From: Solirubrobacter phytolaccae
GTDB lineage: Bacteria > Actinomycetota > Thermoleophilia > Solirubrobacterales > Solirubrobacteraceae
NCBI RefSeq assembly: GCF_027587195.1
Contig: NZ_JAPDDP010000077.1
Span: forward strand, 1 to 36,226
Direction of reading: 5' to 3'
Length of the DNA stretch: 36,226 nucleotides
Shown piece by piece: positions 1-36,226 of this stretch. How positions within the stretch are numbered: position 1 is the first letter of the stretch; the number at the start of each line of letters is the position of its first letter. Both the position numbers and the translations under genes were made by a program. Under the pieces are notes generated by a model that saw only the letters and a program-made list of their open reading frames with translations, had not been told where the DNA came from and did no database searches.

Positions 1-1331
1 GCGCGGATGCCGCCCGCAACCGCAAGCTCGTGCTGGAGGCCGCGGGGCGGCTGTTCGCGCGCAGCGCGGGACAGGCGGCGGCCGTCGGCGGCGAAGGCCT
101 CGACGACGAGCCGGCGGCCCGCGCGGCCGCGCACGCGCACGTTGAGCACGGTGCGGCCGCCGCGGAGCGAGGCGGCGCGGCGGCCGTCGACCTTGACGAC
201 GACGCGCTTGACGGCCGTAGCGGCGCCGAGCACCGCGAGCTGGGCCTGAGTCGTGCGGCCGCTGCGGGTCGCGCTCAGCACGCGCAGCGCGGGTGGCTGG
301 CTGGCGTCGTAGCTCGAGGCCTCGCTCGCGGCGAGGACCGTGCCGAGCGCGTCGACGTAGCCCGCGCTCACCGGCAGCGAGGCGCGCTCGGCGTGCTGGA
401 GCAGCAGCGCGCGCAGCTCGGCGGCGGGCAGGTTGGGGGCGACGGCGGCCATCAGCGCGGCCACGCCGGCGACGTGCGGCGCCGCCATCGAGGTGCCGGA
501 CTTGTACTCGTAGCCACCGGACTTGGAGGTCGAGATCACTTCCACGCCGGGCGCGGCGACCGGGACCGTGAGCTTGCCGTAGTTGGAGAAGTCGGGCAGC
601 TTGCGGCCGTCGTCGGGCGCGGTCGCCGCGACGCCGACGACGTTCGGCGCGGCGATCGACACGGGGTAGACCGGCTTGGTGTCGACGTTGAGCCCGCTGT
701 TGCCGGCGGAGCAGATGATCAGCGCGTTGGCCGCGGCGGCGGCATCGATCGCGGCGCGCATGCGCGGGTCGTCGGTGTCGCCCTCGAGGCTGAGGTTGAT
801 GATCCGCGCGCCGTTCGCCGCCGCGTAGCGGATGCCCTCGGCAACGCCGCCGGTCGTCCCACCGCCGTTGTCGTCGAGCACCTTGACCGTCATCAGCTTC
901 GCCCGGTAGGCGACGCCGACGACCCCACGGTTGTTCGCCGCCGCCGCGATCGTCCCCGCGACGTGCGTGCCGTGCCCGAACCCGTCGTGCAGGTCCTGGC
1001 CCGTGCGCGTGCTCGTGAGGTCAACGCCGTGGACGTCGTCGACGTAGCCGTTGTTGTCGTCGTCGACGTTGTTGCCGGGCACCTCGGCGAAGTTCGTCCA
1101 CGCGTTCGGCGCGAGGTCGGGGTGGTCCATGCGCATGCCCGAGTCGACCACGGCGACGGTGACGCCGGCGCCCTCCGACAGCGCCCACGCGCCCGGAAGG
1201 TCGAACACCGTCGCGGGTGCGACGGCCCATTGCTCGCCCTGGAGCGCATCGGTCGGCGCGGCGTCGGCAGACGCGTTCAGGGCAAGCACCGCCGCTCCGG
1301 CGACGGCCAGGATTGAGGTCCGGCAGGGCAC
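1..1331 (-). CDS. Secreted subtilisin-like serine protease (S8), 3' end outside window
   Basis: Reads from a GTG at 1331 to the window edge with no stop, so at least 443 residues are visible and the C-terminus is missing. Residues 1-25 form a signal peptide (hydrophobic AVAGAAVLAL, then ADAA), so the enzyme is exported. The full S8 triad is visible: Asp63 in VAVVDSGM, His120 in HGTHVAGT and Ser281 in GTSMAAPHVAG; the oxyanion Asn lies in the AGNSG stretch between them. After the catalytic domain (about residue 330 on) comes a basic, beta-rich tail of unknown role. I chose GTG 1331 because AGGAGG ends 8 nt before it; a GTG at 1340 would touch the SD directly. There is no recognisable I9 propeptide; only about 25 residues separate signal peptide and catalytic domain. 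It is divergent from the binding-protein gene at 1403 and shares its promoter region. Substrate unknown; family assignment is secure. Confidence 0.93.
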   Translation of the reverse strand, partial: MPCRTSILAVAGAAVLALNASADAAPTDALQGEQWAVAPATVFDLPGAWALSEGAGVTVAVVDSGMRMDHPDLAPNAWTNFAEVPGNNVDDDNNGYVDDVHGVDLTSTRTGQDLHDGFGHGTHVAGTIAAAANNRGVVGVAYRAKLMTVKVLDDNGGGTTGGVAEGIRYAAANGARIINLSLEGDTDDPRMRAAIDAAAAANALIICSAGNSGLNVDTKPVYPVSIAAPNVVGVAATAPDDGRKLPDFSNYGKLTVPVAAPGVEVISTSKSGGYEYKSGTSMAAPHVAGVAALMAAVAPNLPAAELRALLLQHAERASLPVSAGYVDALGTVLAASEASSYDASQPPALRVLSATRSGRTTQAQLAVLGAATAVKRVVVKVDGRRAASLRGGRTVLNVRVRGRAGRRLVVEAFAADGRRLSRAAREQPPRGLQHELAVAGGIR

Positions 1332-1355
1332 TGAGAGCACCTCCTGCTCAAGTGC

Positions 1356-1386
1356 AACCTACCGCTTTGGATGTTCTTCGTGTCAA
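1356..1386 (-). promoter_or_regulatory. Probable promoter of the subtilase gene
   Basis: On the minus strand a perfect TTGACA (1386-1381) is followed after 19 nt by TAGGTT (1361-1356), and the SD AGGAGG lies just downstream. The spacer is 2 nt longer than optimal, so strength is uncertain. The opposite-strand promoter of the binding-protein gene starts within 5 nt, so the two RNA polymerase footprints would overlap. Confidence 0.5.
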
Positions 1387-1390
1387 CCGG

Positions 1391-1396
1391 TATGGT
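1391..1396 (+). promoter_or_regulatory. Putative -10 box (TATGGT) for a leaderless start at 1403
   Basis: TATGGT ends 6 nt before the ATG at 1403 and no Shine-Dalgarno sequence precedes that ATG. Transcription would begin at or beside the start codon. Only a weak -35 (TTGGAT, 1367-1372, 18-nt spacer) is seen. The same arrangement recurs at several other genes in the window. Confidence 0.4.
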
Positions 1397-1402
1397 CGGC
1401 TC

Positions 1403-2311
1403 ATGCGGTGGCTCGCGGTTGGCGTCGCGCTCGTGTTCTGGCTCGTTTCTGCGCCTGCGCAGGCACAGGAGGTGCGGCTCGCGGCACCGTCGGACTGCCT
1501 CGTGAATCCGGCCTGTGGACAGGGGCTCGAGTCCGCATACGGACTCGACGTGCAGTCCGCGTTCGTGCCGCTCACGGTCGCCGACGCGGGCATCTCCGCG
1601 CTCGACGACGGGCTCGCCGAGGTGGCGATCGCGTTCTCCTCCAACCCGCAGGTCTCGCGGCCCGACATCGTCACGCTTCGCGACGACCGCTCGATGATCT
1701 ACCCCGACTACGTCGTGCCCGCCGTGCGGCGCGGGCTGCTGCGCGGCTACGGCAAGCGGGCGAAGGAGATCCGGCGCCGCCTGAACGACGCGTCGGCGGC
1801 GCTCACGACGCTCGCGCTGCGGGGCCTCAACCAGGCCGTGATCGACGGCCGGATGCCCGAGGCGGTCGGCGGGGAGTTCGTCGACGCGAACGGCCTCGGC
1901 GGCGACGCGGCGCGCAAGCCCGGCAAGCGGATCGTGATCGGCTACATGAGCTTCGACGAGAACGAGACGCTCGCCCACCTGTACGCCGAGGCGCTCCGGG
2001 CCGGCGGGTTCCGCGTCGTCGTGCGCGACATCCGCGGGCTGCGTCCCGAGGCCGTGCGCAAGCTCCGCCGCGACCAGATCGACCTCTACCCGGCCTACGA
2101 CGGCTCGCTCCTGCGCTACCTCGTCGGCACCTCGCCCGAGCGCCTGAAGGCGGGCCTGAAACGCACGCTCGCGCGGATCGACGTGGAGCCGATGCGCCGT
2201 TCCCGCGCGCAGGACAGCAACGTCTTCGTCACCAAGACCGAGACGGCGAGCCGGCTGGGCCTCGCGCGCATCTCCGACCTCGCGCGCTTCTGGCAACCTG
2301 CCGGTCCGTGA
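1403..2311 (+). CDS. Secreted glycine betaine/choline-type solute-binding protein (OpuAC-like), lobes in swapped order
   Basis: 302 aa with signal peptide 1-21 (cut after APAQA) and no lipobox cysteine, so it is probably released rather than anchored. Residues 26-170 match the segment that normally ends OpuAC/OsmF binding proteins: the paired-cysteine PSDC-x5-C..GL motif (C32, C38), a LRDDRSMIYPDY stretch, and LN.. LTT...LN. Residues 177-297 match the segment that normally starts them: IVIGYMSFDENETLAHLYAE, then IDLYPAYDGS (from D227) and a final ISDLARFW. The halves are thus in reversed order compared with the usual family, consistent with a circular permutation. No permease or ATPase gene is nearby, so the partner is unknown. 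Start is ATG 1403, directly before the signal peptide; an in-frame extension upstream overlaps the divergent subtilase and is unlikely. The next gene overlaps by GTGA. Confidence 0.82.
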   Translation: MRWLAVGVALVFWLVSAPAQAQEVRLAAPSDCLVNPACGQGLESAYGLDVQSAFVPLTVADAGISALDDGLAEVAIAFSSNPQVSRPDIVTLRDDRSMIYPDYVVPAVRRGLLRGYGKRAKEIRRRLNDASAALTTLALRGLNQAVIDGRMPEAVGGEFVDANGLGGDAARKPGKRIVIGYMSFDENETLAHLYAEALRAGGFRVVVRDIRGLRPEAVRKLRRDQIDLYPAYDGSLLRYLVGTSPERLKAGLKRTLARIDVEPMRRSRAQDSNVFVTKTETASRLGLARISDLARFWQPAGP

Positions 2312-2676
2312 GCGCCGAGCTCGACCGCGTACGCACGCTCTGCATGGCCCTCCCGGAGGTGACGGAGCGGCTCAGCCACGGCTCGCCCACGTGGTTCGTG
2401 CGCGGCAAGAAGACGTTCGTCATGTTCCTGAACGACCACCACGGCGACGGCCGGCTCGCGCTCTGGTGCGCGGCGCCCGAGGGGATGCAGCAGGCGCTCG
2501 TCGAGGGCGAGCCCGACCACTACTTCCGCCCGCCCTACGTCGGCCATCGCGGCTGGATCGGCGTGCACCTGAACACCGGGCTGGACTGGAACGAGATCGC
2601 GGGCGCGATCGAGGACGCCTACGCCGAGATCGCGCCTACGTCGCTGGTCGAGCGCGCTGCTCGAAGAGCTTCGTGA
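2308..2676 (+). CDS. MmcQ/YjbR-family protein
   Basis: 122 aa. The N-terminal ALPEVTERLSHGSPTWFVRG, the central LALWCAAPEGMQ and the PPYVGHRGWIGVHL..GLDW.E segment are the usual marks of the small MmcQ/YjbR family (CyaY-like fold), often called DNA-binding though the biochemical role is not established. The GTG start overlaps the stop of the binding-protein gene in a GTGA, implying translational coupling; a shared function with that gene is not obvious. The last 41 nt overlap the 3' end of the convergent phosphoesterase gene. Confidence 0.8.
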   Translation: MSAELDRVRTLCMALPEVTERLSHGSPTWFVRGKKTFVMFLNDHHGDGRLALWCAAPEGMQQALVEGEPDHYFRPPYVGHRGWIGVHLNTGLDWNEIAGAIEDAYAEIAPTSLVERAARRAS

Positions 2677-3358
2677 TCTCGAGCGCGGGGACCGGTGCAA
2701 CGAGGGCCGCGTCGATCGACATGACGTCGGGCCAGATCGCCTTCATGCGCTCGCCCGTCGCGGCGGCGTCGTAGGGCGTGGCGCGCAGCTCGGGCACGCC
2801 GTCGGCGACCCACAGCCAGCGAGCGGCGCCGTCGCCCTCGTAGGGGAGGCCGACGCTGCCCGCGTTGAGGAAGCGGACGCCGCCGACCGTGCGGTCGTGC
2901 TGCTGGTGCGTGTGGCCGGCGACGACGATCGACGCGGTGACGCCGCTCAGCGCCTCGGCGTAGCGCTCCTCGGGGCTGATGCGCGTGAGGATCTCGGCGT
3001 CGTCGCGCGGGGTCGCGTGGCAGTAGAGGACGCCGTCGATCTCGGTGGTGAGCGGCAGCTCGCCGAGCGGACGGACGAGCGCGGCGCCCAGCTCGCCGGC
3101 GTTGCGCTTGGCGGTGACGGCGGCCAGGTCGTCGGCGGCGGGCTCGGGACCGTCGAGCGCCTCGGCGGTCTCGCGCTCGCCGTTCCCGCGTATCCAGCGG
3201 GTGGGGAGCTCGGCGAGCCGGTCGAGCGTGGCGCGCGCGAACGGGCCGGGCAGCGCGTCGCCGCCGACCAGCACCAGGTCCGGGGTGGGCGCGGCGGCGA
3301 GCACGGCCTCCAGCGCATCGACGTTGCCGTGGATGTCGTACAGCGCGAGGACGTTCAC
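2636..3358 (-). CDS. Calcineurin-like metallophosphoesterase (YfcE/MPP type)
   Basis: 240 aa, no signal peptide, cytoplasmic. The metal-binding blocks appear in order: YDIHGN (residues 8-13), GGD, GNGERE, a CHATP block and GHTHQQHDR. Length and layout match small bacterial phosphodiesterases of the YfcE/MJ0936 type; the substrate cannot be told. GTG 3358 is chosen because the beta strand VNVLALYDIHGN begins there and a TACGAT box lies 7 nt upstream; there is no SD. It is divergent from the small secreted protein at 3425, and its 3' end overlaps the convergent YjbR-like gene by 41 nt. Confidence 0.88.
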   Translation of the reverse strand: MNVLALYDIHGNVDALEAVLAAAPTPDLVLVGGDALPGPFARATLDRLAELPTRWIRGNGERETAEALDGPEPAADDLAAVTAKRNAGELGAALVRPLGELPLTTEIDGVLYCHATPRDDAEILTRISPEERYAEALSGVTASIVVAGHTHQQHDRTVGGVRFLNAGSVGLPYEGDGAARWLWVADGVPELRATPYDAAATGERMKAIWPDVMSIDAALVAPVPALEITKLFEQRARPAT

Positions 3359-3365
3359 GACGCGG

Positions 3366-3394
3366 ATCGTAGCGCAACCCAACGGTTGCGAGAA
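3366..3394 (-). promoter_or_regulatory. Promoter of the phosphoesterase gene with operator-like palindrome
   Basis: On the minus strand TTCTCG (3394-3389) and TACGAT (3371-3366) are 17 nt apart, and TACGAT ends 7 nt before the GTG at 3358. The spacer is almost filled by a perfect inverted repeat, CGCAACC-CAAC-GGTTGCG (3373-3390), where a repressor would block both directions. The -35 is weak; the palindrome is exact. Confidence 0.45.
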
Positions 3395-3424
3395 CCGCTT
3401 GCGTCCGGTGGGAGTATTGGTGGC

Positions 3425-3814
3425 GTGCGGATCGTGCTCGTGATCCTCGTCGCACTGCTCGTCGCCGCTCCGGTGGCGAGCGCGAAGGAGGACGTGCGCG
3501 CGCACCTGGAGAGCACGCTGCCGAAGGCGGCCAAGGCCGGTACGACGATCACCGTCAAGTGGCGGCTCTACACGGCGGACGGCAAGCCGTTCGGCGCCGG
3601 CGAGCTGTTCGTGCGCCTCCGCGGACAGGGTGCGGTCACCCGCGCCGACGGCACCGGTCGCGACGGCCGCTACAGCGCCCGCGTGAAGGTGCCGCGCGGC
3701 GGGATTCGCGGCATCCGCTTCGGCCTCATGGGCTACCGCACCTACCCGGACGGGAGGAGCGAGGTCGCCCCGGTCTACTTCCCGCTGGACAACGACCCGT
3801 ACGAAAGTCGCTGA
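3425..3814 (+). CDS. Small secreted protein of unknown function
   Basis: 129 aa. Residues 1-20 (VRIVLVILVALLVAAPVASA) form a clear signal peptide, so it is exported. The rest alternates short beta strands with Gly/Arg turns (ITVKWRLYTADGKPFGAGELFVRL, then YSARVKVPRGGIRGIRFGL), compatible with a single Ig-like/beta-sandwich domain. No catalytic motif is seen and I do not recognise the family. GTG 3425 is the only start that gives a proper signal peptide; GGAG lies 10 nt upstream. The stop codon overlaps the -35 box of the next gene's promoter. Confidence 0.75.
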   Translation: MRIVLVILVALLVAAPVASAKEDVRAHLESTLPKAAKAGTTITVKWRLYTADGKPFGAGELFVRLRGQGAVTRADGTGRDGRYSARVKVPRGGIRGIRFGLMGYRTYPDGRSEVAPVYFPLDNDPYESR

Positions 3815-3839
3815 CAACCGCTTCACACGCGGTTACGAT
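3811..3839 (+). promoter_or_regulatory. Promoter of the PP2C phosphatase gene (leaderless)
   Basis: CTGACA (3811-3816), a 17-nt spacer and TACGAT (3834-3839) form the best sigma-70-type promoter in the window. The -10 ends 6 nt before the ATG at 3846 and no SD is present, so the transcript should begin at the start codon. Confidence 0.65.
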
Positions 3840-3845
3840 GCCGCC

Positions 3846-4622
3846 ATGCCGGCCTTGGCGCTCGAATGCGCCGCCCGTAACGACATCGGGCGACGGGCGA
3901 ACAACGAAGACGCGGTGTTCACCAGCTCACGCCTGGCGGCGGTCGCGGACGGCGTCGGTGGCGCCGCGGCCGGTGAGGTCGCCAGCCAACGGGTCGTGGA
4001 GTCGCTCGCGCTACTGGACAAGAGCCGCCTGGAGATCCCGCTCGACGCCGCGCTGGAGAACGCGATCGCGTTCGGCAACGAGTCGATCGGCTTCATCGCC
4101 GGCGCCCGCCCGCAGATGGAGGGCATGAGCACGACCCTCACCGCGGTCGCGCTGTCCAACGACGGCACCTACGTCGTCGCCAACATCGGCGACTCCCGCA
4201 CCTACCTCCTGCGCAGCGGCGAGCTCACCCAGCTCTCCCGCGACGACAGCCTCGTCCAGGACCTCATCGACGCCGGCCACCTCACCCCCGAGCAGGCCCG
4301 CCGCCACCCCCACCGCAACGTCGTCATGCACGCGCTGGACGGAGACCCCGAGCGCCGCCCGAGCACGCAGCTGCTCCCCGCGCTGTTCGGCGACCGCCTG
4401 CTCCTCTGCTCGGACGGCCTGTCAGACGTCGTCGACTTCGACACTCTGCGTGAGCTCTTGCTGCGGCACGCGGACCGCGGCGAGTGCGCGGACCGCCTGA
4501 TCGCGTTGGCGCTCGAGTCGGGTGCGAGGGACAACATCTCCGCCATCGTCTGCGACGTCGTGATCCGCGAGGACCTGGCCACGGCGTGGCAGGACCCTCT
4601 AACGGCTGATCACACCCACTAG
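3846..4622 (+). CDS. PP2C-family Ser/Thr protein phosphatase
   Basis: 258 aa, soluble, one complete PP2C domain with no extra domain. Conserved blocks in order: RRANNEDAV (residues 18-26), VADGVGGAAAGEVAS with the metal Asp, MSTTLTAVAL, VANIGDSRTYLLRSGEL, the SRDDSLVQDL and HPHRNVV region, LLCSDGLSDVVD with a further metal Asp, and ARDNISAIV near the C-terminus. All metal-ligand aspartates are present, so it should be an active Mn/Mg-dependent phosphatase like PrpC/PstP, reversing Hanks-type kinase phosphorylation. No kinase gene is in the window. Start ATG 3846 is fixed by the promoter and the first motif. Confidence 0.93.
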   Translation: MPALALECAARNDIGRRANNEDAVFTSSRLAAVADGVGGAAAGEVASQRVVESLALLDKSRLEIPLDAALENAIAFGNESIGFIAGARPQMEGMSTTLTAVALSNDGTYVVANIGDSRTYLLRSGELTQLSRDDSLVQDLIDAGHLTPEQARRHPHRNVVMHALDGDPERRPSTQLLPALFGDRLLLCSDGLSDVVDFDTLRELLLRHADRGECADRLIALALESGARDNISAIVCDVVIREDLATAWQDPLTADHTH

Positions 4623-4662
4623 CGGCGTGATGCGGGCAGGTGAGGAGGGTTCCCCTCACTGA

Positions 4663-4682
4663 GTGAACGCTCAGGCGTTCAC
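4663..4682. terminator. Hairpin downstream of the PP2C gene
   Basis: Perfect 8-bp stem GTGAACGC / GCGTTCAC around loop TCAG, 41 nt after the PP2C stop. No T-run follows. A weaker hairpin (GTGAG...CTCAC, 4640-4659) lies directly before it. Likely part of the 3' end of the PP2C transcript. Confidence 0.45.
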
Positions 4683-4728
4683 CTCGACTCGATCACGAGC
4701 GACCAGCCGCGCCCGTGCCGTCAGGGTG

Positions 4729-4769
4729 ATCCGTCAGTTGACCCCCCTCAGGGGCGTCAAGTGACGGAT
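4729..4769. terminator. Long hairpin between convergent PP2C and malQ genes
   Basis: The arms ATCCGTCA-G-TTGAC (4729-4742) and GTCAA-G-TGACGGAT (4756-4769) pair with a single G/G mismatch, and the inner C-run and G-run continue the stem up to a TCA loop. Being symmetric, it can work for both convergent transcripts. There is no T-tract, so it may instead be an RNA 3'-end stabiliser. Confidence 0.5.
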
Positions 4770-4843
4770 GACGTCGCAGGACGATGTTCGTTTCGCTTTC
4801 GGCCCGAGCGAATCGCCCGACGGGGAACGCACGGCGTTGACGT

Positions 4844-6064
4844 TCACGCGATTCGTCCCGCCGCCTCCGTCGCCGCCCGCAGCCGTTCCGCCAACTCCAA
4901 CGACGGCACAGCGTCCAGCCGCCAGCCCCAGCCGCCCGCCGTGCCCGGCTGGTTCATGCGCCCCTCGTGCCCAAGGCCCAGCACGTCCTGCAACTGCACC
5001 ATCGCCAGCATCGCGGGTGAAGCGAAGGCCAGGCGGATCATCGCCCAGTGCCCTTCGTCCTCGACGATGCCGTACTCGTCCAGCGCCTCCTGGACCAGCG
5101 CCAGCGGCTCGCGGCCGAGGCCGTCGTACCAGCCGCGGATGGTGTCGTTGTCGTGGGTGCCGGTGTAGACGACCTGGTTCTCCTCGTGGTTGGCCGGCAC
5201 GTGCTGTGTGTTGCGCTCCGACGGCGTGAAGCCGAACTGCAGCACCGCCATCCCGGGCAGCCCGAGGGACTCGCGCATGCGCTTGACGGGCGGGGTGATC
5301 ACGCCGAGGTCCTCGGCGATCACCGGCAGCGAGCCCAGCGCTTCGCGGGCGGCGAGCAGCGGCGCGGCGCCCGGGCCGCGCTTCCAGGTGCCGGTCGACG
5401 CGACCGGGGAGTCCTCCGGCACGGCCCAGTAGGCGGTGAAGGCCCGGAAGTGGTCGATCCGGACCAGGTCGAAGAGCTCGAAGATCCGGCGCAGGCGGGC
5501 GATCCACCACGCGTAGCCGCGGCGTTGCAGCGCAGGCCAGTCGTAGACGGGATTGCCCCACAGCTGGCCGTCCTCGGTGAAGGCGTCCGGCGGCACGCCG
5601 GCGACGAAGCCCGGCTTGAAGATCTCCGGGTGGGCGCGCTCGTCGGCGGATTCGGGCGCGACGTAGATCGGGACGTCGCCGATCAGCTTCACGCCACGGT
5701 CAGCGGCGTAACCGCGAAGGGCGGCCCATTCACGGTCGAAGCGCACCTGATCGTCCAGGGCCGCCTCGCCCGCGAAGGCGATCCAGTCCTCGATCCAGTC
5801 GGACGCCTTCTCCCGGAAGGCCGACCGCTCCGCGTCGCTGACCGGAGCGCCCGGCTCCGCCAACAACGTGGGGGAAGCGGCGAACGCCGAGGCCGACTTG
5901 TACGGCGAGCCGTGCTTGTCGGGAGGTGAGAGCGGCAGCATCTGCCACCAGGTCTGGCCCGCCGCGGCGAGCCAGTCGACCCAGGCGTAGGCCTCCGGAC
6001 CAAGGCGTCCGGATGGCAATGAGGTCGGGTGCAGCTGCACCCCGGATGTACGAGGAAGGTTCAT
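4844..6064 (-). CDS. malQ: 4-alpha-glucanotransferase (amylomaltase), unusually short
   Basis: 406 aa. GH77 enzyme that moves alpha-1,4-glucan segments between maltooligosaccharides with release of glucose. N-terminal GVQLHPTSLPSGRLGPEAY and WWQMLPLSP, then GVPPDAFTEDGQLWGNPVYDW, and the catalytic residues Asp204 (RIDHF), Glu251 (AEDLG) and Asp305 (THDND). Their spacing (47 and 54) is nearly that of Thermus amylomaltase (293/340/395 as I recall), yet the first comes about 89 residues earlier, so a large part of the region after the first barrel strands is missing. ATG 6064 starts just before the conserved segment. No SD is seen. It is divergent from glgE with only 32 nt between the starts, so the two are probably co-controlled. 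Confidence 0.92.
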   Translation of the reverse strand: MNLPRTSGVQLHPTSLPSGRLGPEAYAWVDWLAAAGQTWWQMLPLSPPDKHGSPYKSASAFAASPTLLAEPGAPVSDAERSAFREKASDWIEDWIAFAGEAALDDQVRFDREWAALRGYAADRGVKLIGDVPIYVAPESADERAHPEIFKPGFVAGVPPDAFTEDGQLWGNPVYDWPALQRRGYAWWIARLRRIFELFDLVRIDHFRAFTAYWAVPEDSPVASTGTWKRGPGAAPLLAAREALGSLPVIAEDLGVITPPVKRMRESLGLPGMAVLQFGFTPSERNTQHVPANHEENQVVYTGTHDNDTIRGWYDGLGREPLALVQEALDEYGIVEDEGHWAMIRLAFASPAMLAMVQLQDVLGLGHEGRMNQPGTAGGWGWRLDAVPSLELAERLRAATEAAGRIA

Positions 6065-6096
6065 GTGATCGACTTGTCGGATACTCCCGGGCAGAG
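6065..6096. promoter_or_regulatory. Short divergent promoter region between malQ and glgE
   Basis: Only 32 nt separate the two start codons. GATACT (6080-6085) resembles a -10 for glgE, 11 nt before its ATG; no good -35 is seen, and a CCCGGG palindrome follows it. Any -35 for either gene must lie inside the opposite coding region. Confidence 0.3.
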
Positions 6097-8040
6097 ATGC
6101 CCGCACCGAAGCGCAGTGAACGCCCGCGCCGGATCAGGATCGCAAAGCCGGCGCCGGTCCTCGACAATGGTCGGTACGCCGTCAAGCGCACCGTTGGCGA
6201 CACCGTCGCCGTTTCCGCCGACATATTCCGCGACGGCCACGAGAAGCTGAAGGCCGTCGTCAAGTACAAGGCGCCGGGCGGACGCCGCTGGCTGGAGGCC
6301 GAGCTGCACGCCGTGGACGCGCACGTCAGCGGCGTGCGCTGGGCGGGTGAGTTCACGGTCGAGACGCCGGGAACCTGGCAGTGGACGGTTGAAGCGTGGA
6401 CCGACCGCTGGGCGACCTGGCACGACGAGCTGCGCCGCAAGGTCGCCGCCGACCTCGACGAGGACCTCACCTCCGAGCTCTCCGAGGGCGTCATCTTCCT
6501 CAAGCGCGCCCTCGAGCGTGCCAAGGACCAGGACGCCAAGGGCAGCATCGAGTGGGCGATCGGCGTGCTCGAGTCCGACGCCGACATCAACCACCAGTTC
6601 GACGTCGCGCTGGGTCCGGAGCTGTTCCAAGCGATGGAGCTTTCCCAAGAGCGCGAGGGGGCATGCGCCCTCGAGAAGCCCGTCACGGTCGAGGTGGACC
6701 GCGTCCGCGCGCGCTTCTCCGCCTGGTACGAGCTGTTCCCGCGCTCGTTCGGCGGCTTCAAGAACGTGGAGGCGATCGTCCCGGACGTCGCCGACCTCGG
6801 GTTCGACGTCCTGTACCTGCTGCCGTTCCACCCGATCGGCGTCAACAAGCGCAAGGGCCGCAACAACTCGCTCACCGCGGGCCCGGACGACCCGGGAAGC
6901 CCATACGCCATCGGCGGCAAGGAGGGCGGCCACTTCGCCGTCCACCCCGAGCTCGGCACCGAGCAGGACGTCCGTGATCTGTGCGCGACCGCCCACAAGC
7001 ACGGGATGGACGTGGCGCTGGACATCGCGCTCAACGCCTCCGCCGACCACCCGTGGCTCACGGAGCACCCCGAGTGGTTCCAGCAGCGCCCCGACGGCAC
7101 GCTCAAGTACGCCGAGAACCCGCCCAAGCGCTACCAGGACATCTACAACTTCAACTGGGACACGGACGACTGGCAGGGCCTCTGGAACGCCTGGCGCGAC
7201 GTCTTCCTGCACTGGGTGGACTGCGGGATCAAGTGCTACCGCGTCGACAACCCCCACACCAAGCCGTTCGCGTTCTGGGAGTGGATCATCAAGGAGGTCC
7301 ACAAGGTCGACCGCGACGTGGTCTTCCTGTCCGAGGCGTTCACGAGAAGAGCCGTCATGCGCGAGCTGGCCAAGCTCGGCTTCACGCAGTCCTACACGTA
7401 CTTCACGTGGAAGAACTCGCGCCACGAGATGGTCGAGTACTTCAACGAGCTCGCCTGGGGTGAGGAGAAGGAGTACTTCCGGCCGAACTTCTTCCCGGTC
7501 ACGCCGGACATCCTGCACGCCTATCTGCAGCACGGCGGCCCGCCCGCGTTCGTCACGCGCCTCGTGCTCGCCGGCACGCTGTCACCGTCCTACGGCATCT
7601 ACAGCGGCTACGAGCACTTCGAGAACGTCCCGGTCAAGGAAGGCTCGGAGGAGTACCTGAACTCCGAGAAGTACGAGATCAAGGACCGCAAGCTCGACGG
7701 CCCGCTGCTGCCGATGATGCGGCGGCTGAACACGATCCGCCACGAGAACCCGGCGCTGCAGCAGCTGAGCAACGTCTTCTGGCTTGACGGCCAGAACGAC
7801 CAGCTGTTCGCCTTCGCGAAGCAGGAGCCCGGGAACACGATCATCACGGTCACCAACCTCGATCCCCACCACGGGCAGTCGGGCCTGGTCACGATCCCCG
7901 CGATGCTCGGCCTACCGCCGGTGTTCGTGGTCGAGGACCAGTTCACGGGCAACCACTACGACTGGCGGATCGGCCAGAACTACGTGGAGCTGGACCCGCA
8001 CGTCGTCGGCAAGCAGTTCCACGTGTTCAAGGTGCTGTGA
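6097..8040 (+). CDS. glgE: Alpha-1,4-glucan:maltose-1-phosphate maltosyltransferase
   Basis: 647 aa, GH13 subfamily 3. Transfers maltose from maltose-1-phosphate to the non-reducing end of alpha-1,4-glucan. Residues about 10-190 form the GlgE N-terminal beta and helical-bundle domains ([20 protein letters not shown], later [12 protein letters not shown]). The barrel carries [21 protein letters not shown], then nucleophile Asp384 in [17 protein letters not shown] and acid/base Glu413 in FLSEAFTR; the spacing of 29 equals that of Streptomyces GlgE (394/423). The RVDNPHTKP motif separates GlgE from amylases. ATG 6097 is chosen over an upstream extension that would overlap malQ antisense. Its stop overlaps the treS start (GTGA). 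Gene order glgE-treS-mak-glgB is the classic GlgE operon. Confidence 0.96.
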
Positions 8041-9718
8041 GCGTGTCGGCAGGTACGCGCAACGACCCGGGGCAGTGGTTCGAGGCCCAGCCGCTGTGGT
8101 TCAAGACGGCCGTGTTCTACGAGATCCACACGCGCGCCTTCTTCGACGCCAACGGCGACGGCTCCGGCGACTTCCGCGGCCTGACCGAGAAGCTCGACTA
8201 CCTGCAGTGGCTGGGTGTGGATTGCATCTGGCTGCTGCCGTTCTTCAAGTCGCCGCTGCGTGACGGCGGCTACGACATCAGCGACTTCCTCGAGATCCAG
8301 CCCGACTACGGGACGGTCGAGGACGTCCGGGCCTTCATCGAGGCCGCCCATCAGCGTGGGATGCGCGTCATCGCCGACCTGGTGATGAACCACACGTCCT
8401 CCGACCACGCGTGGTTCCGGGAGTCGCGATCGAGCCCGGACAACCCGAAGCGCGATTGGTACGTGTGGTCCGACGACCCCACGCGGTACAGCGAGGCGCG
8501 GATCATCTTCACGGACACCGAGTCCTCGAACTGGACCTGGGACGACGAGGCCGGCGCCTACTTCTGGCACCGCTTCTTCTCCCACCAGCCCGACCTGAAC
8601 TTCGACAACCCCGAGGTCCAGGACGCGATGCTGGAGGTCCTGCGCTTCTGGCTGGACCTGGGCATGGACGGCTTCCGCCTGGACGCCGTCCCGTACCTGT
8701 ACGAGCGCGACGGCACCAACGGCGAGAACCTCCCCGAGACGCACGCCTACCTCAAGCGGGTCCGGGCGGAGATCGACAAGCACTACCCCGACCGCGTGCT
8801 GCTCGCCGAGGCGAACCAGTGGCCGGCGGACGTCGTCGAGTACTTCGGCGACGGCGACGAGTGCCACATGGCCTTCCACTTCCCCGTGATGCCGCGCATG
8901 TTCATGGCGGTGCGGCGCGAGGAGGCCAACCCGATCTACGAGATCCTGCGCCAGACCCCCGACATCCCGGACAACTGCCAGTGGGGCCTGTTCCTGCGCA
9001 ACCACGACGAGCTCACGCTCGAGATGGTCACGGACGAAGAGCGCGACTACATGTACGCGGAGTACGCCAAGGACCCGCGGATGAAGATCAACGTCGGCAT
9101 CCGCCGTCGGCTCGCGCCGCTGATGGAGGGCGGCCGCGACGAGATCGAGCTGCTGCACGCGATCCTCTTCAGCCTCCCGGGCGCGCCGGTCCTGTACTAC
9201 GGCGACGAGATCATGATGGGCGACAACGTCTACCTCGGCGACCGGGACGGGGTGCGCACGCCGATGCAGTGGAGCGGCGACCGCAACGGCGGCTTCAGCC
9301 GCGCGGACTTCGCCCAGCTCTACGCGCCGCCGCTGATGGACCCGCTGTACGGCTTCCAGGCGGTCAACGTCGAGGCCCAGATGCGCACGCCGTACAGCCT
9401 CCTGCGCTGGCTGCGGCGGTTCGTCGCGCTGCGCAAGGAGCACCCCGTGTTCGGGCTCGGCGCGTACGACCCGCTGACGCCGTCGAACCCGAAGATCTTC
9501 GCCCACGTCCGCACGTACGAGGAGGACGTGATGTTGTGCGTCCACAATCTCGCGCGCTCCGCCCAGGCGGTGGAGCTCGACCTCTCGCCCTACGAAGGAC
9601 GGTCACCCGTGGAGATCTTCGGCCGCTCGCGCTTCCCGAGCATCGGCGAGCTCCCCTACCTGCTGACGCTCGCACCGCGCGGTTTCTATTGGTTCCAACT
9701 CGTGAAGGATGAGCCGGA

Positions 9719-9722
<4 letters not shown>
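8037..9722 (+). CDS. treS: Trehalose synthase (maltose alpha-D-glucosyltransferase)
   Basis: 561 aa, GH13 subfamily 16. Interconverts trehalose and maltose, feeding maltose to the kinase encoded next. [25 protein letters not shown] opens the barrel; nucleophile Asp216 in [21 protein letters not shown], acid/base Glu258 in LLAEANQWP and Asp324 in [11 protein letters not shown] are all present. [15 protein letters not shown] and [11 protein letters not shown] are typical of TreS. The GTG start overlaps the glgE stop, and the stop overlaps the maltokinase start (ATGA). No maltokinase domain is fused at the C-terminus; the kinase is a separate gene here. Confidence 0.96.
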
Positions 9723-11065
<1,343 letters not shown>

Positions 11066-11069
11066 ACAG

Positions 11070-13247
11070 ATGAGTGAAGCCGACCAGCTGGTATCCCGCC
11101 AGCACGCGAACCCCCATGGATACCTCGGTGCCCACCCCGCGAACGGCAAGGGGGTGGTGATCCGCACGTTCCGCCCGGCGGCGGCGAAGGTCGAGGTCGT
11201 CTCGGCCGACGGCTCGCACTCCGCGCTCGAGCAGGTGCACCCCGGCGGCGTGTTCGAGGGCTTCATCAAGGGCGCGGACCTGCCGCTGGCCTACACGCTC
11301 GAGGTCGACTACGGCGACTCCGGCACGGTCACGATCGAGGACCCGTACCGCTTCCTGCCGACGATCGGCGAGCTCGACGTCCACCTGCTCGGCGAAGGCC
11401 GGCACGAGGAGCTGTGGGAGCGCCTGGGCGCGCACGTGACCGAGTCCGACGGCGTCACCGGCACCGCGTTCGCGGTCTGGGCGCCGTCCGCCAAGGCCGT
11501 GTCCGTCGTCGGCGACTTCAACTACTGGGACGGCCGCATCCACCCGATGCGCTCGCTCGGCTCCTCCGGCGTGTGGGAGCTGTTCCTGCCCGGCGTGGGC
11601 GACGGGGCCCGGTACAAGTTCGAGATCCTCACCCAGGAGGGCGAGATCCGGCTGAAGGCCGACCCGGTCGCGTTCGCCACCGAGGTGCCGCCGAAGACCG
11701 CCTCGGTCGTGCACGACCCCAAGCACGTCTGGAACGACAAGAAGTGGGTGGAGGCGCGCCGCAAGTCCAGCGCGCTGGAAGGCCCGATGTCGATCTACGA
11801 GGTGCACCTGGGCTCGTGGCGGCTGAACCCGCTCGAGGACAACCGGTCGCTGAACTACCTCGAGCTGGCCGACGAGCTGTCGGCGTACGCGAAGGACATG
11901 GGCTTCACCCACATCGAGCTGCTGCCGGTGATGGCCCACCCGTTCACGGGCTCGTGGGGCTACCAGGTGACGGGCTACTTCGCGCCCACGCCGAAGTTCG
12001 GCACGCCCGACGACTTCCGCGAGTTCGTCGACCGCGTGCACCAGAACGGGATCGGCGTGATCCTCGACTGGGTCCCGGCGCACTTCCCGCGCGACGACTT
12101 CGCGCTCGCCCGCTTCGACGGCACGGCGCTCTACGAGCACGACGACCCGCGCCGCGGCGCGCACCCCGACTGGGGCACGCTCGTCTTCAACTACGGGCGC
12201 CACGAGGTCCGCAACTTCCTCGTCTCGAACGCGCTGTTCTGGCTCGAGGAGTTCCACGCCGACGGCATCCGCGTGGACGCCGTGGCGTCGATGCTCTACC
12301 TCGACTACTCGCGCGAAGACGGCCAGTGGGTGCCGAACCAGTACGGCGGCAACGAGGACCTGGACGCGGTCGCGTTCCTGAAGGAGTTCAACGAGGTCGT
12401 CCACTCGCGCGAGCCGGGGGTCATCTCCGCCGCCGAGGAGTCGACGGCGTGGCCGGGCGTCTCACGCCCCACGTACCTGGGCGGGCTCGGATTCGGCTTC
12501 AAGTGGAACATGGGCTGGATGCACGACACGCTGGCGTACTTCCAGAACGACCCGATCTATCGCCGGTTCCACCACCACGAGCTGACCTTCAGCCTCGTCT
12601 ACGCGTTCACGGAGAACTTCATCCTGCCCCTGTCGCACGACGAGGTCGTGCACGGCAAGGGCTCGCTGCTGACGAAGATGCCGGGCGACCGCTGGCAGAA
12701 GCTCGCGAACCTGCGCTCCCTGTACGCCTACATGTGGGCGCACCCCGGCAAGAAGCTCCTGTTCATGGGCCAGGAGTTCGCGCAGGAGCAGGAGTGGAAC
12801 GAGTCGCGTTCGCTGGACTGGCACCTGCTCGAGAACCCGGAGCACTCCGGCATCCAGTCGCTCATCCGGGACCTGAACAAGGCCTACAAGGACGAGCCGG
12901 CGCTGTGGGAGATGGACTTCGACGGCAACGGCTTCTGGTGGACGGAGGCCAACGCGGCCGACGACAACGTGGTCGCGTTCGCCCGTCGGACCAAGGACTC
13001 CGAGCGCGTGGCGCTGTTCGTCGGCAACTTCTCGCCGGTCGTGCGGGAGAACTACCGGATCGGGCTGCCCCGCTCCGGGCGCTGGCGCGAGGTCGTCAAC
13101 ACCGACGCGAGCAACTACGGCGGCTCGGGTGTCGGGAACATGGGCGGCGTCGACGCCGAGGGCGAGGGCTGGCACGGCCAGCCGTTCAGCGCGGCGGTCA
13201 CTTTGCCGCCGCTCGGGGCGATCTGGCTGGTCCCCGAAGAATCCTGA
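11070..13247 (+). CDS. glgB: 1,4-alpha-glucan branching enzyme
   Basis: 725 aa, GH13 subfamily 9, the length of E. coli GlgB. Makes alpha-1,6 branches in the glucan extended by GlgE. N-terminal NPHGYLGAHP and a CBM48 segment (FAVWAPSAKAVSVVGDFNYWDG), then the barrel with nucleophile Asp403 (DGIRVDAVASMLYLDYSR), acid/base Glu456 (AAEESTAWPGVS) and Asp524 (LSHDEVVHGKGSLL); spacings of 53 and 68 equal those of the E. coli enzyme. ATG 11070 has GGAG 7 nt upstream; a longer form from 11031 would overlap mak and lacks support. Last gene of the glgE operon: the next gene starts 46 nt later and is unrelated. Confidence 0.96.
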   Translation: MSEADQLVSRQHANPHGYLGAHPANGKGVVIRTFRPAAAKVEVVSADGSHSALEQVHPGGVFEGFIKGADLPLAYTLEVDYGDSGTVTIEDPYRFLPTIGELDVHLLGEGRHEELWERLGAHVTESDGVTGTAFAVWAPSAKAVSVVGDFNYWDGRIHPMRSLGSSGVWELFLPGVGDGARYKFEILTQEGEIRLKADPVAFATEVPPKTASVVHDPKHVWNDKKWVEARRKSSALEGPMSIYEVHLGSWRLNPLEDNRSLNYLELADELSAYAKDMGFTHIELLPVMAHPFTGSWGYQVTGYFAPTPKFGTPDDFREFVDRVHQNGIGVILDWVPAHFPRDDFALARFDGTALYEHDDPRRGAHPDWGTLVFNYGRHEVRNFLVSNALFWLEEFHADGIRVDAVASMLYLDYSREDGQWVPNQYGGNEDLDAVAFLKEFNEVVHSREPGVISAAEESTAWPGVSRPTYLGGLGFGFKWNMGWMHDTLAYFQNDPIYRRFHHHELTFSLVYAFTENFILPLSHDEVVHGKGSLLTKMPGDRWQKLANLRSLYAYMWAHPGKKLLFMGQEFAQEQEWNESRSLDWHLLENPEHSGIQSLIRDLNKAYKDEPALWEMDFDGNGFWWTEANAADDNVVAFARRTKDSERVALFVGNFSPVVRENYRIGLPRSGRWREVVNTDASNYGGSGVGNMGGVDAEGEGWHGQPFSAAVTLPPLGAIWLVPEES

Positions 13248-13293
13248 GCGGAATTTGACTCAAACCGGACCGGACCGGGCCGAATAGTGGGGT

Positions 13294-14286
13294 GTGCAAG
13301 ACGAACGCCACCTCATGGGCCCGGTCTCCGGCTTCCTCTGGCTGGCCGCGGCGGCGGTCGCGATCGTCTGCCGCTTCCTTCCGGGCGCGCCCGAGGATCA
13401 TGACGTCGCGTTCTGGGCGCTGGCCGCGTTCACCGTCGGGTACTCGCTCGCGTGCATCACGCGGCTGATCCCCTGGCAGAAGGTCTCGATCCGCGGGCAC
13501 GCCGTCGCCGTCGTGCTGCTGCAGCCGCTGGTGGCGCTCGCGCTATTCGTGACGGGCGGCGCCAATGCCTACCTCGGCCCGGTGCTGGTCCTGCCGATGC
13601 TGTACGTGGCGTACTTCTTCCCGCTGCGCTACGCGATCGGACTCGGTGCGCTGGAGATCCTCACGTACGCCTCGCCGATCGTGCTCTCCGACGGGCCGAA
13701 CGGCCTGCTCGTGCACCGCACGGTCTCCTACGCCGTCGCCTACGCGGGCCTGGTGGCGACGATCCAGTTCCTCAAGCGCCGCCTGGTCGAGGCCGAGCGC
13801 GAGCAGCACCACATGGCCCGCGTCGACCCGCTCACGGGGCTCGCGAACCGGCGCGCGTTCGACGAGGCGCTGGCGTGCGCGTTCGAGACCGGGCACGTCT
13901 TCACCGTCCTGCTCATCGACATCGACCTGTTCAAGCAGATCAACGACCGCTTCGGCCACACCACGGGCGACCGCGTGCTGCGGGAGCTGGCCGCGCACAC
14001 GTCGGCCGAGGTCCGCACCGGCGACTGCCTGGCGCGGATCGGCGGTGACGAGTTCGCGCTCGTCGCCCCGGGCGCGGGCGACGACGCCGCCGAGCGCCTG
14101 CGGGAGGCGTTGCGGGACGCCGGCGCCCGCGTGGACGCCGGCGACGGCCCGCTCAACTTGACCGTCGTCGCCGCCGTGCACCCGGTCGACGGCGACGACC
14201 GCGCGACGCTCCTGCGCACCCTCGACCGTCGCCTGCACACGGTCAAGGACGCGCGGGAAACGTACTTAAACGTCCAGGACGTTTAA
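13294..14286 (+). CDS. Membrane-bound diguanylate cyclase (GGDEF)
   Basis: 330 aa. Residues about 8-165 contain several hydrophobic stretches (FLWLAAAAVAIVCRFL, AVAVVLLQPLVALALFV, LGPVLVLPMLYVAYFF), probably five or six membrane helices, then a short linker (KRRLVEAEREQHH) and a GGDEF domain: DPLTGLANRRAF, DIDLFKQINDRFGHTTGD, and an exact GGDEF at 250-254. RTGD at 241-244, five residues before GGDEF, is a canonical inhibitory site, so product feedback is expected. Should make c-di-GMP from two GTP. No periplasmic sensor domain is recognised. Start GTG 13294; ATG 13315 is an alternative that would shorten the N-terminus by 7 residues. Confidence 0.92.
   Translation: MQDERHLMGPVSGFLWLAAAAVAIVCRFLPGAPEDHDVAFWALAAFTVGYSLACITRLIPWQKVSIRGHAVAVVLLQPLVALALFVTGGANAYLGPVLVLPMLYVAYFFPLRYAIGLGALEILTYASPIVLSDGPNGLLVHRTVSYAVAYAGLVATIQFLKRRLVEAEREQHHMARVDPLTGLANRRAFDEALACAFETGHVFTVLLIDIDLFKQINDRFGHTTGDRVLRELAAHTSAEVRTGDCLARIGGDEFALVAPGAGDDAAERLREALRDAGARVDAGDGPLNLTVVAAVHPVDGDDRATLLRTLDRRLHTVKDARETYLNVQDV
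14266..14286. terminator. Palindrome overlapping the GGDEF stop codon
   Basis: Perfect 9-bp arms TTAAACGTC and GACGTTTAA around loop CAG. The right arm ends in the TAA stop of the GGDEF gene and lies 7 nt beyond the stop of the convergent FN3 gene. A/T-rich stem bases make it unlike the surrounding coding DNA. Probably a bidirectional terminator; no T-run beyond the stem. Confidence 0.55.
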
Positions 14287-14293
14287 CCGGCGC

Positions 14294-15511
14294 TTATCGG
14301 CGCTTGAGGTTGATCACCCGCGAGGTGCCAGAGACCTGGAGGCCGTTGTTGCGCGGGTTGACGACGACGCGGTAGTTCATGGCCCGCGTGCGGGAGCGCG
14401 TGACCGTGAACGAGTAGCGCGAGCGGTCGCCGGACAACGCGGACACGTTGGACCGCCCGACGGGAATCCAGCGACCGCTCCGCGACTGGCGCTGAAGCGA
14501 GGCCCGGCCGCTAGGCACCGAGGGCCAGATCGCGCCCGTGATCCGGGTACGCCGGCTCGAGACGCGGCTCGTCTTCAGCCCCACCTTGACGGCCACGCTG
14601 ATCGTGCTGACCCCGCTGGTGACCACCGTCGACGTGCGCGTCGCGACGCGCAGGCGGGTGGTGGCGACCAGCGGCGGCACGGTCACGGTGAACGAGCCGG
14701 AGCTGTTGGAGGTGGCCGTGGCGAGCTGCACCCACTGGCCCGTGAACGGGAAGTCGAGCTTCTCGACCGCGACGGGCGTCGTGCCCGAGCCGGTCACGCT
14801 GCCCGTGATCGTCAGGCCGGTGCCCCACTTGGGCTTGACGGTCGAGGGCGTGATGGCCACGCCGGTCGGCACGCGGGTCGTCGTGAACGTCCGGTTGCTC
14901 GTGCGCGTGACGCCCGCGGCGCTGGTGGCGACGGCGCGGTAGTTGTACCGGGTGTTCGGCCGCAGGCCGCTGACCGGCGCGGTGGTCGAGACCGTCGAGC
15001 TGCCCGCGCCGATCGGGACCGTGGGGGTGCGGGTGCCATACGACGTCGACGTCCCGTACTCGAAGTAGACGTTCGTGGCCTGCCCGCGCGGGTTGATGCC
15101 GGCGTTGAGCGTGGCGCCGTTGCCGGTCACGCCGGTGGCCGCGCGGCTGGAGACGGACGGCGCCGAGGGCGTGGCCGAGGTGCGCAGCGTGCGATCCCCG
15201 CCGCGGACCGGGTCGCTCGTGCCCTGGGTGGCGACGATCCGGTAGTGGTACGTCGTGTTCGCGGTCAGCCCGGTGATCGTGGCTCGCCCGTTGACGTCGG
15301 CGGTTCCGGAACCAGCGTCCTGATCGGGGGTCGTGAGCCCGTAGGAGGTCGAAGTTCCGTACTCGAAGCGGTACGTGGTCCCCGCTCCGCCGGGGTTGAC
15401 GACGCCGGTGACGACGGCTGAGCCGGTGGTGACCGACTCCGATCCGCCGGTCGAGACGACGGGTGCGGCCTGGGCGATGAGCGCGGTGGCAATCAGGGCG
15501 AGGAGTTGCAT
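14294..15511 (-). CDS. Secreted protein with two fibronectin type III-like repeats
   Basis: 405 aa. Signal peptide MQLLALIATALIAQA, then two homologous beta-sandwich modules of about 95 residues. Each has the core FEYGTSTSYG followed by a TGL..NTTYHYR / SGLRPNTRYNYR strand, which is the FN3 tyrosine-corner region. Residues about 215-405 are a different beta-rich, Ser/Thr/Arg-rich segment (VKPKWGTGLTITGSV, then RTRITGAIWPSVPSGRASLQRQ) that resembles Ig-like adhesion modules. Very basic C-terminus. No catalytic motif. Likely extracellular or cell-wall associated. ATG 15511 chosen for the signal peptide; longer forms would run into the divergent nucleoside hydrolase gene. Confidence 0.8.
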   Translation of the reverse strand: MQLLALIATALIAQAAPVVSTGGSESVTTGSAVVTGVVNPGGAGTTYRFEYGTSTSYGLTTPDQDAGSGTADVNGRATITGLTANTTYHYRIVATQGTSDPVRGGDRTLRTSATPSAPSVSSRAATGVTGNGATLNAGINPRGQATNVYFEYGTSTSYGTRTPTVPIGAGSSTVSTTAPVSGLRPNTRYNYRAVATSAAGVTRTSNRTFTTTRVPTGVAITPSTVKPKWGTGLTITGSVTGSGTTPVAVEKLDFPFTGQWVQLATATSNSSGSFTVTVPPLVATTRLRVATRTSTVVTSGVSTISVAVKVGLKTSRVSSRRTRITGAIWPSVPSGRASLQRQSRSGRWIPVGRSNVSALSGDRSRYSFTVTRSRTRAMNYRVVVNPRNNGLQVSGTSRVINLKRR

Positions 15512-15551
15512 GGCGACGATGTGAACACGCGGCCCGCTTGAATGATGCGCC

Positions 15552-16481
15552 ATGCCGAAGACGCCGGTGATCATCGACTGCGACCCTGGCCACGACGACG
15601 CGATGGCGCTGCTGCTCGCGCTCGCGAGCCCTGAGCTGGAAGTCGTGGCCGTCACGACCGTGGCCGGGAACCAGACGCTGGACAAGGTCACGGCCAACGC
15701 CATCCGGGTGCTGGACGTCGCGAACGCGACCGGCATCCCGGTCGCCGCGGGCGCCGCGCGCCCGCTCGTGCACGACACGGCCGGTCTCGCCGCCGACGTG
15801 CACGGCGAGACCGGCCTGGACGGCCCGGACCTGCCGCCGCCGTCCCGCGAGCCCGAGCCGCTGCACGCCGTCGAGCTGATGGCGCGCGAGCTGCGCAAGC
15901 GCCCGCTCACGCTGATCCCGGTCGGCCCGCTCACCAACATCGCGCTGCTGATCGCGATGCATCCCGAGCTGGTCGAGAACATCGAGGACATCGTCGTGAT
16001 GGGCGGCGCGATCGGCCTGGGCAACGTCACGCCGAGCGCCGAGTTCAACCTCTGGTGCGACCCCGAGGCGGCCCTGCGGGTCTTCGAGTCCGACGCCGAC
16101 GTGACCATGATCGGCCTCGACGTCACCCACCAGGCGATGCTCAGCGCCGCGCGCGCCGAGGCGCTGCGCGAGACGGGGCGGGCGGGTGCGGTCGTCGCCG
16201 ACCTGCACGCCTTCTACCGACGGTTCCATTTGGAGGTCTATGGGCATGACGACACCCCAGTGCACGATGCCCTCGCCGTCGCCCACGTGATCGACCCGAA
16301 GATCCTCAAGACCACGCCGCTGAGCGTCGAGATCGACGTCACGCAAGGCCCGTGCCGTGGCCGCACGGTGGTCGACCAGCTGCGCCGCACGGACCGTCCC
16401 GCGAACGCGCACGTCGCCGTCGACGTGGACGCCGACCGCTTCATCGACCTGCTCACCTCGCGGATCGGCTCGCTGGCTTGA
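15552..16481 (+). CDS. Inosine-uridine-type nucleoside hydrolase
   Basis: 309 aa, complete. Cleaves the N-glycosidic bond of ribonucleosides. The Ca-binding signature DCDPGHDDA is at residues 9-17; GNQTLDKVTANA, PVGPLTNIALL, VMGGAIGLGNVTPSAEFNLWCDPEAA and the late DTPVHDALAVA with the last Ca-ligand Asp are all present. The subfamily (IunH/RihA/RihB-like) cannot be fixed. It heads the treZ-glgX-treY run: its TGA overlaps the TTG start of treZ, so a nucleoside-salvage enzyme is translationally coupled to trehalose genes. Upstream, 40 nt separate it from the divergent FN3 gene; AATGAT lies 5 nt before the ATG. Confidence 0.94.
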   Translation: MPKTPVIIDCDPGHDDAMALLLALASPELEVVAVTTVAGNQTLDKVTANAIRVLDVANATGIPVAAGAARPLVHDTAGLAADVHGETGLDGPDLPPPSREPEPLHAVELMARELRKRPLTLIPVGPLTNIALLIAMHPELVENIEDIVVMGGAIGLGNVTPSAEFNLWCDPEAALRVFESDADVTMIGLDVTHQAMLSAARAEALRETGRAGAVVADLHAFYRRFHLEVYGHDDTPVHDALAVAHVIDPKILKTTPLSVEIDVTQGPCRGRTVVDQLRRTDRPANAHVAVDVDADRFIDLLTSRIGSLA

Positions 16482-18204
16482 GCGCCGACTACCCCTTCCA
16501 GCGCCCCCTCGGCGCGTTCCCGGAGCGCCACGGCCGGACGCGGTTCCGCGTCTGGGCGCCGGATCCGACCGAGGTGCTCCTGCGCACCGGCGGCGCCGAC
16601 CATGCGCTCGACCTCGTCGGCTTCGGCGTCTACGAGGCCGAGCTGGACGTCCCCGCCGGCGCCGACTATCAGTACGTGATCGACGGCGAGGCGCTGCCCG
16701 ACCCGTGCTCGCGCTGGCAGCCCGAGGGCCTGCGCGGCCCGTCCCGCGTGTTCGACCCGCACGCCTTCGCCTGGACCGACCACGCCTTCCGCACCCCCGG
16801 CCTGCACGACGCGGTCATCTACGAGCTGCACGTCGGCACGTTCTCGCCCGCAGGCACGTTCGACGGCGCGATCCCGCACCTGCAGGAGCTCGCCGACCTC
16901 GGCGTGACCGTGCTCGAGCTGATGCCCGTGGCCGAGTTCCCCGGCGCGCGCGGCTGGAGCTACGACGGCGTCTACCTGAGCGCCGCCCAGTCGTCCTACG
17001 GCGGCCCGGAGGCACTGCAGCGGCTCGTCGACGCCGCGCACGCGCTCGGCCTCGCCGTCGTGCTCGACGTGGTCTACAACCACATCGGCGCCTCCGGCAA
17101 CAAGGCCGTGCTGGCGTACGGCCCGTACTTCACCCACAAGCACGAGACGCCCTGGGGCGCCTCCCTGAACGTGGACGGCGAGCACTCCGACGCCGTCCGC
17201 GAGTGGGTGTGCCAGAGCGCGGAGCAGTGGATCCGCGACTTCCACCTCGACGGGCTGCGGCTGGACGCGATCCACGCGATCTCCGACTCGAGCCCGGAGC
17301 ACCTGGTGGCCGAGGTCTCCCGCCGCGTGCACGCGATCCACCCGGGCGCGCTCGTGATCGCCGAGTCGGGCATGAACGACCCGAAGGTCATGCGCGCGCG
17401 TGAGCTGGGCGGCTGGGGCTGCGACGCCGCCTGGGCCGACGACTTCCACCACGCGCTGCGCGTCCTGCTCACGGGCGAGACCCAGGGCTGGTACGAGGAG
17501 TTCGACGAGCTGGCGCTGCTGGCGAAGGCCTTCCGCCGCCCGCACGTCCACGACGGCAACTACTCGACGTTCCGCAAGCGCCGCTTCGGGGCGCCGGCGT
17601 TCGACGTGCCGCCGGAGCGTTTCATCGTCTTCTCCGCCGACCACGACCAGGTCGGCAACCGCGCGTTCGGGGACCGGCTCCCCGTGCAGGCGCGGGCACT
17701 CGCGGCGTTCTGCACGCTTTTGTCACCCTTCACGCCCATGCTGTTCCAGGGCGAGGAATACGGCGAGCGGGCGCCGTTCCAGTTCTTCACGGACCACATC
17801 GACCCGGAGATCGCGGACGCCACCCGCGAAGGGCGCCGCCGTGAGTTCGCCTCCTTCGCCGCGTTCGCCGGTGAAGAGGTGCCCGACCCGCAGGACGTCG
17901 CCACGTTCGAGCGCTCCAAGCTCACGCGCGAAGGTGAGCCGGAGGGTCTGCGCGAGTTGCATCGCGCGCTGCTGCGCGCCCGCCGCGCGCTGCCCGCCGG
18001 CGACGTCGACGAAGTGACCTTCGACGAGCGCGCCGGCTGGCTCGCCGTCAAGCGCGGTGACCACACGCTGCTGGCGAACTTCGCCCGCACGGCCGTGCAC
18101 GTACCCCGCGACCGCACTGAGGAGATCGTCCTGAGCACCCACGAGCCGACGCTCGAACCCGGATTCGTCGTCCTTGCACCCCTGTCCGGAGCGCTGGTGC
18201 GCTG

Positions 18205-18205
<1 letters not shown>
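16478..18205 (+). CDS. treZ: Maltooligosyltrehalose trehalohydrolase
   Basis: 575 aa, GH13 subfamily 10. Releases trehalose from maltooligosyl-trehalose made by TreY. An N-terminal CBM48-like domain (RTRFRVWAPDPTEVLLRTGGADH) precedes the barrel: DAVIYELHVGTFSPAGTFDGAI, VLDVVYNHIGASGN, nucleophile Asp263 (GLRLDAIHAI), acid/base Glu296 (VIAESGMNDPKV), Asp390 (SADHDQVGNRAFGDR). The only sensible start is TTG 16478, overlapping the nucleoside hydrolase stop (TTGA); reading on upstream in frame leads into that gene with no ATG or GTG close by. The final TGATG overlaps glgX by 1 nt. Confidence 0.95.
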
Positions 18206-20321
<2,116 letters not shown>

Positions 20322-20325
<4 letters not shown>

Positions 20326-22271
20326 GCGACCTGCGCGCGACCTACCGGCTCCAGCTCGGCGGCGACTTCGGCTTCGCCGCCGCGCGCGAGCTCGTTCCGT
20401 ACCTGGCCGACCTCGGCGTCTCGCACCTGTACCTGCCGCCGTCGTTCCAGGCGCGGGAGGGCTCGACGCACGGCTATGACGTCGTCGACCCCGGCTCGAT
20501 CTCCAACGAGCTGGGCGGTGAGGACGAGTTCCTGGAGCTGGTCGCGGTCGCGCGCGAGGCGGGGCTCGGGATCGTGCTCGACATCGTCCCGAACCACATG
20601 GCGACGGATGAGAAGAACCGCTACTGGAGCGACCCGGAGCTGCGGCGCAAGTTCTTCGACCTCGACGAGAAGACGGGCCGCCACCGGCGCTTCTTCGACA
20701 TCGACCACCTCGCGGGCGTCCGCCAGGAGGACCCCGAGGTGTTCGCGGAGACGCACAAGCTCGCGCTGCGGCTCGTGAACGAGGGGATCGTCGACGGGCT
20801 CCGGATCGACCATCCGGACGGGCTCGCGGACCCCGCGGGCTACCTGCAGCGGCTGCGCGACGGCGGCGCCGAGCACGTGTGGGTGGAGAAGATCCTCGAC
20901 CCGGGCGAGCCGCTGCGCGACTGGGCGATTGACGGCACCGTCGGCTACGAGTTCCTCAACGACGTCGCCGCGCTGTTCGTCGACCCCGCGGGCGAGGCGC
21001 CGCTGACCGACCTGTGGGTCGAGGTCTCCGGCGACGACCGGCGCTTCGGCGAGCTCGCCTTCGAGGCCAAGCTCGAGCAGGCGCGGACGGCGTTCGCGCC
21101 CGAGGTCGAGCGGCTGCTGCGTGAGGCGCCCGAGCGCGTCGCGGGCCTGGAGCGCGCGCTGGCGTCGTTCCCCGTCTACCGCACCTACGTGGAGCCGTGG
21201 TCGGGGAAGGTGGCCGACGAGGACCGCCACGCCGTCGCCGAGGCCGGCCTGCCCGCCTCGCTGGCCTCCAAGCTGCTGCTGGAGGTCCCGGGCTGGGAGG
21301 CGTTCATCACGCGCTTCCAGCAGACGACGCCGCCTGTGATGGCCAAGGGCGTCGAGGACACGGCGTTCTACCGCTACGCGCGGCTGCTGGCGTTGAACGA
21401 CGTCGGCGGGGACCCGGGCCGCTTCAGCGTGTCCGTGCGTGACTTCCACCGCGGCAACGCCGAGCGGGCGGAGCGCTTCCCGAACAACCTGCTGGTCACC
21501 CAGACGCACGACACCAAGCGCTCCGGCGACGTGCGGGCGCGGATCGGCACGCTCGCGTCGATGCCCGAGGAGTACGCCGCGCACGTGCGCACGTGGCTCT
21601 CCGTCTGCCGCTCGCTGACCAGCGGCGGCGCGCCGACGCCGGTCGAGCAGCTCTTCATCTTCCAGACACTGCTGGGCGCGTGGCCGATCTCCGAGGACCG
21701 CCTGCACGGCTACCTCGAAAAGGCGATGCGCGAGGCCAAGCAGCACACGACCTGGGTCGACGTCAACGAGGAGCACGAGGGCGCCGTGCAGTCGTTCGCC
21801 CGGGCGCTGCTCACGCACCGCGACTTCCTGCGCACGTTCCTGCCCTTCCAGGAGCAGGTGGCCGCGGCCGGCGAGCAGTCGGCGCTGGGCCAGCTCGCGC
21901 TCAAGCTCACGGTGCCGGGCGTGCCCGACATCTACCAGGGCGACGAGTTGCTGTGCCTGTCGCTGGTGGACCCCGACAACCGCCGCGCCGTCGACTGGGA
22001 CGAGCGCCGCGCGGCGCTCGCGTCCGCCGCGCCGCCGGCGAAGCTGCAGGTGATCCGCACGCTGCTGGCGCTGCGCAAGCGGCTGCCCGAGGCGTTCGCG
22101 GGCGCGTACGCGGCGGTCGAGGCGGGCGAGGACGTCGTCGCCTTCACGCGCGGCGAGGACCAGGTCTTCGTGGCCGTCCGCCTGCGGGGCCAAGGCGAGC
22201 TGCCGCGCCCCGAAGGCGAGTGGGCCGCCGAGCTGGAGCTCGACGGCCTCCTGGTGCTCAGCCGGCGGTGA
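20322..22271 (+). CDS. treY: Maltooligosyltrehalose synthase, compact form
   Basis: 649 aa, GH13 subfamily 26. Isomerises the reducing-end alpha-1,4 bond of maltooligosaccharides to the alpha,alpha-1,1 bond. ATYRLQLGGDFGFAAA and YLPPSFQAREGSTHGYDVVDP open the protein; nucleophile Asp163 (DGLRIDHPDGLADP), acid/base Glu189 (VWVEKIL) and Asp397 (TQTHDTKRSGDVRARI) are present, then VPDIYQGDELLCLSLVDPDNRR near the end. It is about 70-120 residues shorter than most TreY (720-775), with the loss mainly between the acid/base Glu and the third catalytic Asp. ATGA overlap with glgX. Its 3' end overlaps the convergent binding-protein gene by 14 nt. Confidence 0.94.
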
Positions 22272-23358
22272 TCGCGCCCTCGTAGGCCAACTCGCGGTCG
22301 CGCGTGACGGCGTAGAGCCCGTACGCGCGCAGCGTGGTCTCGCCGTTGGCGTCGAAGCCGTACGTGCCGAGGACGCTCTGGCGGTTCTGGACGGTGGGCA
22401 GCCAGGCGAGTAGGCCCGCACGGGTGCCGCCGGACGCGACGAAGCCGTCCAAGATCAGCTTCATCGCCTCGTAGCCGTAGGTGTAGTACGGGTCGCGGTT
22501 GCCGAACTGGGCCGGCGTCGGGAGCGTGGCCACGGTCACGAACGTGCGGCGGGCGACGGATCGGGGCAGGCGGCCGACGAAGCCGGTCTCGGCCACGCCG
22601 TCGCTGCCGTAGAGCTGCATCCCGCGCAGCGCGCTGGAGCGGAACAGGCGCACGGCGCCGTTGACCGTGATGCCGGTGTAGGCCATGCAGTCGGCCTTGG
22701 CGCGGCGGACCGCGCTCGGCGCACCGCGGCTGATCCGGCGGTTCGCCACGACCGGAAGCCCGAAGCGCGCGGCGGTCGCGACGGCGTCGGCGTTCATGCC
22801 CTTGCCGTAGACCTCGCCGTCGTGGACGAACGCGAGCGCCTTGCAGCCGCGGTCGCGCATCGCGGTCACGAGCGCGGCGGCCTGCACGTGGTCGTTCGGC
22901 ACGATCCGGAAGAACGTGCGCACGCCGGTCGGGTAGTAGCGGCCGGGCTCGCCGGACGTCGTTCCGGGACCGCCGGTCGAGAGGCCGTTGTACGTGCTCG
23001 AGGGGCTGATCGTCGGGATTCCGACGCGGTTGAGGATCGGCACGGACACCTTGGCGGCGCCCGAGTTGAACTCGCCGATGTAGGCCACGGTGGAGGCGTC
23101 CTTCGCCGCCCTGCGGGCGTTCGCGCGCGTCCGTCCCACCGTCCAGGAGCCGGCGCGCGGCGTGGCGCTGTTGAGCGTGACGAGCCGCACGGGGTTGCCG
23201 GCCTCCTTCAGCGCGCGGCGGGCGCCGTCGTTGACCGCCTTGGTCTGCACGCGCGAGGCGCCGCTCAAGGGCAGGCTCGAGTACACCGTCGGCTGCTGCG
23301 CGGTGGCGGTGGCCGGGAATGCCCCGGCAATGAGGAACGCCGCAATGATCCGTTTCAT
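22258..23358 (-). CDS. Branched-chain amino acid-type ABC solute-binding protein (LivK-like)
   Basis: 366 aa. Signal peptide MKRIIAAFLIAGAFPATATA with cleavage before QQ; no lipobox cysteine. The body shows the type I periplasmic-binding fold of the Peripla_BP_6 family: VYSSLPLSGASRVQTKAVNDGARRAL, then VAYIGEFNSGAAKVSVPILNRVGIPTISPSST, FFRIVPNDHVQAAALV, ALAFVHDGEVYGKGM and YTYGYEAMKLILDGF. Ligand unknown. No Liv permease or ATPase gene is nearby, so it is an orphan binding protein or a receptor. The start is fixed by the signal peptide; it is divergent from the small gene at 23400. Confidence 0.88.
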   Translation of the reverse strand: MKRIIAAFLIAGAFPATATAQQPTVYSSLPLSGASRVQTKAVNDGARRALKEAGNPVRLVTLNSATPRAGSWTVGRTRANARRAAKDASTVAYIGEFNSGAAKVSVPILNRVGIPTISPSSTYNGLSTGGPGTTSGEPGRYYPTGVRTFFRIVPNDHVQAAALVTAMRDRGCKALAFVHDGEVYGKGMNADAVATAARFGLPVVANRRISRGAPSAVRRAKADCMAYTGITVNGAVRLFRSSALRGMQLYGSDGVAETGFVGRLPRSVARRTFVTVATLPTPAQFGNRDPYYTYGYEAMKLILDGFVASGGTRAGLLAWLPTVQNRQSVLGTYGFDANGETTLRAYGLYAVTRDRELAYEGAITAG

Positions 23359-23385
23359 GGCGCGCTTCTCGTACCCCGGCGCTCG

Positions 23386-23391
23386 TAGAAT
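23386..23391 (+). promoter_or_regulatory. Putative -10 box (TAGAAT) for a leaderless start at 23400
   Basis: TAGAAT, one mismatch from TATAAT, ends 8 nt before ATG 23400 and no SD is present. No convincing -35 is seen. It lies in the 41-nt gap between divergent genes. Confidence 0.42.
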
Positions 23392-23399
23392 GAAGCGTG

Positions 23400-23861
23400 A
23401 TGGATCGCAGTGCCGCGGAACGTTTGGTCAAGAAGGATCTGGACGCCGCGACCGGCCTCGGCAAGCCGATCTCCGGCCGGGCGCTCGGTGCGCAGCGTAC
23501 GGTCGAGTCGTATCTGAAGGCCGGCGTCAAGCCGCGCTGGATGGAGCGGATCGCCGAGATCGACAACGCGATCGCCTACCAGAAGCGCCGCTTCGCGCGG
23601 GCGCACCGCACGCTGCGCGAGGAGTCGGCGGGCGACGAGGCGGCGTTCGCGCAGCGCTGGACGGAGTTCGCCGAGCGGGCGCGCTTCGACGAGCTCAACG
23701 AGCTCATCCAGCAGCACAACGACTGGTACCCGATCGAGCGCGACCTGCCGATGGACCTGCGCACGCGCGACTACGTGCTCGTCGGCGGCCGCAGCTACCG
23801 GCGCGAGCCGCTCTCGGCGGAGTGGGTTCTCCACCGGTTCCCAGCTAGGCTCCGCGACTAA
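23400..23861 (+). CDS. Conserved-looking cytoplasmic protein of unknown function
   Basis: 153 aa, no signal peptide or membrane segment. The first two thirds are helical and charged (AAERLVKKDLDAATGLGKP, MERIAEIDNAIAYQKRRFARA, FDELNELIQQHNDWYPIERDLPMD); the C-terminus ends in DYVLVGGRSYRREPLSAEWVLHRFP. I do not recognise the family. ATG 23400 is preferred over GTG 23397 because the -10 box then sits 8 rather than 5 nt away. Its TAA stop is directly followed by the GTG of the glycosyltransferase, so the two are very likely co-transcribed and it may serve the same glucan process. Confidence 0.75.
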   Translation: MDRSAAERLVKKDLDAATGLGKPISGRALGAQRTVESYLKAGVKPRWMERIAEIDNAIAYQKRRFARAHRTLREESAGDEAAFAQRWTEFAERARFDELNELIQQHNDWYPIERDLPMDLRTRDYVLVGGRSYRREPLSAEWVLHRFPARLRD

Positions 23862-25064
23862 GTGCGCATCCTCACGCTCTCCTGGGAGTACCCGCCGATC
23901 GTGGAGGGCGGCCTCGCGCGCCACGTCCGCAAGCTCTCCGAGCAGCTCGTGCGCGACGGCCACGAAGTGCACGTGGTCACGCGCGGCGGCGGGCGCCTGG
24001 ACGCGCACGAGGAGCGCCACGGCGTCCACGTGCACCGCGTGCGCGAGCCCGAGTTCCCCAAGGACGACCTGGACGCGTTCATCGCCTGGGTCGACCACAT
24101 GAACGAGGACATGCTCGCCGCGGGCGCCGAGCTCGGCGGTGGGTTCGACCTCGTCCACTCGCACGACTGGCTGGTGGCCGCGGCCGCGCGCCAGCTCGCC
24201 CGCAAGCGCCGGGTCCCGTGGCTCGTCACCGTCCACGCGACCGAGTACGGCCGCCATCAGGGCTGGGTGAACAAGCACCCGCAGTCCTACATCCACGGCG
24301 TCGAGAAGCGGATGACGCGCGCCGCCGACAGCGTGATCACGTGCTCCGAGTTCATGCGCGAGCAGGTCACGGACATCTACGGGCTCCCGCGCGCGAAGGT
24401 CACCGCGATCCCGAACGGCATCGACCCCACCGACCTGCAGCCCGTCTCGGACCTCCCGCGCCTGCGCGCGAAGTTCGCGGCGCCCGACGAGCAGCTCGTG
24501 CTCCTCGTCGGGCGGCTCGTCTACGAGAAGGGCTTCCACCTCGCGCTCGACGCGCTCCCGGGCCTCATCCGCCGTGTCGGCAAGGTCCGCTTCCTGATCG
24601 CGGGCTCCGGCACGGCCGAGGCCGAGCTCAAGGCGCAGGCCGAGCGCCTGAACCTGATGGAGCACGGCACGTTCATCGGCTGGACGGGCGACGACGTGCT
24701 GCACTCGCTGTACCGGATCGCCGACCTGTACCGGATCGCCGACCTGTGCCTGGTGCCGTCGATCTACGAGCCGTTCGGGCTCGTCGCGCTGGAGGCGATG
24801 GCGTCCGGCTGCCCGACGATCGTCGCCGACACCGGCGGGCTGCGCGAAGTCGTCCCGCGCGGGCGCAAGGTCGGCCTGCGCTTCCGGGCGTCGAGCGTGC
24901 GCTCGCTGGAGCGGATGGCGCAGCAGCTGCTGACCGACGACGAGCTGCGCGACCGGCTCGTCGCGGAAGCCTCCGAGCACGTGCTGCGGTTCGACTGGGC
25001 CGACGTCGCGCGCCAGACGACCGCGGTCTACGAGCGGCTCGTCACGTCCCGCACGACGGCGTAG
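23862..25064 (+). CDS. GT4 glycosyltransferase, glycogen synthase/GlgM-like
   Basis: 400 aa, GT-B fold. N-terminal RILTLSWEYPPIVEGGLARHVRKLSEQL carries the GG donor loop; LVHSHDWL, VTVHATEYGR, VITCSEFM and IPNGID follow; the second domain has LLVGRLVYEKGFHLAL and the EX7E motif (Glu303, Glu311) in YEPFGLVALEAMASGCP. This matches glucan synthases of the ADP-glucose type and GlgM (maltose-1-phosphate synthase). Next to a complete GlgE route without glgM, it may make maltose-1-phosphate from ADP-glucose, or extend glucan directly; sequence alone does not decide. Just before the EX7E motif the segment LYRIAD occurs twice in tandem (18-nt exact repeat). GTG start follows the previous stop with no gap; TAGGCT lies 10 nt upstream. 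Confidence 0.88.
   Translation: MRILTLSWEYPPIVEGGLARHVRKLSEQLVRDGHEVHVVTRGGGRLDAHEERHGVHVHRVREPEFPKDDLDAFIAWVDHMNEDMLAAGAELGGGFDLVHSHDWLVAAAARQLARKRRVPWLVTVHATEYGRHQGWVNKHPQSYIHGVEKRMTRAADSVITCSEFMREQVTDIYGLPRAKVTAIPNGIDPTDLQPVSDLPRLRAKFAAPDEQLVLLVGRLVYEKGFHLALDALPGLIRRVGKVRFLIAGSGTAEAELKAQAERLNLMEHGTFIGWTGDDVLHSLYRIADLYRIADLCLVPSIYEPFGLVALEAMASGCPTIVADTGGLREVVPRGRKVGLRFRASSVRSLERMAQQLLTDDELRDRLVAEASEHVLRFDWADVARQTTAVYERLVTSRTTA
24708..24743 (+). repeat. Exact 18-nt tandem duplication inside the glycosyltransferase gene
   Basis: CTGTACCGGATCGCCGAC occurs twice back to back (24708-24725 and 24726-24743), giving LYRIADLYRIADL where GT4 enzymes normally have a single YR.ADL helix end before the donor-binding EX7E loop. 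No silent differences have built up between the copies, suggesting a recent in-frame slippage event. Confidence 0.9.
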
Positions 25065-25471
25065 GGCTCCACCGTCGCGCCCGCGGGCACGTGCGCGCCC
25101 GCGCCGATCACGGCGTGCAGGCCGACCCGCGCGCCCGCCCCGATGCTCACCGGCGCGTGCCGCGCGGGCTGCGCGTGGATCGGCCGCTCGACGTCCGCGA
25201 ACGTCGGCGCCGCGTCGTCGATCACGGCCCAGTCTTCGATCAGCGCGCCCTCGCCGATCTCCACGCCCGTGTGGGAGACGATCGCGGCGCGCTCGCCCAG
25301 CCGGGCGCCCGCGCCGACCTTCACGGTTCCGCCGTGCGCGGTGATGCGCGCGTCCGGCCCGAGCACCACGCCGCGCCCGAGCACCACACGCGCGCCGCGC
25401 GCGACCTCGATCCGCGCGGTCCGGTGCACGTGCACGTGAGGGCCGGTTGACACGCGTCGCCGGTCAAACAC
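25028..25471 (-). CDS. Left-handed beta-helix hexapeptide-repeat protein (acyltransferase/gamma-CA-like)
   Basis: 147 aa. Repeated [LIV]-G-x-x-x hexapeptides (VARGARVVLGRGVVLGPDARI, VGAGARLGERAAIVSHTGVEIGEGALI, VSIGAGARVGLHAVIGAGAHVPAGATV) predict a left-handed parallel beta helix as in sugar O-acetyltransferases and gamma-carbonic anhydrases. A few His residues (near SHTG, RHAP, LHAV) could be catalytic or metal ligands. Acceptor unknown. Starts GTG 25471 or GTG 25453 are both possible; neither has an SD. The 3' end overlaps the glycosyltransferase by 37 nt. Confidence 0.78.
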   Translation of the reverse strand: MFDRRRVSTGPHVHVHRTARIEVARGARVVLGRGVVLGPDARITAHGGTVKVGAGARLGERAAIVSHTGVEIGEGALIEDWAVIDDAAPTFADVERPIHAQPARHAPVSIGAGARVGLHAVIGAGAHVPAGATVEPYAVVRDVTSRS

Positions 25472-25797
25472 CGCGCGCTACCTTGCTGTGGATCGAACCC
25501 TTCACCACGGAAGCCAAGCAGGTCGGCAAGACCACGCTTGTCCAGGTGCACGGCGAGCTCGACTGCTCCACCGTCCCCTCACTCGAAGGCCAGATGGACA
25601 CCGTCCTGCGCGACGGCGGCGGACCCGTCGTGCTCGACCTGCGGGAGCTGGAGTTCATGGACGTCTCCGGGCTGCGCCTGGCCGTCCGGCTCGAGGCCCG
25701 CGCCCAGCTGCACGGCCAGCCATTCTCGATGCTCGAAGGGGACGGCCAGGTCGCGCGCGTCTTCGAGTTGACCGGAATGCGGCGCTTCGTGAGCTGA
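25447..25797 (+). CDS. STAS-domain anti-sigma-factor antagonist-like protein
   Basis: Up to 116 aa, a single STAS domain: TLVQVHGELDCSTVPSLEGQM, VVLDLRELEFMDVSGLRLAVRLEARA and a C-terminal FELTGMRRFV. The Ser in MDVSGL sits where SpoIIAA/RsbV are phosphorylated by an anti-sigma kinase, so partner-switch control is likely. No kinase or sigma factor gene is nearby. The start is unsure: TTG 25447 (which would overlap the divergent hexapeptide gene) or TTG 25483; no ATG or GTG is in frame. The domain itself is secure. Confidence 0.82.
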   Translation: MTRVAGQTPRATLLWIEPFTTEAKQVGKTTLVQVHGELDCSTVPSLEGQMDTVLRDGGGPVVLDLRELEFMDVSGLRLAVRLEARAQLHGQPFSMLEGDGQVARVFELTGMRRFVS

Positions 25798-25823
25798 ACA
25801 GCACCTCCAGAACGCTACAAGGG

Positions 25824-25841
25824 CGTGGATTTACGTCCACG
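25824..25841. terminator. Small hairpin after the STAS gene
   Basis: Arms CGTGGA and TCCACG around loop TTTACG, 27 nt after the STAS stop. Six perfect base pairs without a T-run; a weak terminator or RNA end. Confidence 0.35.
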
Positions 25842-25852
25842 GCGCATTGACT

Positions 25853-25879
25853 TCTCATGACGTGGCCATGAGCATGAGA
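25853..25879. promoter_or_regulatory. Operator-like CATGAG repeats upstream of the first M6 protease
   Basis: TCTCATG (25853-25859) faces two direct copies of CATGAG (25867-25872 and 25873-25879, the second extended to CATGAGA). TTGACT (25847-25852) is just upstream, and a weak promoter pair ATGACG (25879-25884) / TAGGCA (25902-25907, 17-nt spacer) starts at its right edge. The second protease gene lacks this motif, so it could give copy-specific control. Confidence 0.35.
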
Positions 25880-25919
25880 TGACGCCTGTGGTTCGCGGAC
25901 ATAGGCATTGGAGTGAGGG

Positions 25920-25954
25920 TTCCAATGGGGTCTCCGCGGGGCCTTTGAGTGGAG
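25920..25954 (+). promoter_or_regulatory. Leader hairpin of M6 protease 1, pairing with the SD
   Basis: Inner stem GGGGTC (25927-25932) with GGCCTT (25940-25945) around loop TCCGCGG, using G-U pairs; outer stem TTCCA (25920-25924) with TGGAG (25950-25954), which holds the core of the SD GGAGGGG. The same structure with changed but still paired bases occurs before the second protease gene. It may control translation. Confidence 0.5.
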
Positions 25955-25963
25955 GGGCAGTTG

Positions 25964-28432
25964 TTGTTCAAGAAAGCAGTGCTCGCCGCGGCGGTAGCCG
26001 CGACGGTGGTCGCGGCATCGCCCGCGATCGCGGCGCCGCCCGCGCCGCTCGATCCGCAGAACTGGTCCTTCCAGGACAACCTGACGTGGTCCGACTACAA
26101 GCCGATCCCGGGTCCGGACTACTCGGACGGGACGATCCAGCCGAGCGTCAAGAAGTGGCGCGTCGCGCTGATCATGGTCGACTACCCCGACCGTGAGTTC
26201 ACGATCAGCGGGGCGCCGGGCTCCTCGGTCTTCGGCACGCCGTCGGTGGGCACGGGCAACGTCCCGCGCGACCAGGTGCCGCAGTTCTACGCCGACTTCC
26301 TGAACAAGCCGACGGCGCTCAACAACGGCCAGACGCTGAACCGGTACTGGATGGAGAACTCCTTCGGCAAGTACGGCGTGGAGCTCGTGCCGTTCGGGCC
26401 CTACCGCCTGCCGGAGCCGTCGTACCAGTACCACATCTCCCGCTTCAACGACATCACCGCGGACTGCCCCAAGGACCCGCCGTGTGACGAGACCGGGCCG
26501 GCCGGCGCGCAGAAGTACTTCAACGCCGTGCGCGACGCGTGGAACGCCGCCGTCTCCGCCGAGGTGCGCGCGACGTTCGACAACCAGTACTACGTCTCCG
26601 CGGGCCACGACGAGAGCGCGACGTGGCAGGAGTTCGGCGAGATGATGTTCACCTCGCGCGAGACCGTCAGCGACGCGTTCGGCCCGAAGGCCATCAACCC
26701 GCTGCACCGCAACTGGGCCGTGACCCGCTACGTCCCGTGGACGTCGTGGGCGGCCGCCGCCAACATCTGGCCGAGCGCCACCGGCCGCGCGTCGAGCGAG
26801 GCCGAGAGCTCCGGCATGGGCGTCTTCGCGCACGAGCTCTCGCACAACCTGGGTCTGCCGGACAACTACGGCAACCCGTTCGGCACGCCGACCTCGCGGT
26901 CGGCCGGCGGCATGTGGGACATGATGAGCCGCGGCTCCTTCAACGGCCCGGGCGGCCAGCACACCCGCTGGCAGGTCCCGCCGACGCAGGGCGCCTCGCT
27001 CGGCGCGCAGCACGGCGTCCGCCACAAGCAGAAGCTCGGCTTCGTCGCCAACTCCGACATGGTGCGCCTGAACCGTGACGGCCTGGCGCAGTCCGGCACG
27101 GCCGTGGTCGAGGTCAAGGCCCGTGAGGTCGCCCCGAACGGCGACGTCGCCGGCGTCCAGGTCCTCCTCGACGGCCAGGGCGACCTCAACACCCCCTGCC
27201 GCTCGACGGAGAACCCGCTCTGCGAAGGCCCCTGGATCCAGGCCAACGGCTCGATCCAGGGCCGGTTCCTGGACTACACGGTCGAGGTCGTGCAGCAGAT
27301 CGGCGCGGACTCGTTCGTCGGCGGCCACGGCGTGCTGCTCGCCAAGAGCAACAACAGCGCCAACTGCGGCACGTTCTCCTGCAGCCTCTGGTACATCGAC
27401 TCCAACCCGGAGGACATCAACCAGGTCGACTACGTCAAGGCCGACGGCACGCCCGTCAAGGCCACGATCGGCGACGAGCGCCAGCTCAACGACGCCTCGT
27501 TCAACGTCGGCGTGAACTCCGGCGGCGAGTACGAGTACCTCGCCGCCAACAACAAGCTGCACTTCTACATCATCAACAAGCGCACCGACGAGCAGGGCGC
27601 GCTGCGCTACACCGTCGGCATCCGCTCGACGGCGGGCGCCGGCCCGCAGACCCGCGGCGTGCAGCTCGCGTCGCCGGTCGCCGGCACTTCGGAACGGCTC
27701 GCGACCTGCACGTTCCCGCTCAAGAACACGGGCGTGGCGGCCGACGTGCCGGCCACCCTGCACCCGGGCGCGGCGGCGAAGTACTTCAACAGCGACGTCT
27801 ACCGCCTGTCGGCGACGGCGTCCGGCACAGGCTGGACGGCGCACCTGAAGAACGCGCTGGCCACGGCCGAGTTCGGCCAGACCGTCGACGTGCCGGTCTA
27901 CATCGACAAGGCGGCCGGGGCGGCCGCCTCGGGCTCGGTGACGCTGACGGCGAAGTCGGAGAGCGATCCGTCGAAGACCGTCTCGGCGACCTGCACCACG
28001 ACCGGCGGCACCGTCGGCGGCTCCGTGCCGGCGACGCTGGCGCTGAACCTGGGCACGCCGGCGAGCTTCGGCGCGTTCACGCCGGGCGCGCAGAAGGACT
28101 ACTACGCGTCCACGAAGGCGACCGTCATCTCGACCGCCGGTGACGCGACGCTGAGCGTCGCCGACCCGTCCGCCGTGGCGACCGGCCACCTGGTCAACGG
28201 CGCGTTCTCGCTGCCGGAGGCCCTGCAGGCCAGCGCGGCGCTCGGCGACACGCCGGGCAACACGTACACGGCCGTGAGCGGCTCGCCGCTGACGCTGTTC
28301 TCGTGGGCCGCGCCGACGTCCAACGCGGACGTCGCGGTCGGCTTCAAGCAGCCGATCAAGGCCAACGACGCGCTGCGTACCGGGACGTACGCGAAGACGT
28401 TGACCTTCACGCTGTCGACGACCAACCCGTAG
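25964..28432 (+). CDS. Secreted M6-family metalloprotease (immune inhibitor A-like), copy 1
   Basis: 822 aa. Signal peptide in residues 1-27 (LFKKAVLAAAVAATVVAASPAIAA). The zinc site is HELSHNLGLPD: His290, Glu291, His294 and third ligand Asp300, the HExxHxxGxxD form of M6 enzymes (InhA, PrtV), with a Met-turn in WDMMSRGSFNGPGG. Before it, NRYWMENSFGKYGVELVPFGPYRLP is typical of the M6 domain. Residues about 575-690 look like an Ig-like beta domain, and the end (KANDALRTGTYAKTLTFTLSTT) is a second beta-rich module. TTG 25964 is chosen by alignment with copy 2, with GGAGG 8 nt before it; GTG 25949 or TTG 25961 are in frame. Very similar throughout to the next gene, with which it forms a tandem duplication. 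Confidence 0.92.
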   Translation: MFKKAVLAAAVAATVVAASPAIAAPPAPLDPQNWSFQDNLTWSDYKPIPGPDYSDGTIQPSVKKWRVALIMVDYPDREFTISGAPGSSVFGTPSVGTGNVPRDQVPQFYADFLNKPTALNNGQTLNRYWMENSFGKYGVELVPFGPYRLPEPSYQYHISRFNDITADCPKDPPCDETGPAGAQKYFNAVRDAWNAAVSAEVRATFDNQYYVSAGHDESATWQEFGEMMFTSRETVSDAFGPKAINPLHRNWAVTRYVPWTSWAAAANIWPSATGRASSEAESSGMGVFAHELSHNLGLPDNYGNPFGTPTSRSAGGMWDMMSRGSFNGPGGQHTRWQVPPTQGASLGAQHGVRHKQKLGFVANSDMVRLNRDGLAQSGTAVVEVKAREVAPNGDVAGVQVLLDGQGDLNTPCRSTENPLCEGPWIQANGSIQGRFLDYTVEVVQQIGADSFVGGHGVLLAKSNNSANCGTFSCSLWYIDSNPEDINQVDYVKADGTPVKATIGDERQLNDASFNVGVNSGGEYEYLAANNKLHFYIINKRTDEQGALRYTVGIRSTAGAGPQTRGVQLASPVAGTSERLATCTFPLKNTGVAADVPATLHPGAAAKYFNSDVYRLSATASGTGWTAHLKNALATAEFGQTVDVPVYIDKAAGAAASGSVTLTAKSESDPSKTVSATCTTTGGTVGGSVPATLALNLGTPASFGAFTPGAQKDYYASTKATVISTAGDATLSVADPSAVATGHLVNGAFSLPEALQASAALGDTPGNTYTAVSGSPLTLFSWAAPTSNADVAVGFKQPIKANDALRTGTYAKTLTFTLSTTNP

Positions 28433-28446
28433 CAACGCAGTGCAGG

Positions 28447-28471
28447 CGCGGGCCCGTTGATCGGGCCCGCG
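28447..28471 (+). terminator. Rho-independent-like terminator of M6 protease 1
   Basis: Perfect 10-bp arms CGCGGGCCCG and CGGGCCCGCG around loop TTGAT, followed by TCGTCGTTTCTC, the most T-rich stretch nearby. It starts 14 nt after the stop codon and separates the two protease genes. Confidence 0.75.
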
Positions 28472-28518
28472 TCGTCGTTTCTCCCGTGGGTCCGCGGAGC
28501 GCGGGAGTGGGGTGAGGG

Positions 28519-28554
28519 TTCCAATGGGGCCGCCGCGGGGCCCCGTGAGTGGAG
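28519..28554 (+). promoter_or_regulatory. Leader hairpin of M6 protease 2
   Basis: Inner stem GGGGCC (28526-28531) / GGCCCC (28539-28544), loop GCCGCGG; outer stem TTCCA (28519-28523) / TGGAG (28550-28554) covers the SD. Compared with the first copy, one change on each arm keeps or strengthens pairing (U-G to C-G, G-U to G-C). No clear -10 box lies between the preceding terminator and this leader. Confidence 0.5.
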
Positions 28555-28565
28555 GGGCAGGGAAA

Positions 28566-31103
28566 TTGATCAAGAACGCAGTGCTCGCCGCGGCGGCTGT
28601 CGCGGCGACGGTGGTGGCGGCATCACCCGCCATCGCGGCGCCGCCGGCGCCGCTGGACCCGCAGAACTGGTCCTTTCAGGACAACCTGACGTGGTCCGAC
28701 TACAAGCCGCTGCCGGGGCCCGACTACTCGGACCCGAGCATCCAGCCGACCGTCAAGAAGTGGAAGGTCGCGCTCATCCTGGTCGACTATCCCGACCGGC
28801 CGTTCACGGTCACGCAGGCCGCGGGCTCGAACATCTTCGGCAACCCGTCGGCCGCGGCGCACAGCGTCCCGCGTGAGCAGGTCCCGCAGTTCTACGCGGA
28901 CTTCCTCAACAAGCCGCAGGCGCTCAACAACTTCCAGACCATGAACCGGTACTGGATGGAGGACTCCTTCGGCCGCTACGGCGTGGAGCTCGTCCCGTTC
29001 GGCCCGTACCGGCTGCCGCTGAAGGCGCACCAGTACCACGTCGCCGGCGGCCACCAGGACAACACCCTGGACTGCCCGAACCCGACGCGGGCGACGCCCA
29101 ACCCGGAGCCGTGCAACCAGAACTTCACCACGGCGGCGCGCAACGCGTGGCTGGCGGACATCGACGCGCCGGGCAACCCCGTGCAGGCGAGCGACTTCGA
29201 CAACATGTTCTGGACCTCCGCGGGCCAGGACGAGTCGGGCTCGTGGCAGGAGTTCGGCGAGATGCGCTTCGCGTCGCCCGAGGCCGTGACCGACCCGTTC
29301 GGCCCCAAGGCGTACGACCCGCTGCATCCGCGCGGGAACTGGGCCAAGACGCGCTACATCCCGTGGACGTCGTGGGCGTCGGCCGCCACCGTGTGGCCGA
29401 GCGCGTCGGGCAACAGCTCGACCGAGGCCGAGAGCGCCGGCATGGCCGTGTACGCGCACGAGCTCTCGCACAACCTGAGCATCCCGGACAACTACAACAA
29501 CCCGTTCACGGCGCCCTACCAGCGGACCGCGAGCGGCATGTGGGACATGATGAGCCGCGGCTCGTTCAACGGCCCGGGCGGCCAGCACACGCGCTGGCAG
29601 ATCCCGCCGACCCAGGGCAGCTCGCTCGGCGCGCAGCACAACATGCGCAACAAGCGCTTCCTGAACTTCATCTCCGACGACGACCTCCTGCGCCTGAACC
29701 GCAGCGGCCTGGCGCAGACCGGTCTCGCGGTGGCGGAGGTCAAGGCGCGTGAGGTGGCTCCCAACGGCGACCTCGCCGGCATCCGCGTGAACATGGACGG
29801 CGACGGCGACCGCAACCGCGTCTGCCCCGACACGGCGGCCGGCGTGGACCTCACCTGCGAGGGCCCGTGGCTGACCGACCCGGCGGGCACGCTGCCCCTG
29901 GGCGTCTACGGCAAGTTCAGCGACTACACGGTCGAGGTCGTCCAGCAGATCGGCTCGGACTCGTTCGCGCCGGGCCACGGCGTGCTGCTCGGCAAGTCGA
30001 AGGCCTCCCAGGCCAACGGCAACGGCACCTGCGGCTCGTACTCGTGCTTCGTCTGGTACATCGACTCCAACCCGCAGGACATCGACCAGGTCGACTTCGT
30101 CCGGCCGGACGGCACGGTGCAGAAGGCGACGCCGGGCGACGAGCGCCAGCTCAACGACGGCTCGTTCAACGTCGGCGTGAACTCGGGCAGCGAGTACGAG
30201 TACACGACGACCGCCAACGGCCTGCAGTTCTACATCCTCGACAAGCGCACCGACGCGCAGGGCGTCCTGCGCTACAAGGTCGGCATCCGCTCGCTCGAGG
30301 GCACCGGCCCGCAGACGCGCGGCGTGTCGCTCTCGAGCGCCACGAAGGGCACGTCCGAGGGCCTGGCGACCTGCACGTTCTCGCTCAAGAACACGGGCGT
30401 CGGCGCTGAGGTCCCGGCGGCGGCGCATCCGACCACGAACGCCGCGAAGTACTTCAACAGCGACATCTACCGCCTCACGGCGACGAGCAACACGACGGGC
30501 TGGACGGCGCACGTCAAGAACGCGCTGACCACGGCCGAGTTCGGCCAGTCCGTCGACGTCCCGGTCTACATCGACAAGGCCGTCGGCGCGCCGGCAGCCG
30601 GCTCGGTCACGCTCAACGCCACGTCGGAGAGCGACAAGACCAAGACGATGTCCGCCACGTGCACGTACGGCACGGGCGACACCGTGGGCGGCACCGTCCC
30701 GGCGACGCTGGCGCTGAGCCTCGGCACCCCGCCGAGCTTCGGCGCGTTCACGCCGGGCGCGCAGAAGGACTACTACGCGTCCACGAAGGCGACCGTGACG
30801 TCGACCGCCGGTGACGCGACGCTGAGCATCGCCGACCCGAGCACGACCGCTCCGGGGCACCTGGTCAACGGCGCGTTCTCGTTGCCGGAGCCGCTGCAGG
30901 CCAACGCGGCCCTCGGCGCGACGCCGGGCAACACCTACACGCCGCTCGGTGGCTCGCCGCTGAACGTGTTCGCGTGGGCGACGCCGACGTCGAACGCCGA
31001 GGTGGCGGTCGGCTTCAAGCAGTCGATCAAGGCCAACGACGCGCTGCGTACGGGCACGTACGCCAAGACGTTGACCTTCACGCTGTCGACGACCAACCCG
31101 TAG
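28566..31103 (+). CDS. Secreted M6-family metalloprotease (immune inhibitor A-like), copy 2
   Basis: 845 aa, paralogue of the preceding gene with the same domain order and signal peptide (LIKNAVLAAAAVAATVVAASPAIAA). The zinc motif is HELSHNLSIPD: His298, Glu299, His302 and Asp308 are kept, but the Gly that normally allows the turn is Ser305. The Met-turn WDMMSRGSFNGPGG is intact. Differences cluster around residues 150-200 (extra NPTRATPNPEPCNQ) and 400-480; the C-terminal 130 residues are almost the same as copy 1, with a 63-nt stretch of identical DNA. TTG 28566 has GGAGGGG 8 nt upstream. Probably exported and calcium/zinc dependent; substrate unknown. Confidence 0.92.
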   Translation: MIKNAVLAAAAVAATVVAASPAIAAPPAPLDPQNWSFQDNLTWSDYKPLPGPDYSDPSIQPTVKKWKVALILVDYPDRPFTVTQAAGSNIFGNPSAAAHSVPREQVPQFYADFLNKPQALNNFQTMNRYWMEDSFGRYGVELVPFGPYRLPLKAHQYHVAGGHQDNTLDCPNPTRATPNPEPCNQNFTTAARNAWLADIDAPGNPVQASDFDNMFWTSAGQDESGSWQEFGEMRFASPEAVTDPFGPKAYDPLHPRGNWAKTRYIPWTSWASAATVWPSASGNSSTEAESAGMAVYAHELSHNLSIPDNYNNPFTAPYQRTASGMWDMMSRGSFNGPGGQHTRWQIPPTQGSSLGAQHNMRNKRFLNFISDDDLLRLNRSGLAQTGLAVAEVKAREVAPNGDLAGIRVNMDGDGDRNRVCPDTAAGVDLTCEGPWLTDPAGTLPLGVYGKFSDYTVEVVQQIGSDSFAPGHGVLLGKSKASQANGNGTCGSYSCFVWYIDSNPQDIDQVDFVRPDGTVQKATPGDERQLNDGSFNVGVNSGSEYEYTTTANGLQFYILDKRTDAQGVLRYKVGIRSLEGTGPQTRGVSLSSATKGTSEGLATCTFSLKNTGVGAEVPAAAHPTTNAAKYFNSDIYRLTATSNTTGWTAHVKNALTTAEFGQSVDVPVYIDKAVGAPAAGSVTLNATSESDKTKTMSATCTYGTGDTVGGTVPATLALSLGTPPSFGAFTPGAQKDYYASTKATVTSTAGDATLSIADPSTTAPGHLVNGAFSLPEPLQANAALGATPGNTYTPLGGSPLNVFAWATPTSNAEVAVGFKQSIKANDALRTGTYAKTLTFTLSTTNP

Positions 31104-31112
31104 GCGCAGGGT

Positions 31113-31142
31113 GACGCGGGCCCGCGTGTGCGGGCCCGCGTC
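31113..31142. terminator. Strong hairpin between convergent M6 protease 2 and DsbA-like genes
   Basis: Perfect 13-bp arms GACGCGGGCCCGC and GCGGGCCCGCGTC around loop GTGT, 9 nt after the protease stop and 9 nt past the convergent gene's stop. The core GCGGGCCCGC repeats that of the terminator after copy 1, so the terminator was probably duplicated with the gene. Confidence 0.75.
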
Positions 31143-31151
31143 GAGGTCTGG

Positions 31152-32054
31152 CTAGGCCGCCGCGGCGAGCTTCGCCGCGGCGGTCCGGGCCGGCACCCAG
31201 AGCGCGTCGTGGCCGAACGCCAGGCGCTTGAGCTGGTCGTCGCCGGCGGCGGTGATCAGGGCGTCCTCCGCCTGATCCGGATCGGCCGGGAACTTGTCCT
31301 GGGCCATGATCAGCGCGACCTCGCCCGTCGTCAGGCCGTCCGGGAACGCTTCGAGGACTTCGACGACGTCGGTCGCCGGGGCGCGGCGCGTGAGGCTCGT
31401 GTCCAGGTTGGCGATCAGCACGTCGTAGGCCTCGAACGACTGGTAACCGCCGGCCTCGAGCGTGCTGGAGCCGTTGGTGAGCTTCAGGCTCGGCGCCGTG
31501 TAGCGCACGCGGCCGTCCGTGTTGGCGTGCTTGTCCTGGAACTCCGTGGGGGAGCCGGCGGCGGTCCGCGCCTCGTCCTTGTCGGCCTCGAAGAGCGCCT
31601 CGGTCTCCGGGTCCTGGGCGGCGGCGATGATCGCGTCCGCGTCGATCCCCGGCACCCAGGCGATCGCCTCGCGCAACTGCGCGTAGTCCTCGAGGAACAG
31701 CGTGCTCGTGAACTGCGCGAGCTGCAGCGCGCGGAAGACCGCGTACTCACGCTCAGGGGCCAGACGGCGCGTGGCGACGACGACACGGCACATCGGCCAC
31801 GTGCCGTGCACGCGCTCGCGCGGCTCGGTGGAGAACGGCATCCCGCGCCAGCGGAAGTTGCGGTACCCGCGCGCCTGGCTCGGGCCGGTGTAGCCGCGCT
31901 CCTCATAGACGGAGCCGTACTCGGTGAGCCCGATCATGACGTGACGCCATTCGAGCTGGTCCCCGTAGCGCCACTTGAGCGCGGCGAGAGCGGGGGACGC
32001 CGACCAGGCCCAGGGGCAGCCGGGATCGGAGAAGTGGGTGACTTGGAGCGACAC
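31152..32054 (-). CDS. DsbA-family (FrnE/2-hydroxychromene isomerase-like) protein with one cysteine
   Basis: 300 aa, no signal peptide, so cytoplasmic. The N-terminal VSLQVTHFSDPGCPWAWSASPAL places Cys13 in a CPWA motif where FrnE-like dithiol oxidoreductases have CPWC; a thiol isomerase or glutathione-S-transferase-kappa-like chemistry is more likely than disulfide exchange. The helical insert (residues about 80-180: RVVVATRRLAPEREYAVFRALQLAQF) and GVRYTAPSL-like strand fit the family. The C-terminal 75 residues (DVVEVLEAFPDGLTTGEVALIMAQ...) look like a small helical add-on, perhaps winged-helix-like. GTG 32054 is chosen because the first beta strand begins there and TAACCT lies 7 nt upstream. 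Divergent from the helicase gene. Confidence 0.82.
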   Translation of the reverse strand: MSLQVTHFSDPGCPWAWSASPALAALKWRYGDQLEWRHVMIGLTEYGSVYEERGYTGPSQARGYRNFRWRGMPFSTEPRERVHGTWPMCRVVVATRRLAPEREYAVFRALQLAQFTSTLFLEDYAQLREAIAWVPGIDADAIIAAAQDPETEALFEADKDEARTAAGSPTEFQDKHANTDGRVRYTAPSLKLTNGSSTLEAGGYQSFEAYDVLIANLDTSLTRRAPATDVVEVLEAFPDGLTTGEVALIMAQDKFPADPDQAEDALITAAGDDQLKRLAFGHDALWVPARTAAAKLAAAA

Positions 32055-32061
32055 GTACGAA

Positions 32062-32067
32062 AGGTTA
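32062..32067 (-). promoter_or_regulatory. Putative -10 box (TAACCT) of the DsbA-like gene
   Basis: TAACCT on the minus strand ends 7 nt before GTG 32054; no SD is present. No clear -35. Confidence 0.38.
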
Positions 32068-32104
32068 GTCCTCTGCCTCCGCGATGTTCCCGCACCTTGC
32101 GGAA

Positions 32105-32138
32105 GTCCGGAATCGACGTCCGGAGCGCCTCGTATCGT
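32105..32138 (+). promoter_or_regulatory. Helicase promoter region with direct repeats
   Basis: GTCCGGA occurs twice (32105-32111 and 32118-32124), 13 nt apart start to start, directly upstream of TATCGT (32133-32138), which is 10 nt before the GTG start. The repeats fall where a -35 should be, so they may bind an activator or repressor. No consensus -35. Confidence 0.35.
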
Positions 32139-32148
32139 GCCGCTTCCC

Positions 32149-33810
32149 GTGACGTACGAGATCGACGCTCCTCCCCGCCCCACAGCGGGTCGTTATCTGC
32201 CGTCCTGGCCGACGCATCGCCCGCTGCGCAAGTGGCAGCAGGCGGCCGCCGCCCAGGTCTTCGAGTCCTCCAACGACGCGTTCCTCGCGTCCGCCACCCC
32301 CGCGGCCGGCAAGACGACGTTCGGCCTGCACGTCGCCCACCGGATGCTGTCCGAAGGCCGCGTGGCGCGCGTCGCCGTGGTCGCGCCGACCACGCACATC
32401 TGCCGCCAGTGGGCGCTGGACGCCGCGCGCTACGGCATCCACCTGGAGCCGAACCGGCCCAACAGCGCCGGCCCGGAGCCGCGCGACCGCCACGGGATCT
32501 CCGTCACGTACGCGACCGTCGCGGCGGGCAGCGAGGTCCACCGCCGGCGCTGCGCCGAGCGGCCAACGCTGCTGATCGCCGACGAGCCGCACCACATGGG
32601 CGAGGACGCCTCGTGGGGGCAGTCGACCGTCAACGCGTTCGGCGCAGCCAAGTTCCGGCTGCTGCTGTCCGGCACGCCGTTCCGGTCGGACAACTCGCCG
32701 ATCCCGTGGGTCAAGTACGACGACGAGGGCGTCTCCGCGGCCGACTACGACTACGGCTACACGCAGGCGCTGATCGATCACGTGTGCCGGCCGGTGACGT
32801 TCCACACCTACGGCGGCGAGATGGAGTGGGTGAGCGACGGCAAGGTCCGGCGGGCGGGCTTCGACGTCGTGCTGCCCGCGCCGGAGGCCGCGCGGCGCCT
32901 GCGCACGGCGCTGGACGCCGACGGCGACTGGATCACGCACGTCCTGCGCGACGCGAACGACGAGCTGGTCAAGATCCGCGCGGGCGACCACCCGAACGCG
33001 GGCGGGCTCGTGATCGCGATGGACAAGGAGCACGCCGACAAGCTGGCGGGCCGGATCGCGCGGATCACGGGCGAGCGGCCGGACGTCGTGCACTCGGACG
33101 CGTCGGACGCGTCGGCGCGGATCGCGTCGTTCTCGGCGGGCACTTCGCCCTGGCTGGTCTCGGTGCTGATGGTCTCCGAGGGCGTGGACGTGCCGCGTCT
33201 GCGCGTGGGGGTCTACGCCACCAACTCGCGCACCGAGCTGTTCTTCCGCCAGGTGATCGGGCGCTTCATCCGGCGCACGCCGGAGCCCAAGGACCAGATG
33301 GCGCACGTGTTCCTGCCGTCGGACCCGCGCCTGAAGCGGCTCGCGATCGCGATCGAGGAGGAGCGCAAGCACGCGCTCGTGTTCGCGTCGGTCAGCGGCG
33401 AGGAGACCGAGCGGGGGGAGCGCTCGGAGGCCAAGGAGCCGTTCAAGGCGCTGTGGTCCTCGGCCCGGCGTGACGAAGAGGTGCTGCAGACGACGCAGCC
33501 CGGCGAGCCGATGCAGCTGTTCGCCGACCCGGAGCCGGAGATCTCGCCGGCGCTGGCCGCGTTCGCGATGCCGGTCGTGCAGGCCGCGCCGCCGGAGCCC
33601 GAGACGTCCTTCGAGCGCCGCGAGCGGCTCCGCGCGGAGCGCCACAACCTGGTGGCCTTGATCGCGCGCCGGGACAAGGAGCCGCACTCGAAGGTCAACG
33701 GGTGGGTCAACCGCGAGGTCGGCGTCAAGTCGGTCGACAAGGCCACGGACGAGCAGCTCGAGCGGGCCAACCGGCTGCTCGAGCGCGAGCTCAACCGCAA
33801 GAAGGGATGA
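32149..33810 (+). CDS. DExH-box superfamily 2 helicase
   Basis: 553 aa. Motif I ATPAAGKTTFG with Lys55, motif Ia VAVVAPTTHICRQW, motif II ADEPHHMG starting at Asp145, motif III LLSGTP at 174, and motif VI QVIGRFIRR from Gln368 are all in place, so ATPase activity is expected. The C-terminal part (LRAERHNLVALIARRDKEPHSKVNGWVNREVGVKSVDKATDEQLER) is a small helical domain, to my recollection also found at the ends of phage and plasmid helicases, which may hint at a mobile origin, although the base composition matches its neighbours. No nuclease or methylase gene is adjacent. GTG 32149 is chosen because a longer form would run into the divergent gene. ATGA overlap with the next gene. Confidence 0.88.
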   Translation: MTYEIDAPPRPTAGRYLPSWPTHRPLRKWQQAAAAQVFESSNDAFLASATPAAGKTTFGLHVAHRMLSEGRVARVAVVAPTTHICRQWALDAARYGIHLEPNRPNSAGPEPRDRHGISVTYATVAAGSEVHRRRCAERPTLLIADEPHHMGEDASWGQSTVNAFGAAKFRLLLSGTPFRSDNSPIPWVKYDDEGVSAADYDYGYTQALIDHVCRPVTFHTYGGEMEWVSDGKVRRAGFDVVLPAPEAARRLRTALDADGDWITHVLRDANDELVKIRAGDHPNAGGLVIAMDKEHADKLAGRIARITGERPDVVHSDASDASARIASFSAGTSPWLVSVLMVSEGVDVPRLRVGVYATNSRTELFFRQVIGRFIRRTPEPKDQMAHVFLPSDPRLKRLAIAIEEERKHALVFASVSGEETERGERSEAKEPFKALWSSARRDEEVLQTTQPGEPMQLFADPEPEISPALAAFAMPVVQAAPPEPETSFERRERLRAERHNLVALIARRDKEPHSKVNGWVNREVGVKSVDKATDEQLERANRLLERELNRKKG

Positions 33811-34202
33811 CCGTGCTGCCGGAGTGGCCGGCCGGAACGGTCGCGGTGCTCTCCACCGGGGCGGGAGCACCGCACGCCATTCCGGTCTCCACGGCCATCC
33901 GGCGCGGCGACACGCAACTGGCGTTCGCGCTGGCGTTGCGGCGCGAGTCGCTGGTGCGGTTGCGGGAGGACCCGCGCTGCGCGGTCGTGCTGCTGGCCGC
34001 GGGACTCGCGATCACGGTGCACGGCCGCGCGGTCGTCGAGCGCGAGCTGGAGCGGATCGCGGTCGTGCGCGTCGACGTCGAGTCGATCCAGGACCATCAG
34101 AGCCCGCGGTTCGAGATCGACGCCGGCGTCGCCTGGCACTGGACGTCCGAGGAAGCCCAGAGCGGCGACGCCGAGACGCGCGCGGCCGTGTCTCAGCCCT
34201 GA
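33807..34202 (+). CDS. Pyridoxamine 5'-phosphate oxidase-like FMN-binding protein
   Basis: 131 aa. LPEWPAGTVAVLSTGAGAPHAIPVSTAIRRGDTQLAFAL followed by RRESLVRLREDPRCAVVLLAAGLAITVHGRAVVERE is the split-barrel pattern of small PPOX/F420- or FMN-binding proteins. The exact flavin and substrate are unknown. Start ATG 33807 lies in an ATGA overlap with the helicase and is preceded by GAAGGG, so translation is coupled. Its last 10 nt overlap the 3' end of the convergent SDR gene. Confidence 0.72.
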   Translation: MTVLPEWPAGTVAVLSTGAGAPHAIPVSTAIRRGDTQLAFALALRRESLVRLREDPRCAVVLLAAGLAITVHGRAVVERELERIAVVRVDVESIQDHQSPRFEIDAGVAWHWTSEEAQSGDAETRAAVSQP

Positions 34203-34930
34203 GCGGTTGGCACGACGATCAGCTCGGCGACGTTGACGTGCGCGGGGGCGGCAGTGGCGTAGAGGATCGCGTCGGCGATGTCGGTGGCGTCGAGCGTGCG
34301 CATCTCGCGCAGCTGGTCGAGCACGGCCTTGCCGGCGGGGTCGGTCATGTCGTCGCCGAGCTCGGTCGCGACGACGCCCGGCTCGATCGTCTTCACGCGC
34401 ACGCCGCGCGGGCCGAGCTCGGTGCGCAGGTTGCGCGTGAGGTGCGCGACGGCGGCCTTGGTCGCGCAGTACACGCCGTAGTTCGGGAAGGCGAGGTGGC
34501 CGCCGACCGAGCCGACGTGGACGAGGTCGGCGGGGCGGCCGTCGGCCGCGGCGGCCAGCAGGTCGTCGGCGAACGTGCGGCCGGTGCGGATCAGACCGCG
34601 CAGGTTGACGTCGATCATCCGCTCCCATTCGTCGACGTCGGCGGTCTCGAACGGCGCGCCGAGCATCACGCCCGCGTTGGCGACGACGAGGTCGACGCGC
34701 CCGAGCTGCTCGTGGACGGTGTCGGCCACGCGCTGGAGGGCCGTGGGGTCGGAGACGTCGGCCGCGACGGGGAGGACGTCGCCGAGCTGCTGCAGGCGGT
34801 CGGCGCGGCGGGCGACGGCGGCGACCTTCGCGCCCGCGGCGGCGAGCTGCCGTGCGGTGGTCGCGCCGATGCCGCTGGACGCGCCGGTGACGACCGCGAC
34901 GCGGCCTTCGAGGTTCAAGTTCGTGCTCAT
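34193..34930 (-). CDS. Short-chain dehydrogenase/reductase (SDR)
   Basis: 245 aa, classical SDR. Cofactor motif TGASSGIG at residues 15-22, NAG motif in VVANAGVM, and the catalytic set Ser141 (GSVGG), Tyr154 and Lys158 (YCATK) with the normal 13-residue spacing. An Arg pair after the second strand (ARRADRL) suggests NADP preference. Family members of this type act on small alcohols or ketones. ATG 34930 has GGAGG 2 nt upstream, rather close. Divergent from an MmyB-type regulator gene, a pairing known for actinobacteria, so that regulator probably controls it. Confidence 0.92.
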   Translation of the reverse strand: MSTNLNLEGRVAVVTGASSGIGATTARQLAAAGAKVAAVARRADRLQQLGDVLPVAADVSDPTALQRVADTVHEQLGRVDLVVANAGVMLGAPFETADVDEWERMIDVNLRGLIRTGRTFADDLLAAAADGRPADLVHVGSVGGHLAFPNYGVYCATKAAVAHLTRNLRTELGPRGVRVKTIEPGVVATELGDDMTDPAGKAVLDQLREMRTLDATDIADAILYATAAPAHVNVAELIVVPTAQG

Positions 34931-34985
34931 GGCCTCCACGGTGGTGGCGGCCGGCTTCGTTAGCCAGAGCCCTCCGGACCCTGGG

Positions 34986-35000
34986 GGTGGCAGGGCCACC
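34986..35000. promoter_or_regulatory. Inverted repeat in the SDR/regulator intergenic region
   Basis: GGTGGC-AGG-GCCACC, perfect 6-bp arms, roughly midway between the two divergent starts (34930 and 35033). Good candidate operator for the XRE/MmyB regulator. A second short repeat, GGCT-TCGTT-AGCC, lies nearby on the SDR side. Confidence 0.4.
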
Positions 35001-35020
35001 TTCGTCCGCGTCGCGCGCAC

Positions 35021-35026
35021 TACGGT
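35021..35026 (+). promoter_or_regulatory. Putative -10 box (TACGGT) of the XRE regulator gene
   Basis: TACGGT ends 6 nt before GTG 35033 with no SD, the leaderless layout seen at other genes here. No clear -35. Confidence 0.4.
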
Positions 35027-35032
35027 GGTGGT

Positions 35033-35878
35033 GTGGACAACCGGATCGGCGACTTCCTCCGTGCGCGACGCGAGCTCGTCCGGCCCGAGGACGTGGGCCT
35101 GGAGCCGAGCGGACGCCGGCGCGTGCCGGGCCTGCGCCGCGAGGAGCTCGCGCTGCTGGCCGGCGTCTCGGCCGACTACTACGTGCGGCTCGAGCAGGGC
35201 CGCGACCGGCACCCGTCCGCCCAGGTGCTCGAGGCGCTCGCCCGCGTGCTCCAGCTCGACGAGGACGCCACCGCGCACCTGCACGAGCTGGCGACCGCCG
35301 CCCCGCGCCGCCGCGCCCGCGCGCGCGTGGAGCGCGTCCGGCCCAGCCTGCTGCAGATGATGGAGGCCTGGCCCAACTCGCCCGCGTTCATCACGGGCCG
35401 CCGCTTCGACGTCCTGGCCGCCAACCGCCTCGCCGAGGCCCTCTACCCGGTCTGCGCCACGCGCGGCAACATCGTCCGCACGATCTTCCTCGACCCCGAG
35501 GGCTCGTGCATCCTCTACGCCCAGTACGACCAGGTCGCCGCCGACACCGTCGCCGCCCTGCGCGCGACCTCCGGCGCCGACGTCGACGACCCCGAGCTCA
35601 TCTCCCTCGTCGGCGAGCTCTCCCTCAAGAGCGACGCGTTCCGCCGCCTCTGGGCCCGCCACGACGTCCGCGCCAAGACCGAGGGCCAGAAGCTCCTCAA
35701 CCACCCCCTCGTCGGCGAGGTCACCGTGCGCTACGAGACCTTCACCGTCAACGGCGCCGAGGGCCAGCAGCTCGTCGTCTACCACGCCGAGCCGGGCAGC
35801 CCGAGCGAGCGGGCCCTGAACCTGCTCGCCTCGATCGTCGCCGGCGAACCTGCGCGCGAGGTCCAGCACCAGCACTGA
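35033..35878 (+). CDS. XRE-family transcription regulator with MmyB-like ligand domain
   Basis: 281 aa. Residues about 5-75 form a helix-turn-helix: RIGDFLRARRELVRPEDVGL, then PGLRREELALLAGVSADYYVRLEQGRDRHPS with the recognition helix, and VLEALARVLQL. Residues about 100-275 match the MmyB ligand-binding domain: LLQMMEAWPNSPAFITGRRFDVLAANRLAEALYP, NIVRTIFLDPEG, LSLKSDAFRRLWARHDV and the final beta hairpins. Such regulators often bind fatty acids or similar ligands and sit beside SDR genes. GTG 35033 is the only start before the HTH. A very strong hairpin follows the stop. Confidence 0.92.
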   Translation: MDNRIGDFLRARRELVRPEDVGLEPSGRRRVPGLRREELALLAGVSADYYVRLEQGRDRHPSAQVLEALARVLQLDEDATAHLHELATAAPRRRARARVERVRPSLLQMMEAWPNSPAFITGRRFDVLAANRLAEALYPVCATRGNIVRTIFLDPEGSCILYAQYDQVAADTVAALRATSGADVDDPELISLVGELSLKSDAFRRLWARHDVRAKTEGQKLLNHPLVGEVTVRYETFTVNGAEGQQLVVYHAEPGSPSERALNLLASIVAGEPAREVQHQH

Positions 35879-35913
35879 GTTGTTTGAGTGCCGGAAACCG
35901 GCACTCAAACAAC
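35879..35913. terminator. Perfect 16-bp hairpin, bidirectional terminator
   Basis: Arms GTTGTTTGAGTGCCGG and CCGGCACTCAAACAAC pair perfectly around loop AAA. It begins right after the regulator's TGA and faces the convergent gene ending at 35980. The stem base is A/T-rich, giving a T-rich end on each strand. Confidence 0.8.
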
Positions 35914-35979
35914 ACACTTGCCGCGCGGTGGCGCCCGTCGCCGACACGACGGACGCCACCGGTACTCGCGGACGTGCCG

Positions 35980-36226
35980 CTAGCCGACCGGAACGGCGGC
36001 GCCCGTCTCCTCAGCGGGCGCAACCGCGTCGGCGGGAGCGGCAGGCTCGGGCGCAGGCGCGGCCTCTTCGACCGGGGCGGGAGCCTCGGCGACGGGCGCG
36101 GGCGCGGTCTCGGCCGGGCTCGCGGCGGCGGGCGTCTCGGCGGCGGGCGCCGGCGCGGTCTCGGCCGGAGCCGTGGCGGCCGGGGCCGCCTCCTCGGGGC
36201 TGGCCGTCGGCGCGGCGGCAAGTCGG
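35980..36226 (-). CDS. C-terminal Ala/Pro/Glu-rich tail of a gene cut by the window edge
   Basis: 81 residues before a TAG stop at 35982-35980; the N-terminal part lies beyond the window. The visible part is low complexity, with repeats of the kind AETAPAPAAE, ASPAETAPAPVAEAP and ending ETGAAVPVG. It is acidic and disordered, as found at the ends of some actinobacterial ribosomal and cell-envelope proteins. The identity of the protein cannot be told. The frame was chosen because it gives this composition and a stop just before the hairpin; other minus-strand frames give only Arg/Pro-rich shadow sequence. Confidence 0.6.
   Translation of the reverse strand, partial: RLAAAPTASPEEAAPAATAPAETAPAPAAETPAAASPAETAPAPVAEAPAPVEEAAPAPEPAAPADAVAPAEETGAAVPVG

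What the first reader, a model, noticed from the sequence alone, without database searches (positions are those of the whole stretch)
1403..2311. Solute-binding protein with circularly permuted lobes
Right after the signal peptide comes the segment that ordinarily closes OpuAC/OsmF proteins (PSDC-x5-C..GL, LRDDRS...YPDY, LTT...LN), and only then the segment that ordinarily opens them (IVIGYMSFDENETLA ... IDLYPAYDG ... ISDLA). Both halves are complete, so this looks like a true circular permutation that keeps one binding fold, with new ends near the domain hinge. It is a lone secreted protein without lipobox or transporter genes, so it may have a role other than uptake.
Basis: partly seen in the sequence, partly recalled or inferred. 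Interest (0 to 1): 0.72.

Follow-up and report, generated by a model that had tools for sequence, protein, structure and literature searches.

The report
Circularly permuted binding protein beside subtilisin
A secreted bacterial solute-binding protein has its two halves encoded in swapped order, and instead of sitting with an uptake pump it is paired with, and in relatives fused to, a secreted protein-cutting enzyme.

Summary
The first half of the 302-residue protein matches OpuAC (PF04069) positions 137-256 and the second half 1-111. Rotating the sequence in silico turns two half-hits into one continuous hit over 1-256 of 257. The order is conserved in Solirubrobacter and relatives.

(1) It is not lone. 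In all 8 genomes (about 7 strains; 146 of the family searched) that carry this type, at least one copy lies beside or is fused to a subtilase (8 of 9 loci), usually with a PstS-like binding protein. This subtilase type occurs in exactly those 8 genomes. (2) Permuted OpuAC proteins with the same cut also occur elsewhere in the phylum beside ABC transporter genes, mostly with a lipobox. Trees and AU tests reject one clade. Three more proteins are cut elsewhere.

Best reading: a genuine circular permutant whose lineage left uptake and now serves a secreted protease module. How it acts on the protease is inferred. New variant of a known kind: natural permuted binding proteins are known (TpMglB-2).

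The parts
1403..2311 (+). Circularly permuted OpuAC-family binding protein, 302 aa, probably secreted, no lipobox
1403..1468 (+). Signal peptide, residues 1-22 (judged by eye; no signal predictor was run)
   Evidence: sequence; start agrees with orthologues
1520..1885 (+). Pfam match of the segment that normally closes OpuAC proteins (PF04069 137-256), here placed first. The segment starts a little upstream (about residue 21-25) and carries a Cys pair, C32 and C38, upstream of and within reach of the match
1886..1924 (+). Linker region joining the old C-terminus to the old N-terminus
   Evidence: gap between the two hits
1925..2290 (+). Segment that normally opens OpuAC proteins (PF04069 1-111), here placed last
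3..1331 (-). Divergently transcribed subtilase (Peptidase_S8) with the Asp, His and Ser motifs (by eye); 3' end cut by the contig end, start codon uncertain
1332..1402 (.). Intergenic stretch of about 70 bp between the two divergent genes (length depends on the uncertain subtilase start)

Best explanation
The gene encodes a type II (OpuAC/OsmF-like) binding protein whose chain starts at the beginning of the second pseudo-symmetric half. The chain runs C-half, linker, N-half and should close into the usual two-lobed fold with termini moved from lobe 1 to lobe 2. It is exported but not lipidated. It works with a divergently encoded secreted subtilase and a PstS-like orphan binding protein. Most likely the two binding proteins sense a solute or dock a substrate and thereby control or target the protease, rather than feed a transporter. 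Shown here: the swapped order, completeness of both halves, conservation, gene linkage, fusions to the protease, and co-occurrence in the genomes searched. Inferred: the intact fold, export, physical contact, and control of the protease by a ligand.
For: Permutation. Conservation: full-length permuted matches in 11 of 146 family genomes; 8 are of the window type and 3 are transporter SBPs of another genus. Linkage: S8 lies beside the permuted gene, divergent, in G000, G001, G002, G004, G006 and G089, and is fused to it in G005 (S. soli, 719 aa) and G066 (724 aa): 8 of 8 genomes, 8 of 9 loci. A PBP_like_2 (PstS-like) gene follows S8 in G001, G002, G004 and G006 and follows the fusions in G005 and G066; in G089 one follows S8 and a second, frame-broken one lies on the other side. 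In G000 it is at the end of another contig (C55), consistent with an assembly break, though the two contig ends share no 20-mer overlap. Co-occurrence: S8 of this type (443 bits or more) is in exactly the 8 genomes with the window-type protein and 0 of the other 138; the next S8 scores 284. G003 of the same genus lacks all three at the thresholds used. A further S. soli locus fuses S8 to part of a PstS-like domain (below Pfam's cut-off). In the S. soli fusion the binding domain sits just before the start shared with the stand-alone mature S8, and no I9 prodomain was found by Pfam in six distinct S8 proteins scanned. The Arg column of the pocket region is Asn in 9 of 9 window-type rows, against Arg in 33 of 41 ordinary rows.
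Against: No structure, binding or activity data. G001 and G006 are the same strain (CPCC 204708), so the 8 genomes are about 7 strains of one family. A second S. soli permuted copy (C8) has no S8 or PBP neighbour. Neighbouring genes can be linked without physical contact. The PstS-like protein belongs to a widespread group (76 of 146 genomes at 1e-12) and G089's copy scores below some unlinked ones. The S8 is nearest in NCBIfam to mycosins, though well below that model's cut-off; as I recall these need no chaperone prodomain, so the protease may not need the binding protein. 6 of 41 ordinary rows also have Asn at the Arg column.
Confidence: 0.55

Rival explanations
1. Prodomain or inhibitor: the permuted domain takes the place of a subtilisin I9 prodomain and folds or holds inactive the protease, in cis in the fusions and in trans otherwise, perhaps released by a ligand.
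For: Position in the S. soli fusion just before the EEQWAVAP... start shared with the stand-alone S8. No I9 found in the six S8 proteins scanned.
Against: Contact with the active site cannot be seen without a structure. Mycosin-like S8 may fold alone (recalled). It would be a new kind of prodomain. One S. soli S8 (C1 locus) has no permuted domain in front of it.
Confidence: 0.2
2. It is still an uptake binding protein that feeds a transporter encoded elsewhere.
For: Its own genome has a complete OpuBA-BB-BB-SBP operon on contig C94. Permuted homologues in other genera sit beside ABC transporter genes.
Against: No lipobox in a Gram-positive lineage, whereas 15 of 18 permuted transporter-type SBPs scanned show one by a simple pattern. 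The own operon has its own ordinary SBP. Linkage is with a protease.
Confidence: 0.12
3. A relic that no longer binds a ligand and serves as an adhesion or scaffold domain of secreted proteins (compare the SpaA_4 / VWA-like / permuted OpuAC protein in G089).
For: Fused behind SpaA_4 and a weak VWA match (below Pfam's cut-off) in G089. Changed pocket Arg.
Against: Both halves still match the family over nearly its whole length; the second Tyr of YPxY is Tyr in 9 of 9 window-type rows.
Confidence: 0.13
4. Recurrent origins are an artefact, and all permuted proteins descend from one event.
For: Same cut, within a few positions, in the 25 rows so labelled; some branches are long; the first, 47-row tree gave one change with weak support, 77/49; the nearest ordinary kin of the window type changed between trees; L090 sat next to the f13/permB rows until more ordinary rows were added.
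Against: With more ordinary relatives added, AU tests reject one clade of all permuted rows (p 8e-5 with 70 rows, 2e-6 with 75). Each half alone needs 4 or 5 changes. Reversion from permuted to ordinary order could still lower the number of gains.
Confidence: 0.12

Closest known systems
OpuAC/OsmF/ProX/EgtUC family (PF04069), type II solute-binding proteins
   Same: Both halves match; the rotated sequence matches the family over its full length.
   Different: Order of halves swapped; no lipobox; no transporter genes nearby; pocket-region Arg column changed.
TpMglB-2 (Tp0684) of Treponema pallidum, a naturally circularly permuted glucose-binding protein (PMC4990184; passages found by term)
   Same: Natural circular permutant of a bilobed binding protein that still binds ligand in its cleft and changes shape on binding.
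   Different: Type I fold, another family, permuted by the first strands of one lobe; its gene is clustered with ABC transporter genes; no protease partner in the passages seen.
Structural circular-permutation relations among glycine betaine-binding proteins reported by CPSARST (PMC2395249; section 11 read, and passages)
   Same: Same functional group of binding proteins; shows that the fold superposes on itself after rotation.
   Different: Concerns solved structures 2B4L, 1R9L and 1SW1 (and molybdate-binding proteins, CysB); the section does not describe lineages with swapped sequence halves or a protease link.
Permuted halves of ribose-binding protein (PMC9815098; abstract and passages)
   Same: Supports binding proteins as duplicated halves that tolerate rearrangement.
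   Different: Engineered, type I.

Membership tests
OpuAC family (PF04069) | Sequence match over the whole profile above the curated cut-off | tested here: met
   85.1 bits native in two stretches, 97.3 rotated over 1-256 of 257; cut-off 21.2
OpuAC family (PF04069) | Ordinary order of halves, one continuous alignment | tested here: not met
   137-256 precedes 1-111
Uptake SBP of an OpuA/B/C-type ABC importer | Lipobox (Gram-positive) and adjacent ATPase and permease genes | tested here: not met
   No Cys at the signal-peptide end (by eye); none of the transporter queries hit in the window or in L025-L030, L066, L067
Uptake SBP of an OpuA/B/C-type ABC importer | Binds quaternary ammonium or a similar solute | not testable with these tools
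   Needs binding assays; one pocket-region Arg column is changed
Circularly permuted binding protein | Rotation restores a continuous full-length family alignment without loss | tested here: met
   Window protein: one hit over 12-281 of 282. All 13 distinct permuted family rows score higher after rotation, 12 of 13 with a hit spanning nearly the whole model; L043 stays in two pieces
Circularly permuted binding protein | One intact two-lobed fold | not testable with these tools
Subtilisin I9 prodomain (for the binding domain) | Match to the I9 family | tested here: not met
   Only OpuAC and S8 found in the two fusions at E 0.01; L030 at E 1 also shows no I9
Subtilisin I9 prodomain (for the binding domain) | Acts as inhibitor or foldase of its protease | not testable with these tools
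   Needs experiment

The most novel reading that the evidence does not exclude
Actinobacteria (the window's phylum) have repeatedly circularly permuted the same binding fold at its pseudo-symmetry point, and one such permutant left nutrient uptake to become a ligand-responsive, prodomain-like controller of a secreted subtilase, together with a PstS-like second sensor: a three-part solute-gated protease.
Probability: 0.2. Interest if true: 0.85.

Novelty: new variant of a known kind. Interest (0 to 1): 0.68.

Why it matters
As I understand it, natural circular permutations are mostly seen as single old events. Here the same swap appears in several separate groups of one family and phylum, beside uptake genes, with tandem-duplicated ordinary proteins (the intermediate expected for permutation by duplication) in the same class. 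That gives a natural test of how pseudo-symmetric folds permit permutation and what moving the tether does. The window's branch also suggests a secreted protease module built with binding proteins, which is directly testable.

Tried and rejected

Tandem permease-[N-C]-[N-C] fusions in G321, G344, G417 and G419 looked permuted in the profile search but are ordinary-order duplicates and were not counted as permuted.

Sequence similarity between the two halves, sought as a sign of pseudo-symmetry, was weak: one 16-column stretch, probability 7.9%; the pseudo-symmetry statement rests on recalled topology. Viral contigs gave no relative. Linkage to the trehalose/glycogen genes of the window was dropped because, by eye, the gene lists around the S. 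soli and G066 loci (about 20 kb each) show no such genes.

Rows dropped or set by hand: identical proteins were merged; 14 ordinary rows were left out of the 75-row tree for speed; L096 (G499) is cut by its contig end and was called permuted at 139/140 by hand; L091 starts at a contig end. The HMM used for mapping was built from ordinary proteins of the window's family and order only. Gene calls in 18 and 31 come from a simple codon-usage script of mine, not a standard gene finder. Groups for the pairwise AU tests were chosen after seeing the tree; 'all permuted' is the natural prior group. In one search the 'f13-type' group included L090.

Full report
What is there. The ORF at 1403-2311(+) encodes 302 residues with a Sec-like signal peptide and no lipobox (judged by eye). 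PF04069 (OpuAC) hits it in swapped order: DNA 1520-1885 matches profile 137-256 and 1925-2290 matches 1-111. An HMM from 34 ordinary-order relatives gives residues 21-165 = model 141-281 and residues 172-295 = model 11-139 of 282. The two halves abut at the cut and are joined at the other end by a short linker. After rotation the protein becomes one continuous family hit: 145.4 bits over 12-281 with that HMM, and Pfam 1-256 of 257, 97.3 bits, one stretch. Against the PDB the rotated sequence aligns with EgtUC over 10-272 at 1.2e-13, while the native one gets 9.6e-10 with its best stretch over one half. The permutation is real at sequence level.

Conservation. With P0001 as query, full-length or near full-length matches were found in the own genome and in G001, G002, G004, G005 (two) and G006 of the genus; G003 has only an ordinary-order relative. 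A profile search of 146 family genomes gave matches at 1e-25 in 43; 11 of them carry full-length permuted matches, at 14 places. The listed matches of the other 32 cover one half of the profile only.

Where the cut lies. The 13 distinct permuted proteins of the family all break at model 139/140 or within a few positions of it (C-half from 140-146, N-half to 139-147), just after the ISDLA helix and before the strand that opens the second half. From recalled type II topology each half contributes a lobe core plus a strand of the other lobe, so the swap places the start of the chain at the point pseudo-symmetric to the normal start. My test for sequence similarity between the halves was weak.

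Not alone. On the minus strand about 70 bp away starts a subtilase (Peptidase_S8, E 2.4e-52), cut by the contig end. Its best PDB matches by sequence are deseasin MCP-01 and thermitase, its best NCBIfam model the mycosins, below cut-off. The Asp, His and Ser motifs are present in the translation (by eye). In G001, G002, G004 and G006 the same divergent S8 is followed by a PstS-like protein (Pfam PBP_like_2 tested for G002). In S. soli (G005) and G066 the permuted domain and S8 are one protein, again followed by PBP_like_2. In G089 a protein with SpaA_4, a weak VWA match and a permuted OpuAC domain, and a second permuted ORF, lie beside an S8 and a PBP_like_2 gene, with a frame-broken PBP_like_2 relative on the other side. 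In another S. soli locus S8 is fused to part of a PBP_like_2 domain (E 7.9e-4, below Pfam's cut-off). The S8 type (443 bits or more) occurs in exactly the 8 of 146 genomes with the window-type protein; the next best S8 scores 284. The seven best-scoring genomes for the PstS-like protein are all in this set, but G089's copy scores only 154 bits, below some other genomes, and 76 of 146 genomes have some relative, so in G089 this link rests on adjacency. One S. soli permuted copy (C8) stands without either partner. In alignment A5 the S. soli fusion continues from the binding domain, over a short linker, into the start shared with the stand-alone mature S8, and no I9 prodomain was found in six distinct S8 proteins.

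A wider picture. In a sample of 396 genomes of the phylum, 18 matched at 1e-36: the own genome, 15 with permuted OpuAC proteins, and two with ordinary ones. Twelve of the 15 have or are consistent with the same cut (one, L096, is cut by its contig end and was called by hand); three are cut elsewhere, at about model 172-180 (G785, G778) and about 203 (G626). Transporter genes lie beside 13 of these 15; the other two loci end at contig edges. ATPase and both permeases were seen in 11 of the 15, and in all three g19 genomes (G024, G161, G165). A lipobox pattern was found in 15 of 18 transporter-type permuted proteins scanned (L113 was not scanned; L108 starts at a contig end). So permuted OpuAC proteins probably work in uptake, and the window's branch differs by lacking lipobox and transporter. 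In a sample of 399 genomes of the class, 12 matched at 1e-40: 8 permuted and 4 with an OpuBB-like permease fused to two ordinary OpuAC copies in tandem, the kind of intermediate expected for permutation by duplication.

How often. In trees of the proteins put into ordinary order, permuted rows with the 139/140 cut need 4 changes of order (at least 3 forced by well-supported branches). They fall into separate groups: window type; g19, sister to ordinary L099 (100/99 in both trees); an f13/f53 group; and, once more ordinary rows were added, L090 nested among ordinary ones (98/98). AU tests reject one clade for all permuted rows (p 8e-5 with 70 rows, 2e-6 with 75), window type + g19 (1.4e-4), window type + f13 type with L090 (0.002), g19 + f13 type + permB (0.0012) and L090 + f13 type + permB (1.9e-5). 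Each half alone needs 4 or 5 changes. Against this: a first 47-row tree showed one change with weak support; the nearest ordinary kin of the window type is unsettled (sister to L098 at 98/95, but not); in the C-half tree the f13 group is not recovered as a clade and several joins are weak; and some gains could be reversions.

Pocket. A column that is Arg in 33 of 41 ordinary and 12 of 16 transporter-permuted rows is Asn in 9 of 9 window-type rows; 6 of 41 ordinary rows also have Asn. That this Arg touches ligand is recalled from A. fulgidus ProX, not tested. The ligand cannot be named.

Known work. Searches of the held library for circular permutation together with OpuAC, glycine betaine, periplasmic or solute-binding proteins gave, as the relevant papers I saw in the listings, CPSARST (structural relations among glycine betaine-binding proteins, PMC2395249, section 11 read), TpMglB-2 (PMC4990184, passages) and permuted ribose-binding halves (PMC9815098, abstract and passages). 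A term search inside the L. lactis OpuA binding-domain paper (PMC2861598) found no mention of permutation. Searches for a subtilisin or subtilase with binding proteins and Solirubrobacter listed nothing on such a cassette among the rows shown. Most subscription papers are not in this library, so this is no proof of absence from print.

Verdict. A real natural circular permutant, a new variant of a known kind. The recurrent swap and the protease cassette are the surprising parts; what the protein does to the protease is inference.

Noticed in passing
L092, L095, L097 (G785, G778, G626): OpuAC lipoproteins cut at other places (model about 172-180 and about 203), still beside transporter genes: further permutations with different breakpoints.
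   Followed up: partly
L076, L080, L081, L082 (G419, G417, G321, G344): OpuBB-like permease fused to two ordinary-order OpuAC domains in tandem, the kind of intermediate expected for circular permutation by duplication.
   Followed up: partly
L067 2212-4482 and 4486-5403 (G089): Protein with SpaA_4, a weak VWA match and a permuted OpuAC domain, followed in the same frame after one stop by a second permuted OpuAC ORF whose start is unclear.
   Followed up: partly
L163 3505-5085 (G005): Subtilase fused at its C-terminus to a shortened PstS-like domain that seems, by eye, to keep only the first and last parts of the PBP.
   Followed up: partly
window 6097-13247 and 16478-22271: GlgE, TreS, maltokinase (below its model's cut-off), GlgB and TreZ, GlgX, TreY genes: a large trehalose/alpha-glucan cluster next to the finding.
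   Followed up: partly
window 25964-28432 and 28566-31103: Two tandem genes with M6-type (immune inhibitor A-like) metalloprotease matches and similar N-termini.
   Followed up: partly
window 22258-23358: Peripla_BP_6 binding protein on the minus strand; its transporter context was not examined.
   Followed up: no
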